Below are positions 1 to 64,000 of a DNA stretch of 64,000 bases, in pieces; the stretch's first letter is position 1, and each line of letters opens with the position of its first letter. The stretch covers positions 124,001-188,000 of the forward strand of contig MUZD01000005.1 of NCBI GenBank assembly GCA_002155105.1. The letters run 5' to 3'. The notes under the pieces were generated by a model. The model saw only the letters and a program-made list of their open reading frames with translations. It was not told the origin of the DNA and made no database searches. This DNA is from Sedimentibacter sp. SX930. Its GTDB lineage: Bacteria; Bacillota; Bacilli; Lactobacillales; Aerococcaceae. Both the position numbers and the translations under genes were made by a program.

Positions 1-501
1 AACTTGTCCTTCTTCCAATCAGGACGCGGCGCGATGGGCTTCTTCGGATCTTGGATGACAGGGGAGATGGCCAACAATGATTATACGGCTGCCAATGCCG
101 ATGTAGCGCCATTACCTCAAGGCAAACAAGCGGGAACAATATTCAATGGCTTGGCGAACTCCGTTGCGGCCTCAACTGAAAATGAAGAAGCGGCCTTGAA
201 ATTCGTCGAATTCCTGGGAACAGAGGAAGCGATGCGTCTGCAAGGCGAGAACGGCGCGGCTATCCCGGCGTATGAAGGAACGGAAGAGACATTTGTAAAT
301 GCCTATAGCCAATTCAATATGCAAGTCTATGTGGACCAAATGGCAAATGCGTACATCAAGCCTTATTCAGCAGAGACAGCCCGTTGGGAAGATGTCGAAA
401 ACAATGCTTTGATGCCGGTATTTGACGGTACAACGACTGTTAAAGATGTGGCCGCCGACATCGTAGCCGGTGTTGAAGAAGTCTTGGCGAACGAAAAATA
501 A
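1..501 (+). CDS. msmE: Sugar ABC transporter substrate-binding protein, 3' part (MsmE-like)
   Basis: C-terminal 166 codons of an extracellular solute-binding protein; the reading frame is open through base 1, so the N-terminus and lipobox lie outside the window. Visible features fit the MalE/MsmE (family 1) fold: a Gly/Ser-rich segment reading FFGSWMTGEM, then a helical tail. It sits 65 bases before two MalF/MalG-type permeases, and sucrose phosphorylase and alpha-galactosidase follow. That order matches the multiple-sugar-metabolism (msm) operon of streptococci, so the ligand is probably raffinose, melibiose or a related alpha-galactoside. The specificity is inferred from context only. Confidence 0.85.
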   Translation, partial: NLSFFQSGRGAMGFFGSWMTGEMANNDYTAANADVAPLPQGKQAGTIFNGLANSVAASTENEEAALKFVEFLGTEEAMRLQGENGAAIPAYEGTEETFVNAYSQFNMQVYVDQMANAYIKPYSAETARWEDVENNALMPVFDGTTTVKDVAADIVAGVEEVLANEK

Positions 502-566
502 TAAAATAGAAGGCCGCTTATGGGAAGGCTCCCATAAGTGGCTTTCAATATATATAGAGGTGAAAC

Positions 567-1508
567 ATGATGAAATCGGATACGGCAATCCCTAAAGAAA
601 AAACGCTCCGCACCGTGACCGCAAAGGAACGCAAAAGAAAAACTGCGCTGTGGGGCTGGTTTTTTATCGCTCCAACATTTATCGGGCTTTTGATCCTGAA
701 CGTCATCCCGTTATTCCAGTCGCTTTATATGAGTTTCCAGAATGTGAGTACATTCGGGACCTCGACCTTTGTCGGGATGGACAACTATCTGCACATGCTG
801 CAAGATCCTGAATTCTGGCAATCATTGAAAAATACCTTCTTCTACGCCGCCATCCAAGTGCCGATCACAATAGTCCTGTCGCTGTTCTTTGCGGTATTGA
901 TGAACACGAAGATAAAAGCGGTCGGACTGTACCGGACCATCTTCTTCCTGCCGATGATCGCCGCCCCGGCTGCCGTGGCAATGGTTTGGCGCTGGTTGTT
1001 CAACTCGGAATACGGCTTGCTGAATGCAGTACTGGATAAACTCGGTTATTCCGGAAACATCTTATGGATCACCGATCCTGATGTGGCAATCTGGTCCATC
1101 ATCATCGTCGGAATCTGGACGAATGTCGGTTACAACATGATCTTGTTGTTGGCTGGGCTGAAGGAAATACCCAAAGAATATTATGAAGCAGCTGTTGTGG
1201 ATGGCGCCGGCCCGTTGAAGCAATTCTTCGCGATCACACTGCCTTTGCTTTCGCCGCAACTGTTCTTCGTTTCCGTAACGAGTGTCATCAGTGCCCTGCA
1301 GGTGTTCGATGTCATCTTCATGATGTTCGACCGCACGAATCTGGCGCTGAAGAGCACGCAATCGCTCGTGTACATGTTCTTCAATGAATCATTCGTGCTC
1401 AATGACAAAGGCTACGGTTCGGCTGTTGCCATTTCATTAGTACTGATCATCATGGCGATCACCGGCATCCAGCTGTTGGCGCAGAAAAAATGGGTCACCT
1501 ACGATTAG
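567..1508 (+). CDS. msmF: Sugar ABC transporter permease, MalF/MsmF type
   Basis: 313-residue inner-membrane permease. The N-terminus is basic (residues 1-27) and is followed by about six hydrophobic membrane segments. The cytoplasmic EAA loop is at roughly residues 200-228 (YYEAAVVDGAG then ITLPLLSP) and would dock the ATPase. A GAGGTG ribosome site precedes the ATG at 567. The next permease starts 12 bases downstream. No ATPase gene is in this operon; the MsmK-type ATPase at 9321-10430 is the likely partner. The family assignment is firm; the substrate is inferred from gtfA and aga downstream. Confidence 0.93.
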   Translation: MMKSDTAIPKEKTLRTVTAKERKRKTALWGWFFIAPTFIGLLILNVIPLFQSLYMSFQNVSTFGTSTFVGMDNYLHMLQDPEFWQSLKNTFFYAAIQVPITIVLSLFFAVLMNTKIKAVGLYRTIFFLPMIAAPAAVAMVWRWLFNSEYGLLNAVLDKLGYSGNILWITDPDVAIWSIIIVGIWTNVGYNMILLLAGLKEIPKEYYEAAVVDGAGPLKQFFAITLPLLSPQLFFVSVTSVISALQVFDVIFMMFDRTNLALKSTQSLVYMFFNESFVLNDKGYGSAVAISLVLIIMAITGIQLLAQKKWVTYD

Positions 1509-1520
1509 GAGTGAATAGAT

Positions 1521-2345
1521 ATGCAGACAAAAATGAACAAAACGACGGCACTGATCCATATCGTGCTGATCATCGGATCCTTGCTGATGGTCGTGCCGTT
1601 CTTATGGATGGTCCTGACTTCGGGAAAAACAATCAGCGAATCCACGCAGATACCGCCGCAAATTTTCCCGGAAGTGTTCCAGATCGAGAACTACAAAGCG
1701 GTATGGAATTCCTTGCCGTTCGTCAGTTTTTACATCAACACCGGTTTGATGATCGCCTTCAGGGTGTTGACTTCGACGCTCTTCAGCGCGATGGCTGCCT
1801 TTGCGGTTGCAAAACTGGACTTTCCCGGAAAGAACCTGTTTTTCGGCATCGTCCTGACGCAGATGATGATCCCTTCGCAGATCTATCTGACACCGCAATA
1901 TTTGTTGGTCCAGAATCTGGGCCTGTTGAACACAATCTCCGCTTTGGTCATTCCAGGCATCGTCTCCGCTTTCGGAACGTTCCTGCTGCGCCAATTTTTC
2001 ATAAAATTGCCTGATGAATTGATGGAAGCCGCTACGATTGATGGCGCGTCGATCTGGCAAGTGTTCTTTCGCATCTATATGCCGTTGGCGCGTTCCGGCT
2101 TGGTGGCCTTGGGGATCTTCACATCGCTCTTTGCCTTCAAGGACTTGATGTGGCCATTGGTAGTCAACATGTCCCAGGATAAAATGACGCTGTCGGCTGG
2201 ATTGGCCAGCCTGCAAGGTCAATTCACGACCAATTACCCGCAGCTGATGGCCGGTTCGGTCATCGCAATCATCCCGATGATCATCCTTTACATCATATTC
2301 CAAAAACAATTCATCGAAGGCATCGCCACTACTGGTGGGAAATAA
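1521..2345 (+). CDS. msmG: Sugar ABC transporter permease, MalG/MsmG type
   Basis: 274-residue permease paired with the preceding gene. It has six predicted membrane segments and an EAA loop at about residues 166-190 (ELMEAATIDGAS then IYMPL). The length and the hydrophobic start directly after a short polar N-terminus fit the MalG/CUT1 subfamily. It forms the heterodimeric channel with the MsmF-like protein. The gene ends just before a long palindrome (2358-2460) that separates it from sucrose phosphorylase. A second possible ATG at 1533 (fifth codon) cannot be excluded. Confidence 0.93.
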   Translation: MQTKMNKTTALIHIVLIIGSLLMVVPFLWMVLTSGKTISESTQIPPQIFPEVFQIENYKAVWNSLPFVSFYINTGLMIAFRVLTSTLFSAMAAFAVAKLDFPGKNLFFGIVLTQMMIPSQIYLTPQYLLVQNLGLLNTISALVIPGIVSAFGTFLLRQFFIKLPDELMEAATIDGASIWQVFFRIYMPLARSGLVALGIFTSLFAFKDLMWPLVVNMSQDKMTLSAGLASLQGQFTTNYPQLMAGSVIAIIPMIILYIIFQKQFIEGIATTGGK

Positions 2346-2357
2346 ACAGAAAAGCGG

Positions 2358-2460
2358 AACGGGTTCGTTCAGCCCTGAAAGAATTTTAGGAAATCGTACC
2401 GACTGAGCATCGAAGAGCGCAATAGGTACGATTTATCTAAATTCCGAAGGGCTAACCCGT
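2358..2460. repeat. Imperfect 103-bp palindrome between msmG and gtfA
   Basis: The two arms (2358-2400 and 2425-2460) are complementary over most of their length: an outer block ACGGGTT, a middle block AGCCCT, an AATTT block and an inner 10-bp block AAATCGTACC, around a 24-base unpaired centre. As RNA this is a long stem lacking a U-tract, so it is not a standard terminator. It could be an intergenic repeat or MITE-like element, or an mRNA processing/stability structure setting the ratio of transporter to enzyme. Only one copy was seen in the window. Confidence 0.6.
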
Positions 2461-2525
2461 GAAGCTGGACATCATTATTAAAACGGAACGCAATTTAACG
2501 ATATTCGAAAAAGAGGTAATTATAA

Positions 2526-3965
2526 ATGAAGATAAAAAACGAAGCGATGCTGATCACGTATCCGGACAGTCTGGGCAATAACCTGAAGGATCTGGAACAC
2601 GTGCTGGACACCCATCTGAAAGGGGTCGTCGGCGGCGTGCATATCCTGCCGTTCTTCCCGTCATCAGGCGACCGCGGCTTTTCGCCGATGGACTACACCA
2701 AAGTCGATGAGCAGTTCGGCGGCTGGGATGACATCAAACGGATCAGCGAGAAGTACTACATGATGTATGAGTTCATGCTCAACCACATCTCCGCGCAATC
2801 GCCCTATTATTTGGACTTTTTGGAGAAAAAAGAAGAGTCTCCCTACAAAGACTACTTCATCCGCTACAACGACTATTGGCCGGAGAACCGACCGACTGAA
2901 GCGGACATCGACCTGATCTACAAACGCAAACCCAAAGCGCCTTTCGTGGATGCTCATTTCAAGGATGGTACGACGGAAAAAGTTTGGTGCACGTTCTCGG
3001 AAGAGCAAATCGATCTGAACGTGAAGACCGAAGCGACACGCCAATTCATCAAGGATACCTTGAGTTTCCTGGCGGACAAAGGGGCTTCGATCATCCGCTT
3101 GGACGCGTTCGCCTATGCCATTAAGGAATTGGATACGAACTGCTTCTTCGTGGAACCGGAAATTTGGGAGATGCTGGAATACGCAGTGGAAATCCTGGAG
3201 CCATATGGTGTGACGGTGCTTCCGGAAATCCATGAGCACTACACGATTCAGCAAAAAATCGCGGAAAAAGGCTTTCCGGTCTATGATTTCGCCTTGCCGA
3301 TGCTCGTGCTGCACGCACTTTACAGCGGCAAAGCGGAGAAACTCTTGCACTGGTTGGAAATCTGTCCGCGAGACCAATTCACGACCTTGGACACGCATGA
3401 CGGCATCGGTGTCGTCGATGTGAAGGATCTGCTTACCCAGGAAGAAGTGGACTTCGCGGTCGAAGCCCTTTACGAAAAGGGCGCTAACCTGAAGCGGATT
3501 TATAGCTCAGAAGCCTACAATAACCTGGACATCTATCAGATCAACTGCACGTACTATTCGGCTTTGGGCAACAACGATGCCGCCTATCTGTTGGCGCGGG
3601 CAATCCAGTGCTTCACCCCGGGCATTCCGCAGATCTATTACGTAGGCTTGTTGGCCGGCGAAAACGATCTGGAGCTGCTGGAGAACAGCAAGGAAGGCCG
3701 CAACATAAACCGGCACTACTACAGCCTGGATGAAATCGGGCAAGAAATCGAGCGGCCGGTCGTAAAAGACCTCTTCCGTTTGCTGGCTTTCCGCAATACG
3801 GCCAAAGCTTTTGACGGAAATTTAGAGATAACCAAGATAAACGACGGTGCCTTCACTTTGACGTGGGCCACTGCCGAAGAATCAGCCAGTCTGACGGTCG
3901 ACCTGCCTACGAACAAATTCTCGATCCTGCACCGGACTGCGGCAGGAGAAGAACAAATATTTTAG
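2526..3965 (+). CDS. gtfA: Sucrose phosphorylase (GH13_18)
   Basis: 479 residues, normal for the family. It phosphorolyses sucrose to alpha-glucose 1-phosphate and fructose in the cytoplasm, saving one ATP. The N-terminus carries the typical ITYPDSLG and HILPFFPSSGDRGFSPMDY segments. The GH13 catalytic residues are in place: nucleophile D193 (RLDAFAY), acid/base E234 (LPEIHEHY) and transition-state D292 (THDGIG). The C-terminal domain follows the substrate-loop motif QIYYVGLLAGEND. Combined with Aga it would process raffinose through sucrose. A GAGG ribosome site precedes ATG 2526. A sucrose 6-phosphate phosphorylase is a less likely alternative. Confidence 0.95.
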   Translation: MKIKNEAMLITYPDSLGNNLKDLEHVLDTHLKGVVGGVHILPFFPSSGDRGFSPMDYTKVDEQFGGWDDIKRISEKYYMMYEFMLNHISAQSPYYLDFLEKKEESPYKDYFIRYNDYWPENRPTEADIDLIYKRKPKAPFVDAHFKDGTTEKVWCTFSEEQIDLNVKTEATRQFIKDTLSFLADKGASIIRLDAFAYAIKELDTNCFFVEPEIWEMLEYAVEILEPYGVTVLPEIHEHYTIQQKIAEKGFPVYDFALPMLVLHALYSGKAEKLLHWLEICPRDQFTTLDTHDGIGVVDVKDLLTQEEVDFAVEALYEKGANLKRIYSSEAYNNLDIYQINCTYYSALGNNDAAYLLARAIQCFTPGIPQIYYVGLLAGENDLELLENSKEGRNINRHYYSLDEIGQEIERPVVKDLFRLLAFRNTAKAFDGNLEITKINDGAFTLTWATAEESASLTVDLPTNKFSILHRTAAGEEQIF

Positions 3966-3996
3966 AAAAAACGAATAGATCCAAGGAGTGATGACT

Positions 3997-6198
3997 GTGA
4001 CGATAACATTTGATGAAAAAAAGAAATACTTCCATCTGCAGAACGAATCAGTGAGCTATGTGATTGCACTTGAAGAAGAAAAATATGTTTCCCATCAGTA
4101 TTGGGGTAAGAAACTCAACAGTTTTTCCCAAGTAGCTGACTATCCGCGCCAAGACAATGCCTTTGCACCCAATCCGTCCGAGGTTCCCGGCCGTATATTT
4201 TCGCTAGCGACCTTGCCACAGGAGTTTCCGGGCAACGGCAGCGGCGATTTCCGCGAATCGGCATTCGAATGTCTGTATCCCGATCAAACGACCGTCAGCC
4301 TGTTGACCTACAAGAGCCATGAAATAGTGGCGGGCAAACAGCCATTGCAAGGCTTGCCGCAGACTTACGAAACAAAGGAAGAACCGGCGGAAACGTTGTT
4401 GCTTACCTTGGAAGACACCTTCACGAAGGTGGAAGTCGTTTTGAGCTACACCTTGTTCAGGGACTATCCGGTGCTGACGCGTTCGGCCAGCTTCCGCAAC
4501 AACGGAGCCGAAGATATCCATCTGAACAAAGCTTTGAGCATGTCCATCGATTTTCCGGATGCTGATTTTGATATGATCCAACTGCCGGGTGCCTGGGGAA
4601 GGGAACGTCAAATCGTGCGCACGCCGCTTGTCCGCGGCATCCACACGCTTGACAGCAAGCGCGGAACCACGAGCCATGCCTATCAGCCGTTCGTGGCTTT
4701 GGCCGATAAAACGGCGACGGAAGACCAAGGCGCGGTCTACGGTTTCCATTTCGTCTACAGCGGCGAATTCAGGGCCAATGTCGAAGTCGACACCTACGCG
4801 CAGACGCGTGTCCAGATGGGGATCAATCCGGCCCATTTCCAATGGCGCTTACCTGTTGGAGAACTGTTCCAGACGCCGGAAGTCGTGTTGGTCTACAGCG
4901 AAACTGGCTTGAATGGTTTATCTCATACTCTGCATCCGTTCTACCAAAAACATCTGATCCGTGGCCAGCATCAGTTTGCGGAGCGCCCGGTCCTCATCAA
5001 CAATTGGGAAGGCACCTATTTCGATTTCACAGCTGAAAAGATCGAGGCGATGGCCGATGAAGCGGCTGCATTGGGGGTCGAACTGTTCGTGCTTGACGAT
5101 GGTTGGTTCGGCAAGCGGGACGACGATTATTCCTCATTGGGGGATTGGCACATTCACACTGCCAAATTGCCGGCTGGATTGAAGCAACTTGCAGAGAACA
5201 TCAAGGCGAAGGACATGCTGTTCGGTTTGTGGTTCGAACCGGAAATGATTTCCGAAGACAGCGAGCTTTACCGCGCCCATCCGGACTGGTGCATCCATAC
5301 GCCCGGCAGAGAAAAGTCACTTAGCCGTAGCCAGTATGTGATTGATTTCAGTCGCAAGGAAGTCCGCGACAATATTCTGGCGCAGATGATGGAAGTTTTG
5401 GATGAAGTACCGATCGACTACATCAAATGGGACTACAACCGCAACATGACCGAAATCGGAACTGCCGCTCCAGGCGCGTTGCCGGGGGAAGTGCTGCACA
5501 AATACATGCTGGGTCTTTATGAAGTGATGGAGGCGCTGGTGACGAAATATCCGAATATCCTCTTTGAAAGCTGCTCAGGCGGTGGCGGACGCTTCGACCC
5601 GGGGATCCTCTACTACATGCCGCAGACTTGGACCAGCGACAACACCGATGCGGTGGCGCGTCTGGAGATCCAATACGGCACCAGCCTGATCATGCCGATC
5701 TCGAGCATGGGTTCGCACGTATCCGCCATTCCGAATCACCAAGTGCACCGCATGACTTCGATGAAGATGCGCGGGGATGTGGCGATGGCCGGCAACTTGG
5801 GCTATGAACTGGATGTCACAACGCTTTCCGAAGCCGAGAAGCAGGAGATGAAGGAGCAGATCAGCTTCTACAAGGAACACCGCAAGCTCGTCCAATACGG
5901 TACCTTTCATCGCATCCTCAGTCCTTTCGAAACCCAGAACGAAGCGGCTTGGATCTTCGTGAGCCCCGAGCAGGACGAGGCGCTCTATTTCTACTACCGG
6001 GTTCTGGACCGGGCCAACCTGAAGAAGAAAAAAGTGCTTTTCAAAGGCTTGGATCCTGTTAAATTCTACACCGTCAGTGGGTATGAAGGGGCAATCGGCG
6101 GGGATGAGCTGATGCACCGCGGGCTTTATCTGAAGGATGCTCTGCAAGGGGATTACCAGAGCGTCTGTTTGGTGCTGAAGGAAACACAATCTGTTTAA
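3997..6198 (+). CDS. aga: Alpha-galactosidase (GH36)
   Basis: About 733 residues; removes terminal alpha-1,6-galactose from raffinose-family sugars and melibiose. Catalytic nucleophile D479 lies in KWDYNR and acid/base D548 in SDNTDA, with the GH36 hallmark SCSGGGGRFDPG between them. The N-terminal beta-supersandwich, the (beta/alpha)8 barrel (about 325-640) and the C-terminal beta domain are recognisable. No signal peptide, so it is cytoplasmic. Start choice: AAGGAG at 3983-3988 is 8 bases before GTG 3997; GTG 3988 overlaps that site and ATG 3991 is too close. Last gene of the msm-like operon, closed by a strong terminator. Confidence 0.95.
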   Translation: MTITFDEKKKYFHLQNESVSYVIALEEEKYVSHQYWGKKLNSFSQVADYPRQDNAFAPNPSEVPGRIFSLATLPQEFPGNGSGDFRESAFECLYPDQTTVSLLTYKSHEIVAGKQPLQGLPQTYETKEEPAETLLLTLEDTFTKVEVVLSYTLFRDYPVLTRSASFRNNGAEDIHLNKALSMSIDFPDADFDMIQLPGAWGRERQIVRTPLVRGIHTLDSKRGTTSHAYQPFVALADKTATEDQGAVYGFHFVYSGEFRANVEVDTYAQTRVQMGINPAHFQWRLPVGELFQTPEVVLVYSETGLNGLSHTLHPFYQKHLIRGQHQFAERPVLINNWEGTYFDFTAEKIEAMADEAAALGVELFVLDDGWFGKRDDDYSSLGDWHIHTAKLPAGLKQLAENIKAKDMLFGLWFEPEMISEDSELYRAHPDWCIHTPGREKSLSRSQYVIDFSRKEVRDNILAQMMEVLDEVPIDYIKWDYNRNMTEIGTAAPGALPGEVLHKYMLGLYEVMEALVTKYPNILFESCSGGGGRFDPGILYYMPQTWTSDNTDAVARLEIQYGTSLIMPISSMGSHVSAIPNHQVHRMTSMKMRGDVAMAGNLGYELDVTTLSEAEKQEMKEQISFYKEHRKLVQYGTFHRILSPFETQNEAAWIFVSPEQDEALYFYYRVLDRANLKKKKVLFKGLDPVKFYTVSGYEGAIGGDELMHRGLYLKDALQGDYQSVCLVLKETQSV

Positions 6199-6203
6199 AA
6201 CGC

Positions 6204-6253
6204 AAAAAAAAGCAGGAGGCTGTCTCGGAAATGAGATAGACTCCTGCTTTTTT
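6204..6253. terminator. Bidirectional rho-independent terminator
   Basis: AGCAGGAG..GTCTC pairs with GAGAT..CTCCTGCT (6211-6248), flanked by an A-run on the left and a T-run on the right. It serves aga on + and the dioxygenase on -. Confidence 0.9.
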
Positions 6254-6254
6254 G

Positions 6255-7244
6255 TCAGTCCAAATATTCTTTTTCGAAAGTCTTCGTGCTGCGGATGGTG
6301 TCGAATTGGCGGACCAATCCTTCGATTTCTTCGCGGGAATCACGGAATTTAGGCGGCAAGGCCAAGCGTTCGCCCAATGTCTCGTAAGGCTCTTCATCAT
6401 CGATGAACCCCGGACCTTCCGTCGCAAATTCGAGAAGGATGCCTTGGGCGATATTGGCGTAGAGCGATTCGAAGTAGAAGCGATCGACATAGCCGGATAT
6501 CGGGAAGCGATAGGATCCCATATGCTCGATCCATTCTTCCAATTCTTTGCGGTCCTTCACGCGGAAAGCCATGTGGTGGACGCTGCCGAAACCTTGCTGG
6601 GCTTGGCCCATCGTAGCGTTATGCTCCACGATCATGCGGCCGCCGTTTCCGCCTTCTCCCACTTCGAAGAGATGGACTTCGCCTTCGGTTGCTACGTGGC
6701 GGAAGCCCAAGACAGTCTCCAATACTTGTTTGTAGAAATTGAAATCGGCGATGCGGACGAAAATCGGTCCCAAACCGCGTATGCCGTACTCATTCGGAAC
6801 CGGGCCTTTTTGCCACGGAATCCCGGGAGCCACGCCGGTATCCGACTCATCGGAAACCAACTGATAGAGCTGCTCATCGAAGTCCTGGAAGTCGATCACC
6901 CGGCGGCCGAACTGTTCATAAATGCCGGAATGCGTGATATCGTATTTGTCGAAACGTTTCACCCAGTAGGCCAGCGCTTCATCTGAAGGGATGCGCAGGC
7001 CGGTCTTGAAGATTTCGTTGGTCCCTCTGACGCCTTTCGGGATCCCGGGGAAATCGAAGAAAGTCATGTCCGTACCGGCACTGCCGCGGTCATCGGCGAA
7101 GAAAAGGTGATAGGTCTGGATATCATCCTGGTTGACGGTTTTTTTGACCAAGCGCATGCCAAGGATGTTCGTGAAGAAGGCGTAATTCTTTTCGGCGCTG
7201 CTTGTGATGGCGGTGACGTGGTGGATTCCTCTTAATGTGTTCAT
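6255..7244 (-). CDS. VOC-superfamily ring-cleaving dioxygenase (MhqO-like)
   Basis: 329 residues from ATG 7244, chosen because GAGGAA lies 7 bases upstream and the protein then starts MNTLRGIHHVTAI, as family members do. Two glyoxalase-fold repeats are visible: residues 4-130, beginning with the metal-ligand-type IHHVTA, and 150-320, with SVHHMAFRVKD. A late ILLEFATEGPG supplies a likely metal-binding Glu. Firmicute homologues (MhqO/MhqA type) act in quinone and catechol detoxification. It converges on aga and is probably an independent unit. It is an extradiol/VOC enzyme and unrelated to intradiol catechol dioxygenase; I see no direct link to the muconate-like operon. Confidence 0.8.
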   Translation of the reverse strand: MNTLRGIHHVTAITSSAEKNYAFFTNILGMRLVKKTVNQDDIQTYHLFFADDRGSAGTDMTFFDFPGIPKGVRGTNEIFKTGLRIPSDEALAYWVKRFDKYDITHSGIYEQFGRRVIDFQDFDEQLYQLVSDESDTGVAPGIPWQKGPVPNEYGIRGLGPIFVRIADFNFYKQVLETVLGFRHVATEGEVHLFEVGEGGNGGRMIVEHNATMGQAQQGFGSVHHMAFRVKDRKELEEWIEHMGSYRFPISGYVDRFYFESLYANIAQGILLEFATEGPGFIDDEEPYETLGERLALPPKFRDSREEIEGLVRQFDTIRSTKTFEKEYLD

Positions 7245-7448
7245 GAATCGGTTCCTCATTTCATTAATTATTATGTATCCTGTTTCGTATATTCCTAATT
7301 CGAGATATATAGCCAAAAAAAGAAATCAGCAATCAGCTAACTTAATGTCAGTATACCGACGTCCGATTCAAGATGCAAGCATTTTGCCCCGCCAAGAATA
7401 AAACGGCACTCGGGAGGCGTCACAAAGGGCAAACGGAAGGGAAGCATG

Positions 7449-7454
7449 TATAAT
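7449..7454 (+). promoter_or_regulatory. Candidate -10 box for alpha-amylase
   Basis: TATAAT preceded directly by TG, about 65 bases before the amylase start. No convincing -35 is seen at 16-18 bases spacing. The rest of 7245-7518 shows no gene. Confidence 0.4.
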
Positions 7455-7518
7455 GAGATTATCAAAAAGTAATTTGTGGACTACAACAAAACTGGAATGA
7501 ACGAAAGGCAGTGAGCGC

Positions 7519-9018
7519 ATGGCAGGAAATGGATTGATGATGCAATATTTTGAATGGTATTTGGATGATGATGGTCAATTATGGAATCGCCTGAAGGAAG
7601 ATGCCAAGCATCTGAAGGGACTGGGCATCACGGCTGTCTGGACTCCTCCGGCCTACAAAGCGACAGGGACGAATGACACAGGCTACGGCGTCTACGATCT
7701 ATATGATTTGGGTGAATTCGACCAAAAAGGTGCCGTCCGCACAAAATACGGAACCAAGGAAGAGTACTTGGCTGCGATCGAAGCCTTGCATGCGGAAGGG
7801 ATCGCCGTCTATGCCGATGTCGTCTTGAACCATAAAGCCGGCGCGGATGAAACGGAACGCTTCCTTGCTTATGAAGTGAATCCCGACAACCGCCAGGAAA
7901 AAGAGACAAAATCCTATGAAATCGAGGGCTGGACGAAATTCACTTTCCCTGGCCGCGGCGACAAATATTCCGATTTCAAATGGTCTTGGGAACATTTCAC
8001 CGGAACGGACTTCAACAACGAGAACGGCAAAGAAGCCATCTATATGATCAAGGGCTTCGAAAAAGGCTGGACGGAAAACGAGAGCGTCGACAGCGAATAC
8101 GGCAATTACGATTACTTGATGTATGCGGACATCGATTACAGCCATCCCGCGGTAGTCGAGGAAGTCAAAAAATGGGCGGACTGGTACATCAAGGAGACCG
8201 GCGTCGACGGTTTCCGTTTGGATGCCGTCAAACACATCAATGACCAGTTCGTGCAGGAGTTCGTTGAAACGATCCGCGCGCAGCACGGCGATGATTTTTA
8301 TGTGGTCGGCGAATATTGGAAGTACCGTTACGGTGCCATCAAGGAATACTTGGAAGCGACCGATTTCACGTTCGATCTGTTCGATGTCGCCTTGCACCAG
8401 AATTTCCACATTGCATCCCAGCAAGGCAAGGATTATGATTTGCGGAATCTTTTCAATCAGACGCTGGTCGCCAAAAATCCGACCCATGCAGTCACGTTTG
8501 TCGACAACCATGACTCACAACCCGATCAAGCCTTGCAGTCCTTTGTCGAGCCTTGGTTCAAACCGTTGGCATACGGCGTGACGCTCTTGCGCGAACAAGG
8601 CTTCCCGTGCCTGTTCTACGGCGATTACTACGGCATCAAAGGTGCGAATCCGGTCGAAGGGCAGCAGCCGTTCCTGGATAAACTGCTTTATCTGCGCGCG
8701 AACCATGCTTACGGCGAACAGCGCGACTACTTCGACCACGGCAACTGCGTCGGCTGGACCCGTCTCGGGAATGAAGAGCATCCGTACGGCTTGGCCACTG
8801 TCCTTTCCAACAGTGAAGAGGGCTTTAAGGACATGTATGTAGGCGAGCAGTATGCCGGCCAGACTTTTGCTGACTACACGGGCAACCGCGAAGACAAAGT
8901 CGAAATCGGCGCGGACGGCAACGGGCATTTCCCTGTCAATGCCGGTTCGATTTCGGTCTGGGTCAAGGACGGCATCTCACCGGCGGAAGCCTTCGATAAG
9001 GATGCGGTGGAAGAGTAA
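7519..9018 (+). CDS. Cytoplasmic alpha-amylase (GH13_5)
   Basis: 499 residues without a signal peptide, so an intracellular enzyme hydrolysing alpha-1,4-glucans or maltodextrins. N-terminal MMQYFEWY and TPPAYKATG are typical of the bacterial liquefying-type subfamily. The catalytic triad is complete: nucleophile D235 (FRLDAVKH), acid/base E265 (VVGEYW) and D332 (FVDNHDSQ). Calcium/fold motif DVVLNHK lies at about residue 100. The C-terminal beta domain is present. It could handle imported oligosaccharides or storage glucan. It is transcribed alone and followed by an array of hairpins. Confidence 0.95.
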   Translation: MAGNGLMMQYFEWYLDDDGQLWNRLKEDAKHLKGLGITAVWTPPAYKATGTNDTGYGVYDLYDLGEFDQKGAVRTKYGTKEEYLAAIEALHAEGIAVYADVVLNHKAGADETERFLAYEVNPDNRQEKETKSYEIEGWTKFTFPGRGDKYSDFKWSWEHFTGTDFNNENGKEAIYMIKGFEKGWTENESVDSEYGNYDYLMYADIDYSHPAVVEEVKKWADWYIKETGVDGFRLDAVKHINDQFVQEFVETIRAQHGDDFYVVGEYWKYRYGAIKEYLEATDFTFDLFDVALHQNFHIASQQGKDYDLRNLFNQTLVAKNPTHAVTFVDNHDSQPDQALQSFVEPWFKPLAYGVTLLREQGFPCLFYGDYYGIKGANPVEGQQPFLDKLLYLRANHAYGEQRDYFDHGNCVGWTRLGNEEHPYGLATVLSNSEEGFKDMYVGEQYAGQTFADYTGNREDKVEIGADGNGHFPVNAGSISVWVKDGISPAEAFDKDAVEE

Positions 9019-9026
9019 ATTTTTAC

Positions 9027-9205
9027 CTAAGCGCTCTTCTCCGGCGAAGGGAGGCTTCGCCGGAGTTCGGGCCACATTCTGCTGATGTCCTCCGATGAAG
9101 GCTGCTTCGTCGTAGTTGAATGCGATTATTGTCGGCGTGCTCCGGTTGGAAGGTCCTTAACCGGAGCTGCGCCCGCATTCTTCCAGCTACCTCCTCCAGC
9201 CAAAA
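9027..9205. repeat. Tandem GC-rich hairpin repeat downstream of amylase
   Basis: Three successive hairpins share one design. At 9038-9064 a perfect 11-bp stem (CTCCGGCGAAG) closes a 5-base loop. At 9089-9116 there is a weaker CTCCGATGAAG stem. At 9148-9176 a 9-bp stem (GCTCCGGTT) is seen. Stems 1 and 3 are each followed by similar spacers (G(C)CC.CATTCT...). This resembles a bacterial interspersed palindromic repeat. Together with the following terminator it fills the amylase-msmK gap. Confidence 0.6.
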
Positions 9206-9223
9206 CACGCAAATACATGCATA

Positions 9224-9258
9224 AGAAAAAGGCGAGCCAATGACGGCTCGCCTTTTTC
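9224..9258. terminator. Bidirectional terminator between amylase and msmK
   Basis: AAAAAGGCGAGCC and GGCTCGCCTTTTT form a stem with a 6-base loop, A-run before and T-run after; suits both converging genes. Confidence 0.9.
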
Positions 9259-9320
9259 TATGGGGGGAGGGTAGGTTAGAACTGGTAAGCGTAATTAAGG
9301 TGATGCTGACCATCCTCTGG

Positions 9321-10430
9321 TTAAGGGATGGCGATCACATCTTGGGATTGCTTGTCGAAGAAGTGGGACTTGTTCATGTTGAAGGCCAAATCAATGACTT
9401 CGCCTGGCGAATGGAAATCGCGCGCGTCCACACGGGAAATGAATTCTGTTGCGCCGACTTTACTGTAAAGCATGGTTTCAGCACCCAATAATTCGGATAC
9501 GACCACTTCCGCTTTGACTGCCCAAGTCGGGTTGGTTTCAAGAACGATCTGCTCACTTTGGATATCTTCCGGACGGACGCCGAAGATCAATTCTTTGCCG
9601 TTGTAGCCTTTTTCTTCCAAGACTCTGCGTTTTCCGGCCGGCAAGGCCAATTTAAGCCCTTCGCCGTTCGTGATGACGCCATCCTGCAAGGTTACGTTGA
9701 AGAAGTTCATGGCAGGCGATCCGATGAATCCAGCTACGAAGACGTTCACTGGCGTATCGTAGACTTCTTTCGGGCTGCCGATCTGTTGCACAAAACCGTC
9801 CTTCATGATGACGATGCGGTCCGCCATGGTCATCGCTTCGGTTTGGTCATGGGTTACGTAGATAGTTGTTGTGTTCAGGCGACGGTGCAATTTTGCGATT
9901 TCAGCACGCATGGCCACACGCAATTTTGCGTCCAAGTTGGATAATGGCTCGTCCATCAGGAAGACCTTTGCATCACGCACGATTGCGCGACCCAAAGCGA
10001 CACGCTGTCTTTGACCACCGGAAAGAGCTGCCGGTTTGCGGTCCAAGTATTCCGTCAAGCCCAGGATGTCGGCTGCGTTATCAACGCGTTTTTTGATTTC
10101 GTCTTTGCTGTACTTTCTCAATTTAAGACCGAAAGCCATGTTGTCGAATACAGTCATATGCGGGTATAGGGCATAGTTCTGGAACACCATCGCGATATCG
10201 CGGTCTTTCGGAGCAACGTCGTTCATGACGGTATCGTCGATGATCAGTTCGCCTTCCGAAATGTCTTCCAAACCGGCGATCATACGCAACGTCGTTGACT
10301 TTCCGCAACCGGAAGGACCGACAAAGACGATGAATTCACGATCTTGGATATGCAAGTTGAAGTCTGTAACGGAATAACTTTCGGAATTGTCGTATTTTTT
10401 ATGGATGCTGTTCAATTGGATCTCTACCAT
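9321..10430 (-). CDS. msmK: Sugar ABC transporter ATPase, MsmK/MsmX/UgpC type
   Basis: 369 residues. Walker [10 protein letters not shown] (about 38-46), Q-loop [12 protein letters not shown], signature [14 protein letters not shown] and Walker [17 protein letters not shown] are intact. The C-terminal OB/TOBE-like regulatory domain contains FGVRPEDI. Proteins of this class energise several sugar importers in Gram-positives and are often encoded away from the permeases, as here. It is therefore the probable ATPase for the Msm-like permeases at 567-2345. A cre-like site upstream suggests CcpA control. Confidence 0.95.
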
Positions 10431-10488
10431 TTTATTTGTACCTGCCTTTTGGTTTTTTTTTTGGTTTTCTTTTATGTCACTATCTTAT

Positions 10489-10503
10489 TTGAAAGCGGAT
10501 TCC
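10489..10503 (-). promoter_or_regulatory. cre-like site upstream of msmK
   Basis: TTGAAAGCGGATTCC fits the CcpA consensus WTGNAANCGNWNNCW at all but the last position and lies about 60 bases before the msmK start. The rest of 10431-10780 is non-coding and holds the divergent msmK and dut upstream regions. Confidence 0.5.
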
Positions 10504-10780
10504 ATGACCACGGGAAACTGCCCAAAAAAGGCGCCGGGTTTTTGTGCACTTTGCCGAAGGCGCTTTCTGGGTGCGGAAAGCTTTTAGAAAAACCTCAGAA
10601 ATTGGTCATGAAAAAGTCTCAATTCATTGCTATAGTTTGCATAGCGCTCGCCCCGAAAGCATTAAGAAAGGGTAAGCGCACAACTAAACCGTGAAAAACA
10701 GCCGTTGTTTTGGTAAAATGGTTCTTTGATACGGAAAAGAGCGATACAGAGATACTAGAGAGAAAAAGGGGTTTTGATTG

Positions 10781-11326
10781 ATGAGCAAAAGAGGGTTTGA
10801 AGTAATCAGCAGTTATGCCGATAAAAACATCCAATTACCCAAGCGTGCAACGAAACACGCAGCGGGATATGATTTTGAAGCAGCCGAAGAAATCGTCTTG
10901 CCGGCTATCTGGAAGACTGTCGTGCAAAGCGCGGGATCGCACCTTACGGAAATCTTCAGCAGCGACAAAGATGAGGCGCTCGAAAAGAAAGAGCAACTTT
11001 TGCGTCCGCTTTTGGTGCCTACCGGTATCAAAGCCTACATGCAGGAAGATGAATATTTACAATTGACGAACCGTTCCAGCAATCCGCTGAAAAATTTCAT
11101 CGTGCTGCCGAACGGCGTGGGAATTGTTGATGCGGATTATTACAATAACGAGGGAAACGAAGGGCATATCTACTTCCAGTTCCTGAATTTCGGACTGCGC
11201 GACAAAGTCATCCGCAAGGGCGACCGCATCGGTCAGGGCATCTTCCTGCAGTTCCTGAAAGCCGACCAGGATGAAGCGGAAGGATCGGAACGCACAGGCG
11301 GTTTCGGATCGTCAGGACAAGCGTAA
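10781..11326 (+). CDS. dut: dUTP diphosphatase
   Basis: 181 residues; hydrolyses dUTP to dUMP and pyrophosphate, keeping uracil out of DNA. All five trimeric dUTPase motifs are visible: I AAGYDFEA, II RSSNPLKN, III GIVDADYYNNEGNEG (with the catalytic Asp), IV GDRIGQGIF, V RTGGFGSSG. It is longer than the usual ~145 residues because of an insert between motifs I and II, as in many Lactobacillales. ATG 10781 has AAGGGG 9 bases upstream. It stands first in the dut-radA block, an order common in Enterococcus and relatives. Confidence 0.95.
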   Translation: MSKRGFEVISSYADKNIQLPKRATKHAAGYDFEAAEEIVLPAIWKTVVQSAGSHLTEIFSSDKDEALEKKEQLLRPLLVPTGIKAYMQEDEYLQLTNRSSNPLKNFIVLPNGVGIVDADYYNNEGNEGHIYFQFLNFGLRDKVIRKGDRIGQGIFLQFLKADQDEAEGSERTGGFGSSGQA

Positions 11327-11429
11327 AAAGAAAAGCCAAATCCGCGGGTATTTGCGGATTGTTATACGTAGAATAGGCTTTTTGTGATAAAATAAGATAA
11401 GTTGGTTTACACTTGAAGGAGAGATTCAT

Positions 11430-12812
11430 TTGGCAAAAAAAAATGCAGTGAAATACGTTTGTCAGGCTTGCGGGTACGAGTCGCCGAAATGGCTGGGACG
11501 TTGCCCGAACTGCAACACTTGGAACCAAATGGAGGAAGAGCGGGAAGCGACGAAAGCAGTGAAGCAACAGCAGCGTTCCAATTTCAGCGGGAATGTACCT
11601 GAAGCGATCGCCATCCAGGACATCAAGACCGAGAACCTGCCGCGCGTCAAAACGCAGATGGAAGAAGTCAACCATGTGCTGGGCGGAGGCATCGTGCCCG
11701 GTTCGCTGATCCTGATCGGCGGCGATCCCGGCATCGGCAAGTCCACTTTGCTGCTGCAGGTTTCGGCGCAGATCAACCAAGGCGGTCACCGCGTTCTTTA
11801 CATCTCCGGAGAGGAAAGCGCGAGTCAAATCAAATTGAGGGCGGAGCGGCTAGGGGTCAAGGGCACCGACTTCTACATCTACCCGGAAACGGATGTCGAC
11901 GCGATCCGCAGCACAATCGAGCGGATCAAGCCGGAATTCGTCATCGTGGACTCGATTCAGACGATGATCCATCCGGACATCACGAGCACGGCCGGCAGTG
12001 TGACGCAAGTGCGTGAATGCACCGCCGAATTCATGCGGATCGCGAAGAGCAACGACATCGCGATATTCATCGTCGGACACGTGACGAAGGAAGGTGCAAT
12101 CGCCGGACCGCGGATGCTGGAGCATATGGTGGATACGGTGCTGTATTTTGAAGGCGATCGGCATCATGCTTTCCGGATCCTGCGCGCCGTCAAAAACCGT
12201 TTCGGATCGACCGATGAAATCGGTGTTTTCGAAATGATCGAGGGCGGCTTGCGCGAGGTGCGGAATCCTTCCGAACTGTTCCTGGAAGAGCGGCTCGCCG
12301 GAGCATCCGGATCGGCAGTCGTTGCCTCGCTTGAGGGCACGCGCCCGATTTTGGCCGAGATCCAATGTCTGATCACGCCGACTGTCTTCGGGAATGCCCG
12401 CCGGACTGCGAGCGGCTTGGACTACAATCGGGTTTCCCTGATCATGGCCGTGTTGGAAAAACGGGCGGGCTTGCTGCTTCAGAACCAGGATGCCTACTTC
12501 AAATCGACAGGCGGCGTGAAGCTGGATGAGCCGGCCATCGACTTGGCAGTGGCGGTCAGCATCGCCTCAAGCTATTGGGACACCGAGACTTCCGCGACAG
12601 AGTGTTTTATCGGCGAAATCGGCCTGACCGGAGAAATCCGCAGGGTCAGCCGGATCGAGCAACGCGTCAACGAAGCTGAAAAATTGGGCTTCACGAAGGT
12701 GTATCTGCCGAAGAACAATATGGCTGGCTGGAAGCACCCGAAAGGGATCCAGATCATTCCTGTCGCAACGCTTCAAGAGACGCTGCGCAAAGTATTTCCG
12801 AATAAAAATTGA
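11430..12812 (+). CDS. radA: DNA repair protein RadA (Sms)
   Basis: 460 residues from a TTG start at 11430, with AAGGAGAG 6 bases upstream. The N-terminal zinc finger has C11, C14, C25 and C28. Next come a RecA-like ATPase core with Walker [11 protein letters not shown] (about 95-104), the RadA-specific KNRFG motif (about 255) and a C-terminal Lon-protease-like domain without catalytic function. It acts as a hexameric helicase in branch migration of recombination intermediates and in transformation. Its stop overlaps the upstream edge of the yacL reading frame, indicating cotranscription. Confidence 0.97.
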
Positions 12813-12838
12813 TGACAGAAGGAAAGAGAGGGAAGCCT

Positions 12839-13933
12839 TTGAAACGGAAAATCATTACGGCCGTCTTCCTGATGGTGGGCGGCAGCGCTGGTATCACAGC
12901 ACTGCCTTACCTGTGGGAATTAGCGGGCATACGAAACAATCTTTTCAACAATGTTTTTGTTAATTTTGGGGTTGGAGCACTTATATTTTATTTATTGTCA
13001 TTCTTATTGATGAAATTGATTTTGGACATCATACAAAAGATAGAAAATTATTTCAGCACCTTATCGGTCAGTTACATGCTGTTCGGTTCGATCGGAACGA
13101 TCATCGGGCTTGTGTTGGCTTGGCTGATCGGCATCCCATTGACATCACTGAGGATTCCGGTCATCAACGATGTGCTGCCGGCTATTTTGTCCTTGATCTT
13201 GGCTTACTTCGGATTCCGTGTGGGGACTACCCGGATCGAAGAATTCCGTAAACTGTTCGCACCGAAACCGAAAAAGCAGGAAGAAACACAGATGCTTGAC
13301 CGCAAAGCGGATGATACTTTCCGCAAATACAAGATTTTGGATACGAGCGTCATCATCGACGGCCGCATCTACGACATCGCCAAAACCGGCTTCCTGGAAG
13401 GCGTCATCGTCATCCCGAACTTCGTTTTGCGCGAACTGCAGTATATCGCGGATTCCTCCGACAGTCTGAAGCGCGTCAGGGGCAGACGGGGATTGGACAT
13501 CCTGAACAAACTCCAAAAAGAAGAGGACATCGTCGTGGAAAGCTACGACGGCGAATTCGAAGAGATTCCTGAAGTCGACAGCAAGCTGATCCGTTTGGCA
13601 AAACTGATCGACGGCATCGTCATCACGAACGACTATAACCTGAACAAAGTCTGCGAGTTCCAAAATGTGCCGGTATTGAACATCAATGCCTTGGCCAATG
13701 CCGTGAAGCCGGTCGTCATACCCGGTGAATACATGGTCGTCACCGTCATCAAAGTCGGAACGGAACGCAATCAAGGGGTGGCCTATCTGGATGACGGCAC
13801 GATGATCGTCGTCGAAGAGGGACAGCATTACATGAACGAGACGATCGAAGTCGTCGTCACGAGCGCCTTGCAGACAGCTGCCGGCCGCATGATCTTCGCG
13901 AAGCCTGCGCATTCACAAAAAGGCATCAAATAG
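12839..13933 (+). CDS. yacL: PIN/TRAM-domain membrane protein (YacL family)
   Basis: 364 residues. Four hydrophobic segments fill residues 1-125. A PIN nuclease-type domain follows (about 165-280, ILDTSVIIDGRIYDI, then NDYNLNK with acidic metal ligands), then a C-terminal TRAM domain (EYMVVTVIKVG). The TTG start at 12839 (AGAGAGGG 7 bases upstream) gives MKRKIITAV and the family length of about 365. ATG 12812, overlapping the radA stop, lacks a ribosome site. The precise function is unknown; a membrane-anchored RNase is inferred from the PIN fold. Confidence 0.88.
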   Translation: MKRKIITAVFLMVGGSAGITALPYLWELAGIRNNLFNNVFVNFGVGALIFYLLSFLLMKLILDIIQKIENYFSTLSVSYMLFGSIGTIIGLVLAWLIGIPLTSLRIPVINDVLPAILSLILAYFGFRVGTTRIEEFRKLFAPKPKKQEETQMLDRKADDTFRKYKILDTSVIIDGRIYDIAKTGFLEGVIVIPNFVLRELQYIADSSDSLKRVRGRRGLDILNKLQKEEDIVVESYDGEFEEIPEVDSKLIRLAKLIDGIVITNDYNLNKVCEFQNVPVLNINALANAVKPVVIPGEYMVVTVIKVGTERNQGVAYLDDGTMIVVEEGQHYMNETIEVVVTSALQTAAGRMIFAKPAHSQKGIK

Positions 13934-13981
13934 AAAAGCCAGCACGACATAACCAGCTCCACAGAAAAGGGGATACTTCAT

Positions 13982-15451
13982 ATGACAAAGAAAATCCGCG
14001 TACGTTATGCACCAAGCCCAACCGGTAACCTGCATATCGGAAACGCCCGTACAGCATTGTTCAACTACCTGTTTGCCCGCCATAACGACGGCGAGTTCAT
14101 CATCCGCACCGAAGACACGGACCAAAAACGCAACCTTGAACACGGCGAAGAAAGCCAACTGCAAAACTTGGCATGGTTAGGGATGGACTGGGATGAAGGT
14201 CCGGACAAACCAGGTAAATACGGCCCGTATCGTCAATCCGAAAGACAGCATATCTACGATCCGTTGGTCGATCAACTGCTTCTTTCCAACCGCGCCTACA
14301 AGTGCTACTGCAACGAGGAAGAGTTGGAAACGGAACGCGAACAGCAAAGAGCACGCGGCGAAATGCCTCATTACGGCGGCAAATGCGCAAACTTGACGCC
14401 TTCCCAACAAGCTGAAAAAGAAGCACAAGGCATCACGCCGGTCATCCGTTTCCGTGTGCCAATCGAAAACACCTACACATTCGATGATATCGTCAAAGGA
14501 CCAATCACATTCGAAGCCAGCAGCGTCGGCGGGGACTACATCATCCGCAAACGCGACGGTTTCCCGACATATAATTTTGCAGTTGCGGTAGATGATCATA
14601 TGATGGCCATCACCCATGTCCTGCGCGGGGATGATCACATCGCCAATACACCAAAACAAATGATGATCTATGAAGCTTTCGATTGGAAGATACCTACTTT
14701 TGGGCATATGACGTTGATCATCAACAGCGAAACAGGCAAAAAACTGAGCAAACGCGATGAAACGATCCTTCAGTTCATCGAACAATACAAAGACTTGGGC
14801 TACCTGCCGGAAGCGATGTTCAACTTCATCACGTTGTTGGGCTGGTCACCGGTCGGAGAAGATGAAATCTTCTCGAAAGAAGATCTGATCAAGATGTTCG
14901 ATCCGGAACGCCTGAGCAAATCTCCAGCCGCCTTCGACCAGAAGAAACTGGAATGGATCAACAACCAATACATGAAGAGCGCCGACCTGGATGCAATCGT
15001 AACTTTGGCCGCACCGCACTTGGTGGCTGCCGGCAAATTGCCGGAAAACCCGAGCGAAGCCGACAGCGAATATGCGAAGAAACTGATCGGTCTGTACCAC
15101 GAGCAAATGAGCTATGCAGCTGAGATCGTTGACCTATCGGAAATGTTCTTCGCTGATGAAATCAACCTGGACGCAGAAGCGCAGGAAATCATGGCTGCCG
15201 AAACAGCGCCGACCGTGCTTGCCGCATTCAAGGAACAATTGGTTGCCATCGAGCCGTTCGAAGAAGCCGAAATTCTGGGAGCCATCAAGGCAGTCCAAAA
15301 AGAAACCAAGATCAAAGGCAAGAACCTTTATATGGCCATCCGTGTCGCCGTCAGCGGCCAAATGCACGGGCCTGAAATTGGTAAGACCATCGAAGTGCTG
15401 GGCAGAGAGAAGAGCTTGGCCCACCTGAACAGCGTATTGGAAAAGATGTAG
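13982..15451 (+). CDS. gltX: Glutamyl-tRNA synthetase
   Basis: 489 residues; class Ic synthetase charging tRNA-Glu and, in organisms with GatCAB, also tRNA-Gln. ATP-site motif HIGN lies at about residues 17-20 ([14 protein letters not shown]) and the KMSKS equivalent is KLSKR near residue 252. The cysteine-containing CYCNEEE segment lies in the expected zinc-region position. ATG 13982 is preceded by AAAGGGG. No T-box leader is seen in the 48-base gap to yacL, so it is probably read from upstream. Confidence 0.97.
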
Positions 15452-15489
15452 GACCCACAAAAAAGTATAGTAAAAGTGAGCTTATTCTA

Positions 15490-15495
15490 TATAAT
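15490..15495 (+). promoter_or_regulatory. Candidate -10 box before cysE
   Basis: TATAAT 34 bases before the cysE start; no good -35 at the correct spacing. The 77-base gltX-cysE gap is too short for a cysteine T-box leader. Confidence 0.4.
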
Positions 15496-15528
15496 AGATG
15501 GATAATCCAAAAAGGAGCATGAAATGAC

Positions 15529-16047
15529 TTGAATAGATTACGCGAAACAATTCAAACCATAAAAGATCATGATCCGGCTGCGAGGAGTACGTTGGAAGTC
15601 GTTCTGACGTACCCGGGGTTACATGCCATCCTTATATATGATATCGCTCATTTTTTTTATAAGCGAAAATGGTATACCTTCAGCCGGGTGATTTCGCATC
15701 TCGGGCGTTTCTTAACCGGAATCGAAATCCATCCCGGAGCGACGATCGGACATCGCTTGTTCATCGACCACGGCATGGGGATCGTCATCGGGGAAACAGC
15801 CGAAGTCGGCGATGATGTCATGATTTACCATGGCGTGACGCTGGGGGGCACCGGGAAAGACACCGGCAAACGCCATCCCACCATCGGGAACAACGTGCTG
15901 TTGTCCGCCCATGTGCAGGTGTTGGGGCCAATCAAAATCGGCGACAATGCCAAAATCGGGGCATCGGCTGTCGTCGTCAGCGAAATACCGCCTGATGTCA
16001 CAGCGGTCGGCATACCCGCAAAAATCGTCCGTTACCATAAGCTGTAA
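15529..16047 (+). CDS. cysE: Serine O-acetyltransferase
   Basis: 172 residues; transfers acetyl from acetyl-CoA to L-serine, giving O-acetylserine for cysteine synthesis. N-terminal helical part [17 protein letters not shown], then left-handed beta-helix hexapeptide repeats (about 66-160: [28 protein letters not shown]). Start TTG 15529 follows AAAGGAG at 15510; the ATG at 15519 opens a two-codon frame and stops at once. The protein lacks the extended C-terminal tail of the 217-residue Bacillus enzyme. Paired with cysS as in Bacillus. Confidence 0.93.
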
Positions 16048-16090
16048 GAAAACAAAAAATCCAGAAATCAACAGAATGAGTAGCAAACGA

Positions 16091-16112
16091 AAAAGGGCGT
16101 CAGCCCTTTTTT
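16091..16112 (+). terminator. Short hairpin with U-tract between cysE and cysS
   Basis: AAAAGGGC, loop GTCA, GCCCTTTT then TT. An 8-bp stem; probably a partial terminator or attenuator, since cysS begins 22 bases later. Confidence 0.6.
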
Positions 16113-16134
16113 CGAAGCTGGAAAGGAGTGCGCA

Positions 16135-17547
16135 ATGTTAAAAATCTACAATACCCTGACGCGCGAAAAAGAAGAGTTCCAACCGATCCAAAAGAATAAG
16201 GTGGGCATGTACGTCTGCGGTCCGACCGTCTACAACTACATCCATATCGGCAACGCGCGCAGCACAGTGGCTTTCGATACCGTCCGCCGCTATCTGGAAT
16301 ACCGCGGCTATGACGTGAATTTCGTTTCGAACTTCACCGACGTGGACGACAAGATCATCCGCGCGGCAAAAGAGCTGGGCATTTCCGCGAAGGAAGTCGC
16401 TGAAAAGTTCATCGCAGCCTTCTATGAAGACACAGCGGCGCTGCACGTCGAAAAAGCGACGCTGAATCCGCGCGTGATGGAAAACATCCCGGACATCATC
16501 GCCTTCATCGGCGAATTGATCGAAAAAGGCTATGCCTATGCGGCTGATGGCGACGTCTATTACCGCACCGGCAAGTTCAAGGACTACGGCAAATTGAGCG
16601 ATCAATCGATCAAAGATCTGATCGTCGGCGCCAGCGAACGCTTGGATGCTGAAGAGAACATAAAGAAAGAAGATCAGCTCGATTTCGCGCTTTGGAAAGA
16701 AGCGAAGCCGGATGAAGTTTCCTGGGAATCACCTTGGGGTCCGGGACGCCCAGGTTGGCATATCGAATGCTCCGTGATGGCGACCAAATACTTGGGCGAC
16801 ACCATCGATATCCACGGCGGCGGCCATGACCTGACTTTCCCGCACCACGAAAACGAAATCGCCCAGAGCGAAGCTAAAACCGGCAAAACTTTCGCGAACT
16901 ACTGGATGCACAACGGCTTCGTCACGATCGGCGAAGACGCTGAGAAGATGAGCAAGTCGCTCGGGAACTTCGTGACGGTGCATGATATCCTGAAGGAAGT
17001 CGATCCGCAGGTGCTGCGTTTCTTCCTCGGAACAGCGCACTACCGCCGTCCTGTCAAGTACAGCGAAAAAGCCATCGAAGAAGCCAAAATCAACCTGGAT
17101 AAGGTCAAAATCGCCTATCAGAACGCCCATTACCGCCTGCAGGATGCCGTTGCGGCACTGCCGGACGATGCGGAAAAACTGGCTTTGTTCCAGAATCTGC
17201 AGGAACAGTTCGTTACCGAAATGGACGACGATTTCCAGGCGGACAACGCCATGTCGGTCGTTTACCAGTTCGCCAAGGAATTGAACATCTACGCAGAAGG
17301 CGAAGCCGTTTCTGAAGCGGTCATCACCAATGCATTGGCTTTGTACAAAGCGATGGCCGGCGTCTTCGGCGTCGTGCTGGAGGAAGAGGCTTTGTTGGAT
17401 GATGACATCCAAACACTGATCGATGAACGTATGCAAGCCCGAACAGACAAAAATTTCGCCCGCAGTGATGAAATCCGCGATTACCTGAAAGATCAGGGCA
17501 TCATCCTGGATGACACTTCGCAGGGCACCAGATGGAGAAGAGCATAG
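16135..17547 (+). CDS. cysS: Cysteinyl-tRNA synthetase
   Basis: 470 residues. N-terminal [19 protein letters not shown] contains the zinc-binding Cys and the HIGH-type motif. The other zinc-ligand region includes [13 protein letters not shown] and HHENEIAQ. The KMSKS loop reads [13 protein letters not shown] near residue 270, and the helical anticodon-binding and C-terminal domains follow. GGAAAGGAG lies 7 bases before ATG 16135. The stop at 17545-17547 overlaps the favoured mrnC start by one base, so the two are translationally coupled. Confidence 0.97.
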
Positions 17548-17957
17548 TGACAGAACAAAATTGGAGCTTATTGAACGGTCTTGCCTTGGCGTATGTCGGC
17601 GATGCCGCTTATGAGACCTATATCAGAACGCATTTATTAGAAAAAGGACACACCAAACCCAACCAACTCCACCGTCGGGCGACTTTCTTCGTTTCGGCAA
17701 AAGCCCAAGCGAAGCTGATGCACGCGTTGCTTGCCAAAGAGGGCTTCTTGAGCGAAGAAGAAGTGGACATGTACCGTCGCGGCCGCAACAGCAAGAGCCA
17801 TACGATCGCCAAAAATGCGGACGTAACGACCTACCGCATCGCGACCGGATTCGAGTCGTTGATGGGTTATCTGCATCTTTCCGGACAAGAAGCACGATTG
17901 GAAGAGTTGATCCGTTGGTGTATCCAAGAAGTCGAGGAAAACAATTATGAAAAATAA
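17547..17957 (+). CDS. mrnC: Mini-ribonuclease III
   Basis: 136 residues from GTG 17547, favoured because GGAGAAG (17534-17540) is 6 bases upstream; ATG 17532 would overlap cysS further and lacks such a site. A RNase III catalytic domain without the dsRNA-binding domain: LAYVGDAAYE carries the catalytic Asp, and RRGRNSKSHT and the helical remainder match the family. It matures 23S rRNA ends in Bacillus. Operon order cysS-mrnC-rlmB is conserved across Firmicutes. Confidence 0.95.
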   Translation: MTEQNWSLLNGLALAYVGDAAYETYIRTHLLEKGHTKPNQLHRRATFFVSAKAQAKLMHALLAKEGFLSEEEVDMYRRGRNSKSHTIAKNADVTTYRIATGFESLMGYLHLSGQEARLEELIRWCIQEVEENNYEK

Positions 17958-18789
17958 ACCGAACCGCGCGTTCAAAGACACCCGCAATGCACCGAAAAAG
18001 GGCAGACCGGAACCAAAACCAAAACGACGCGATGACGAAGAAAAAGAAACACCCGAAAACGAAGACTTCGTGATGGGACGCCACCCGGTACTGGAATTGC
18101 TGCGCTCCGATCGCGACGTCAACAAACTGTTCATCCAAGACGGATTGGGCGGAGAAAAATTGGGCGACATCATCAAACTGGCGAAGGACCGCAAGATCCA
18201 GATCCAAGCGGTGCCGAAGTCCAAACTGGACACCTTGTCCGATAATGCCGTCCATCAGGGCGTCATCGCCGCTACGGCTGCTTTCCAGTATGCTGTGCTC
18301 GATGATCTGTTCGAAGCGGCTGCCGCTAAGAACGAAGATCCTTTCTTCATCATCCTGGATGGTGTCGAGGATCCGCACAACCTGGGCTCCGTGCTGCGTA
18401 CCGCGGATGCCTGCGGTGCCCACGGAGTCATCATTCCTAAGCGCCGCGCAGTCGGCTTGACGGCGACCGTCGCCAAAGCATCTACAGGCGCCATCGAGCA
18501 TGTGCCGGTCGTGCGCGTCACGAATCTGCACCGCACTGTTGAAGAACTGAAAGAACGCGGCGTCTGGATCTACGCCACCGATATGTCCGGGCAGGATTAC
18601 CGCCAGTGGGACACAACCTTGCCGTTGGCGATGATCATCGGCAACGAAGGCAAAGGCATCTCCCGCCTGTTGAAGGAATCCGCTGACGGCCTGTTGACCA
18701 TCCCGATGGTCGGCCATGTCCAGAGCCTGAACGCCGGCGTCGCAGCCGGACTGATGATGTACGAAGTTTTCCGCAAACGCCACGTTTAA
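17947..18789 (+). CDS. rlmB: 23S rRNA 2'-O-methyltransferase, TrmH/SpoU family (RlmB)
   Basis: 280 residues, overlapping mrnC by 11 bases. A basic disordered tail (1-40, rich in Lys, Pro and Glu) precedes the substrate-binding domain starting MGRHPVLELL. The SPOUT domain has the three SpoU motifs: DPHNLGSVLRTADA (about 140), MIIGNEGKGI (about 232) and IPMVGHVQSLNAGVA (about 254), forming the knotted SAM site. By homology it methylates G2251 of 23S rRNA; another TrmH-family target is possible. Confidence 0.93.
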   Translation: MKNKPNRAFKDTRNAPKKGRPEPKPKRRDDEEKETPENEDFVMGRHPVLELLRSDRDVNKLFIQDGLGGEKLGDIIKLAKDRKIQIQAVPKSKLDTLSDNAVHQGVIAATAAFQYAVLDDLFEAAAAKNEDPFFIILDGVEDPHNLGSVLRTADACGAHGVIIPKRRAVGLTATVAKASTGAIEHVPVVRVTNLHRTVEELKERGVWIYATDMSGQDYRQWDTTLPLAMIIGNEGKGISRLLKESADGLLTIPMVGHVQSLNAGVAAGLMMYEVFRKRHV

Positions 18790-18829
18790 TCCGCAGCGTC
18801 TGCATACCAGAAGAAGCGAGGTGAAGGCC

Positions 18830-19348
18830 ATGTTGAAGAAAGAAATTTTGATAGTGGACGGCTACAATATGATCGGCGCCTGGCCGGAACTGGTGAAGCT
18901 GAAGAACCAGGACCTCATCGAAGAGTCCCGGGATCAACTGCTGCAGGCGCTATCCGATTATCAAAGCTATGAAGGGAATGAAGTCTGGTGCGTCTTCGAC
19001 GCCCAGTTCGTTCCCGGCATCACGAAGGAATACTCCAAATACCGGGTGAAGGTCATCTTCACCGCACAAGGGGAGACCGCCGACACCTACATCGAAGGCG
19101 TAGTCAAAAAACTGCGCAACGTGCTGACCGAAGTCTACGTCGCCACCAGTGACCTGGCCGAACAGCAGCTCGTCTTCTCGAAAGGCGCTCAGCGCATCTC
19201 CGCCATCGAACTCTACAAGGACATCAAGCGCTCCAAAAAAGCCTTGGAGACCGAAAGCCGCCGCTTCCGCGACCAACGCCAGCGCGGCACCTGGTCGGAT
19301 GACCAACTGGAGATCCTGCGGGAGATCTACAAGGATATGGTGGAGTGA
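18830..19348 (+). CDS. rae1: NYN-domain ribosome-associated endonuclease Rae1 (YacP)
   Basis: 172 residues from ATG 18830. GTG 18821 also opens the frame, but GAGGTGA at 18818-18824 is then best read as the ribosome site, 5 bases before the ATG. A PIN-like NYN fold is clear: EILIVDGYNMIGAW near the start and VWCVFDAQF in the middle, with acidic metal ligands. In Bacillus the protein enters the ribosomal A site and cuts mRNA during translation. Last gene of the uninterrupted core block; a hairpin follows and the accessory insertion begins. Confidence 0.92.
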   Translation: MLKKEILIVDGYNMIGAWPELVKLKNQDLIEESRDQLLQALSDYQSYEGNEVWCVFDAQFVPGITKEYSKYRVKVIFTAQGETADTYIEGVVKKLRNVLTEVYVATSDLAEQQLVFSKGAQRISAIELYKDIKRSKKALETESRRFRDQRQRGTWSDDQLEILREIYKDMVE

Positions 19349-19366
19349 AGACACGCTCATAATGAA

Positions 19367-19415
19367 CACAAATAAGAGGTCGTCTCGTTTAATTGCGAGG
19401 CGGCCTCTTATTTGT
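19367..19415 (+). terminator. Hairpin terminator after rae1
   Basis: ACAAATAAGAGG..GTCTCG pairs with CGAGGC..CCTCTTATTTGT. A long stem with a weak U-tract; it marks the end of the core operon. Confidence 0.75.
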
Positions 19416-19585
19416 GGAATTGAGTTTACAATAGCGGCCCTGAAATCCGTCCTAAACTCCGGCCACAACGTGGGAAATTCTATTTGGCATAATTGTATGT
19501 CTGGGAAAATTGGATATGTTCGCTTTGGGTAAGGTATACTGTATAGAGGATTTAAATAATTTCTCTAAGATGCAGAAAGTGGGTA

Positions 19586-19825
19586 ATGCTATTGAAAAAA
19601 CAAACGAAAAAAATGATTGCCCCAATAGTGATTACAGTTTTGGTTATTTCCTATTTTATATTCTACATGTGGCTGGGACTGGCTAGTTCTGGTGACATCC
19701 CTTTGCTGATGAAAATACTGTTGATCGTTGTCCCCAGCGGATTGATTGTGCTGATGGTGTACTTGTTAATAGAAAGAGTGAATGAAATCAAGGAGGATGA
19801 TGACGATGATCTTAGTAAATACTGA
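19586..19825 (+). CDS. Small two-helix membrane protein
   Basis: 79 residues, or 77 if TTG 19592 (GTGGG 8 bases upstream) is used. Two hydrophobic segments (about 11-32 and 41-63) are joined by a short loop. The C-terminal tail is very acidic (EIKEDDDDDLSKY). It overlaps the next gene by 20 bases, so the two are probably coupled. I do not recognise a family; proteins of this shape often accompany YbjQ-type genes. Function unknown. Confidence 0.7.
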   Translation: MLLKKQTKKMIAPIVITVLVISYFIFYMWLGLASSGDIPLLMKILLIVVPSGLIVLMVYLLIERVNEIKEDDDDDLSKY

Positions 19826-20117
19826 TTATATAAGCGGAAAAGAATTTGAAATGTTGGGACTGGTTAAGGGGAGTACGATTCAGTCCAAAAACTTAGGGGG
19901 CGATATTTCACAAGGGCTTAAAACGCTGATTGGCGGAGAGCTTAAAGCCTATAATGAAATGATGAATGAGGCCAGGGCCATAGCAACAAAGCGGATGGTT
20001 GACGAAGCGACCACACTAGGAGCGGATGCAGTGGTAAACATTCGGTATGCTTCCTCTGCAATCATGCAAGGCGCAGCTGAAGTGATCGCATATGGAACCG
20101 CGGTTAAATTTAAATAA
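19806..20117 (+). CDS. YbjQ/UPF0145 family protein
   Basis: 103 residues from ATG 19806 (AAGGAGG 9 bases upstream; ATGs at 19797 and 19800 sit too close to it). It has the family pattern: start MILVNTDYISGKEFE, central LVKGSTIQSKNLGGDI, late GADAVVNIRYASSAI and a C-terminal AYGTAVKF. Small homo-oligomeric proteins sometimes called heavy-metal-binding domain proteins; physiological role unknown. Coupled to the preceding membrane protein and ended by a strong terminator. Confidence 0.88.
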   Translation: MILVNTDYISGKEFEMLGLVKGSTIQSKNLGGDISQGLKTLIGGELKAYNEMMNEARAIATKRMVDEATTLGADAVVNIRYASSAIMQGAAEVIAYGTAVKFK

Positions 20118-20190
20118 AACAGCATAGGAACGTATATTTTTGGTAATCATGCCGAAGGAGTTATCAGCTTTCTCTACAGGTTACTTTCAG

Positions 20191-20226
20191 GAACGCAAAT
20201 GACAGCTTTCATTTGCGTTCTTTTTG
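20191..20226 (+). terminator. Rho-independent terminator after the YbjQ gene
   Basis: GAACGCAAATGA / TCATTTGCGTTC, perfect 12-bp stem, 6-base loop, then TTTTT. Confidence 0.92.
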
Positions 20227-20232
20227 ATACGT

Positions 20233-20394
20233 TTGACAAATTTCGTGTCGAACGCCATCAAATTTACCGACCCCGGCTGCGGCCCCGACATGGCATTGGT
20301 GCTGCGGGTCGTGAATCTGCTGAAAGTCGTCATCACCGTAGAGAGCACCCTTGGCAAAGGCACGAAGATGACGGTGGAGTTGCCGAGAGGATAG
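20233..20394 (+). pseudogene. Histidine kinase ATPase-domain relic
   Basis: A 54-codon open stretch without a start codon. It reads LTNFVSNAIKFTD (N-box), runs straight into a G-box-like ALVLRVVNLL and ends STLGKGTKMTVELPRG plus a stop, the normal C-terminus of a sensor kinase HATPase_c domain. The region between N-box and G2 box is shortened, so an internal deletion plus loss of the 5' part is inferred. It sits between two terminators with no intact response regulator nearby. Confidence 0.75.
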
Positions 20395-20419
20395 AAGCAT
20401 CAGAACTTTCATAAGAACA

Positions 20420-20460
20420 CAAAGAAGCGGCCGTCCCATTGAGGGGAGACCGCTTCTTTG
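20420..20460. terminator. Terminator hairpin downstream of the kinase relic
   Basis: CAAAGAAGCGG / CCGCTTCTTTG with further inner pairing (GTCCC/GGGGA). Probably the former terminator of the kinase gene. Between here and 20574 there is only one isolated GCAAAAATGTAAAG motif. Confidence 0.7.
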
Positions 20461-20574
20461 GATTGAGCGCTGCAAAAATGTAAAGCAGAAATCCCGAAAT
20501 CCGTTCGCCGGAGGAGAACAGTGCAGATTTCGATTCCTATTTTTGCAACATGCTTTCAGCTTTTGGATCAGCCC

Positions 20575-21369
20575 TCATACCTTGAACAGAACGGCATATC
20601 TCCGCACCAAGTACTCGATACCCAGCAGCATCGAATACGTGCCCGTTTCAGTACTGTTTTTATTGGACAGGAAGATGACGTCGTCGAACATGTATGTTTC
20701 CTGTAGGCCGGCATTCTGGGTGATCAAAATATTTCTGCATTCGGAATCCGCAATCATTTTTGCTGTTGCAGGATATTGGTGAAGAAAATTTCCGTATGTA
20801 GAAATAGTTATGGACAAATCAGACTTAGTAAGGTTCTGTGCGTGGTTCAGCTGCTGGTCCTGATTAAATCCAGCATAAACAATTTTTTTATAGTTCGCCA
20901 AATTTGATTGTAAGATTTCTGCTAGCATCAAGGAAGTTGAAGTTCCAAAAATGAATACTCTTTTCGTTTGGTGAAGTTCGGCCAAGAACGCGTCAATTTT
21001 GTTGAAATCCAGACTGGAGGCAGCGTGCAGCAGATTTTCTGAAATTTGTTGACAATAGCTTTCCAGAAATTGCTGTGGCCGGTCCTTCAGCAGCGCCAAA
21101 GACGGCTTATTCATGTGAAAGAGATGCAGATCGCTTTGATCACCAAGTTTTTTTGCTTCTTTTTTGAGATCAATGTAGCTTCGGAAGCCCAGTAATTTGC
21201 TGAAACGACTGACAGTCGGTTCGGAAACGTGACAGCTTTCAGCCAGTTCCTGTATTGGAATAGCGGATAATTGGTTTCCATGTCTTAAAACAGCATTTGC
21301 CAACAACCAATTTGTAGTCCCGACTTCAGAGTCTCTTAAAATTTCAAACAACTTATCCTGTAATTCCAC
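20575..21369 (-). CDS. RpiR/MurR-family transcriptional regulator
   Basis: About 264 residues from GTG 21369, chosen because GAGGGG lies 7 bases upstream; longer frames to 21441 would run through the operator. An N-terminal RpiR helix-turn-helix (about 1-75: LAESCHVSEPTVSRFSKLLG) and a C-terminal SIS phosphosugar-binding domain (about 110-240, IFGTSTSLMLAEIL) are present. Divergent from the EIIC gene at 21517, so it likely controls that operon in response to a phosphorylated sugar, and itself through the operator at 21392-21435. Confidence 0.9.
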   Translation of the reverse strand: MELQDKLFEILRDSEVGTTNWLLANAVLRHGNQLSAIPIQELAESCHVSEPTVSRFSKLLGFRSYIDLKKEAKKLGDQSDLHLFHMNKPSLALLKDRPQQFLESYCQQISENLLHAASSLDFNKIDAFLAELHQTKRVFIFGTSTSLMLAEILQSNLANYKKIVYAGFNQDQQLNHAQNLTKSDLSITISTYGNFLHQYPATAKMIADSECRNILITQNAGLQETYMFDDVIFLSNKNSTETGTYSMLLGIEYLVRRYAVLFKV

Positions 21370-21391
21370 AACTTTTCCCCTCACTGACACT

Positions 21392-21435
21392 AAAACTTTC
21401 ATAGATGTGAAAGTTTTTCTCTTTTTTGAAAGTTT
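21392..21435. promoter_or_regulatory. Probable RpiR operator, three GAAAG half-sites
   Basis: AAAACTTTCA (21392-21401), 6-base spacer, TGAAAGTTTT (21408-21417) form a perfect palindrome. A third TGAAAGTTT lies at 21427-21435. Placed just upstream of the regulator start and in front of the divergent EIIC gene. A TATACT -10 for EIIC is near 21475. Confidence 0.65.
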
Positions 21436-21516
21436 GATCACGGCATGATGAGCATATTTTCATTGAATTTCATTATACTATAGCTGTAATCAAAAAAGAA
21501 TGAATGAGGTGTAGAT

Positions 21517-22815
21517 ATGAGTAAAATAGAAAACGTTATCAACAAAATGTTGCCGGCCATGAACAAGATTTCCGGCAATAAATATTTGCAGGCCATTTCC
21601 AAGGCCATGATGGCCACGTTGAGTATTACCGTGGTGGGTTCGATTGCCGTATTGCTGATCGTCTTCCCTGTCGAGGCCGTAAAGAATTTTGTCATGACTA
21701 GCGGATTGATAGAGCCACTATTTACAGTGAATCAATTCACTATCGGGAGTTTGGCGTTATACGTAGCCTTCCTGACCGCCAAAAATTTGATGCAGGAATT
21801 TTATCCGAACGAAGACGGCTCACGTGCGGGTATCATCAGTTTAGCCTGTTTCCTAATATTGACACCCATCGCCAACAATAACGGCGTTAGTTCTTTGCCG
21901 TTTGATTGGTTAGGAGCTACGGGTGTTTTCACTGCAATGTTTACGGGCTTAATTGTCGCGAGAATATTTGTCTTCGCAATTGAAAAAGGGTTTACGATTA
22001 AACTGCCGGAAACAGTCCCTCCCATGGTTCGACAAAATTTCGACTCCTTGCTTCCTGGTATAGTTTTGATTACTGCTTTTATGCTTCTGAAATTTATTTT
22101 TAGTTTTACAGACTACGGCAGTGTGCATCAAGCCATCTATTCCCTCATTCAGGCTCCGCTAAAAGGACTCGGTGGTAATATTTGGTCAATCATCATTATA
22201 GCCACATTGGGTCAGCTGCTTTGGTTCTTTGGATTACATGGCACGAATTTAACTTTGCCGATTGTTCAACCATTGTGGATGGCGATGGATGTGGAAAACT
22301 TGCAGGCTGCTGCCGCAGGTCTGCCACTGCCGAATGAAGTTGGTTACGCCTTTTTTGTGACCTATACCTATTGTGCCACTGCGGTAGGGTTTACCGTTAT
22401 GATGTTGTTTGCAAGGAGCGAGCGCTTTAAGGCTATTGGAAAGGTTACCTTTCCTGCCGCTATTTTTGGAATCTCAGAACCGCTCGTATTCGGGACGCCA
22501 TTGGTTTTGAACTTTACTTTCGCTATTCCATTCATTTTTGCAAATGCAGTCGTGCTTCTGATCAGTTACATTTTCACAAATTTAGGTCTGATACCGGCTC
22601 TGATCGGTGCAACACCTATCTTCGGCTTGCCACTAGGATTCCATGCGGCGATCCAAGGAAGTTGGAAGATCATTGTGATGCAGTTACTGACGCAATTGAT
22701 TGGTGCAGCCATCTGGTTCCCGTTCTTCAAAAAAGCGGATAACGACGAGTATAAACTAGAGCAAATTGCTAACGAAGAGGGGAATCAGTTATATGATGAA
22801 CAAGCCGCACTTTAA
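21517..22815 (+). CDS. PTS EIIC, lactose/cellobiose family
   Basis: 432-residue multi-spanning permease of the CelB/LacE type: N-terminal NKMLPAMNKISGNKYLQAI, then about eight to ten hydrophobic segments, and the conserved GISEPLVFGTPL and NEVGYAFF regions. It would translocate a beta-glucoside or beta-galactoside. No EIIA or EIIB gene is adjacent, so phosphoryl transfer must come from proteins encoded elsewhere. GAGGTG lies 9 bases before ATG 21517. It overlaps the next gene by 23 bases. Divergent RpiR-type regulator upstream. Confidence 0.92.
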   Translation: MSKIENVINKMLPAMNKISGNKYLQAISKAMMATLSITVVGSIAVLLIVFPVEAVKNFVMTSGLIEPLFTVNQFTIGSLALYVAFLTAKNLMQEFYPNEDGSRAGIISLACFLILTPIANNNGVSSLPFDWLGATGVFTAMFTGLIVARIFVFAIEKGFTIKLPETVPPMVRQNFDSLLPGIVLITAFMLLKFIFSFTDYGSVHQAIYSLIQAPLKGLGGNIWSIIIIATLGQLLWFFGLHGTNLTLPIVQPLWMAMDVENLQAAAAGLPLPNEVGYAFFVTYTYCATAVGFTVMMLFARSERFKAIGKVTFPAAIFGISEPLVFGTPLVLNFTFAIPFIFANAVVLLISYIFTNLGLIPALIGATPIFGLPLGFHAAIQGSWKIIVMQLLTQLIGAAIWFPFFKKADNDEYKLEQIANEEGNQLYDEQAAL

Positions 22816-24325
22816 GAAAATAAACGATATACCGACTTTGATTGTAAATGATAAACCGTTTCTTGCACTTGCTGGAGAATTGCACAATTCCAGTGCGAGT
22901 AGCGACCGGTACATGTCTGCCAATGTTTGGGAAAATATCAATCGGATGAATGTGAATACGGTCGTTGCACCGGTTTATTGGGAGATGATAGAGGAGCATG
23001 AAGGTGAATTTGATTTTTCCAGTGTTAGATCGCTTATTGAACAAGCGAGGCAGAATAACAAAAAATTGATCCTCCTGTGGTTTGGCCTTTGGAAAAATGG
23101 CCTCTCCACCTACATCCCCAAATGGATGAAAAAAGACCAGGAGCGGTACCCTTTTGTAAGGAAATCTAATGGAGAAAAGTTATATTCTGTTACCCCGTTA
23201 TGCGACGAAGCGATTGTACAAGACTCAGCTGCTTTCAGACAATTGATGCGCTTTTTGAAAGCATTCGATCAAGAAGATCAGACTGTCATTATGGTGCAAA
23301 TCGAGAATGAAGTTGGGACATTGGGGACCGATTTCGACTACTCGGAGGAGGCCCTTCAAAAGGTGTCGGAACAAGTTCCTGAAGTGGTGGAACGATTCGC
23401 ATCCAAAAAAGGAAACTGGCTGGAGTGCTTCGGAAAAGATGCAAAAGAGTATTTTATGGCCTATCATTATGCGACAGCTGTGGATTCTATTGCCTCTATC
23501 GGTAAAGAAGAGTATGCTCTTCCGTTTTTTGTGAACGCTTGGTTGGAGAAATATCCAGCTAGACCCGGTGACTACCCGACGGGAGGGCCGACTGCCAGAA
23601 TGGCGCCATTCTGGGAAAAAGTGACCACAAACATTGAGGCATTTGCACCAGATATTTACGTGCCGAATTTCAGTGAGGTATGTGAACAATTTTTAAGTTT
23701 CCAAGATAACTTGTTGATACCGGAAACACGTCAGGACATTCAGACAGTTGCAAATCTATTCTACGGAATCGCGAAATACAACATCAATTGCTATTCACCG
23801 TTCGGAATCGAAGACTTCTTCAAGGAAGAGTCAAAGCAGGATCAGAATGTTTTGGTGACGTTGGCCATCGATGCAAGTGCCTTCCGCTATGCGGGCACAG
23901 GCATCCCTTTATCAAAGGCTTATGAAATCCTGAGCGGAATGAGCCCGTTGATTTTAAAATATCGAGGAACCGATAAAATGTTCCCGTTCATGAAGGAAAA
24001 AGAATCCGACAGAGGGATGCTGTACGGACTGGAAAATTGTGAAGCAAAAATTACCTATCAGAATTTTCAAGACGGCAAGATCAAATCGTCCGGTTTCCTG
24101 ATCGAAACGGGAAACAACGAGCTTTATTTTGTGGGCGTGAATGCAAGCCTAACTTTGAAAGCCGGATACGGTGAAAATTACCAAGTCGGCGTCCTGAGTT
24201 TGGAAGAAGGGTCCTTTGTTGATGGCATCTGGCAACGCGGAAGGATCCTGAACGGGGACGAACGATATTATATCAGCGTAGACAATGAGCCGAAAGTGTA
24301 CCGAATAGAGTATCACCAGTACTGA
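22793..24325 (+). CDS. GH35-like beta-galactosidase (DUF5597 type)
   Basis: About 510 residues from ATG 22793 or 22796 (GAGGGG upstream). The barrel start reads KPFLALAGELHNSSASS, followed by NTVVAPVYWEMIE and LLWFGLWKNG. MVQIENEVGTLG near residue 170 carries the likely acid/base Glu. A C-terminal beta-rich domain follows residue 380. The sequence resembles the GH35/GH42-clan proteins with a DUF5597 C-terminal domain. No signal peptide. Cotranscribed with the EIIC, suggesting hydrolysis of the imported disaccharide; whether the substrate is phosphorylated cannot be told. Confidence 0.8.
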   Translation: MMNKPHFKKINDIPTLIVNDKPFLALAGELHNSSASSDRYMSANVWENINRMNVNTVVAPVYWEMIEEHEGEFDFSSVRSLIEQARQNNKKLILLWFGLWKNGLSTYIPKWMKKDQERYPFVRKSNGEKLYSVTPLCDEAIVQDSAAFRQLMRFLKAFDQEDQTVIMVQIENEVGTLGTDFDYSEEALQKVSEQVPEVVERFASKKGNWLECFGKDAKEYFMAYHYATAVDSIASIGKEEYALPFFVNAWLEKYPARPGDYPTGGPTARMAPFWEKVTTNIEAFAPDIYVPNFSEVCEQFLSFQDNLLIPETRQDIQTVANLFYGIAKYNINCYSPFGIEDFFKEESKQDQNVLVTLAIDASAFRYAGTGIPLSKAYEILSGMSPLILKYRGTDKMFPFMKEKESDRGMLYGLENCEAKITYQNFQDGKIKSSGFLIETGNNELYFVGVNASLTLKAGYGENYQVGVLSLEEGSFVDGIWQRGRILNGDERYYISVDNEPKVYRIEYHQY

Positions 24326-24368
24326 TGAACATAGCTTCCGCTTGATACGTATTTTTAAGAATGGCAGG

Positions 24369-24415
24369 AAAAAAGGCAGGAACTGTCCCGATTACGGGAA
24401 GTTCCTGCCTTTTTG
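24369..24415. terminator. Bidirectional terminator
   Basis: AAAAAGGCAGGAACT..CCC and GGG..AGTTCCTGCCTTTTT form a long stem with a 6-base loop between the converging glycosidase and MFS genes. Confidence 0.93.
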
Positions 24416-24459
24416 AGCATGATTTTGCTTTTGTCTGTGTGATTGTTTTCAAGTCAAGC

Positions 24460-25611
24460 TCAGCCAAATTTCTTCATTGAAACCGCCTGGATCAGCACGA
24501 GCGCCAGACTGGTCAGGAGGGCAATAAAGGCAATGCTTTGGATACCGCTGAGGTTGATGACGACGGCAGCCAAACTGGCGCCGAACGCACCGCCCAATTG
24601 GATCAAGGAACCGTTGATGCTGAGCATGAAGCTGGATTTGTTATCGGTCACTTGGGCGATGCCAGTGTTGAGCTGTAGGCCGGTGAACCAGGCACTCATC
24701 AGCCATATGATAATGAAGAGCACGCTTAACCACTTCGACGGTTGGAAAACAAGGATCAATAGCATCGCTGCCGTTTGGAGCACCGCCCCGAGCATCATTG
24801 ACTTGGCGTATCCGATGGCATCCGATACATGGCCGCCGAGCAGGTTGCCCGTGAAACTGGCAAGGCCAAGCGCAACCAGTATCAGGCTCATCAGCGGCTC
24901 GATGGAAGGGAAAAGCAACAGCAAGTACGGTGTCGCATAGGTGTAGAAGGCGTTGTATCCCATGAACATCATCAACGTATAGGCAAGCAGCAGCAACGTT
25001 TTCCCGTCCTTAAAGAACTGCAGCTCGTTTTTCAGATCCAGTTTTGTGGCCTCGTGATCCGCTTTCGGCAAATATTTCATGAAATAAGCGAGGGACAACA
25101 GCATCATGGCATTCAATATCCAAAAAATGCTGCGCCAATCCAGGATGGAGGATAAGGCGCGCGTCAACGGGATGCCGATAACGAGCGCCAAGGAACTACC
25201 CATGATGTAGAAAGCCAAGGAACGCCCTTGCCTATCTTTAGGAGATAGCGCCAAGATCGTCGAAATGGCCAACACGCCATAGCTGTTGGCGGATATCCCC
25301 ATCAGCAGCCGGACAATGAGCAGCTGCACAAAATTTTGGGCATAGATAAGCGCGAAGGTCGTCAAAATCGTCGCAAACAGCATCAGCTTCAGCATCCTGC
25401 TGCGTTCGACCTTCCGGAACAGGATCAAAGTGATTGGCACTCCGAACGCGGCCCCATAGGAGTACATCGTGTTCAGCAACCCGGACTCGGCCACCGAGAT
25501 GCCCAAAGAAACGGCCACCTTGTCCAAGATGCCGCTGAAGACAAAAGCCGTCATGGCAAGGACAAAGCTCATCAAACTGAACACCAGTAATATCATGTTT
25601 GGTTTTTTCAT
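24460..25611 (-). CDS. MFS transporter (AraJ/drug-efflux-like)
   Basis: 383 residues with twelve predicted membrane segments. The N-terminal half has the MFS loop pattern (LFRKVERSRMLKL after helix 2, LLMGISANSYG in helix 4) and a central charged loop at about 180-200. The family includes sugar and drug exporters; the substrate cannot be read from sequence. A decayed copy of the same gene lies at 39195-39500, also on the minus strand. The closing terminator is at 24369-24415. Confidence 0.88.
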   Translation of the reverse strand: MKKPNMILLVFSLMSFVLAMTAFVFSGILDKVAVSLGISVAESGLLNTMYSYGAAFGVPITLILFRKVERSRMLKLMLFATILTTFALIYAQNFVQLLIVRLLMGISANSYGVLAISTILALSPKDRQGRSLAFYIMGSSLALVIGIPLTRALSSILDWRSIFWILNAMMLLSLAYFMKYLPKADHEATKLDLKNELQFFKDGKTLLLLAYTLMMFMGYNAFYTYATPYLLLLFPSIEPLMSLILVALGLASFTGNLLGGHVSDAIGYAKSMMLGAVLQTAAMLLILVFQPSKWLSVLFIIIWLMSAWFTGLQLNTGIAQVTDNKSSFMLSINGSLIQLGGAFGASLAAVVINLSGIQSIAFIALLTSLALVLIQAVSMKKFG

Positions 25612-25796
25612 TTTATTCTCCTTTAAAATAAGTGGTTATTGATTGCGGTTACATCTGTCGGCAAGTAAGTTCTTAATCAACCTACCGTCTTCGGAAACTT
25701 CCGAACATAAGCAATTATACAGGCTAACCTTCACTCTAAGTCAAGCTTTTACGTGAAAATCTCTGTCATTGTCTTAGGCGGATAGAGGATGCTGGT

Positions 25797-25902
25797 ACAA
25801 AAACGTAAAGTAGGGACCGACAAATTCGTAAAGTTGAGAGAGGAAAAAATGTAAAATTGAAACGGAAAATTTGTAAAATTGGATTTGCAAAAATGTAAAG
25901 TG
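25797..25902 (+). repeat. Five direct repeats with 22-23 bp period
   Basis: A GTAAAA/GTAAAG core recurs at 25805, 25828, 25851, 25873 and 25895, each preceded by an A-rich CAAAAA- or GGAAAA-like segment. The pitch is two helical turns (23, 23, 22, 22). Such arrays are typical transposase-binding ends of IS21- or Tn7-like elements; no transposase remains nearby. The rest of 25612-26166 shows no gene; a terminator is at 26068. Confidence 0.65.
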
Positions 25903-26067
25903 AGTGATTCGCATGTATGAAAAACAGAGACTTGTTAACATCTGGCGAAGACCGTCTTCAGCTTGGATAAAAAGGCTACCCGATTGAGGAAAGAAACATT
26001 TTCGAAGAATATATTCGGATTTCTGAAGTGCTCAGTGAATCAAACACGCATTGCTTATAGTGAAACA

Positions 26068-26114
26068 GGAATCAAAAAAGGCACGGATTCGTGTCTTTTT
26101 GATTCCTCTTTTTG
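26068..26114. terminator. Terminator between repeat array and aldo/keto reductase
   Basis: AGGAATCAAAAA..GCACG pairs with CGTG..TTTTTGATTCCT, followed by CTTTTT. It may terminate the aldo/keto reductase on - or a lost gene on +. Confidence 0.75.
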
Positions 26115-26166
26115 CAATGTAACGTTCATACATCTTTGTGTTCATCGTTCTGTTTGTCGCCGCCGC

Positions 26167-27021
26167 TTAGGCTTGCTTATCGTAGTTCATGCGTGCCAGC
26201 AAAAACAGACGGTGCATCCATTTTGGCATATTGAAGAAACGTTTACCTTTGTCAATTTGGGAGATTTGCTCCAAGTCAGCCTCTGTCAGTTCAACATCAA
26301 AAATATCCAGATTACTGTCTATGTGAGCCGGATTTTTCGAACCTGGAATGACAATATTTCCTGTCTGGACATGCCAATGCAGGATGATTTGCACAACGGA
26401 TTTATTGTATTTACTTGCCAATTCTGTAAAGATTGGTTCGGCAAGCAAGTCTTTGTCAGCTGAACCAAGTGGATACCAAGCTTCAAGCGCAATATTATCC
26501 TTAGCAAGTTTTGCTTTTAAATCTTTTTGTTGGAAATAAGGGTGGCATTCCACCTGCACTAAAGCAGGTTTGATGGTTCCTTCAGCCAGCACCTTATCCA
26601 ATTCAGCTCCTGTAAAGTTAGAAAGACCAATTGATTTAATCTTTCCCGTTTTTACTGCCTCTTCCATAGCTCTCCAAGCGCCTAGATAATCACCTACTGG
26701 TTGATGCAACAGCATGAGATCAAGGTAATCAACGCCTAAACGGTTCAGGGTGTCCTCAATTGCTTGCTTGGCTTTTTCATATTTATATTCTGTCGGCCAG
26801 ATTTTGGAGGTCAGGAAAATTTCACTTCGATTGATGCCTGATTTTTTGATAGCACGACCCACAGCTTTTTCATTCATGTAAATATTTGCCGTATCAATCA
26901 ATTGATACCCGTTTTTCAAGGCATGTTCCACGGAACATTCTGCATCTGTTGGACGGATCCGATACGTCCCTATCCCAAGGGTTGGAATAATCTCATTGTT
27001 ATTTAAAGTTGTATATCGCAT
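26167..27021 (-). CDS. Aldo/keto reductase
   Basis: 284 residues; NADPH-dependent carbonyl reductase of the AKR superfamily, similar to 2,5-diketogluconate or methylglyoxal reductases. The catalytic tetrad is visible: Asp in LIDTANIYMNE with its Tyr, Lys in FLTSKIWP and His in LLHQPVG. The C-terminal NADP-binding IVIPGSKNPAHI is present. ATG 27021 follows a GGAGG-type site. The gene is more AT-rich than the core genes, and together with the next gene it looks like a separately acquired pair. Substrate unknown. Confidence 0.92.
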   Translation of the reverse strand: MRYTTLNNNEIIPTLGIGTYRIRPTDAECSVEHALKNGYQLIDTANIYMNEKAVGRAIKKSGINRSEIFLTSKIWPTEYKYEKAKQAIEDTLNRLGVDYLDLMLLHQPVGDYLGAWRAMEEAVKTGKIKSIGLSNFTGAELDKVLAEGTIKPALVQVECHPYFQQKDLKAKLAKDNIALEAWYPLGSADKDLLAEPIFTELASKYNKSVVQIILHWHVQTGNIVIPGSKNPAHIDSNLDIFDVELTEADLEQISQIDKGKRFFNMPKWMHRLFLLARMNYDKQA

Positions 27022-27183
27022 TATTTCCTCCTTATTTAGTAAAATCGCTGCTATTTTTCAAAAAATAGTTGGAGCATATTGTAACTGTAATCTTGAAAGT
27101 GAAAATTGGTCTTTTGCGCATCTCCTCCACATAGTTTAACACTTTCGCAGTAACGAACAGCATCGTAAGCCTGTCCGAGTTCC

Positions 27184-27576
27184 TCACATTTTGTATGTAT
27201 CAAAATCAGTGGCTACTCGTGTATAGGTTTCGGCAGTTAATTTCCAGCCATCCTCAGTCTTTGTGAAGACTTCCGAGATGACAAAAGGATTTTGTACTTC
27301 ATTTCCCCCGATTACAGCGGTTAAGAGAAGTTTTTTGAAATTAATAGCAGTGCTGCCGTAATCCACAACGTATCCCTCTGCAATATCAACCGCTTTGAAG
27401 ATGAAGATTTTTTCGTTAAATACTTCAAGTTCCCCTGCCTTATCAAACGTGATTCCCATATGAACAAAGCGTGCGTTGTCAGCAATGAATCCTGCAACTG
27501 CGGTCATATCATTTGCTAGCTTTGCATCCCAAATTTGTGCGGAAATGCGTTGAATATCGTGTGTTGTCATAATCAT
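27184..27576 (-). CDS. NTF2-like / DUF4440 protein
   Basis: 130 residues. The pattern of an NTF2-like cone: helix IQRISAQIWDAKLANDM, then FIADNARFVHMGITFD, and three C-terminal strands ending DGWKLTAETYTRVA. Members include SnoaL-like and ketosteroid-isomerase-like proteins with varied or no enzymatic activity. Same strand as and upstream of the aldo/keto reductase, 162 bases apart. Function unknown. ATG 27576 or 27570 are equally possible. Confidence 0.75.
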   Translation of the reverse strand: MIMTTHDIQRISAQIWDAKLANDMTAVAGFIADNARFVHMGITFDKAGELEVFNEKIFIFKAVDIAEGYVVDYGSTAINFKKLLLTAVIGGNEVQNPFVISEVFTKTEDGWKLTAETYTRVATDFDTYKM

Positions 27577-27715
27577 TCTCCCCTATCATTAATAAGTGTA
27601 ATCAGGAATCAAGAGTTACATTCATTCTTGATTGTATTGATAAGCCTATTCTAAACTGTGGAGTCAGGACCATAGCAAGTGTTTCACTTATTCATATATT
27701 TCTTGCCTCGAGAGG

Positions 27716-28127
27716 GGGTTACACTTTCAATCTCTGTAACGTCTTTGTAAGTAGAGGCCAAGATAGCGATTCACCTTCATGGTGTCAGCGGTACGGTCGA
27801 AACAAATAAAAGGAAAGCAGGGAGAATGATGGACAAGACAACACAGGTGATTGATGTACTTTCGATGGGGTATGGAACTGTTCCGAGAAGTGTGATGAGT
27901 GACCGGAAGCTGACGGTCGAGGCGAAGGCGATCTATGCGTACTTTGCCGCATGCATCGGGGCCGGGGACACAAGCTTCCCCACGGTCGGCGAAATCAGCA
28001 AGGATCTGAATATGGGGAAAGATCGCTTCCAGAAGCACAAGAAAAAATTGATTGAGAAGGGGTATCTGACGATCCGAAAAGATACGGCGGCAAACGGGAG
28101 GTACAGCACGGATGTGTATGTGATTGA
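27716..28127 (+). repeat. HTH-minigene repeat, copy A (3'-truncated)
   Basis: About 412 bases shared with copies at 39546 and 47263. It starts at the common GGGTTACAC and includes the conserved leader TAGCGATTCACCTTCATGG and most of the minigene. Identity stops within the last codons (after GTGTATGTGATT), so the terminator present in the other two copies is missing. Confidence 0.9.
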
Positions 28128-28143
28128 AAATTGTCAGGAGTAA
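27826..28143 (+). CDS. Small helix-turn-helix protein, repeat copy A
   Basis: 105 residues. It has an N-terminal VLSMGYGTVPRSVM followed by a helical HTH_36-like domain (EAKAIYAYFAACIG, then FPTVGEISKDLNM as the recognition unit) and a wing-like LTIRKDTAANGRYSTD. Domains of this type occur in plasmid and phage replication or regulatory proteins. The C-terminus (ENCQE) differs from the VANG ending of the other two copies because the repeat is truncated here. The frame is intact and AGCAGGGAG gives a ribosome site. Lies directly upstream of the muconate-like operon. DNA binding is inferred only. Confidence 0.75.
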   Translation: MMDKTTQVIDVLSMGYGTVPRSVMSDRKLTVEAKAIYAYFAACIGAGDTSFPTVGEISKDLNMGKDRFQKHKKKLIEKGYLTIRKDTAANGRYSTDVYVIENCQE

Positions 28144-28236
28144 TATTAACTGGACGAAATCAATTTCCTGAAGTGAAAGCAGGCGATGACATCAAATCCG
28201 TTAAGATTAAAATATCCTCATTATTCCGGAATTATT

Positions 28237-28266
28237 TTGCAAACGCTTACCCCGGTGTGTTAAGAT
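28237..28266 (+). promoter_or_regulatory. cre site overlapping a candidate promoter
   Basis: TTGCAAACGCTTACC (28237-28251) fits the CcpA cre consensus except the last base. TTGCAA (28238-28243) can serve as -35, with TAAGAT (28261-28266) as -10 at 17 bases spacing. Transcription would start near 28273, 150 bases before the hydrolase gene, and CcpA would block it directly. Confidence 0.6.
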
Positions 28267-28331
28267 AATAAAAACGAATACGAGCCCGTCCCTAAAGAAT
28301 AAAACTAAACATTTTCATTCGACTTAGCGGA

Positions 28332-28398
28332 CACAAAGGCCTTCAGCGCATCCAACAAACATGATTGTTGGATGCGTTGGGGGCCTTTTGTGCTTTTT
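28332..28398 (+). terminator. Strong hairpin terminator inside the operon leader
   Basis: An outer stem CACAAAGGCC / GGCCTTTTGTG and a perfect inner 12-bp stem CGCATCCAACAA / TTGTTGGATGCG with 6-base loop, then CTTTTTTAT. It ends about 20 bases before the hydrolase start, downstream of the cre/promoter, so it could act as an attenuator. Confidence 0.8.
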
Positions 28399-28420
28399 TA
28401 TTCAATGAAGGAGCGCGAAT

Positions 28421-29254
28421 ATGAGAACTTATGGAGTAAAGATTGGAGACAATGAAATTCAAGTTGCGGATTATCCCGGAGAAAAGGGCCCGATTCTAGC
28501 CATTCACGGACTTACAGGAAATAAATTTCAGCTGCAGTTTTTCGCGGAGCACCTAAGCCCGCGTTACCGTGTCATCACTATGGATCTGCGGGGCAGAGGC
28601 GACAGCTCGCCAGCCGAGGAGCACTCATCCATTTTCCATCACGCAGCTGACATCAAGCTGTTGGCGGAAAAGCTGGAAATCGAAAAACCGATTGTGATGG
28701 GCTACTCCATGGGCGGCTTTGTAGCTGCTTTGGCAGCGGCCGAGATGGAAGTGCAGGCAGTGATCCTATTGGATGGGGCGGCAACGATGGATGGACACCA
28801 AAAACCGATTGTGGAACCATCCTTCTCCCGACTGGGGATACCTTTCGATACTGAAGAAGGGTACATCAATCAGGTAACCGAAAATTACGCAAACTTGAAC
28901 ATACCGCCATCGAAAAAATTAAAGGATCTGCTTGCCTATGAAGTGAAGGAAGTTGACGGGAAATGGTTCAACAAAGCCATCCCTGAAGCGATCAAAGCGG
29001 ATTGGTCAACATTTTGGCAGTTTGATGCGGGGAGGATAATAGCGAGTGTGGCCGCTCCGGTATTGTTGGTTCAGGCTGCCGGAAAGATAGGCAGCCACCC
29101 GCCTTTATTTCTACCGGAACACTATGCCGAGACTATCCGGGCAGCTAAGCAGATTCAGGTAGTGACATCGGATGCAAGCCATTACACGATGGTTTTCGAA
29201 GAGCGAGAGGATATAAACGGCTGGATCGATGCTTTTTTGGATCGAAATGAATGA
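28421..29254 (+). CDS. Alpha/beta-hydrolase (candidate enol-lactonase, PcaD/MhpC-like)
   Basis: 277 residues. The oxyanion region LAIHGLTGNKFQ is followed by RVITMDLRGRGDSS; the nucleophile elbow is GYSMGGF (Ser near 104) and the catalytic His is in SDASHYTMVF near 262. First gene of an operon with a cysteine-less CMD protein and a muconate-cycloisomerase-family enzyme. In the beta-ketoadipate pathway this position is filled by the enol-lactone hydrolase, the suggested role. Other ester or C-C bond substrates are possible. GAAGGAG precedes ATG 28421. Confidence 0.8.
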   Translation: MRTYGVKIGDNEIQVADYPGEKGPILAIHGLTGNKFQLQFFAEHLSPRYRVITMDLRGRGDSSPAEEHSSIFHHAADIKLLAEKLEIEKPIVMGYSMGGFVAALAAAEMEVQAVILLDGAATMDGHQKPIVEPSFSRLGIPFDTEEGYINQVTENYANLNIPPSKKLKDLLAYEVKEVDGKWFNKAIPEAIKADWSTFWQFDAGRIIASVAAPVLLVQAAGKIGSHPPLFLPEHYAETIRAAKQIQVVTSDASHYTMVFEEREDINGWIDAFLDRNE

Positions 29255-29282
29255 TAAAAAACATAGCAAAGGAGACCAGAGT

Positions 29283-30005
29283 ATGGCGGACGGATTAAGT
29301 TACTTCAAGCAAGTTTATGGGGAAGTTCCCGATTGGGTGAAGAAGATGCACGCCTACAGCCCCAAAATGTTGGACTACTATACTGACTTTCGCGGAGAGG
29401 CATTTAAAGAAAATGCCTTATCCAAAAAAGAAAAGGATCAATTCATTGCCAGCGCAAATGCAGGAAGGCTGTATCAGCGGAGTATGATTTACCACACTAA
29501 AGCAGCAGTCGGAAATGGATCAAGCGTTGAAGAATTAGTGGAACATTTCCTGGTGGCGTATCTTTATAAAGGAGTCGAGGCTTTACGGCTGGCGGTGCAG
29601 GCCATCGAATATGCTGCAGAGCTGACGGGACAAAATGCTCTCCAGTCTGTTTTGAGAGCAGATGCAACAGCGGTGGAACTGTTGGAACGTATAATCGCTT
29701 ATCTTCCTGTCGAACGGCAGTCGTTTACTAAAGCTGTTCTGAAATCTGTCCAGGACAACAGCGGGCGTGAGCAGCTTGAGGAAAAGGTCCTCAGCAGCGG
29801 GGCAGTGGCTTCTAAGACAAAGCATTTGAATATGGTTGCCCAATATATCACGGAGTTGAACGGCAAAGGGGCACAACCGTGGATCCAAAGAGCCCGTGAA
29901 AAAAATGCTATAGAGGCGGAACTGGCTGATGTAGGCTATATTTGCATCCTTACTGCAGGAATCCCGGCTTGGTTTGAAATCAGCGATTCATTGCTGGAAA
30001 ATTAA
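29283..30005 (+). CDS. Carboxymuconolactone-decarboxylase-like protein (tandem, cysteine-less)
   Basis: 240 residues from ATG 29283 (AAAGGAG 8 bases upstream). Mostly helical. The first unit (about 45-120) keeps the CMD/AhpD helix pattern ending HTKAAVGNGSSVEELVEH, but where AhpD has its redox CxxC it reads YQRSMIYH, so a peroxidase-type role is excluded. A second weaker helical unit covers residues 140-235. Between the hydrolase and the muconate-cycloisomerase-like gene it could perform the lactone isomerisation or decarboxylation step. This is inferred from context. Confidence 0.6.
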   Translation: MADGLSYFKQVYGEVPDWVKKMHAYSPKMLDYYTDFRGEAFKENALSKKEKDQFIASANAGRLYQRSMIYHTKAAVGNGSSVEELVEHFLVAYLYKGVEALRLAVQAIEYAAELTGQNALQSVLRADATAVELLERIIAYLPVERQSFTKAVLKSVQDNSGREQLEEKVLSSGAVASKTKHLNMVAQYITELNGKGAQPWIQRAREKNAIEAELADVGYICILTAGIPAWFEISDSLLEN

Positions 30006-30023
30006 AAAGTGGGAGTGTAAACA

Positions 30024-31142
30024 ATGACAATCAAATCTTTTCAGACTTATATTTTGGATATTCCGATTATCCGGCCGCACCAACTGTCCATGACTTTGAT
30101 CACAAAACAATCCATCGTATTGGGCTGTGCAATCAATGAAGACGGCGTGGAAGGATGGTCTGAAGTAGCCACAATCGGTGGAGCATCTTACGGCGAGAAT
30201 ACGCCGGAAGCAATCAAAGCGAATGTGGACGCCTATTTGGCTCCGATGGTGATCGGAAAAGAAGCCAAGGACTTCAATAAAATCATGGTCAACATGAATA
30301 GTGCCATAAAAGGAAACAATTATTCGAAAACTGTGGTGGAGGCGGCCCTGATTGACCTTGCCGCCCGTGAACGAAACATACCTGCCTATGATTTGCTTGG
30401 CGGGAAAGTCCATGACTCGCTTCCGTTGGCGTGGACATTGGCAAGCGGAGATACCCAAAAGGACATTGAGGAAGCAAAGGAATATTTGCGTATCAAGCGC
30501 CACAATATCTTCAAATTAAAGATAGGCAAAGGGGATCCGGCCAAAAACGTTGAGCATGTGCGGAAAATCATCCAGGCCGTGGGGAGCCAAGCGCGAATCA
30601 CCGTGGACATCAACCAGGCATGGGACGAAGATACGGCCTTCAAATTCCTCAGACCCCTTCAGGAAATGGGTGTAGCGATGGTCGAACAGCCTGTGCCGAC
30701 CTGGAACTATGAAGCCATGACCCGATTGAGCAAGCATTTCCAAGTGCCGATCATGGCGGATGAGGCATCCACCTATATCCACGAAGCCTTTTTCATCGCC
30801 AAAAACCGAGCGGGCAACGCCTTCGCCTTGAAGCCCTGCAAACACGGCGGATTGTTGGAAACGAAGAAAGTGGCGGCAATAGCGGAAGCGGTTGGCTTTG
30901 GTTTATACGGGGGGACGATGATCGAATCCTCGTTGGGAACCGCTGTCTGTGCCTCAGTCTATGCCACGATCCCTGATTTCCAGTTCGGGACCGAACTTTT
31001 TGGACCGTTGTTATACAAAGACAAAATAACCGTTCAGCAATTGGAATTTAAGGATTTTGAAATCATGATACCTGATGGACCCGGGTTCGGATTGGATGTT
31101 GACCTTGACAAGGTGAAGTTCTATGCGAGAGAATTCAAATAG
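30024..31142 (+). CDS. Muconate-cycloisomerase-family enzyme (enolase superfamily)
   Basis: 372 residues. An N-terminal capping domain, then a barrel with all MLE-subgroup catalytic residues: K164 and K166 (KLKIGKG), metal ligands D195 (TVDINQAW), E221 (VEQPVP) and D246 (MADEAS), and K270 (LKPCKHGG). The C-terminal part has GGTMIESSLGT. Typical reactions are cis,cis-muconate to muconolactone, o-succinylbenzoate synthesis and dipeptide epimerisation. With CoA-transferase, thiolase and lactonase candidates nearby, a muconate-type lactonisation is favoured. No catechol 1,2-dioxygenase is in the window. Ribosome site GTGGGAG. Confidence 0.85.
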   Translation: MTIKSFQTYILDIPIIRPHQLSMTLITKQSIVLGCAINEDGVEGWSEVATIGGASYGENTPEAIKANVDAYLAPMVIGKEAKDFNKIMVNMNSAIKGNNYSKTVVEAALIDLAARERNIPAYDLLGGKVHDSLPLAWTLASGDTQKDIEEAKEYLRIKRHNIFKLKIGKGDPAKNVEHVRKIIQAVGSQARITVDINQAWDEDTAFKFLRPLQEMGVAMVEQPVPTWNYEAMTRLSKHFQVPIMADEASTYIHEAFFIAKNRAGNAFALKPCKHGGLLETKKVAAIAEAVGFGLYGGTMIESSLGTAVCASVYATIPDFQFGTELFGPLLYKDKITVQQLEFKDFEIMIPDGPGFGLDVDLDKVKFYAREFK

Positions 31143-31173
31143 AACAACACTAAAATCAAAGGGGTAATAGGGA

Positions 31174-31515
31174 ATGAAGACAACAACAGCATTTATCAGT
31201 TCGTATGCAAAAGCACCGCTGAATACAGCACTGTCGGAAGACCATAAATACATCGGCATCATGCTGGAAATTTCAAAGGAGGACCATACTGTCGTAAATG
31301 CTGATGCCACATTCATTACGGAATTGGCGAGGGACTATTTCAAAAGACTGGTGGTGGGCTGCGTCATTACCGATAACCTTTCGCCGCTCATCAAGGAAAT
31401 AGAGGAGAACTTCCTGATTGCCACCAACAGTTCTCTGATAGTTGCCCTCAAGAGCGCCCAAAAAAAATACGCGGATCATTTTTTGTATAAAAAGGAGACA
31501 AAAGTCGAAAGATAA
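31174..31515 (+). CDS. DUF3870-type small protein, first copy
   Basis: 113 residues with no signal or membrane segment. Conserved pattern shared with the gene at 33019: AYAKAP/SYAKAP near the start, YIGIMLEI, VVNADATF, then FKRLVVG and SLIVALKSAQKKYADH. The two are clear paralogues flanking the fatty-acid-type transporter. I assign both to DUF3870 from memory of this pattern. Proteins of this kind are seen beside transport and catabolic genes in Firmicutes; no activity is known. A GGGG-type site precedes ATG 31174. Confidence 0.7.
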   Translation: MKTTTAFISSYAKAPLNTALSEDHKYIGIMLEISKEDHTVVNADATFITELARDYFKRLVVGCVITDNLSPLIKEIEENFLIATNSSLIVALKSAQKKYADHFLYKKETKVER

Positions 31516-31545
31516 AGGATCTATACGAACAGGAGGAGGTATAGC

Positions 31546-32952
31546 GTGGCTAGCCAATATAAAAATACGGAAGATGTACTGCATCAATCAGTGGAAAAGA
31601 AAAATTTTTTCCGGAAGCTTACGGATGGTCTTATCAGCATCATGCAAAAGTATTTGCCCAGCTCGTTTGTGCTGGCATTGATTTTAGCGTTCACTGTATT
31701 TGTGGTTGGGATTGTTTTTACGGAGAGCACGATGATGGATATGGTCGATTACATCGGAACGGGGATGTTTGAACTTGTGGGGTTCACGATGCAGATGGTA
31801 CTGATCTTGGTGACGGGCCATGCGCTGGCCAATTCACCGATTGTGCTGCGCTTCTTGCGCAAGTTGGCCCATATCCCTAAAAATCGCGTTTCCGCAGTCG
31901 TTTTTACAGCCTTTGTCTCTTATCTGTGCACGTATCTGCATTGGGGCTTTGGTCTTGTTGCGGGCGCACTGCTGGCAAAAGAAATCGCCACGATCAATTA
32001 TGGGAAGAAAATACACTATCCGATCCTGGTTGCGGCTGCGTATAGCGGCAATATAGCGCGTGGACCTTCGTCTTCTATTTTTTTGGGCCCGACCAGTGCC
32101 GGCCATGCGGCGGAGGGAGTCGTCGGCATCATTCCGTTGTCGGATACGTTGCTGATGCCTGAGAACATACTGATGACACTGGTTTTGCTGCTGATCATTC
32201 CGATTGTCTATAAATTTATGACGCCTCGGGCCGAAGAGAGTTTGGAAATTCATGCAAACATTCTGGAGAATGACCGTGCGAATGAAAACGATGCTGCTAA
32301 ACGGCGGGATGCAGAAGCCCAATCGGCTACCTTGGCTGAGAAATTGGACAACAGCAAACTGGTTGCTTGGATCATTCCGGCGATTGTAAGCGTTTATATT
32401 GTCGGTTATTTCTCCAAAGTCGGATTCCTGGGCCTGGATATCAACACGATCATCCTGATTTTTCTGGTGTTGGGCATGTTTGCGCATCAAACCCCGAATC
32501 GGTACGCAGCAGCACTAAAGAGCGCCACTGCCACTGCGGACAGTATGATTCTGCAATTTCCGATCTATGCAGCCATCATGGTCATGCTGCGCGAAACGGG
32601 GATGGCGGGCGCAATCTCGGACTTTTTTGTTAACATATCCAATGCTGACACGCTGCCGCTGTATACTTTCTACAGCTCCTCGCTGATTAATTTCTTCATC
32701 CCTTCCGGGGGCGGATTATGGGCCATCCAAGGACCTATAGCGCTCCGGGCCGCTACGGAGCTGCATGCCTCAATCGAGGCCACGATGGTCGGGTTAGCTT
32801 GGGGGGATACTTGGAGTTCGCAAATCCAACCGTTTTGGGCTTTACCTCTCTTAGCGATTGCGGGATTGGATGTCAAAGACATCATGGGTTATTGTGCCAT
32901 GATTTTTTTGGTATCCGGAGTGGTCATTTCGGGTTTCCTGCTCATTATGTAG
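31546..32952 (+). CDS. Short-chain fatty acid transporter, AtoE-like
   Basis: 468-residue integral membrane protein with about ten to twelve hydrophobic segments. Family features include GHALANSPIVLRFL, a SSSIFLGPTSAGHA motif and the C-terminal NFFIPSGGGLWAIQGP. AtoE-type proteins move acetoacetate or short-chain acids. GTG 31546 follows AGGAGGAGG by 6 bases. Placed between two DUF3870 paralogues and near AtoD/AtoA/thiolase genes, it probably imports a keto-acid substrate of this pathway or exports an acid product. Confidence 0.88.
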   Translation: MASQYKNTEDVLHQSVEKKNFFRKLTDGLISIMQKYLPSSFVLALILAFTVFVVGIVFTESTMMDMVDYIGTGMFELVGFTMQMVLILVTGHALANSPIVLRFLRKLAHIPKNRVSAVVFTAFVSYLCTYLHWGFGLVAGALLAKEIATINYGKKIHYPILVAAAYSGNIARGPSSSIFLGPTSAGHAAEGVVGIIPLSDTLLMPENILMTLVLLLIIPIVYKFMTPRAEESLEIHANILENDRANENDAAKRRDAEAQSATLAEKLDNSKLVAWIIPAIVSVYIVGYFSKVGFLGLDINTIILIFLVLGMFAHQTPNRYAAALKSATATADSMILQFPIYAAIMVMLRETGMAGAISDFFVNISNADTLPLYTFYSSSLINFFIPSGGGLWAIQGPIALRAATELHASIEATMVGLAWGDTWSSQIQPFWALPLLAIAGLDVKDIMGYCAMIFLVSGVVISGFLLIM

Positions 32953-33018
32953 AAGGCTGCACTGCGCAGCTGCGCGCATGAATAAAACAACTGATTAAAA
33001 AAGGAAAGAGGGATCGCT

Positions 33019-33339
33019 TTGGAATTGGACACAGTACTGGTGACCGCGTACGCGAAAGCGCCGCAACAGACAGCCTATTATGAAATCTATAAATATGTCG
33101 GGGTTGTTCTGGAAATCGACATAAAAACACATATTGTGGTGGATGCATCGGCTACATTCATGACACCGACCGCTCAAAATTATTTCTCGCGGTTGGTAGT
33201 CGGGACAAATTTTGAAGAAGAAATCAGCGGGTTGTTGGAACGGGTCAAAAAACACTACTTAGCGCCTTCACAAAACTCATTGCTAGTGGCATTGAAAGTG
33301 GCCCATCAGCGCTATGCGGATAGCTTGAGGAGTTTGTGA
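33019..33339 (+). CDS. DUF3870-type small protein, second copy
   Basis: 106 residues from TTG 33019 (AAAGAGGG 6 bases upstream). Paralogue of 31174-31515 with the same motif order: TAYAKAPQQTA, YVGVVLEID, VVDASATF, FSRLVVG and SLLVALKVAHQRYAD. The two copies are strongly diverged, so this is an old duplication or two separate acquisitions rather than a recent tandem copy. Last gene of the first transcript of the muconate-like cluster. Function unknown. Confidence 0.7.
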   Translation: MELDTVLVTAYAKAPQQTAYYEIYKYVGVVLEIDIKTHIVVDASATFMTPTAQNYFSRLVVGTNFEEEISGLLERVKKHYLAPSQNSLLVALKVAHQRYADSLRSL

Positions 33340-33420
33340 AATATATTTTGGTTTAAAATGTTAATAGTTATTATGATAATATACTTGCAATCGGATTGGG
33401 AATATGTTTTAATATACATA

Positions 33421-33435
33421 TAGCAAACGCTTACA
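33421..33435 (+). promoter_or_regulatory. cre-like site before the dicarboxylate transporter operon
   Basis: TAGCAAACGCTTACA differs from the cre consensus at one position. Just upstream, TTGCAA and TAATAT spaced 19 bases may form the promoter, putting cre at or just after the start point. Confidence 0.55.
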
Positions 33436-33494
33436 ACTTCATATGTCTCATTACTGAACGTTGGAATCAGGATTCCAATTTAATTCGGTAATAT

Positions 33495-33550
33495 AAAGGC
33501 CTTTTGGATCAGCATTTTCTCAGAAAATGCTGATCAGAGAGGCCTTTTTC
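33495..33550 (+). terminator. Leader terminator before the dicarboxylate transporter
   Basis: Outer AAAGGCC / GGCCTTT and an inner 14-bp stem GATCAGCATTTTCT / AGAAAATGCTGATC, followed by TTTC-TGTTTTTC. It lies about 100 bases before the gene and downstream of the cre/promoter, as in the 28332 leader. Confidence 0.8.
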
Positions 33551-33649
33551 TGTTTTTCAAATGATACGGGTTGCTGCAGAAAGGGCGTGGAAACAGCAAA
33601 ATCAGCTGGATGCATGTAAGAAGTTGACATCATATAGGAGGAAGAAAAA

Positions 33650-35140
33650 ATGAGTGAAATCATTGCAGAAAAAGAAAAAAAAATCTCAAAAGAAAAAGTG
33701 CACAGCAAAACCATCTTCAACTACATCATCGGCCCTTTACTATTTGGCATCATCATGCTGTTGCCGATACCGGGGTTGAGTTTTGAAGGGAAAACAGTCT
33801 TGGCTACCTTGATCTGGATGGTGGCTTGGTGGATAGCCAATCCTTTTCCGGCGGGGGCCATTTCGTTGTTGCCCATCGTCATCCTGCCTTTAATGAACGC
33901 ATTGCCGGGTCCGGTCACTGCAAAAGCATACGGCGATCCGCTGAATTTTTTGTTCCTGGGTGGTTTTGCGATAGCGTTGGCTTTGGAAAAATGGAACTTG
34001 CATGAACGTATCTCCATCAACATCATCGGGGCCTTCAGCGGCAGCACATCCGGAATGGTAACGGGAATGCTAATCTCCTCGTTTTTCATTTCCATGTGGG
34101 TATCCAACACAGCAACAGCGATGATGCTTTTGCCGATTGGGACAGCTATGGCGGCTAAAGTGGTGACTTTGATGCAGCAAGAAGAGGACTACACCGAAAA
34201 GGACGGGAAAAATTTCACCACTTCGATTGTTTTGGGGATCGCTATCGGTGCCACCATCGGGGGATCCTCGACGTTGATCGGGACGCCTCCCAACCTGATC
34301 CTTGCTGGATTGGCCTCTCAGTTGTACGGCATTGAAATTCCTTTCGGAAAATGGATGCTCTTCGCTTTGCCGCTGACTGCGATCCTATTGGCCGTGACTA
34401 TATTCGTCATGACGAAATTTGTTTTTCCGGTAAAAATCAAAAAGTTGCAGAACGGTCAAAGCTTCATCAAAGAAGAAAAAATCAGGATAGGGAAAATGAC
34501 CTATGAGGAGAAAGTGGTCACAGGCATTTTCGTACTGACGATTTTCCTTTGGCTGACAAGAACGTTCATTTGGACAAAATTTGTGCCGGGAATGTCCGAC
34601 ACGATGATCGCTATCTTTGCGGGAATTCTGATTTTTGCATGGCCGGCATCCAAAAAGAATGGCGGAAAGATTCTCAATGCGGATGCTTTCGGGAAAATGC
34701 CATGGAGTGTTCTGCTGATGATCGGCGGCGGCCTCGCGATTGCAGAAGGGTTTCAGCAGACGGACTTGGCACAATGGATCGGCAACCAGCTGTTGGCTTT
34801 GCAAGGTGCTTCTTACTTCGCAATCTTGATTGCTTGTTGTGCGCTGGCGCTGGTCATGACCCAAGTCGCACCTAACACGGCCACGACAACAATCCTGGTC
34901 CCTATCGCTTCGTCATTAGCGGTTGCGGTAGGCGTCGATCCGATTCCGGTCATGGTCATCACGGCTCTGGGAGCAGGTTTCGCCTACATGCTGCCGATCG
35001 GAACGCCGACATTTGGAGTCGTCTACGCTTCCGGTAAAATAGATATGAACGACATGATCAAAATGGGCGGAATCATCGTAATCGCCGCGTTCTTCTTGTT
35101 GATTGGCTTTGTATATTATATCTATCCAATAATTTTCTAA
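33650..35140 (+). CDS. DASS/SLC13 family anion:Na+ symporter
   Basis: 496 residues with a charged N-terminus (1-25) and about eleven membrane segments. Both substrate-binding motifs of the family are recognisable: SNTATAMMLLP near residue 155 and APNTATTTILVP near 405; GAGFAYMLPIGTP follows. Such transporters carry C4-C6 di- and tricarboxylates, which fits import of muconate, beta-ketoadipate or a similar diacid for the downstream CoA-transferase, thiolase and BKACE enzymes. The exact substrate is inference. AGGAGG precedes ATG 33650. Confidence 0.88.
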   Translation: MSEIIAEKEKKISKEKVHSKTIFNYIIGPLLFGIIMLLPIPGLSFEGKTVLATLIWMVAWWIANPFPAGAISLLPIVILPLMNALPGPVTAKAYGDPLNFLFLGGFAIALALEKWNLHERISINIIGAFSGSTSGMVTGMLISSFFISMWVSNTATAMMLLPIGTAMAAKVVTLMQQEEDYTEKDGKNFTTSIVLGIAIGATIGGSSTLIGTPPNLILAGLASQLYGIEIPFGKWMLFALPLTAILLAVTIFVMTKFVFPVKIKKLQNGQSFIKEEKIRIGKMTYEEKVVTGIFVLTIFLWLTRTFIWTKFVPGMSDTMIAIFAGILIFAWPASKKNGGKILNADAFGKMPWSVLLMIGGGLAIAEGFQQTDLAQWIGNQLLALQGASYFAILIACCALALVMTQVAPNTATTTILVPIASSLAVAVGVDPIPVMVITALGAGFAYMLPIGTPTFGVVYASGKIDMNDMIKMGGIIVIAAFFLLIGFVYYIYPIIF

Positions 35141-35158
35141 AAAGGGGAGTACTAGTAA

Positions 35159-35845
35159 ATGAGCAAAGTAAAAGATAACATTCAAGAGGTTTTATCGGTA
35201 TTGAAAGATGGAGATACGATTTTGGTCGGAGGGTTCGGCCTAATCGGGGCACCTTTATCTTTGGTCGAGGGTTTGATCGAGAAAGATGTAAAAGGGCTGA
35301 CTGTCGTCAGCAATAACTTGGGCGAAGCCGGCAAAGGCTTGGGCAAACTGCTGAACCAAGGCAAAATCGCGAAAGGAATCGGCTCCTACTTTACCAGCAA
35401 CCGTGATGTCGGCGATGCTTATCAACGCGGAGAAATTGAGTTGGAGTTGAATCCGCAAGGTACGCTGGCGGAAAGAATGCGCGCAGGCGGAGCAGGCATT
35501 CCGGCTTTCTACACGCCTACAGCGCAAGGGACGGATCTGGCCATCGGCAAAGAGGAACGCGATTTTGACGGGAAAAAATATGTCATGGAAACGGGTCTGC
35601 GCGGCAATGTCGCCCTGATTCGTGCCCACAAAGCCGATAAACTCGGCAACTTGGTCTACTACAAGACCGCCAGCAATTTCAATCCGGTGATGGCGACTGC
35701 AGCGGATTATGTCATTGCTGAAGTGGACGAAATTGTGGAAGTCGGCGAAATAGATCCGGAATCAGTCATCACACCACACCTGTATGTGGATGCAATCGTA
35801 GTAGCTACAGAAATTTTAACGAAGGATGGAGTGGTCAGCAAATGA
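35159..35845 (+). CDS. 3-oxoacid CoA-transferase subunit A
   Basis: 228 residues. Typical alpha subunit: start region LKDGDTILVGGFGLIGAPLSL with the glycine-rich CoA-binding loop, VVSNNLGEAGKGLG, AERMRAGGAGIPAFYTP and the C-terminal GEIDPESVITPHLYVD. It forms an A2B2 enzyme with the next gene, moving CoA between a donor acyl-CoA and a 3-oxoacid (acetoacetate or 3-oxoadipate). Overlaps the B subunit by four bases (ATGA). AAGGGGAG upstream of ATG 35159. Confidence 0.92.
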   Translation: MSKVKDNIQEVLSVLKDGDTILVGGFGLIGAPLSLVEGLIEKDVKGLTVVSNNLGEAGKGLGKLLNQGKIAKGIGSYFTSNRDVGDAYQRGEIELELNPQGTLAERMRAGGAGIPAFYTPTAQGTDLAIGKEERDFDGKKYVMETGLRGNVALIRAHKADKLGNLVYYKTASNFNPVMATAADYVIAEVDEIVEVGEIDPESVITPHLYVDAIVVATEILTKDGVVSK

Positions 35846-36498
35846 GTAAAAATGAAGGAATCCAACATATCATTGCACAACGCGCGGCAAAGGAATTGGT
35901 AGGACCGATTATAGTCAACCTAGGGATTGGTGTTCCGACACTTATTCCCGACTACCTGACGGATGACACTGTCTATCTCCATACGGAAAACGGCATGCTG
36001 GGCGTCGGGCCGGCCGACTCAGAAAACAGCGATCCCAACTTGGTGAATGCAGGGAAACTGCCTGTTTCGGAAATGAAGGGTTCTTCTTATTTCAACAGCG
36101 CTGAATCCTTTGGCATGATCCGTGGCGGTCACGTAGATGTGGCGATATTGGGTGTGCTACAGGCCGATCAACAGGGCCGCATCGCAAACTGGTCCGTCCC
36201 TGGAAAGAACATCATCGGCGTAGGCGGAGCGATGGATCTGCTGAGCGGGGCTAAAAAAGTGATCTGTACGATGAGCCATACCACTAAAGACGGGGAACCG
36301 AAAATCTTGAAGGAATGTGCGTATCCGATCACCTCCACCCGCAAAGTGGACATGCTGATCACTGAATTAGCGGTATTCATTTTTGAAGAAGGCCGCATGA
36401 AACTGATCGAGCTGATGCCAGGCGCTACTTTGGAAGAAATTGAAGCCAAAACAGAAGCCGAATTCATCAATGCGCTTGAAGGCGTAAGCGTAAACTAA
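35842..36498 (+). CDS. 3-oxoacid CoA-transferase subunit B
   Basis: 218 residues. The beta subunit carries the catalytic Glu in LHTENGMLGVGP, and the flanking IVNLGIGVPTLIPDY and FGMIRGGHVDVAILGVLQ segments are standard. Reaction: 3-oxoacid plus succinyl-CoA or acetyl-CoA gives 3-oxoacyl-CoA plus free acid. With a BKACE gene in the operon, acetoacetate is a plausible acceptor; 3-oxoadipate is the alternative. Translationally coupled to subunit A. Confidence 0.93.
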   Translation: MSKNEGIQHIIAQRAAKELVGPIIVNLGIGVPTLIPDYLTDDTVYLHTENGMLGVGPADSENSDPNLVNAGKLPVSEMKGSSYFNSAESFGMIRGGHVDVAILGVLQADQQGRIANWSVPGKNIIGVGGAMDLLSGAKKVICTMSHTTKDGEPKILKECAYPITSTRKVDMLITELAVFIFEEGRMKLIELMPGATLEEIEAKTEAEFINALEGVSVN

Positions 36499-36520
36499 AA
36501 GACTTAGGGGGAAATCAAGA

Positions 36521-37729
36521 ATGAAAAATGTAGTGATTGTGGATTCCGTCAGGACAGCTATCGGAAAGCTTGGCGGGGCAATGAAGGATGTTACCGCCGA
36601 TTATTTGGGGGAATATGTTATCCGGGAATTATTGGAACGCACGCAAGTGGATGCCAACGAAATCGATGAAGTCATTTTGGGGCAGGCTAAGCAGAGTGCG
36701 GATATTTCGAACGTGGCGCGGGTATCTTCGTTGCGGGCGGGGCTTCCGTTGTCGGTGCCAGGCTATACTCTGCACAGACAATGCGGATCGGGACTTCAAT
36801 CGATCAATTCGGCAGTGCAACAGATTCAATCGGAAAATGCTGATATCGTCATCGCTGGCGGCGTTGAATCCATGAGTACAGCACCTTATTATGTGAGTGG
36901 TGTGCGTTTCGGGGTGACCGCAGGGAATGTGGAGCTGAAGGATCCGAACACCGCCAGTCAGCCGGGATCGCAGCCGCAGGAAGTCTATGGGACTGCCATC
37001 ACGATGGGTTGGACTTCCGACAACATCGCCAAACAATATGAAATCACGCGCGAAGAACAGGATGCCTATGCCTTGCGCTCACAGCAAAGAGCGCAGCATG
37101 CCATTGAAGTGGGTCTCTTTGCGGATCAGATTGTGCCTGTCGAAATGAAGCAGCGCAAAAAAGTAATCACCTTCAACGTGGATGAACATCCGCGCGAGAC
37201 AACGATGGAAGCTCTGGCTAAATTGAGACCGGTCTTCAGTCCGGACGGCACAACGACAGCCGGTAATGCCAGTGGCCGGAATGATGGAGCGGCTGCGCTG
37301 CTGGTCATGTCTGAAGATAAGGCGAAAGAACTGGGTTATACAAAAGGTGTGCGTGTAGTTGCCCAAGCGGCAGTGGGCGTAGATCCCGTCACAATGGGAT
37401 TGGGGCCAATCCCGGCCACCCGCAAAGCACTGGAAAAAGCCGGACTGACTATCGACGACATCGACGTGGTGGAACTGAACGAAGCGTTCGCTGCGCAAAC
37501 TTTGGCCTTCTTCAAGGAATTCAACCTTCCTTATGATTCCGAAAAAGTGAATCCGAACGGCGGGGCGATTGCGTTGGGCCATCCAATCGGCGCCACCGGG
37601 GCCATCCTGATGACGAAGTTGATGCATGAACTGCACAGGACCGGCAAACGTTATGGCTTGGTAACCTTATGCATCGCAGGCGGGATCGGCATCGCGACAA
37701 TTGTGGAAAATCTTTCCGTATCGGAATAA
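36521..37729 (+). CDS. Acetyl-CoA/3-oxoadipyl-CoA thiolase
   Basis: 402 residues. Catalytic C88 is in LHRQCGSGLQS, the active-site His in GGAIALGHPIGATGA (about 358), and the second Cys in CIAGGIGIA (about 388). NEAFAAQTLA is present. It cleaves a 3-oxoacyl-CoA with CoA: acetoacetyl-CoA to two acetyl-CoA, or 3-oxoadipyl-CoA to succinyl-CoA plus acetyl-CoA. Sequence alone does not separate these. TAGGGGG upstream of ATG 36521; between the CoA-transferase and the BKACE gene. Confidence 0.92.
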   Translation: MKNVVIVDSVRTAIGKLGGAMKDVTADYLGEYVIRELLERTQVDANEIDEVILGQAKQSADISNVARVSSLRAGLPLSVPGYTLHRQCGSGLQSINSAVQQIQSENADIVIAGGVESMSTAPYYVSGVRFGVTAGNVELKDPNTASQPGSQPQEVYGTAITMGWTSDNIAKQYEITREEQDAYALRSQQRAQHAIEVGLFADQIVPVEMKQRKKVITFNVDEHPRETTMEALAKLRPVFSPDGTTTAGNASGRNDGAAALLVMSEDKAKELGYTKGVRVVAQAAVGVDPVTMGLGPIPATRKALEKAGLTIDDIDVVELNEAFAAQTLAFFKEFNLPYDSEKVNPNGGAIALGHPIGATGAILMTKLMHELHRTGKRYGLVTLCIAGGIGIATIVENLSVSE

Positions 37730-37742
37730 AGAAGCTGATCCT

Positions 37743-38612
37743 ATGGAGACAGAAAAAAAGGTTAATAAAACCATCATCACTGTTGCTCTGACGGGGTCAC
37801 AAGGGACAAAGAAACTGAATCCGAATACCCCTGTCTCATGCGATGAAATAATTGAGGATGCCTACCAGTGTTATCTGAACGGGGCTGCAATTGTGCATAT
37901 CCATGTGAAGGCGGATGACGGAATCCATGTCGAAATCGACAATGAAAAGTTTGCGTACATCAAAGCAGGAATCCAAAGAAAATGCGATCTGATCGTGAAC
38001 TTCACCACTTCCGGCGAGATGAATCATTTTGAAGGGCTGGATCTTATCGGTACTGCGGACGGGCAGCAGGACAAACGGATTGGTATTTTGGATACGCATC
38101 CGGAAATAGCCACCTTCGATGTTCCGACCATGAACTTCGGAGAGCGTATCTTTATGAATCCTCTGCCTTTTCTCAGGAACCTGGGCAAGAAAATGCAGGA
38201 ACTGAAAATTCTGCCGGAGGTCGAAATCTACAATCGCGGGGATATCGGTCTGGCTGAACAGCTGATCGAGGAAGGCGTCATCCCTGCAGATTCTTTCTTT
38301 CAACTGTGCTTGGGGATCAAAGGCGGGACGCCGGCCACAGTCAAAGACCTGGTGTATCTGACGGAAGCGCTGCCCCCGAATGTGAGCTGGAGTGCTTTCG
38401 GTGTGGGTGCAGACCACATGCGCATTATGTATGCCACTCTAGCTTTGGGTGGAAATATCAGGGTGGGATTGGAAGACAATCTCTACTATACCAAAGGCTG
38501 CTTGACATCTAATGCAGAGCTTGTGAAACGCGCAGCACGCTTAATCAGGGAGTACGGGAATGAAGTCGCTACTTCAAACGAAGCCAGGGGGATATTAAAG
38601 TTATCCAACTAA
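37743..38612 (+). CDS. Beta-keto acid cleavage enzyme (BKACE / Kce family)
   Basis: 289 residues from ATG 37743. The BKACE zinc site is seen as H52-x-H54 (AIVHIHVKADDG), with LNPNTPVSCDEI before it and NIRVGLEDNLYYTKG near the end. The family condenses a beta-keto acid with acetyl-CoA, releasing acetoacetate and a shortened CoA ester; substrates vary among members. Here a beta-ketoadipate-type substrate would give succinyl-CoA plus acetoacetate, which the neighbouring CoA-transferase and thiolase could finish. Weak ribosome site; 13 bases after the thiolase stop. Confidence 0.88.
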   Translation: METEKKVNKTIITVALTGSQGTKKLNPNTPVSCDEIIEDAYQCYLNGAAIVHIHVKADDGIHVEIDNEKFAYIKAGIQRKCDLIVNFTTSGEMNHFEGLDLIGTADGQQDKRIGILDTHPEIATFDVPTMNFGERIFMNPLPFLRNLGKKMQELKILPEVEIYNRGDIGLAEQLIEEGVIPADSFFQLCLGIKGGTPATVKDLVYLTEALPPNVSWSAFGVGADHMRIMYATLALGGNIRVGLEDNLYYTKGCLTSNAELVKRAARLIREYGNEVATSNEARGILKLSN

Positions 38613-38869
38613 TGATTCAATGAAGTAAGAACAATACAGCCTTCCGCTAATTTCGAAAAGTTGCAATTTACTTTTAAACGGATTACAAAGAAACTGTCAT
38701 AAACGTTGTAGAAATCGTAAAGTTCGGGAGTAGCGAACCCGCTATCTCCGCGGACTAGAGTATCGCTGACAGGAACCACTTGGGTGTAATGCTCAAAATG
38801 AGGCTCTACAAAAGCGCTAATGCCAGTAGATGTGTAGACGTTATCAGAACTGTTTGTTTTGCAAGACAT
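38609..38869 (-). pseudogene. IS1380-type transposase fragment
   Basis: An 86-codon frame reading YTSTGISAFVEP, QVVPVSDTLVRGDSGFATPELYD and FFVIRLKVNCNFSKLAEG, which I recognise as the catalytic-core pattern (RGDSGFA with the acidic residue) of IS1380-family DDE transposases. The true start and the C-terminal third are missing, and no inverted repeats are seen, so it is a relic. It lies right behind the BKACE gene, between catabolic module and repeat copy B. Confidence 0.65.
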
Positions 38870-39008
38870 TCTACTTGAAGCTGATAACTTGCCTGGTTGC
38901 TTCCTGTAACTGGTTATAAAAAAGGAACAGATATTTTGTGATTTCTTAAAGCTAACGTTTTGTATTAAACAACCAGTCGGTTTGTGTTGATATTACCGTG
39001 TCGTGTAT

Positions 39009-39040
39009 GGGTCCTTCAGGTTGCTGAAGGGCCCTGTTTT
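39009..39040 (+). terminator. Terminator hairpin in the relic region
   Basis: GGGTCCTTCAG / CTGAAGGGCCC with 4-base loop, then TGTTTTC. Could end the muconate-like operon about 400 bases after BKACE. Confidence 0.7.
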
Positions 39041-39110
39041 CAATAGATTTGCCTTCAACAGCATCAGGCTTCTCTGCTCAAGGGATGTATAAGAAAGTCT
39101 TCAAAAAATA

Positions 39111-39160
39111 AAAGGCATGAAATTACTCGACAGAGGTAACTTCATGCCTTTCATCATTGT
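39111..39160 (-). terminator. Terminator for the decayed MFS copy
   Basis: AAAGGCATGAA / TTCATGCCTTT with inner TTAC/GTAA pairing; the T-run (TTTTATTTTTT) follows on the minus strand, matching the orientation of the MFS relic. Confidence 0.7.
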
Positions 39161-39194
39161 TTTGATCTTGTAATCCCGGAGTCATAAAATTGGA

Positions 39195-39500
39195 CTCAAG
39201 GATATTTTTCATCGAGACAGTTTGGATCAAAGAACTGTAGGTAATGAGCTTGAAGCTGGGGTTTTTATCGGCCACTTAGGTGATAGCGGTGCTGAGCGGC
39301 AGGATGGTAAAACAAGCACTCATAAGCCCCAAGTACGTTGTGGAATATGCGTAGAGCGTATGGTACCCATGAGCATGGTCAACTTGTAGGCAAACATCAG
39401 CACTGTTTTCCCATCCATAAAGAACTGAAGCTCATTTCTTGGATTAAGTTTGGCGGCCTCATAATCTGTTTTCAGCAAGTAATTCACTTTACCTGGATTT
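39195..39500 (-). pseudogene. Decayed copy of the MFS transporter
   Basis: Matches the intact MFS gene (24460-25611) in three blocks: the extreme C-terminus; the block equivalent to 24598-24700; and that equivalent to 24924-25090. The first junction corresponds to a deletion between two TGGATCA repeats present in the intact gene, and the second removes about 220 bases. The readable part includes NPRNELQFFMDGKTVLMFAY, against DLKNELQFFKDGKTLLLLAY in the intact protein. The N-terminal half is absent. It abuts repeat copy B. Confidence 0.8.
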
Positions 39501-39655
39501 GTCAAAGACAATCAAGATTAACCTGGGACTTTAGGGAAATTTTTTGGGTTACACATTCAATCTCCTCTCCGTCTTTATTAGTAGAGACCAAGATAGCGAT
39601 TCACCTTCATGGTGTCAACGGTACGGTCAAAACAAATAAACGGAAAGCAGGGAGA

Positions 39656-39979
39656 ATGATGGACAAGACAACACAGGTGATTGATGTACTTTCGATGGGG
39701 TATGGAACTGTTCCGAGAAGTGCTATGAGTGATCGGAAGCTGACGGTCGAGGCGAAGGCAATCTATGCGTACTTTGCCGCATGCATCGGGGCCGGAGACA
39801 CAAGCTTCCCCACGGTCGGCGAAATCAGCAAGGATCTCAACATGTGCGAGGAACGATTCCGGAAGCATCAGAAAAACTTGATTGAAAGAGGATATCTGAC
39901 AATCCGAAAGAATGCAGCGGCAAACGGCAGATACAGCACGAACGTGTATGTGATCCAGGAACGGGTTGCCAACGGATAA
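39656..39979 (+). CDS. Small helix-turn-helix protein, repeat copy B
   Basis: 107 residues. Residues 1-60 are nearly identical to the other copies (VLSMGYGTVPRSAM, EAKAIYAYFAACIG). From about residue 62 the recognition helix and wing differ (NMCEERFRKHQKNLIERGY instead of NMGKDRFQKHKKKLIEKGY), with many silent changes as well, yet the frame stays open to the common VANG end. This mosaic suggests gene conversion of the 5' half or two lineages. The frame is open well upstream of 39656, but ATG 39656/39659 with GCAGGGAG is the shared start. Confidence 0.75.
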   Translation: MMDKTTQVIDVLSMGYGTVPRSAMSDRKLTVEAKAIYAYFAACIGAGDTSFPTVGEISKDLNMCEERFRKHQKNLIERGYLTIRKNAAANGRYSTNVYVIQERVANG

Positions 39980-40008
39980 AATAGAACAGAAAATCCAACA
40001 TACGAAGA

Positions 40009-40047
40009 ACTGCCCTGAACCAAAAATGGTTTAAGGCAGTCCTTTTC
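40009..40047 (+). terminator. Terminator within repeat copy B
   Basis: ACTGCC..GAACC and GGTTTAAGGCAGT around AAAAAT, then CCTTTTC; the equivalent structure occurs in copy C. Confidence 0.8.
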
Positions 40048-40206
40048 ACATAACCAAAGAAATGATTGTGGCTCCACCTCCTTTCCAGGCTGTTGGCGGA
40101 GGCCATCCTCAAATAAGAAATCATCATCGAATAGACACAGCTTGAACTGGAGATCGAGTGCGAAATGGAACTGCCAAGAGGACAATCGTGGTGTTAGGTA
40201 GTTTTA

Positions 40207-40234
40207 TTGAGATTAGGCGTATTTGCGGTAAAAT
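40207..40234 (+). promoter_or_regulatory. Promoter for the lipoprotein gene
   Basis: TTGAGA (40207-40212), 16 bases, TAAAAT (40229-40234), about 70 bases before the start codon. A short GGAC..GTCC stem lies in the leader. Confidence 0.55.
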
Positions 40235-40306
40235 ATAATTAATATTAGGACGAGGGAAGCTTTAGTAGGAAGCTCGTGTCCAAAGTTGCCTAGAAAGGAA
40301 CTAAAC

Positions 40307-41041
40307 ATGAATAAGAAAGTAGCGCAGGTATTATTACTCTCACTAGTTTTAATGGGTTGCTCTCAAGAAAAAACTGAAGAACTGGCTCACAACAGTGAAG
40401 TTTCTTTATCAGACCACAGTGAGAGTATATCCAAAGGAAGTGCACAGATTGACAGTGCCACGTATTCTGAATCAGAAAGTAGTAGTTCTCTTACAATGCC
40501 AAAAATATATACAGAAAGTGAAAAAGAAGCCATTTCCAAAGAGTTTCTTGATTGGGCGTCCTACCAAGCTGAAATTGGTGGAATGGTTGTTTCGGATTAT
40601 TTGTTGGGACATGGTGCTGCGGGTTATGGGGACTGGTATGCGAATACAGTGAACGGAGAAATCCAGATTCAAAATATTGGGCAAGGCGTACCTGGATATG
40701 ACCATTTTCCGATCCACGTAATCGGTGGAGTTGTTTTTTATACGTCCAAACAGGCGTTTTATGGATATGACGAACGACCTAATTCAGAAGGAATTGCTGC
40801 CGGGTTTCATCGCCTCGCAGATTTGAATATGCCCATTACCCGATATTTATTGGGAGATGATGGGATTGTGTATGAGTTAGGTGGGACGAATCCAGATTTA
40901 TTCAGCTTCAGCGGAGGGTATGGGCTCTATGCTGATGATGGAACAAAGGTTGGAGGAGATAGCCATTATATTTTCACTGTTTCTGAAGACAATGATGCAC
41001 AAGAGAAATTCAAAGAAATTTTATTAAAGTTCCGAGAATAG
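40307..41041 (+). CDS. Predicted lipoprotein of unknown function
   Basis: 244 residues from ATG 40307 (AAAGGAA upstream). The signal peptide MNKKVAQVLLLSLVLMGC has a lipobox ending LMGC with the lipidated Cys at 18. A Ser/Glu-rich linker follows to about residue 70. The globular part has many aromatic and Gly residues (VSDYLLGHGAAGYGDWYANT, PGYDHFPIHVIGG, GYDERPNSEGIAAGFH). I recognise no family. AT-rich relative to the core genes and transcribed alone between a promoter and a terminator. Directly follows repeat copy B. Confidence 0.8.
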   Translation: MNKKVAQVLLLSLVLMGCSQEKTEELAHNSEVSLSDHSESISKGSAQIDSATYSESESSSSLTMPKIYTESEKEAISKEFLDWASYQAEIGGMVVSDYLLGHGAAGYGDWYANTVNGEIQIQNIGQGVPGYDHFPIHVIGGVVFYTSKQAFYGYDERPNSEGIAAGFHRLADLNMPITRYLLGDDGIVYELGGTNPDLFSFSGGYGLYADDGTKVGGDSHYIFTVSEDNDAQEKFKEILLKFRE

Positions 41042-41072
41042 ATAGCTGTCAATAACGATAAGCCTTACAATT

Positions 41073-41117
41073 AAAAAAATCCTGAGATTTGCTGTGACAG
41101 CATCTTCAGGATTTTTT
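41073..41117 (+). terminator. Terminator after the lipoprotein gene
   Basis: AAAAAATCCTGA / TCAGGATTTTTT with inner GCTG/CAGC pairing. Confidence 0.88.
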
Positions 41118-41212
41118 ATTTTTGCAACTGGAGGGTAAAAAATAAATTAACCACAAAGATTTTCAAAGAGTATAGCTGATTCTAAAGGATGATTTATCCC
41201 TCGTTGCGAAGA

Positions 41213-41221
41213 TGGTATAAT
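41213..41221 (+). promoter_or_regulatory. Extended -10 promoter of the PTS operon
   Basis: TGGTATAAT, about 205 bases before the regulator gene. The region 41118-41424 otherwise contains only this and the cre site. Confidence 0.45.
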
Positions 41222-41324
41222 CAATATTTTATGATTATTCGTAACGAATGCACAAAACTTATGAAGAACAACTTCTGGATTAAGGGGTTAAAGAAGGGGT
41301 GCAACGTGCATATACCCAAGAGTA

Positions 41325-41339
41325 AGACAGCGTTTACAT
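41325..41339 (-). promoter_or_regulatory. cre site upstream of the ascorbate-type PTS operon
   Basis: ATGTAAACGCTGTCT on the minus strand matches WTGNAANCGNWNNCW at every position. About 105 bases downstream of the extended -10, a CcpA roadblock position. Confidence 0.7.
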
Positions 41340-41424
41340 TTTTGCAAAATTAGATGGCAACAATATCTACTAACAAATTTATTGGAGGAAAAGTATACTT
41401 CAATCAGACAAGGAGATAAAGAAT

Positions 41425-43506
41425 ATGAGAGATAGATCATTAGAACTATTGAGAAAATTTGTTATATCTGATTTTCCGGTTAGCATAGAGACATTATGCG
41501 AGGAGTTCAAGTTAAGTCAGAGGACTTTGAGGAGTGAGATAAAGAACTTAAATGATTACTTGGTGGATAATGAATTTCCTATCGTAGAGACCATTAGAGG
41601 AAAGGGATTTCTGTTGACGCTAAGTAAAAGTCAAACGATTGATTTAACGGCCCTTGTTGGGAGTGATTTAAAAGACGAATTTTACAGCAGGGATGAAAGG
41701 ATACTCGATTTAGTTCTGGACATCGCACTAGGGAAGAATAAAGTCTTTCTGTACCAAAAGGAAGAGGAATACCAAATATCTAAAAGCACGTTAGATGAAG
41801 ACATGAGGAGGTTAAGAACGTTATTAAAAGAATACGGCGTTTCGGTATTGAGCATACCGAAACAAGGGTTAGTTTTTGAAGCGAAGGAAAGAATTATCCG
41901 AACCATGCTGTACTCTCTGGTCAACAAGGCTATCGATAACGTTGCTCTGATAGATAACATAAAGAATCAATCTACAGTACAGCAGATTATTTTCAAATAT
42001 ATTCCTATGGGAATCATAAATGAAATCAATGCATTATATGATCAATCCATTTCTTCCAGTGAAGAAACTTTGTACCGAAAAAATCGTATCCTGTTTACTG
42101 GCATTTGGATGGTCAGGTACAACATGGGATTTTATGTTAAGAATACAGATTGGGTAAGAACTACAGAAAATGCGCCCAATGGCTTGCTTGTTTTTGTAAC
42201 CGCTATTTTTGAGCAGTTCGGATTATCGCCGGATAAAAATGAATTCAACTACTTGGTATTTATGTTGAATACATTCAATTCTAAGGACATGAATAATTCC
42301 GTCGAGTGGGCGCAGGCTCAAATCCTGTCCATACAGCTGATTCAATACGTCGAGAATGCAACAAAAATACCATTCTCCAAGAAAGAAGCGGCTTTACAGG
42401 AAGGCTTGTATAAACATATCGGAGGTTTGTTAAATCGGCTTCGCTATGACACTCAATTCTCTAATCCGATGAAAGACAACATCAAAAGCAATTATGGCGA
42501 AATTTACAAAGCAGTCGAAGGTTTTTCGAAAGTAATGAGCACAACCTTGAATAAAGAAATTACTGAAGATGAAGTCGCATTTCTGACTATCCACTTTTCA
42601 ACATCGCTAAGTGAATTGAACCAGGAGATTGAATATTGTTATCGGGCGGTAGTCATTTGCAACCATGGTGTGGCTACTGGAAAGCTCTTGGCGGAAAATC
42701 TGAAAGAGCTGTTTAATATTGAAGTTCTTGCCGTCCTTAGTTCTAGAGAAACCGAATTGATCAATAAGCTGGATGTGGATTTGGTGTTTGCCACTGTACC
42801 CATTTCAGAGGTGTCAAAACCGCTGCTGGTAATCGATCCAATAATCAAGCGGGAGAGCAAAGAAGTGATATACAGCTTCTTAAATCAAAATTCTGATTGT
42901 AAAAGGTTAATCAGTCGCCACGAAAATGCGACGCAGATGTTCTCATCCATACTTAACCTGATGGAGAAGCAGGACATCAAGATTACCAAAGAGATTTATG
43001 GAGACGTGGAAGAAATTTTCAGAAAAAATAGTTTGTCATTCAATACAAGGGAGATTCAGCCTATGATCAAAGACATTTTGAAGGATACGGATATCATAAT
43101 CCAAGCTAAAGCGAGTGGATGGGAAGAATCGATAAAACTTGTTTCCCAACCATTGCTTGATGACGGGACGATAACAGATCAGTATGTAACAGCAATGATA
43201 GACACAGTTAAGGAGTTTGGCCCCTATATTGTAATCGGTCCACATCTTGCGTTAGCACATGCGCGACCGGAAGAGGGAGCTACCAGGCTTGGACTGAGTG
43301 TAGCAACTTTAGAAGAGCCGGTAAGTTTTGGGCACGAGACGAATGATCCGGTTAAGATTATTTTCTGCTTATCGGCCGTCGACTCATTTTCCCATTTGAA
43401 CATTATGAAGAACCTGATTGATCTGATTAATGACGAGGAAAAAATCAATCAATTGGCTGAAGTGACATCTGAAGAGGAATTCAAGCAACTGCTTTTCGGT
43501 AATTAG
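41425..43506 (+). CDS. PRD-containing PTS-regulated transcriptional activator (BglG/ManR type)
   Basis: 693 residues. Domains: two N-terminal helix-turn-helix units (1-65, SIETLCEEFKLSQRTLRSEI; and about 95-150), PRD1 and PRD2 (about 180-400), a GatB-like EIIB domain (405-490; VVICNHGVATGKLL with a candidate phospho-Cys) and a C-terminal mannitol/fructose-type EIIA domain (545-690) with H612 in LALAHARPEEG. Activity would be set by HPr and EIIB phosphorylation. First gene of the PTS operon, which it probably activates. Confidence 0.9.
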   Translation: MRDRSLELLRKFVISDFPVSIETLCEEFKLSQRTLRSEIKNLNDYLVDNEFPIVETIRGKGFLLTLSKSQTIDLTALVGSDLKDEFYSRDERILDLVLDIALGKNKVFLYQKEEEYQISKSTLDEDMRRLRTLLKEYGVSVLSIPKQGLVFEAKERIIRTMLYSLVNKAIDNVALIDNIKNQSTVQQIIFKYIPMGIINEINALYDQSISSSEETLYRKNRILFTGIWMVRYNMGFYVKNTDWVRTTENAPNGLLVFVTAIFEQFGLSPDKNEFNYLVFMLNTFNSKDMNNSVEWAQAQILSIQLIQYVENATKIPFSKKEAALQEGLYKHIGGLLNRLRYDTQFSNPMKDNIKSNYGEIYKAVEGFSKVMSTTLNKEITEDEVAFLTIHFSTSLSELNQEIEYCYRAVVICNHGVATGKLLAENLKELFNIEVLAVLSSRETELINKLDVDLVFATVPISEVSKPLLVIDPIIKRESKEVIYSFLNQNSDCKRLISRHENATQMFSSILNLMEKQDIKITKEIYGDVEEIFRKNSLSFNTREIQPMIKDILKDTDIIIQAKASGWEESIKLVSQPLLDDGTITDQYVTAMIDTVKEFGPYIVIGPHLALAHARPEEGATRLGLSVATLEEPVSFGHETNDPVKIIFCLSAVDSFSHLNIMKNLIDLINDEEKINQLAEVTSEEEFKQLLFGN

Positions 43507-43558
43507 GAAATGGTAATTATTTCCATAATATAAAAAATGAAATAGGAGCGTGATTTTT

Positions 43559-43867
43559 ATGGGTAAAAAAGTAAATATTCTATTCGTATGTGGAGCAGGG
43601 CTGGGTAGTAGCTTTGCGGCACAAATGGCAGCCGAGGATGTATTGAATCTCCACAATGTAAAAGCAAAATTGGATCACGTAGATATATCCAGTGCAGCCT
43701 CTATGCAGCCGGACATCATCATCACAGCCCAAAATTTCAAGTCACAGTTCGAAAAGTTCAGTATTGATGAAACAAAGACAGCCATTGTTTACTTGAAAAA
43801 TATCGTATCCAAAGCTGAAATTGAAGAAAAACTTTTACCAGTTCTCGTAGCTAAAGGCGCAATATAA
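43559..43867 (+). CDS. PTS EIIB, ascorbate/galactitol type
   Basis: 102 residues from ATG 43559 (AGGAG 10 bases upstream; GTG 43550 would overlap that site). It is a Rossmann-like EIIB with the phosphocysteine loop FVCGAGLGSSFAAQ, Cys near residue 11. It passes phosphate from an EIIA to the sugar carried by the EIIC encoded next. The EIIA may be the C-terminal domain of the upstream regulator or be encoded elsewhere, since no separate EIIA gene is present. Confidence 0.9.
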   Translation: MGKKVNILFVCGAGLGSSFAAQMAAEDVLNLHNVKAKLDHVDISSAASMQPDIIITAQNFKSQFEKFSIDETKTAIVYLKNIVSKAEIEEKLLPVLVAKGAI

Positions 43868-43893
43868 TTAAAAAATCATAAGAGGTGATATTA

Positions 43894-45177
43894 ATGGGTG
43901 TTGTAAATTTTATTATTGATAACGTTCTCACGCAAGCTTCAATTACGATTGCTTTAATTGCTATGATGGGTTTATTGCTTCAGAAAAAGGCGACCGGACA
44001 AGTTATATCAGGGACTTTAAAAACGTTGCTGGGATTCCAAGTGTTAAGTGCCGGTTCCAGCATCATTGTAGGCAGCTTGGTTTACTTTGGGGAGATATTC
44101 ACAGCAGGTTTCCATATGCAAGGTATTATCCCATCGATTGAAGCCATAAACGGTCAAGCCATGAATGAATTGGGGCTAGGCCGAGATATTGCCCTTACCT
44201 TCTTAGCTATCTTTGTATTTAATATTCTGATTGCTCGTTTCACCAAATGGAAATATATCTTCTTAACCGGTCAAGCTATTCTATGGATGGCAACAATGAC
44301 CACTGTATTCGGATTCTTTGCAGGCTTAAGAGGTATTACGTTAGTTCTGGTCGGTGGTCTAGTCGGTGGTATCTTTGCAGTAGCAATGCCAGCAATTGCC
44401 CAGCCTATCATTCGCATCGTCACTGGATCAAATGACATCGCTTTGGGTCACTTCTGTACCATTGGTTATTTATTCGAAGCCGGCGTTGCTAAGATTTTTG
44501 GCGAAAAAGGCGAAAACAAAAAATCGATTGAGGACATCAAATTACCTGAATCATTTGAATTCCTGCAAGACACTTATCTTTCCGTAATGGTAGTTATGGT
44601 TCCTTTATATGTCATCACAGCAGCCTTTGCTGGTCCTGGTGTAGGCGATCCTGGAGCACAACATTACTTGATGTTCGCATTCCTGCAAGCAATCCAATTC
44701 GTTGTTGGTGTATATGTATTGTTAGCCGGCGTACGCTTATTGCTAGGCGAAATCGTACCAGCTTTCAGAGGTATTGCCATGAAATTAGTCCCTGATGCTA
44801 TCCCTGCATTGGATTGTCCAGTATTCTTCCCATATTCTCCAAACGCGGTAATTTTGGGATTCATCACAACAACAATCGGTACAATTATCGCTATGTTCAC
44901 ACTCCCAGCATTCGGACTAGCAATGATCCTGCCAGGAATGCTGACAAACTTCTTCGCTGGCGGTACAGCAGGTATCTTCGGTAATGCTGTAGGCGGCCGC
45001 AGAGGCGCAATCATTGGCGGTATTGCCCATGGATTCTTCATCACATTATTGCCGGCACTTCTAGTGACAATCTTCAATAGTATGGGATTCATAAACGCTA
45101 CAGCAACAGACGTTGATACAGTTGCAGCTGCAATGTTGTACGCATGGATCTTGAGCCCAATCTTAAAGGCATTCTAA
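43894..45177 (+). CDS. PTS EIIC, UlaA/SgaT (ascorbate) type
   Basis: 427 residues from ATG 43894 (GAGGTGAT upstream). About ten to eleven membrane segments of the UlaA fold. Family features are LLQKKATGQVISGTLKTLLGFQVLSAG near the start, DIALGHFCTIGYL mid-protein, and GGRRGAIIGGIAHGFFIT near the end. L-ascorbate is the model substrate, but a downstream ketose-bisphosphate aldolase and the absence of UlaD/E/F-type genes point to another sugar or sugar acid. Confidence 0.9.
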   Translation: MGVVNFIIDNVLTQASITIALIAMMGLLLQKKATGQVISGTLKTLLGFQVLSAGSSIIVGSLVYFGEIFTAGFHMQGIIPSIEAINGQAMNELGLGRDIALTFLAIFVFNILIARFTKWKYIFLTGQAILWMATMTTVFGFFAGLRGITLVLVGGLVGGIFAVAMPAIAQPIIRIVTGSNDIALGHFCTIGYLFEAGVAKIFGEKGENKKSIEDIKLPESFEFLQDTYLSVMVVMVPLYVITAAFAGPGVGDPGAQHYLMFAFLQAIQFVVGVYVLLAGVRLLLGEIVPAFRGIAMKLVPDAIPALDCPVFFPYSPNAVILGFITTTIGTIIAMFTLPAFGLAMILPGMLTNFFAGGTAGIFGNAVGGRRGAIIGGIAHGFFITLLPALLVTIFNSMGFINATATDVDTVAAAMLYAWILSPILKAF

Positions 45178-45201
45178 TCAGTAAGGATTGGAGGGAAATC
45201 A

Positions 45202-45618
45202 ATGTTTAACTTTTTTGGAAAAAAGAAGGAGAAAGTGCAAGAAGTACAAGAAAAAATTCAATTATCTGATGAGCGCATCTCTGAATTAAGGGATGTAATC
45301 GAAAAAACCACTACGGAAATTCAGGAACTTGATCCCGCCGATACACAAAAAAACGTGTTGTTGGCTTCACTGCATGAAAAATTAGGATTGGCTTATGCTG
45401 AATTGGGTGAGGATGATCAGGCGCTTGCCACTTTAGAGAAGAGTTTGGATTACAAGTTGACTATTGGGGATGGCTACAAAAAATTGATGAGCATCTACAA
45501 TGCCAAGCGAGCTGAAGCAGCAAGAAACGGCAGTGATGCAGGCATCGAAGAATACATGGGAAAAATGGATAACATGAGACAGATTGCTAAGAAAGTAACT
45601 ATATCAGGATCAAAATAA
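45202..45618 (+). CDS. Small TPR-like protein in the PTS operon
   Basis: 138 residues, soluble. A Lys/Glu-rich N-terminus (GKKKEKVQEVQEKIQ) precedes helices. LASLHEKLGLAYAELGEDDQALATLEKSL (about 58-86) fits one tetratricopeptide repeat; the C-terminal helix is amphipathic. GGAGGG precedes ATG 45202. No enzymatic motif. Located between EIIC and aldolase it may scaffold or regulate; I know of no characterised homologue. Confidence 0.7.
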   Translation: MFNFFGKKKEKVQEVQEKIQLSDERISELRDVIEKTTTEIQELDPADTQKNVLLASLHEKLGLAYAELGEDDQALATLEKSLDYKLTIGDGYKKLMSIYNAKRAEAARNGSDAGIEEYMGKMDNMRQIAKKVTISGSK

Positions 45619-45644
45619 TATACAGCAAAGGAAATGATGCAAAT

Positions 45645-46508
45645 ATGTATAAAAATTTAAAAGAAGTTACCGCAATGGCAGATGAACTGAACATGACAAT
45701 CGGGGCGTTCAATACGCACAATCTAGAGATGTTACCAGAAATGATTCGTGCAGCAAAAGAAATGGGCAGCCCGATCATTATTCAAACGAGTATCGATACC
45801 GCAAAATATATTGGCTATAAACTAATTGTTGCTGTAGTGAAAGAAATTGCAGAAGACGAGATGGTTGATGTAGCTTTGCATTTGGATCACGCAAGAGATT
45901 TCAATGAAATCAAGGCAGCTATTGATGCAGGCTTTTCAAGTGTGATGTATGATGGTTCTCATTTGCCATTCAAAGAGAACATCGCGAAAACAAGAGCTGT
46001 CGTGGAATATGCCCATGCCCATGGCGTTTCTGTAGAAGGAGAACTTGGCACAATCGGAGGAACAGAAGAAGGCATCTCAGTTGCGGAAAATGACAAGGTT
46101 TACACTAAACCAGAGGATGCTGTTGAGTTCGTTGAGAAAACGGGTGTAGATGCTTTAGCGATCGCGATTGGGACTAACCACGGCCAATTCAAATCCAAAA
46201 CAGAAGTAAATATCCCATTGCTTAAAGAAATCAATGCTGTAGTTGATGTGCCTTTAGTGATACATGGCGGTACCGGCGTGAAGGAAGAAGATTACCCTGA
46301 ACTGATCAACAATGGCATCCGCAAATTTAACGTCGGCACTGAATTGCTTGTTAACTGGAACAAAGAGGCAAAAGACTGCTTCAGTACCACTGAACTGAAC
46401 AAATCACTCAGACACAATGTCATCCCTGCGAACATGAAAGTGAAAGAGATTGTAAAACATAAAATTGGATTATTTATGAATGTAGATAGTCCATTAAAGA
46501 TAGGCTAG
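45645..46508 (+). CDS. Class II ketose-bisphosphate aldolase (GatY/KbaY/Fba type)
   Basis: 287 residues. Zinc-site residues are visible in ALHLDHARD, IGTNHGQFK and LVIHGGTGV, and EGELGTIGG carries the conserved Glu. It retro-aldol cleaves fructose- or tagatose-1,6-bisphosphate, or a related ketose phosphate, to DHAP plus an aldehyde phosphate. The start MYKNLKEVTAMADELNMTIGAFN resembles GatY-like members. In this operon it would degrade the sugar delivered by the UlaA-type PTS after isomerisation or a second phosphorylation. Ribosome site AAAGGAA. Confidence 0.9.
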   Translation: MYKNLKEVTAMADELNMTIGAFNTHNLEMLPEMIRAAKEMGSPIIIQTSIDTAKYIGYKLIVAVVKEIAEDEMVDVALHLDHARDFNEIKAAIDAGFSSVMYDGSHLPFKENIAKTRAVVEYAHAHGVSVEGELGTIGGTEEGISVAENDKVYTKPEDAVEFVEKTGVDALAIAIGTNHGQFKSKTEVNIPLLKEINAVVDVPLVIHGGTGVKEEDYPELINNGIRKFNVGTELLVNWNKEAKDCFSTTELNKSLRHNVIPANMKVKEIVKHKIGLFMNVDSPLKIG

Positions 46509-46515
46509 GCTTCAA

Positions 46516-47124
46516 ATGGATAAGTATCTTATTTTAATAGCAGGGAGTCCAGCAACAGGAAAAAGCTACTTAATCAATTTGATAAAAGAAGTGCTGCCAG
46601 ACATGTTCATCCTTACTCCGGATGAAGGCAAGGAGATATTTGCAGACTCAGTAGGTTTTGATAGCCTGGAGGAGAAGGCACAGCTAGAAAAAAGGGTTTG
46701 GGAATTCTATTACGGGGTATTGGATCTGTACATGAACGCAGGTAAACGATTCATTTTATCGGAATATCCGTTCTCCGATAAGCAACGCTCTCACCTAGAA
46801 AGTTTAGCAAACAAATATTCATATAAAGTGATAACAATCAGACTAGTAGCCGACTTTGATGCTTTGTGGGCCAGAAGAAAAGTGCGGGATATCGAAAATG
46901 ATCGGCATTTGAGTCATGTCATGTCGCACTATCATTTTGGAGATGCACTGGAAGATCGTTCAAAAGCAGACAGTCTGATTACGGAGGAAGCATTCAGGAA
47001 CATTATTGAAGCGCGACAGTACAACGAGTTTTCGTTAGGTCAGCTGTATGAGTATGATGTGTCTGATTTTTCTAAGGTAGACTATACTGAGCTGTTAGAA
47101 AAATTGAGGAAGCTTTATCAATGA
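46516..47124 (+). CDS. P-loop kinase-like protein
   Basis: 202 residues. Walker A AGSPATGKSY (residues 9-18), then a lid-like region with RRKVRDIENDRHLSH and a C-terminal helical part. The overall shape is that of nucleoside- or sugar-kinase-like P-loop proteins (zeta-toxin/AAA_33 type). It starts 7 bases after the aldolase stop. A kinase making a bisphosphate for the aldolase would complete the pathway; this is inferred from position, and a nucleotide or regulatory substrate is possible. Confidence 0.75.
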   Translation: MDKYLILIAGSPATGKSYLINLIKEVLPDMFILTPDEGKEIFADSVGFDSLEEKAQLEKRVWEFYYGVLDLYMNAGKRFILSEYPFSDKQRSHLESLANKYSYKVITIRLVADFDALWARRKVRDIENDRHLSHVMSHYHFGDALEDRSKADSLITEEAFRNIIEARQYNEFSLGQLYEYDVSDFSKVDYTELLEKLRKLYQ

Positions 47125-47148
47125 CGTTTGTAGTTGAATCAATAAGCA

Positions 47149-47193
47149 GGCCTAAGAGACAATGGTTTTATATAGTCTCTTAGGCTTGTTTTT
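47149..47193 (+). terminator. Terminator of the PTS operon
   Basis: GCCTAAGAGAC / GTCTCTTAGGC with a 12-base loop region, then TTGTTTTTG. Confidence 0.85.
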
Positions 47194-47372
47194 GATTGTG
47201 TTCCAAATCCAAAAGTGGATACTCTGACCTGAATAATTCATTTTTGGAAGAATATTTTTTAGGGGTTACACATTCATTCTCTCCCTCGTCTTTATAAGTA
47301 GAGACCAAGATAGCGATTCACCTTCATGGTGTCAGCGGTACGGTCGAAATAAATAAATGGAAAGCAGGGAAA

Positions 47373-47696
47373 ATGATGGACAAGAGAACACAGGTAATTG
47401 ATGTACTTTCGATGGGGTATGGAACTGTTCCGAGAAGTGTGATGAGTGACCGGAAGCTGACGGTCGAGGCGAAGGCGATCTATGCGTACTTTGCCGCATG
47501 CATCGGGGCCGGGGACACAAGCTTCCCCACGGTCGGCGAAATCAGCGAGGATCTGAATATGGGGAAAGATCGCTTCCAGAAGCACAAGAAAAAATTGATT
47601 GAGAAGGGGTATCTGACGATCCGAAAAGATACGGCGGCAAACGGGAGGTACAGCACGGATGTGTATGTGATTCAGGAACGGGTTGCCAACGGATAA
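47373..47696 (+). CDS. Small helix-turn-helix protein, repeat copy C
   Basis: 107 residues. Differs from copy A at only a few positions (for example DKRTQV for DKTTQV and ISEDLNM for ISKDLNM) plus the C-terminus, which here ends QERVANG as in copy B. HTH_36-like domain, no other domain, no signal peptide. The start ATG 47373 and the AGCAGGGA site are shared. The intact frame in all three copies argues that the protein is, or recently was, under selection. DNA binding is inferred. Confidence 0.75.
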   Translation: MMDKRTQVIDVLSMGYGTVPRSVMSDRKLTVEAKAIYAYFAACIGAGDTSFPTVGEISEDLNMGKDRFQKHKKKLIEKGYLTIRKDTAANGRYSTDVYVIQERVANG

Positions 47697-47722
47697 AATA
47701 GAACAGAAAATCAAACATAAAA

Positions 47723-47764
47723 GGACGGCCCTAAACCAAAAATGGTTGAAGGCAGTCCTTTTTG
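47723..47764 (+). terminator. Terminator within repeat copy C
   Basis: GGACGGCCCTAAACC / GGTTGAAGGCAGTCC (imperfect) around AAAAAT, then TTTTTG. Confidence 0.82.
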
Positions 47765-47800
47765 TAAAACCAAAGAAACAACTATGGAGTCATCTGATAA

Positions 47801-48529
47801 CTTTTCCAGTTCGACAACTTCTAATAAAGGGATCAAGATGAGTGGGGAATAGCCATCAATATAGAACCCTTCAAACGGGCTTTCCAAAAGCATTTTAGCC
47901 GGTTTGAGGATGAAGTGATGATAGAAGAACTGTATAAGATGAGCAGGAAATACAGCGAGGAGGCTTTTGAAACGACGGGCTATGAAATCAGAAACCTGAG
48001 AAAGATGCACATTTACCTCATCTCAAAGGCATTCGAGGAGCTGGGCATCCGGATAACCGATGAGGAAGCATTGCAATATCAATTGGACTACGAAACCTTT
48101 CAGAACGAAATCAAACTGATCGAAGAATTTCCACAAATTTTTGAACTGCTGCTCCAAAGAGGCGCCAAGGTTGGCATCATCACAAACGGTGCCAACGACA
48201 ACCAACTCAGGAAAATCAATCAATTGGGTCTTGAAAAATGGATCGCTCCTGAAAATATGCTGGTTTCGGAAGGAGCCGGTGTCTCCAAACCCAGTAAAGA
48301 AATCTTCGAAGCAATGGAAAGAAGAATGGGATTATCAAAAAACGACGTATATTACATTGGGGACAATTTCGATAATGATGTAATTGGGGCAACCGCGGCG
48401 GGTTGGAAAACGATTTGGGTGAATTTCCGGAACCACAAAACGATTGGCCAGGAAGTTTCGGCAACGTATGTGGTGGAATCGCCGCAGGAATTGTTGCGGT
48501 TGGTGGATGTACTTACGATAGGTCTGTAG
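47801..48529 (+). pseudogene. HAD-family hydrolase with broken N-terminus
   Basis: The frame from GTG 47915 encodes about 204 residues with HAD motifs II (GIITNGAND), III (SKPSKEIF) and IV (YIGDNFDNDVIGA), as in YjjG-like nucleotidases. Reading upstream in the same frame, homologous sequence continues (AINIEPFKRAFQKHF) to two stop codons at 47822-47827. Before these LFQFDNF looks like a mutated motif I (normally FDLDNTL). The catalytic Asp pair is thus lost from any product. Repeat copy C ends just upstream. A shortened non-catalytic protein remains possible. Confidence 0.65.
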
Positions 48530-48659
48530 GATATAAGGTGATTGGTATCACTACCACGTACTTGCTCAATCGAAGAGGGAGCATGCGGAAATTAATATGG
48601 ATTTCAAAGTTTTAAAATATGGGAACGAAATTTAGTGAGTAAAAAAATCAAACAAATGT

Positions 48660-48687
48660 TTGACAGCGCTTTCTTTAGCGTTATAAT
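48660..48687 (+). promoter_or_regulatory. SigA-type promoter of sigH
   Basis: TTGACA (48660-48665), 16-base spacer, TATAAT (48682-48687): both hexamers match consensus. The spacer carries a cre-like GACAGCGCTTTCT with one mismatch. Confidence 0.85.
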
Positions 48688-48762
48688 AGGTCTTAGGCAA
48701 TATATTATGGATTTCCGGAGATACATAATACATTGCCAAAATGTAATTGGGGGGATTAAATA

Positions 48763-49368
48763 ATGAATGAAGAAATGGAACTATCGGAACACAGCCCGGA
48801 ACAATTGGTGGCACTGATCCAACAAGGGCACCCTATGTACTTTGAAGAACTTTTTTGTAGGTTTTTGCCTCTGGTGAAAAAGTTCAACAAAGCTTATTAT
48901 TTACGTTCTTTGGAACAAGAGGATTTTTGGCAAGAAGCCCGTATGGTACTGCATAAGGCTGTTCAGTCTTATGCTCCCGAAAAAGGCCTGCAGTTTGCGA
49001 GTTTCTACAAATTGACCCTGAAGCACCACATTTTCAGTTTGATCAGGAAAGAAAGCGCAGTGAAGCGGAAAATCGACAAAGGCGCTGTGTCGTTGGATGC
49101 AATCCTTGAGAATCAATGCAGCAATCATACGGAATACTCCTTTGAAGGCGTAGTTTCGATGAACTTCTCTCCTGAAGAAATCGTTATGGTGAAGGAAAGT
49201 GCGTCGGGTTACTTTGAGATTCTTTCTGATTTCGAGCAAGCTGTGTTCATTCGTTTCATCAATGGCTCGGATTTCCAAACAATTGCTGAAGAACTGGATT
49301 GTGAAGTGACTTCTATTAAGAATGCCTATGATAGATGCCACCGGAAAATGAAACGTTTATTGGAATGA
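48763..49368 (+). CDS. sigH: Sigma-70 family factor, SigH-like
   Basis: 201 residues. Region 2 is present (YFEELFCRFLPLVKKFNKAYYLRSLEQEDFWQEARMVLHKAV), with FASFYKLTLKHHIFSLIRKE, and region 4 has FEQAVFIRFINGSDFQTIAEELDCEVTSIKNAYDRC. The position between rae1 and rpmG in the ancestral order matches sigH of Bacillus. In non-sporulating Lactobacillales such factors direct competence genes, so a competence role is likely but inferred. GGGGGG precedes ATG 48763; strong promoter upstream. Confidence 0.88.
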   Translation: MNEEMELSEHSPEQLVALIQQGHPMYFEELFCRFLPLVKKFNKAYYLRSLEQEDFWQEARMVLHKAVQSYAPEKGLQFASFYKLTLKHHIFSLIRKESAVKRKIDKGAVSLDAILENQCSNHTEYSFEGVVSMNFSPEEIVMVKESASGYFEILSDFEQAVFIRFINGSDFQTIAEELDCEVTSIKNAYDRCHRKMKRLLE

Positions 49369-49380
49369 GAGCCAAATAAT

Positions 49381-49421
49381 GCCTCGCCGGAAATAAATTC
49401 CGGTGGGGTATTTTTATTTTT
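49381..49421 (+). terminator. Terminator of sigH
   Basis: CCTCGCCGGAA / TTCCGGTGGGG with 5-base loop, then TATTTTTATTTTT. Confidence 0.92.
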
Positions 49422-49504
49422 CCGAAATACGGGTCCGCAGTTCATTTCTTTGGCTCAATTGTGCTACACTTTAAGTACGAATTTTAATAAGCAAGGACAA
49501 ACTT

Positions 49505-50092
49505 ATGAATAAAAATAAACGTTTGATCTATATTTCATTATTGGCTGCGCAGGGTGTGGTCATTACGATGCTGGAGCGGGCGATTCCGTTTCCTTTCGCG
49601 TTTGCGCCTGGTGCGAAGCTGGGTTTGGCGAACATCATTACATTATTGGCGATCTTTACGCTACCTTATAAGGATAGTCTGAAGGTCGTGTGGATGCGGT
49701 TGTTGATTTCGACATTGTTGGGTGGGACGTTATCTACCTTCCTGTACAGTTTTGCGGGGGCTTTTTTGAGTTATGGCGGGATGCTTTTGGTCCGGCTCTT
49801 GGGGCCGAAGCGGGTCAGCATGATCGGCATCAGTGCGGCGGGGGGAATTCTGCATAATGTCGGCCAGTTGGCGATGGCGAGCCTGATTGCACAATCGTTC
49901 AGTGTCATGCTCTACTTGCCGATCCTTTCCATCACGGGCATCTTCTCCGGGATCGCGGTCGGGGTGGCGGCGAATTACTTGTTGGAGCATGTTTCGACGA
50001 TCCGTCAATTCCAACTGGAGGAGGCATCCCAAAGTAAATTGACGAAAGCGTGGTATGAGGCTTCACTGGTCTACCGGGAAGAGAAACACTAG
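49505..50092 (+). CDS. eetB: Gx transporter / heptaprenyl diphosphate synthase component I family (EetB-like)
   Basis: 195 residues, five to six membrane segments. Family signatures: MLERAIPFPFAFAPGAKLGLANII near the start and SAAGGILHNVGQLAMA in the middle, resembling ECF-type substrate-binding membrane proteins. Homologues sit in the extracellular electron transfer locus of Listeria as EetB, whose exact role is unsettled. Here it is the first gene after sigH, directly before ndh2. The cluster supports the assignment; heptaprenyl diphosphate synthase component I is the alternative name. Confidence 0.82.
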   Translation: MNKNKRLIYISLLAAQGVVITMLERAIPFPFAFAPGAKLGLANIITLLAIFTLPYKDSLKVVWMRLLISTLLGGTLSTFLYSFAGAFLSYGGMLLVRLLGPKRVSMIGISAAGGILHNVGQLAMASLIAQSFSVMLYLPILSITGIFSGIAVGVAANYLLEHVSTIRQFQLEEASQSKLTKAWYEASLVYREEKH

Positions 50093-50217
50093 CGTTTTAT
50101 TGCGGGAACCTCTCCAATGCGAAAGGTTTTAAGTCGACGCGTGAGGAAGAAAACAAAGTGAAAAAGATGAAAAAATGCTCATATAAGAACTTTTTCATAC
50201 TACTTCCAGGTTTTGCA

Positions 50218-50246
50218 TGGACAATTATTCACAAATACACTATACT
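50218..50246 (+). promoter_or_regulatory. Candidate promoter of ndh2
   Basis: TGGACA (50218-50223), 17 bases, TATACT (50241-50246), about 70 bases before the start codon. Confidence 0.6.
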
Positions 50247-50318
50247 TATAAATGTGGTTATTTTAAATAAGTGAAAGAGCGCTGCGAGGCGCTGGACATA
50301 GAAAAAGGAGACTACAGA

Positions 50319-52196
50319 ATGAGTAAAAAGAATATTGTGGTTGTGGGAGCAGGATTCGCCGGTGTGGCTGCCGCGAAGAAACTGTCCCGACATTTCAAGA
50401 AAAATCCGGATGTCTTGATCACCTTGATCGACAAACATTCCTACCAGACATACATGACCGAGTTGCATGAGGTGGCAGCGGGACGTGTGCAGCCCGATGC
50501 GATCCAATATGATCTGCAACGTCTGTTCAGCCGTAACCGGAACGTGGATATCGTCACGGATGAAGTGACCCATGTGGACCGTGAAGCGAAAGTGGTTACG
50601 ACAAGCAGCCATAGCTTCAACTATGACTATTTGATCCTGGCGATGGGTGGAGAACCGAATACGTTCAACGTACCGGGCGTCGATGAGAATGGTTTCACAA
50701 TGTGGTCATGGGAAGATGCGAACAAAATTCGCCGTCATATCCAGGATACAGTCGAAGCAGCTTCAAATGAACACAATGATGAAAAACGCAAAGCAATGTT
50801 GACTGCAGTAGTCAGCGGAGCTGGTTTTACCGGTGTGGAACTTGTCGGTGACTTGATGGAATGGAAAGACCAACTGGCTAGAGCCAATAAATTGGATCCG
50901 GCTGAATTCAGCCTCTATCTGGTTGAAGCTGCACCGCAGATTTTGGGTGTCGTAACCGAAAAAGAACAACAAAAAGCAGAAAAATATATGCTGAAAAAAG
51001 GCATTCAGATCATCAAAGGTAATGGCGTCGCCAACGTCAAGAAGGACAGCGTTGAGTTGTCTGATGGAACGGTGATTCCGACACATACACTGATTTGGAC
51101 GGCAGGCGTAAAAGCCAACACGGACGCAGCTGCTTACGGCATCGAACAAGCAAGAGCGGGCCGTTTGGTAGCCAATAAATACATGGAAGCGAAAGATTCC
51201 GAAGGCGTTTATTTGGCAGGGGACTTGGTTTACTATGAAGAGCCTGACAAAAACAACGCACCAGTGCCGCAAATCGTGCAATCCGCAGAACAAACGGGTC
51301 ACACAGCCGCAGCCAACATCATCGCTTCCATCGAAGGAACAGAGAAGCATGAACACAAAGGTACGTATCAAGGCTTCATGATTTCGATCGGTTCTCGTTA
51401 CGGCGTTGCCTACTTGATGGACAAAATCCATTTGAGCGGCTTCATAGCGATGCTGGTGAAGCACATTGTGAACTTGTTCTACTTCATGACTATCGGATCG
51501 GGCTATTATTTCGTGCAATACATTTATCATGAATTCTTCCATATCAAAGAAAAACGCAACATTTTCCGTGGGCACTTGTCCCGTTTGGGTAATGTGCTCT
51601 GGGCACTGCCGTTGCGTGTCTTCTACGGCAGCATGTGGACATGGGAAGCGATCAAGAAGATCTACGGTCTGTACGGCACGACTTCTTGGTTCGGTGATGA
51701 GATTGTCTTGCCTTTCGCTTGGTTGAAGGAAGCGACAACCGGGGCATCCGAAGCGGTAACCGACACGGCTGCTGCAGTCAGCCATCCGGTATTCGGTTTG
51801 AGCTATGCCTATGGGGAAGAGCCGATGATGGTCTTCAAAGAAGCACCTGAGTGGTTCAACAGCATCATGCAGGTCATGATCCCGAATCCGGAAATGGCCT
51901 TGTTCTTCCAGAAATTCATGACGATCGTCGAGCTGCTGATCGGTTTGGCGATCATCGCGGGCTTGTTCACTTTCTTGGCGAATGCCGCAACAATCGCATT
52001 GGTGATCTCGTTCGCCCTATCCGGTATGTTCTACTGGGTGAACATGTGGTTCGTTCCTGTGGCCATCGCTTTGATGAACGGTTCAGGCAGAGCCTTCGGG
52101 TTGGACTACTATGTGATTCCATGGATCCAGAAGAAACTTGACAACTGGTGGTATGGTAAGACAAAATCAATCTATAGACCGGGTATCGGTCAATAA
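50319..52196 (+). CDS. ndh2: Type II NADH dehydrogenase with membrane C-terminus (Ndh2)
   Basis: 625 residues from ATG 50319 (AAAAGGAG upstream). The FAD-binding motif is VVVGAGFAGVAAA (5-17), the NADH-binding motif VVSGAGFTGVEL (about 163-174), and VYLAGDL is the third flavin contact. Unlike ordinary 400-residue NDH-2 it continues with several membrane segments (about 400-600) of DoxX-like character. That extended form is the Ndh2 of Gram-positive extracellular electron transfer, passing NADH electrons to a dedicated demethylmenaquinone pool. Own promoter and terminator. Confidence 0.9.
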   Translation: MSKKNIVVVGAGFAGVAAAKKLSRHFKKNPDVLITLIDKHSYQTYMTELHEVAAGRVQPDAIQYDLQRLFSRNRNVDIVTDEVTHVDREAKVVTTSSHSFNYDYLILAMGGEPNTFNVPGVDENGFTMWSWEDANKIRRHIQDTVEAASNEHNDEKRKAMLTAVVSGAGFTGVELVGDLMEWKDQLARANKLDPAEFSLYLVEAAPQILGVVTEKEQQKAEKYMLKKGIQIIKGNGVANVKKDSVELSDGTVIPTHTLIWTAGVKANTDAAAYGIEQARAGRLVANKYMEAKDSEGVYLAGDLVYYEEPDKNNAPVPQIVQSAEQTGHTAAANIIASIEGTEKHEHKGTYQGFMISIGSRYGVAYLMDKIHLSGFIAMLVKHIVNLFYFMTIGSGYYFVQYIYHEFFHIKEKRNIFRGHLSRLGNVLWALPLRVFYGSMWTWEAIKKIYGLYGTTSWFGDEIVLPFAWLKEATTGASEAVTDTAAAVSHPVFGLSYAYGEEPMMVFKEAPEWFNSIMQVMIPNPEMALFFQKFMTIVELLIGLAIIAGLFTFLANAATIALVISFALSGMFYWVNMWFVPVAIALMNGSGRAFGLDYYVIPWIQKKLDNWWYGKTKSIYRPGIGQ

Positions 52197-52209
52197 TAAC
52201 GATCTAACA

Positions 52210-52249
52210 GGGTTAAGGTGGGGAGACTTGCCTTAGCCCTTTTCTTTTC
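52210..52249 (+). terminator. Terminator of ndh2
   Basis: GGGTTAAGG / CCTTAGCCC (one G-U) followed by TTTTCTTTTC. Confidence 0.8.
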
Positions 52250-52267
52250 AGAAGAGAGGGACGGGAA

Positions 52268-52690
52268 ATGCGAAAATACCTGAAAATGATCCGCAGAGGC
52301 GATCTGCTCATCATCCTTTTTTTGATGGCGGCTTCCTTCCTGCCGTTGGGAGTCTTCTCCTATCATCAAGCCAACGCGGAGAGTGCGGATAACATCGCAG
52401 TCATCAGTGTGGACGGCAAGATAGTGAAGGAATTTGTCCTGAAGGATGACGGCAAAACGGAAACATATGTCTATCAGGACGACCATGGTCATGAGAACGT
52501 GATCGTGCGGGAAGGATCCCAAATCCGGATTACTTCCGCCGATTGCGACGACCAATTGTGTGTGCGCATGGGCGCGAAGGATGGCATCGGGGAGACAATC
52601 ATGTGTCTGCCGAACCGCGTGCTAGTGGAAATACGCGGTGCCCAAGGGACTACCGCTGACGATGAAGAGGCCCTCGACATCATCTCCTGA
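52268..52690 (+). CDS. eetA: NusG domain II-type extracytoplasmic protein (EetA-like)
   Basis: 140 residues. An N-terminal membrane anchor (about 12-33, DLLIILFLMAASFLPLGVF) is followed by an extracytoplasmic NusG_II-type beta domain: IAVISVDGKIVKEF, VIVREGSQIRITSADCDDQLC and IMCLPNRVLVEI. Cysteines in DCDDQLC and IMCLP are conserved in the family. EetA of the Listeria electron-transfer locus has this layout; its function is unproven. Followed after 35 bases by the polyprenyl synthase gene. Confidence 0.85.
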   Translation: MRKYLKMIRRGDLLIILFLMAASFLPLGVFSYHQANAESADNIAVISVDGKIVKEFVLKDDGKTETYVYQDDHGHENVIVREGSQIRITSADCDDQLCVRMGAKDGIGETIMCLPNRVLVEIRGAQGTTADDEEALDIIS

Positions 52691-52725
52691 AAAATACTTA
52701 AGGGCAGAACAAAAGGAGTTTCAGT

Positions 52726-53706
52726 ATGAAAATTCATTCGATGTGGGACCAGTATCCGCTGTTGCAGGCGGAATTGGTCGCCACCAATGAGCTGTTGGAA
52801 AAAAATATAACGCTCAAAAACCGGGCGGTCAGGGAAGCGATCCTTGCAAGGCTGCTTTCGGGCGGGAAGATGCTGCGGCCGGCCTATTGCCTGTTGTTTT
52901 CCTACTATTCCCCGCAACGGGATGCGGAGCGGGCGCAGGCGATTGCGGCTGCGGTGGAGTTATTGCATACGGCGACGTTGATGCACGATGACGTCATCGA
53001 TGAAGCCGGCACTCGCCGCGGCCAGGAGACGATGAACCGGGCATTCGGCAATCAGATCGCCGTCTATTCGGGGGATTACCTCTTCACGGTCTGTTTCCGC
53101 TTGTTGTCCGATTATGCCGGCGACGCGGCTGTGCTAAAGATCGACACGAACGGGATGGAAAGCATCCTGATCGGCGAGCTGAATCAGATGGATATGCGCT
53201 ACAATCCGGACATGCGTATGCGCGATTATTTGCGCCAGATCCAAGGCAAGACGGCCCAGCTCTTCGCGTTGAGCTGTTATGCCGGGGCCTATGGATCGGT
53301 TGAGGACGAGAAGTTGGCGCAACTGGCCTATCGGATCGGCCACGATATCGGCATGGCCTTCCAGGTCATGGATGATGTCTTGGATTACACCCAGGACGAA
53401 AAGACCTTGGGCAAACCGGCTCTAAGCGACTTCCGCAACGGCATCTACACAGCACCTGTGCTGTATGCGATGCAGGCCGACCGCAAAGCCTTCGCTACCT
53501 ACATCGCCAAAGGGGCGGATGTGACCGCTGCGGAGCTCGCGGAGATCCATGTTTTGGTGGAACGCTATGGCGGCAATCGCGCTGCACAGGCGTTGGCCAA
53601 GAAATACACGACGAAAGCGCTGAAGCTGATCAAGAAATTGCCGGATCATCCCGTAAAGGAAACGCTAACGAAATTAACTGAGCAATTGCTTTATCGCAAT
53701 ATGTAG
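52726..53706 (+). CDS. dmkB: Polyprenyl diphosphate synthase (DmkB-like)
   Basis: 326 residues. Both aspartate-rich motifs are present: first LMHDDVIDEAGTRRG (about 85-99) and second FQVMDDVLDYTQDEKT (about 208-223), plus GGKMLRPA. It makes the long isoprenoid chain used as quinone side chain. Within this locus it corresponds to DmkB, supplying the demethylmenaquinone used by Ndh2. A general heptaprenyl synthase for all menaquinone is the alternative. Starts at ATG 52726 with AAGGAG upstream. Confidence 0.9.
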   Translation: MKIHSMWDQYPLLQAELVATNELLEKNITLKNRAVREAILARLLSGGKMLRPAYCLLFSYYSPQRDAERAQAIAAAVELLHTATLMHDDVIDEAGTRRGQETMNRAFGNQIAVYSGDYLFTVCFRLLSDYAGDAAVLKIDTNGMESILIGELNQMDMRYNPDMRMRDYLRQIQGKTAQLFALSCYAGAYGSVEDEKLAQLAYRIGHDIGMAFQVMDDVLDYTQDEKTLGKPALSDFRNGIYTAPVLYAMQADRKAFATYIAKGADVTAAELAEIHVLVERYGGNRAAQALAKKYTTKALKLIKKLPDHPVKETLTKLTEQLLYRNM

Positions 53707-53803
53707 CAAAGCTGTTGCGACACGTTATGTGGATTGATAGCATTGCATTTTGAAATAAAACATTAGAAAATAATGGTTTTTTAGTGAAATATAAGGATTT
53801 TAT

Positions 53804-53879
53804 TTGGCTAAAGATGTAACAAATGGTATGATAAGTAAGTGGAAAGATATAGGGGTCTTGTGATTGGAATCACATATCT
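53804..53879 (+). promoter_or_regulatory. Promoter and leader stem of pplA
   Basis: TTGGCT (53804-53809), 17 bases, TATGAT (53827-53832). The leader then folds as AGATAT..GTGATT / AATCAC..ATATCT (about 53847-53879), a 5' stem that could stabilise the mRNA. Confidence 0.65.
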
Positions 53880-53917
53880 AACCGCTATCATAATAATAGA
53901 ACAGGGTGGGATAGATT

Positions 53918-54472
53918 ATGGAATTAAAGAAAACGTTATCTACGGCAACTCTTTTGCTGGCATCAACTTTCGTATTAGCAGCTTGCGGCGGAGCCGACAC
54001 AGAAACAGAATCTTCAGAAGCAGCTTCATCCGAAGTTGTAGTTGAATCTTCATCAGAAGCATCTTCAGAAGCTACTTCAGAAGCGGCAGCTGAATTAAAA
54101 GACGGCACTTATACATTGGTTGAAAAGAACTTCGACACTCGTGGCTGGAAAACTGAATTCTCGATCACTGTTGTGGACGGCAAAATCACGGAATCTGCAT
54201 ATGAGAACGTGAACGAAGCCGGCGCGAAGAAATCTGAAGATGCAGACTACCAAGCTAGAATGGTAGAAAAAGCTGGCGTGGGCCCTGCTGACTATTTCCC
54301 AGCATTGAACAACCAGTTAGTTGAAAAACAAGATCCAGATGCGGTGGAAGTCGTTACTGGTGCAACAGGTTCTACTGAAACTTTCAAGAAGTACGCTCCA
54401 GTATTGATTGAAGCAGCAGAAGCTGGCGATACAACTATAATCGAAGTCGACAACGTAGTCGAAGCAGAATAA
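53918..54472 (+). CDS. pplA: FMN-binding surface lipoprotein (PplA-like)
   Basis: 184 residues. Signal peptide with lipobox LAAC (Cys near 23), then a Ser/Glu-rich linker (about 27-62) that spans the wall. One FMN_bind domain follows, ending in the flavinylation motif TGATGST (about 147-153), where FmnB would attach FMN to a Thr or Ser. Listeria PplA has two such domains; this one has one. The terminal electron carrier to extracellular acceptors in the EET model. Own promoter and terminator imply high, separate expression. Confidence 0.9.
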   Translation: MELKKTLSTATLLLASTFVLAACGGADTETESSEAASSEVVVESSSEASSEATSEAAAELKDGTYTLVEKNFDTRGWKTEFSITVVDGKITESAYENVNEAGAKKSEDADYQARMVEKAGVGPADYFPALNNQLVEKQDPDAVEVVTGATGSTETFKKYAPVLIEAAEAGDTTIIEVDNVVEAE

Positions 54473-54522
54473 GCTGGATTTCCGCCTTTTTAGGTGGAAT
54501 CACTAAGAAAAAAGATTATCAT

Positions 54523-54564
54523 AGACAGGTAGGGACAGCGTTCTTGTTCCTGCCTGTCTTTTTA
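54523..54564 (+). terminator. Terminator of pplA
   Basis: AGACAGG / CCTGTCT with partial inner pairing, then TTTTT. Confidence 0.85.
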
Positions 54565-54586
54565 AATGTAGATACGGGGTGAGCGG

Positions 54587-55654
54587 ATGAAAAAATATAT
54601 GAACAAGGCCGGTCTGGCAGGCGCATTGTCATTGGCGCTCCTTTTTGGGGGTTGTGGCAATGGGGGCGTGCAGGAAGCAACGGAGATACGGAAAGAACCA
54701 TATGAGAAAACGGAATTTTTGATGGGGACTTATGTGACGGTGCGCGTCTATGACGAAGGCAAAGAGGCAGTTCTGGAAGAGGCGTTCGACCGCGTCGCCG
54801 AACTGGCCGACAAAATCACTGTGAATGAGCCTGGGTCGGAAGTCGATGCGGTGAATGCGGCGGCAGGGACGGAAGCTGTGCAGCTGTCGGAGGATGTCTA
54901 CCCGTTGGTGCGGAGCGCGTGGGATTACAGCGAGGCATCCGACGGTGACTTTGACCTGTCGATCGGGCCGATCACCGAACTCTGGCATATCGGTTTCGAT
55001 GATGCCAGAAAGCCGGAGCAGAGCGAAATCGATGCGGCGCTGACTTTGGTCGACTATGAGCGCGTCGTACTGGATGATGCAGCGCAGACCGTTCAGTTGG
55101 CGGATGCGGGGATGCGCTTGGACTTGGGCGCCATCGCCAAGGGCTACATCACCGACGAAGTGAAGGAACTCCTGGTGAAGGAAGGCGTGACGACCGCCAT
55201 CATCGACCTCGGTGGCAACGTCTATGTGCTCGGGGGTTCGCCGTTGCGCGAAGGGGAGTCCTGGAACGTAGGCATCCAGGACCCATTGGCGGCGCGCGGG
55301 GAGACCATCGGCAAGACGAAACAAAAAGACCGTTCGATCGTGACTTCCGGCATCTATGAACGCTACATCGAAGTGGATGGCGTCAGCTATCACCATCTGA
55401 TGGATCCGGAAACGGGCTATCCATTCGATAACGACATCGCCGGCGTTTCGATCCTGTCCGATAAGTCGATCGATGGGGATGCCTTATCGACGCTCGTCTT
55501 CGGTCTCGGGATGGAAGCGGGTTTGGCCTACGTCAACGAGAGGGACGATATCGAAGCCGTTTTTGTGACAAAGGACAAGAAAGTCTATGTTTCGGACGGT
55601 TTGACGGATAATTTTGAACTGACCAACGACGATTACGTTTGGGAAAATGAATAG
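54587..55654 (+). CDS. fmnB: FAD:protein FMN transferase lipoprotein (ApbE/FmnB)
   Basis: 355 residues. Lipoprotein signal with LLFGGC (Cys near 23). ApbE domain: LMGTYVTVRVY, DFDLSIGPITELWHIG, RLDLGAIAKGYITDEV (FAD-binding), ITSGIYERY-like IVTSGIYERY and HHLMDPETGYP, with Asp/Thr metal ligands near DGDALST. It transfers FMN from FAD to Thr/Ser of extracytoplasmic proteins; PplA, encoded just upstream, is the obvious target. Followed by dmkA 11 bases downstream. Ribosome site GGGGTGAG. Confidence 0.93.
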   Translation: MKKYMNKAGLAGALSLALLFGGCGNGGVQEATEIRKEPYEKTEFLMGTYVTVRVYDEGKEAVLEEAFDRVAELADKITVNEPGSEVDAVNAAAGTEAVQLSEDVYPLVRSAWDYSEASDGDFDLSIGPITELWHIGFDDARKPEQSEIDAALTLVDYERVVLDDAAQTVQLADAGMRLDLGAIAKGYITDEVKELLVKEGVTTAIIDLGGNVYVLGGSPLREGESWNVGIQDPLAARGETIGKTKQKDRSIVTSGIYERYIEVDGVSYHHLMDPETGYPFDNDIAGVSILSDKSIDGDALSTLVFGLGMEAGLAYVNERDDIEAVFVTKDKKVYVSDGLTDNFELTNDDYVWENE

Positions 55655-55665
55655 GGGTGAATGAT

Positions 55666-56607
55666 ATGAATGTACCTGTATTTTTGGAATTTGTGGAAAT
55701 CAAGACCAAGTTGGCAAGCCTGTTTCCGTTTGTGTTGGGGACCTTGTTTACGCTCTACCATTTCGGCAGCATCAATGCGCTTAACACGATTTTGTTCTTC
55801 ATCGCCATGGTCGTTTTTGACATGGCGACGACGGCCATCAACAACACGATGGACTTCGTGAAGGCGAAGAATCTGGTTTACCGCGACGAGGAAAACATCC
55901 TCGGGAAAGCGGGGATTTCCGTCAAACAGGCCGCTAAGATCATCGTTTCGATGATCGCGTTCGCAGCGCTGCTCGGTTTGATCCTGACGGCGCGCACCAA
56001 TCTGTTGCTGTTGGTGATCGGGGCGCTCTGCTTTGCGATCGGAATCCTCTATACGTTCGGACCGTTCCCGATTTCGCGGATGCCTTTGGGAGAGGTGGCT
56101 TCGGGACTGACGATGGGCTTCGGCATCTTTTTCATCGCCGTGTTCGTGAACGTCCCGGCCGGAACGTTGGCATCGCTTCTGTTGCAATGGCCTAACTTTA
56201 CGCTAGCGGGGAACATAGCGACGCTGCTGATCATCCTGCTTCAGTCAGCGCCGCTTGTGTTCAGCATCGCCAACATCATGCTGGCGAACAATATCTGCGA
56301 CTATGAAACCGACATTTCCAATCACCGCTACACGTTGACTTTCTACATCGGTAAGCCGGTTGCTGTGCGCCTGTATGCCTGGTTGTACTACGGGGCATTC
56401 GCCGCCACAACAATTTCGGTGCTGTTCGGCATCTATCCGGTCTGGATGCTGTTCATCTGGGCGATCTTCCCGGTCATCCAGCGCAACATCAACCGCTTCA
56501 GAGCCAAACAGGACAAAGCGACGACCTTCAACTTGGCGATCAAAAATCTGATCCTATATCACGGTTTGGAGATCATCCTGCTGGTTGTGTCGCTTATCCT
56601 GAAATGA
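55666..56607 (+). CDS. dmkA: UbiA-family prenyltransferase (DmkA/MenA-like)
   Basis: 313 residues from ATG 55666 (AGGGGTGA upstream; GTG 55657 overlaps it). About eight to nine membrane segments. The two Asp-rich loops are NNTMDFVKAKN (about 68-78) and ANNICDYETDISNHRYT (about 207-223). It attaches a polyprenyl chain to 1,4-dihydroxy-2-naphthoate, giving demethylmenaquinone. In the electron-transfer locus it is the DmkA counterpart, making the pool dedicated to Ndh2. Overlaps the acetyltransferase by four bases. Confidence 0.9.
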   Translation: MNVPVFLEFVEIKTKLASLFPFVLGTLFTLYHFGSINALNTILFFIAMVVFDMATTAINNTMDFVKAKNLVYRDEENILGKAGISVKQAAKIIVSMIAFAALLGLILTARTNLLLLVIGALCFAIGILYTFGPFPISRMPLGEVASGLTMGFGIFFIAVFVNVPAGTLASLLLQWPNFTLAGNIATLLIILLQSAPLVFSIANIMLANNICDYETDISNHRYTLTFYIGKPVAVRLYAWLYYGAFAATTISVLFGIYPVWMLFIWAIFPVIQRNINRFRAKQDKATTFNLAIKNLILYHGLEIILLVVSLILK

Positions 56608-57086
56608 TCACGATCAGACACGGAGCCCCTGCGGATGAGTTATTTCTGAAGGAAATGACTTATCAGGCGATCTATTCGCCCAAAGGCGGGGGCTTTTTGC
56701 CGCGGAAGGTATTGGAAGAACCGGCAATCCGGCGCTACTATGCGGACTTCGGCAGAGAAGGCGATTTGGCCTTCCTTGCGCTGTCCGATGGTGAAGCGGT
56801 CGGGGCGGTATGGATCCGTTTTGCGACGGCTGCCCCGAAAGGTTACGGCTTCGTCCGCTTAGACGTGCCGGAACTCACAATCGCGGTGCTGCCGAATTTC
56901 CGGGGGCGCGGCATCGGGAAGTCGCTGCTGGAGCGGATGTTGATTCATCTGCGGGCAACGGATTTGGAGGCTGTCGCCTTGAGTGTGTCCCGCTCCAATC
57001 CGGCGCGCAAACTCTATGAGCGTCACGGATTCCGCGTATTGAAAAAACAGAAAAATTCTTGCACGATGTTGCTCGAATTAACATGA
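56604..57086 (+). CDS. GNAT-family N-acetyltransferase
   Basis: 160 residues, coupled to dmkA by an ATGA overlap. Motif A of the GNAT fold is LTIAVLPNFRGRGIGKSLLERML with the R/Q-x-x-G-x-G/A pyrophosphate loop, and motif B is ALSVSRSNPARKLYERHGFRVL. The acceptor cannot be deduced. It is not part of the core electron-transfer set described in Listeria and may be a passenger gene. Confidence 0.85.
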   Translation: MITIRHGAPADELFLKEMTYQAIYSPKGGGFLPRKVLEEPAIRRYYADFGREGDLAFLALSDGEAVGAVWIRFATAAPKGYGFVRLDVPELTIAVLPNFRGRGIGKSLLERMLIHLRATDLEAVALSVSRSNPARKLYERHGFRVLKKQKNSCTMLLELT

Positions 57087-57169
57087 CTATACAATGAAAC
57101 GTTTTCATAATGATGTTCTCGAAAAGCTTTTAAAATTGTGTCTGAAATGTTACTTCTTACTTTTAATGA

Positions 57170-59542
<2,373 letters not shown>

Positions 59543-59592
59543 GAAGCAAGATTCAACGCGGATAAGGTAATGCAGAAATGAATAGCGCAACG

Positions 59593-59628
59593 AAAAGGTT
59601 TCCGGTCTCAGATCCGGAGGCCTTTTTG
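59593..59628 (+). terminator. Terminator of ptsG
   Basis: AAAAGG..TCCGG / CCGGA..CCTTTTT, then GTATTTTT. Confidence 0.88.
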
Positions 59629-59660
59629 TATTTTTAGGCGCTTCCGTAAAAATAAAAAGG

Positions 59661-59689
59661 TTGACTATTTGGGGCAGGCGCTCTAATAT
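59661..59689 (+). promoter_or_regulatory. Promoter of rpmG-secE
   Basis: TTGACT (59661-59666), 17 bases, TAATAT (59684-59689). Confidence 0.75.
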
Positions 59690-59734
59690 TAGCTTGTATT
59701 GTGTACACAAATAGAGAGAAAATAGGTGAGCGAC

Positions 59735-59887
59735 ATGGCTATCAGAAAAGCCGCATTAGCCTGTACCGTATGTGGATCAAGGAACTACACCATCACACCT
59801 ACTGAAAAAGGTCGTACAGAACGTTTGGAAGTCAAGAAATTTTGCCGGTACTGCGGAAAGCATACCTTGCACAAAGAAACGAAATAA
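59735..59887 (+). CDS. rpmG: Ribosomal protein bL33
   Basis: 50 residues; starts [18 protein letters not shown] and ends HTLHKETK. Two CxxC pairs (CTVC and CRYC) make this the zinc-binding form. AGGTGAG lies 5 bases before ATG 59735. Part of the large ribosomal subunit. It resumes the ancestral order sigH-rpmG-secE-nusG after the electron-transfer insertion. Confidence 0.95.
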
Positions 59888-59922
59888 AGACGAAACTGGC
59901 AACATATAGTAGGAGGATAAGC

Positions 59923-60093
59923 ATGAAATTTCTGAAGAGCGTAGCGGATGAAATGAAGCAAGTGACTTGGCCGACTGGTAAGGAATTAGCAAAATATACA
60001 AATACAGTAGTCGTTACAACCATTCTATTCGGGATATTTTTTGCCGCAGTAGATTTTGGGATCACAGAGGCGATGGATTTAATCTTAAATTAA
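59923..60093 (+). CDS. secE: Preprotein translocase subunit SecE
   Basis: 56 residues, the short single-helix Gram-positive form. Amphipathic N-terminus MKFLKSVADEMKQVTWPTGKEL with the conserved VTWPT segment, then one membrane helix (about 29-52). It stabilises SecY in the translocon. AGGAGG lies 6 bases before ATG 59923. Between rpmG and nusG as in most bacteria. Confidence 0.94.
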   Translation: MKFLKSVADEMKQVTWPTGKELAKYTNTVVVTTILFGIFFAAVDFGITEAMDLILN

Positions 60094-60127
60094 AAGAAGA
60101 TTTGTAGCCATACGGTCTTCGTGATGC

Positions 60128-60180
60128 TATAATGTTAACGCCGTACAGAAGGAACCTTTCAAAGACAGGAAGGTTTTTTT
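60128..60180 (+). promoter_or_regulatory. Extended -10 promoter and weak hairpin before nusG
   Basis: TGCTATAAT (TATAAT at 60128-60133), then a short AACCTT / AAGGTT hairpin followed by TTTTTT (60155-60180). Possibly a promoter plus leader attenuator for nusG. Confidence 0.5.
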
Positions 60181-60232
60181 GTTTACAAAAAACGAAGTCA
60201 AATAAAAATCCACCAAGAAAGAAGATGCAGAA

Positions 60233-60781
60233 ATGGAAACGATCGAAAACGAAAAACAATGGTATGTATTGCACACTTATTCAGGTTATGAGAACAAAGT
60301 GAAGCTGAACATCGAATCGCGTGCGCAAAGCATGAATATGGAAGACCATATCTTCCGCGTTGTCATCCCTGAAGAAGAGCAAGTAGAAGTGAAGGACGGC
60401 AAAGAGAAGGCGACTACGCAAAAAACCTTCCCTGGTTATGTATTGGTTGAAATGATCATGTCTGATGAAGCGTGGTTCGTTGTCCGTAATACACCGGGCG
60501 TTACCGGTTTCGTCGGATCGCATGGAGCAGGAAGCAAGCCATCCGCTTTATTGAATGAAGAAATCGAAGTCATTCTGAAGCGCATGGGTATGAGCACACG
60601 CATGCATGACGTGAAATTCGAAAAAGGCGAGCCTGTCACCATCACCGATGGCGCATTCAATGGCTTGTCAGGGTTCGTTGAAGAAGTGGACAGCGAAAAA
60701 GGCAAGTTGAAAGTCATGATCGAAATGTTCGGCCGCGAAACGATTGCCGAGCTCGATTACGACCAAGTAGATAAAGGTTAA
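60233..60781 (+). CDS. nusG: Transcription termination/antitermination factor NusG
   Basis: 182 residues. The NGN domain covers about 1-115: KQWYVLHTYSGYENKVK, then PGYVLVEMIM and VRNTPGVTGFVG. The C-terminal KOW domain has FEKGEPVTITDGAFNGLSGFVEEVD. It binds RNA polymerase to modulate pausing and couples transcription with translation. ATG 60233, with AAGAAAGAAG as a weak ribosome site. Conserved secE-nusG-rplK order. Confidence 0.96.
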   Translation: METIENEKQWYVLHTYSGYENKVKLNIESRAQSMNMEDHIFRVVIPEEEQVEVKDGKEKATTQKTFPGYVLVEMIMSDEAWFVVRNTPGVTGFVGSHGAGSKPSALLNEEIEVILKRMGMSTRMHDVKFEKGEPVTITDGAFNGLSGFVEEVDSEKGKLKVMIEMFGRETIAELDYDQVDKG

Positions 60782-60789
60782 AAAAACTA

Positions 60790-60818
60790 TTGCATTTATT
60801 TGGGTGTACTGATATAAT
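60790..60818 (+). promoter_or_regulatory. Promoter of rplK-rplA
   Basis: TTGCAT (60790-60795), 17 bases, TATAAT (60813-60818). An approximately 80-base leader follows. Confidence 0.75.
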
Positions 60819-60908
60819 GTATCGGTACGTTCAGGCGTATGGATTGAGTGGGAGGGGAAATCTTAACCCCATTAAACCACATCACGAACAATCAAGGAGG
60901 TATGTCTC

Positions 60909-61334
60909 GTGGCTAAAAAAGTTGTTAAATTAGTTAAGTTACAAATTCCTGCAGGTAAAGCATCTCCTGCTCCACCAGTAGGTCCAGCTTTGGGTCAAGC
61001 ACAAGTAAACATCATGGGATTCTGTAAAGAATTCAATGCACGTACAGCTGACCAAGCAGGTATGATCATTCCCGTTGTTATTTCTGTATATGAAGATCGT
61101 TCATTCACCTTCATTACTAAAACTCCTCCAGCTCCAGTATTACTGAAAAAAGCTGCAGGTATCGAATCAGGTTCAGGCGAACCGAACAAGAAAAAAGTTG
61201 GTACCGTAACACGTGACCAAGTTAAAGAAATCGCTGAAACAAAAATGGTAGACTTGAATGCAGCAGACGTAGAAGCTGCTATGCGTATGGTCGAAGGTAC
61301 TGCCCGTTCAATGGGTATTACAGTTCAAGACTAA
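60909..61334 (+). CDS. rplK: Ribosomal protein uL11
   Basis: 141 residues from GTG 60909 (AAGGAGG upstream). [18 protein letters not shown] and the proline-rich [12 protein letters not shown] loop are diagnostic. The C-terminal 23S rRNA-binding domain includes [14 protein letters not shown]. It forms the GTPase-associated centre with 23S rRNA and is involved in stringent-response signalling. Codon use is strongly biased, as expected for highly expressed genes. Confidence 0.97.
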
Positions 61335-61354
61335 TTCAAAATGCAGCTTCTCAT

Positions 61355-61390
61355 GTGGCCTTCCGAACGCTCGCAAGGCGTTCTTGGCCA
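61355..61390 (+). promoter_or_regulatory. Hairpin between rplK and rplA
   Basis: GTGGCC..GAACGC / GCGTTC..GGCCAC, no U-tract. A candidate L1 binding site or RNA-processing stem; untested. Confidence 0.5.
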
Positions 61391-61438
61391 CACGTGGGAG
61401 GTTAATCCGTTAAAACCACAATCTAGGAGGAAAATTCA

Positions 61439-62128
61439 ATGGCTAAAAAAAGTAAAAAATTCCAAGATGCTGCCAAAAAAGTCGATTCTACTAAATCATA
61501 TTCAGTAGAAGAAGCAGTAGCATTAGCGAAAGAAGTCGATTTTGCAAAATTCGACGCAACTGTTGAGGTCGCTTACCGTTTAGGGATCGACACTCGTAAA
61601 AATGACCAACAAATCCGTGGAGCAGTTGTGCTTCCAAACGGAACTGGTAAAACACAACGCGTTTTAGTGTTCGCTAAAGGCGAAAAAGCTAAAGAAGCTG
61701 AAGCTGCTGGTGCAGACTACGTAGGCGACGCTGACATGGTTCAAAAAATCCAAGGCGGATGGTTTGACTTTGACGTTGTTGTTGCAACTCCTGACATGAT
61801 GGGTGAAGTTGGACGTTTGGGTCGTGTATTGGGACCTAAAGGCTTGATGCCAAACCCTAAAACAGGTACTGTAACAATGGACGTAACGAAAGCTATTGAC
61901 GAAATCAAAGCTGGTAAAGTTACATACCGTGCTGACAAAGCTGGTAACATCCACGTTCCTATCGGTAAAGTATCATTCGACGATGCTAAATTGTTGGAAA
62001 ACTTCCGTACGATCCACGATGTAATCGTGAAAGCTAAACCAGCAACTGCTAAAGGCCAATACGTTAAAAACGTAAGTGTAACAACTACATTTGGACCTGG
62101 CGTTAAAGTGGACGCAAGCTCTTTATAA
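61439..62128 (+). CDS. rplA: Ribosomal protein uL1
   Basis: 229 residues. [16 protein letters not shown] start, [21 protein letters not shown] in the second domain, and the closing [13 protein letters not shown] are all standard. It binds 23S rRNA at the L1 stalk and normally represses translation of its own operon. AGGAGG lies before ATG 61439. Highly biased codon use. Confidence 0.97.
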
Positions 62129-62135
62129 AAAAACC

Positions 62136-62164
62136 TTGACCTGAACGACTATCTTTGGTATAGT
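62136..62164 (+). promoter_or_regulatory. Promoter of rplJ-rplL
   Basis: TTGACC (62136-62141), 17 bases, TATAGT (62159-62164). Confidence 0.75.
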
Positions 62165-62169
62165 CGTTG

Positions 62170-62290
62170 AGGTTAATATATGCTACCGAAGACAGCAGGG
62201 GGTGCGAGCCTTAATATACCTGCCGAGGAAGAATCCAATGAGATATTTATGGATCCTCTATGTCTAGGTGACATAGAGTTTTTTGTTTTT
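62170..62290 (+). ncRNA. Ribosomal protein L10-type leader with attenuator
   Basis: A structured 120-base leader before rplJ. It has the GC-rich middle with AGCAGGGGGTGCGAG typical of L10 leaders and ends in a terminator-like stem CTCTATGTC / GACATAGAG followed by TTTTTTG (62256-62284). In related Firmicutes the L10(L12)4 complex binds such leaders for autoregulation. Confidence 0.75.
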
Positions 62291-62331
62291 ACAAGAAATT
62301 CTATCATAAAATCCAGGGGGTGAAATATAAG

Positions 62332-62832
62332 ATGAGTGAAGCTGCTATTGCAAAAAAACAATTGTTGGTTGAAGAACTAACAACAAAAATCCAAGAATCC
62401 GCATCTGTAGTCGTTGTTGATTATTTAGGTCTTACTGTTGAACAGGTGACTGAATTAAGAAAACAATTGCGTGAAGCTGGCGTAGAAATGAAAGTTATCA
62501 AAAACTCTCTAATGGTACGTGCTGCTGTCGCTGCAGGTTTGGAAGGAATGGAAAGCATTTTCAAAGGACCTACTGCTGTTGCATTCAGTTCTGAAGATGT
62601 TGTTGCTCCAGCCAAAATCATGGCTGAATTCGCAAAAACTGCTGATAAACTAGAAATCAAAGGTGGTATCGTTGAAGGTAACGTTTCTTCTAAAGAAGAA
62701 ATCGAAGCTTTGGCAAAACTACCAAACCGCGAAGGTATGCTTTCTATGTTACTTTCAGTACTACAAGCTCCAGTCCGCAACTTTGCGTTGGCTATTAAAG
62801 CTGTATCCGAGAAAGACGGCGAAGCTGCATAA
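62332..62832 (+). CDS. rplJ: Ribosomal protein uL10
   Basis: 166 residues from ATG 62332 (AGGGGGTGA 8 bases upstream; the frame is open to 62320). [17 protein letters not shown] and KNSLMVRAA are conserved uL10 segments, and a C-terminal helix binds L12 dimers. It is the base of the ribosomal stalk that recruits translational GTPases. Preceded by the L10-type leader, pointing to autoregulation. Confidence 0.97.
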
Positions 62833-62914
62833 TCTGCAGTTCTGTTGAAGAATCAAACACAAGCTTCCATTCGGAGGCACAAAAAAACTTAAACCAAAAA
62901 CGGAGGAACACAAA

Positions 62915-63280
62915 ATGTCATTAAACATCGAAGCAATCATTGCTGACATCAAAGTAGCAACAGTTTTAGAATTAAACGACTTAGTAAAAGCTATCGAAGA
63001 AGAATTCGGCGTAACAGCTGCAGCTCCAGTAGCAGCAGCAGGTGCAGTAGCAGCAGCAGAAGAAGAGCAAACTGAATTCAACGTTGAATTAACTTCAGCT
63101 GGAGATTCAAAAATCAAAGTAATCAAAGTTGTACGTGAAGCTACAGGCCTAGGCTTGAAAGAAGCTAAAGCTTTAGTTGACGCTGCTCCTGGACTTATCA
63201 AGGAAGCTGTATCTAAAGAAGATGCTGAAGCATTGAAAGCTCAATTAGAAGAAGTTGGCGCTTCTGTAACAGTTAAATAA
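62915..63280 (+). CDS. rplL: Ribosomal protein bL12
   Basis: 121 residues. The N-terminal dimerisation domain [20 protein letters not shown] is followed by the Ala-rich hinge (about 35-50) and the C-terminal factor-binding domain with [20 protein letters not shown]. Multiple copies form the flexible stalk that stimulates EF-Tu and EF-G. GGAGG lies before ATG 62915. Followed by a strong terminator. Confidence 0.97.
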
Positions 63281-63338
63281 TCTTTTTTCAAAAGATTGTT
63301 TCTACAGAAACACAATTCTTGATTGTGTAAATAGACTA

Positions 63339-63369
63339 GCCAGGATAAGCAATTATCCTGGCTTTTCTT
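63339..63369 (+). terminator. Terminator after rplL
   Basis: GCCAGGATAA / TTATCCTGGC, 4-base loop, then TTTTCTT. A weaker AATCTTTT/AAAAGATT stem lies just after the rplL stop. Confidence 0.92.
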
Positions 63370-63415
63370 ATATTTTCTGTGCAGTATCGGACTTCCGTCA
63401 GAAGGAGTTGAAAAT

Positions 63416-64000
63416 ATGTCAAATCATTACTACACAAAGAACCCTGAAACCGAAAGCAAGGAAACTTCCTGGACGTTTCCATTGAGGGGGCGTGAATTCC
63501 GTTTCATCTCGGACAGCGGTGTCTTCTCCAAAAGAACGGTCGACTTTGGTTCGCACTTATTGATCGAAAGCTTCCGCTTGAATGAGGAAGTGGCCGGGGA
63601 TATCCTGGATGTCGGCTGCGGTTACGGTCCGATGGGGCTTGCGCTCGCGCATGCTTATCCTACCAGACTGGTGGAGATGGTGGACGTAAACGAGCGGGCT
63701 ATGTCTTTGGCACTCAGAAATGCGGAAGCCAACAACATCCGCAATGTGAAAGTCTACGAATCGAATACCTACGATCAAGTACCCGAAGGAAGGCAATTCG
63801 CTGCAATCGTCAGCAATCCGCCGATCCGCGCCGGGAAACAGGTCGTCCATCGCATCCTGTCGGAGGCACACACGCATCTCTTGCCGGGTGGCACGCTGAC
63901 TGTGGTCATCCAGAAGAAGCAAGGCGCGCCGAGTGCCGAGCAGAAAATGCTGGATGTCTTCGGGAATGTCGAAATCATCGCACGCGACAAAGGCTATTGG
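63416..64000 (+). CDS. rsmC: Class I methyltransferase, RsmC/YbxB type, 5' part
   Basis: The first 195 codons from ATG 63416 (GAAGGAG 9 bases upstream); the frame is open to the window end. Starts MSNHYYTKNPETESK. SAM motif I is ILDVGCGYGPMG (about 63-74), motif II is EMVDVNERAM and the catalytic motif is VSNPPIRAGK, the NPP(F/Y)-type loop of guanine-N2 methyltransferases. By homology it modifies 16S rRNA. Family members are about 200 residues long, so only a few C-terminal codons are missing. Conserved position between rplL and rpoB. Confidence 0.92.
   Translation, partial: MSNHYYTKNPETESKETSWTFPLRGREFRFISDSGVFSKRTVDFGSHLLIESFRLNEEVAGDILDVGCGYGPMGLALAHAYPTRLVEMVDVNERAMSLALRNAEANNIRNVKVYESNTYDQVPEGRQFAAIVSNPPIRAGKQVVHRILSEAHTHLLPGGTLTVVIQKKQGAPSAEQKMLDVFGNVEIIARDKGYW

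Follow-up and report, generated by a model that had tools for sequence, protein, structure and literature searches.

A predicted variant of the beta-ketoadipate pathway without a ring-cleavage dioxygenase in a genome of the Bacilli

Results

A two-unit gene cluster between repeats

Using ORF calling and profile searches, we found eleven intact genes, arranged in two units on the + strand, between positions 28421 and 38612 of the window (the whole stretch of 64,000 nucleotides that was analysed). The genes and the edges of the cluster are as follows, with bit scores compared, here and below, with the curated cut-off of each family model.

27716..28125, +, first copy of the flanking repeat (HTH_36-type gene), marking the left cassette edge
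28421..29254, +, alpha/beta hydrolase (PF00561), candidate enol-lactone (3-oxoadipate) hydrolase
29283..30005, +, two-domain CMD-family protein (PF02627), candidate muconolactone isomerase replacing CatC
30024..31142, +, muconate cycloisomerase (MLE), MLE/CatB type (TIGR02534, catalytic residues, loop)
31174..31515, +, DUF3870 protein (PF12986)
31546..32952, +, AtoE-type permease, short-chain fatty acid / acetoacetate type (PF02667)
33019..33339, +, second DUF3870 protein (PF12986)
33650..35140, +, SLC13/DASS-type anion carrier (TIGR00785), candidate muconate importer
35159..35845, +, 3-oxoacid CoA-transferase subunit A (TIGR02429, 266 bits, cut-off 128.5)
35842..36498, +, 3-oxoacid CoA-transferase subunit B (TIGR02428, 278 bits, cut-off 243.55)
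36521..37729, +, thiolase, acetoacetyl-CoA / 3-oxoadipyl-CoA type (TIGR01930, 479 bits, cut-off 240.55)
37743..38612, +, BKACE (PF05853, 280.2 bits, above cut-off), candidate 3-oxoadipate:acetyl-CoA cleavage enzyme
39546..40046, +, second copy of the flanking repeat, marking the right cassette edge

Unit 1 runs from the hydrolase to the second DUF3870 gene and unit 2 from the carrier to BKACE. Gaps within the units are at most 66 nt, and a 310-nt gap with a hairpin precedes 33650, a pattern that fits the two adjacent + strand transcripts described in an earlier note on this DNA, which had left the two DUF3870 genes unnamed. The CMD and BKACE genes start at 29283 and 37743, respectively, rather than at in-frame starts farther upstream, and neither unit contains a regulator gene. 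Flanked by the repeats, the cluster forms a strain-variable cassette; the insert is missing from a same-species genome, and no close MLE match was found in 12 other same-genus genomes (1 of the same species; two only 63% and 51% complete).

A muconate-type cycloisomerase in a genome without intradiol dioxygenase

The MLE scored 446.3 bits against the muconate/chloromuconate cycloisomerase model TIGR02534 (cut-off 334.95) and at most 108.4 bits against the dipeptide epimerase and OSB synthase models, which rejects these identities, named in the earlier note as an outcome that would overturn its reading. Its K164, K166, D195, E221, D246 and K270, listed there, were confirmed in the sequence; by analogy with the superfamily, we take them to be the KxK motif, three metal-ligand acids and a further catalytic Lys. 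The TIGGxxYG loop is of the muconate rather than the chloromuconate type, and the protein groups inside a Bacilli clade, many loci of which carry catA. Judged from its sequence, the enzyme likely acts on cis,cis-muconate.

Upon searching the genome that holds the window (G000; 3.13 Mb, 98.35% complete), we obtained no match to the intradiol dioxygenases (PF00775) or to muconolactone isomerase (CatC, PF02426), in agreement with the earlier statement that CatA, CatC and PcaGH are not present. PF00775 was also without a match in G036, a genome from the same family that is assembled in a single contig and carries this cluster too. The absence of CatC is not special to G000, because it was found in 0 of the 16 genomes of our panel, 15 of which bear an MLE. 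Together with the MLE scores and the co-occurrence described below, these results support the proposal of a muconate-type lower ortho-cleavage route without a ring-cleavage dioxygenase.

Candidate enzymes for the remaining steps

The hydrolase residues S96, D118 and H254 are invariant across 14 aligned sequences, and its structural model (pLDDT 94.7) matched generic alpha/beta hydrolases, with the small-dicarboxylate hydrolases 3kxp (rank 3) and 4l0c (rank 26) among the fold matches. As it scored 55.4 bits against the PcaD enol-lactonase equivalog TIGR02427 (cut-off 255.85), the earlier label "lactonase-type" holds at the level of the fold only. The CMD protein reached 39.7 bits against PF02627 (cut-off 23), in agreement with its fold, and the best matches of its model (pLDDT 90.7), 4g9q and 2q0t, tied in Z with AhpD chains. 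A CxxC pair, which we take to be required for an AhpD-type peroxidase, is absent by eye from 11 aligned rows; its absence, and not the fold, ruled out that identity. The two-domain CMD-fold protein is a candidate CatC replacement, albeit not a universal one, because operons of Jeotgalicoccus and Salinicoccus are without CMD and have a DUF3237 gene.

The SLC13-type carrier scored 262.7 bits against TIGR00785 (cut-off 198.6), with SLC13-family proteins as its nearest solved chains. The AtoE-type permease, 38% identical to E. coli AtoE, scored 395 bits against TIGR00366, below the cut-off of 575.75, and among the loci compared lies near an MLE solely in G000 and G036. The thiolase scored 438 bits against the 3-oxoadipyl-CoA thiolase (pcaF) equivalog TIGR02430 (cut-off 597). 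A DUF3870 gene comes next after MLE in several Bacilli; no meaningful solved relatives of DUF3870 were found. The window, G036, L001, L002 and L126 have both DUF3870 and hairpins, which gave rise to the idea of a regulator replacing IclR; we dropped it because Priestia plasmids combine DUF3870 with catA and an annotated XylR-type gene, and because the two non-Bacilli DUF3870 plasmid loci lie near other acid or CoA genes.

BKACE retains the HIH motif and RVGLEDN, presumably the metal-binding HxH/Glu motif of the family. It scored 200.9 bits against the 3-oxoadipate BKACE model NF053568 (cut-off 350; G036 copy 194) and, higher, 262.6 bits against the Kce model NF052387 (cut-off 382). An identity as Kce of lysine fermentation was rejected on this score and on a Gln aligned with the Kce Glu, a residue that, according to an excerpt of PMC10470551, binds the (5-)amino group of the substrate; a beta-ketoadipate group exists within the BKACE family, as given in an excerpt of PMC4922564. 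The gene lies 13 nt past the thiolase in the window; in G036 it is placed ahead of the operon and transcribed divergently from it. Protein-query searches (E <= 0.001) found BKACE in 2 of the 16 genomes, the cluster-bearing G000 and G036, and in none of the 13 other MLE-bearing genomes. Neither G000 nor G036 has a 2-oxoglutarate dehydrogenase (OGDH) or succinyl-CoA synthetase (SucD) over cut-off, and the link between BKACE and the lack of succinyl-CoA-making enzymes (Fisher p 0.0095 over 15 MLE-bearing genomes, kinship ignored) comes from two genomes of one family. We therefore propose that BKACE may supply succinyl-CoA from acetyl-CoA.

Related loci carry catechol-dioxygenase genes

Seven Bacilli loci, including three on plasmids, have the set of hydrolase, CMD, CoA-transferase, MLE and thiolase in the neighbourhood of catechol-dioxygenase genes, which makes muconate, its lactone or 3-oxoadipate the likely substrate. 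On the three plasmids, the hydrolase, CMD, CoA-transferase A/B, MLE, DUF3870 and thiolase genes lie between two dioxygenase genes, with other genes interspersed, and orthologues also lie near phenol-type or hydroxyaryl-acid genes. CatA is encoded in 12 of 21 Bacilli MLE loci (the 21 including the window and the contig-edge locus L006), always alongside CoA-transferase genes. Two Cytobacillus loci group MLE, DUF3870 and carrier alone, and these genomes encode CMD at another site. Subunit A of the CoA-transferase shares 64-73% identity, and the thiolase 62-68%, with those of catA-bearing loci, in which no BKACE match was found; for the thiolase of the Jeotgalicoccus/Salinicoccus type, the identity is 48-50%. 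Between the window and G036, protein identity reaches 63-82% for AtoE, MLE, CoA-transferase A/B, thiolase and BKACE; it is lower, at 44-49%, for hydrolase, CMD and carrier. The two clusters differ in gene order and base composition (48% and 34% G+C). The genes thus co-occur in other genomes, contrary to the lack of co-occurrence that the earlier note had named against itself. Its suggestion of a novel true substrate has lost support, as orthologous operons with catechol dioxygenase point to plain muconate.

Operator-like repeats and leader hairpins

Four candidate regulatory features precede the units.

28239..28250, +, GCAAACGCTTAC, exact 12-mer before unit 1, cre/LacI-like operator candidate
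28335..28395, +, leader hairpin and U-tract, 32 nt upstream of the hydrolase start, candidate attenuator (fold z -8.25)
33423..33434, +, GCAAACGCTTAC, second exact copy, before unit 2
33495..33556, +, hairpin and U-tract between the units, unit 1 terminator and/or unit 2 attenuator (z -7.39)

The 12-mer, the shared feature by which co-regulation of the units was examined and whose cre/LacI-like reading assumes the cre consensus, occurs solely at these two sites in the 64 kb with one mismatch allowed, and 3 of 100 shuffles gave at least two matches; a looser cre-like consensus was not enriched (10 seen, 7.07 expected). Conservation of the operator is not supported, because the 12-mer is not upstream of the G036 operon (one 2-mismatch match, at 13121, is at chance level). 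No Rfam match was found to the leader hairpin or anywhere in 26000-41400, and, as classes in 26000-40000, neither terminator-like sites (14, against 15.7 in shuffles) nor promoter-like sites exceeded shuffles.

We also counted hairpins with U-tracts in 13 leaders without a co-directional upstream gene, a set chosen after the data were seen. They are present in three (G036 hydrolase, L001 MLE and L126 carrier), the first found by reading and folding after the scripted scan had missed it, and absent from ten (L003, L004, L005, L007, L008, L009, L010, L044, L123 and L125). In eight of these ten, an IclR gene neighbours the operon; in L008 and L010, the IclR match lies farther away. Outside this count are the leaders of G036 BKACE and L126 DUF3870, regulator genes and every co-directional leader, both window units included. 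With such sites at 5 of 72 unlabelled divergent and 28 of 84 co-directional genes as background, we treat the pattern of leader hairpin versus IclR as a lead only.

Discussion

We predict from these comparisons that the cluster is a new variant of the beta-ketoadipate pathway. It shares with the catechol branch (catB-catC-catD, pcaIJF) a muconate cycloisomerase, an enol-lactonase-like alpha/beta hydrolase fold, a 3-oxoacid CoA-transferase and a thiolase, but no catechol dioxygenase or CatC was found in its genome, a CMD-fold protein is the candidate isomerase, BKACE and AtoE are extra, and the units have no regulator gene. Catechol operons of Bacilli (Planococcus L003, Metabacillus L012, Priestia plasmids L136 and L137) contain orthologues of the hydrolase, CMD, CoA-transferase A/B, MLE and thiolase, some of them also DUF3870 or the SLC13 carrier; unlike the window, they have catA, an IclR gene linked in Planococcus, and no BKACE that we could find. 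The fermentative phloroglucinol pathway of Clostridium scatologenes, as far as an excerpt of PMC10470551 describes it, likewise combines a BKACE-family enzyme, CoA-transferase and thiolase for substrate-level ATP without oxygen, but differs in substrate and ring opening, and its BKACE has Trp where the window has Gln and Kce Glu. E. coli atoDAEB encodes homologues of the CoA-transferase, the AtoE-type permease and the thiolase (38-50% identity) and is missing MLE, hydrolase, CMD and BKACE. Among the open-access matches listed, no paper described a CatA-less muconate cluster in this gene order.

In the proposed pathway, muconate from other microbes would enter via the SLC13-type carrier and be lactonised by MLE, after which the CMD-fold protein would convert muconolactone to the enol-lactone and the hydrolase would convert this to 3-oxoadipate. 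Two routes with an equal net result could follow: (a) CoA-transferase and thiolase would act on 3-oxoadipate, with succinyl-CoA giving the CoA and being regenerated, or (b) BKACE would turn 3-oxoadipate and acetyl-CoA into succinyl-CoA and acetoacetate, the latter becoming acetyl-CoA via CoA-transferase and thiolase. Route (b) could yield the first succinyl-CoA from acetyl-CoA where no other source is evident. Both C-C cleaving sets (BKACE and 3-oxoadipyl-CoA thiolysis) are present, and naming either as the main one is a proposal. The net reaction would be muconate + 2 H2O -> succinate + acetate, redox-neutral, with an atom and electron balance that checks out and about one ATP from an assumed acetate kinase. 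Gene content, family assignments, the failure to find CatA or CatC, co-occurrence and the balance are computed results; we infer all substrates, the isomerase role of CMD, priming by BKACE, import, export and regulation.

Overall, we put the probability that the cluster is a fermentation-adapted lower segment of the catechol pathway, without ring cleavage and gained as a cassette, at about 0.6. A plain relic, an aerobic catechol operon moved or trimmed without catA and with no settled role, its BKACE and AtoE serving unrelated acetoacetate metabolism, would agree with the placement of the MLE among many catA-bearing loci and with the patchy presence of the insert in the genus. Such a relic is nonetheless improbable, as all genes are intact, pN is well below the saturated pS in all nine genes compared with G036, and the extended set with AtoE and BKACE recurs there in another gene order and base composition. 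It is also unlikely that the MLE works on an analogue and the true substrate is some other small acid, lactonisable or itself a lactone (a muconate with substituents, a muconolactone, or a 3-oxo-acid imported as such): the failure of CMD, hydrolase and BKACE to reach any specific family cut-off and the reduced Cytobacillus loci argue for it, and the muconate-type loop and residues of the MLE and the catechol-dioxygenase and phenol-type or hydroxyaryl-acid neighbours of its orthologues argue against it.

We further consider it rather unlikely that canonical CoA transfer to 3-oxoadipate and thiolysis carry the flux while BKACE has a different beta-keto acid as its substrate and sits in the operon by chance. 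The resemblance of CoA-transferase A and thiolase to those of BKACE-free, catA-bearing loci speaks for this option, but BKACE follows the thiolase by 13 nt, lies upstream of the operon in G036, and was found in only these two of the MLE-bearing genomes searched. A dipeptide epimerase, N-acylamino acid racemase or OSB synthase context, suggested by the shared superfamily and by a 28%-identical MLE paralogue elsewhere in G000, is barely credible, being already contradicted by the model scores and by the lack of such genes in the cluster. Extending the reading of a fermentation-adapted segment, we tentatively envisage dedicated muconate fermentation on the ring-cleavage acid of neighbours, in which the CMD-fold protein would be a new muconolactone isomerase, BKACE would start a succinyl-CoA-dependent cycle that has no other source, and operator and attenuating leader would switch both units; this fuller scheme is possible, but we would not count on it as a whole.

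If the proposed pathway is real, fermenters would run a part of aromatic ortho-cleavage without oxygen, and muconate would be a possible cross-feeding currency from aerobic ring-cleavers to anaerobes. The CatC-type step would be carried out in Bacilli by an unrelated fold, and BKACE would have a simple metabolic reason, namely to provide the initial succinyl-CoA in cells that lack 2-oxoglutarate dehydrogenase and succinyl-CoA synthetase.

A cluster of intact genes with a predicted muconate cycloisomerase

Eleven intact + strand open reading frames, most with a ribosome-binding-site-like sequence 5' of the start, occupy 28421-38612 of the window (G000:C26:124001-188000, from the 3.13 Mb, 37-contig assembly of Sedimentibacter sp. 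SX930). They form two units separated by 310 nt:

Unit 1, from 28421, + strand: alpha/beta hydrolase, CMD-family protein, muconate cycloisomerase (MLE), DUF3870, AtoE-type permease, DUF3870
Unit 2, to 38612, + strand: SLC13-type carrier, CoA-transferase A, CoA-transferase B, thiolase, BKACE (PF05853)

Compared with G036, a single-contig genome of the same family that carries the cluster, nine of the genes showed a pN of 0.11-0.37 against a saturated pS of 0.79-0.92, and hence these nine encode functional proteins and are not decaying.

An earlier note on this DNA had considered that the MLE might prove to be a dipeptide epimerase or OSB synthase. On the muconate/chloromuconate cycloisomerase model the window protein reached 446.3 bits, above the cut-off of 334.95; none of the other listed models gave it more than 108.4 bits, and a structure-database comparison returned muconate and chloromuconate cycloisomerases as its top solved relatives. 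Reading the residues confirmed all six catalytic positions that the note had given, and the active-site loop is TIGGxxYG, matching CatB-like alignment rows; the SVGGPTW loop that six rows carry instead (L021-L026, Paraburkholderia xenovorans and others) is absent from it. We take these two loops to mark MLE substrate type. Scores, solved relatives, residues and loop together thus dispose of the epimerase or OSB synthase alternative.

Relatives with and without a ring-cleavage dioxygenase

The absence of a ring-cleavage dioxygenase proposed by the same note was borne out, as a profile search found no PF00775 (intradiol dioxygenase, catA) in the G000 contigs. It was not found in G036 either and, because that genome is a single contig, an assembly gap does not explain its absence there. 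We compared 21 MLE-bearing Bacilli genomes, comprising G000, G036, 13 identified via MLE loci and 6 further ones from a class-wide search (8 of 398 genomes matched, G000 and Planococcus salinus G625 being repeats). PF00775 was above cut-off in 16 of them, weakly in G076 (41.8 bits); the five genomes with no match were G000, G036, G077 (Cytobacillus kochii), G086 (Peribacillus cavernae) and G725.

Twelve of the 21 fetched MLE loci contained catA. The 21 include the window as well as L006, a locus at a contig edge in which no cluster neighbours surround the MLE, and leave out L122, a repeat of L003. The order catA - hydrolase - (carrier) - CMD - CoA-transferase A/B - MLE - thiolase recurs in L003 (Planococcus), L012 (Metabacillus), L124 and L125; in L127, catA follows the MLE and thiolase had no match. 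On plasmids of Peribacillus sp. R9-11, Priestia megaterium NCT-2 and Priestia aryabhattai, two dioxygenase genes flank the hydrolase, a 'cyclase family' protein, CMD, CoA-transferase A/B, MLE, DUF3870 and thiolase, with several other genes separating the first dioxygenase from the hydrolase on the Peribacillus plasmid. This plasmid also carries a UbiD-type decarboxylase gene, and both Priestia plasmids a 4-hydroxyphenylacetate 3-hydroxylase-type gene. Since the complete hydrolase/CMD/CoA-transferase/MLE/thiolase set thus lies near catA in seven Bacilli loci, the doubt over whether these genes co-occur in other genomes is lifted, for co-occurrence only. The comparison points to catechol-derived muconate as the putative ancestral substrate.

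The 'cyclase family' gene lies between hydrolase and CMD (L135, 9222-9911; Priestia plasmids L136, 9211-9903, and L137, 7211-7903). DUF3870 genes (window 31174-31515 and 33019-33339; L135-L137) stand immediately 3' of the MLE in several Bacilli; of five plasmid matches to DUF3870, the three from Bacilli all adjoin an MLE.

Seven Jeotgalicoccus, Salinicoccus and Lacicoccus loci have the order MLE - catA - DUF3237 - hydrolase-like - CoA-transferase A/B - thiolase. The DUF3237 gene sits between catA and the hydrolase at L004 12047-12514, with counterparts in L005, L007-L010 and L044. Genomes with these operons gave no match to CatC (muconolactone isomerase, PF02426) or CMD, and DUF3237 is a second candidate substitute for CatC.

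A rare, mosaic and strain-variable cluster

At E <= 1e-60, the MLE occurred in 2 of 395 same-order genomes, G000 and G036; among the 76 genomes of the family, G036 held the sole close match (72%), the remainder reaching at most 31%. The G036 order is hydrolase - DUF3870 - carrier - CMD - MLE - AtoE - CoA-transferase A/B - thiolase, with a divergent BKACE gene at the cluster head and a PucR-type regulator gene close to its end. An additional BKACE copy lies at G036:C1:1172044-1172877, ~15 kb from the MLE.

In the MLE tree, which was midpoint-rooted and has several long branches flagged, the window and G036 proteins are sisters (100/99) within a 21-row Bacilli clade (100/100), both main branches of which include catA-bearing loci. 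The simplest reading is that catA was lost or never transferred. The cluster is a mosaic, because its hydrolase shares 41-49% identity with those of the G036, Planococcus or Bacillus type and 28-30% with that of the Jeotgalicoccus/Salinicoccus type, with which its MLE groups (99/94).

A 0.4-0.5 kb repeat that includes an HTH_36 gene occurs three times, and the cluster is an insert between its first two copies:

27716-28125: repeat copy 1
39546-40046: repeat copy 2
47262-47763: repeat copy 3

A second insert, between copies 2 and 3 (41425-47124), holds a BglG-type regulator, PTS IIB/IIC and an aldolase-like gene, named by reading translations. Both inserts are absent from the corresponding region of the same-species genome G068, where a single repeat copy continues, at ~96% identity, into what lies right of copy 3 in the window, and ~1.9 kb of other DNA separates that single copy from the left flank. 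Congener loci L117 and L118 hold different DNA at the insertion place, and in L120 the left flank joins almost directly to the sequence right of copy 3. Given the missing inserts, the other DNA and the nearly empty site, the cluster is strain-variable cargo at a hot spot.

Leader hairpins and candidate regulation

One copy of the 12-mer GCAAACGCTTAC precedes each unit, with no other in the window at up to one mismatch; a looser cre-like consensus was not enriched in the window, and the 12-mer was not found before the G036 operon. A list of short-range inverted repeats across the 64 kb opens with the hairpins at 33495 (fold z-score -7.39) and 28335 (-8.25), the latter ending 32 nt 5' of the hydrolase start. 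Terminator-like leader hairpins stand 5' of the opening genes of MLE clusters that have no linked IclR gene, at:

28335-28395 and 33495-33556, window
about 14073-14145, locus L074
9836-9903, locus L001
2380-2422, locus L126

The window hairpins could be plain terminators of the preceding genes. G036 has a comparable hairpin and U-tract directly 5' of its hydrolase (z -6.05) and, because the upstream gene there is divergent, this predicted structure cannot be that gene's terminator. Similar leader hairpins occur in L001 and L126, and ten catA- or IclR-type operons showed none at that position. Attenuation of transcription by the leader hairpins, picked post hoc, is plausible.

A proposed route from muconate with BKACE priming

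The closest solved chains to the carrier are SLC13 family members (205.7 bits), followed by VcINDY (about 143 bits), and we infer that it would import muconate; the AtoE-type permease could move acetoacetate or short acids. The CoA-transferase and thiolase are homologues of AtoD/AtoA and AtoB (44-50% identity). Both the route through these two enzymes alone and the one that begins with BKACE would convert 3-oxoadipate and CoA to succinate and acetyl-CoA. In priming, BKACE would turn 3-oxoadipate and acetyl-CoA into succinyl-CoA and acetoacetate, launching the CoA-transferase cycle, and CoA-transferase and thiolase would return the acetoacetate to acetyl-CoA. For the proposed net reaction, muconic acid + 2 H2O -> succinic + acetic acid, both the atoms and the available electrons (22 = 22) balance.

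Searching 16 genomes with the window protein (E <= 0.001) found BKACE in G000 and G036. 2-Oxoglutarate dehydrogenase E1 and succinyl-CoA synthetase alpha were above cut-off in 13 of the 16 and not in G000, G036 and G068, the last of which has no close MLE. Hence, among the genomes searched, BKACE coincides exactly with MLE-bearing genomes without obvious succinyl-CoA synthesis, an association of two genomes from one family (p = 0.0095, kinship ignored). The window BKACE fell under the cut-offs of both the 3-oxoadipate model (200.9/350 bits) and the higher-scoring model of Kce, the lysine-fermentation BKACE (262.6/382 bits). PMC10470551 reports that a Glu of Kce binds the amino group and that Trp takes its place in the phloroglucinol enzyme; the window protein aligns a Gln with this Glu, taking chain position 20 as Glu14 from a 6-residue tag. 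BKACE substrates include beta-ketoadipate, according to PMC4922564.

CatA and CatC are two defining features of the canonical catechol branch; the window cluster has neither but is otherwise pathway-like, and with both missing we class it as a variant of that branch. Overall, the cluster consists of known enzymes newly arranged: a lower beta-ketoadipate pathway that lacks ring cleavage and CatC and includes BKACE and AtoE, carried by an apparently fermentative bacterium of the class Bacilli.
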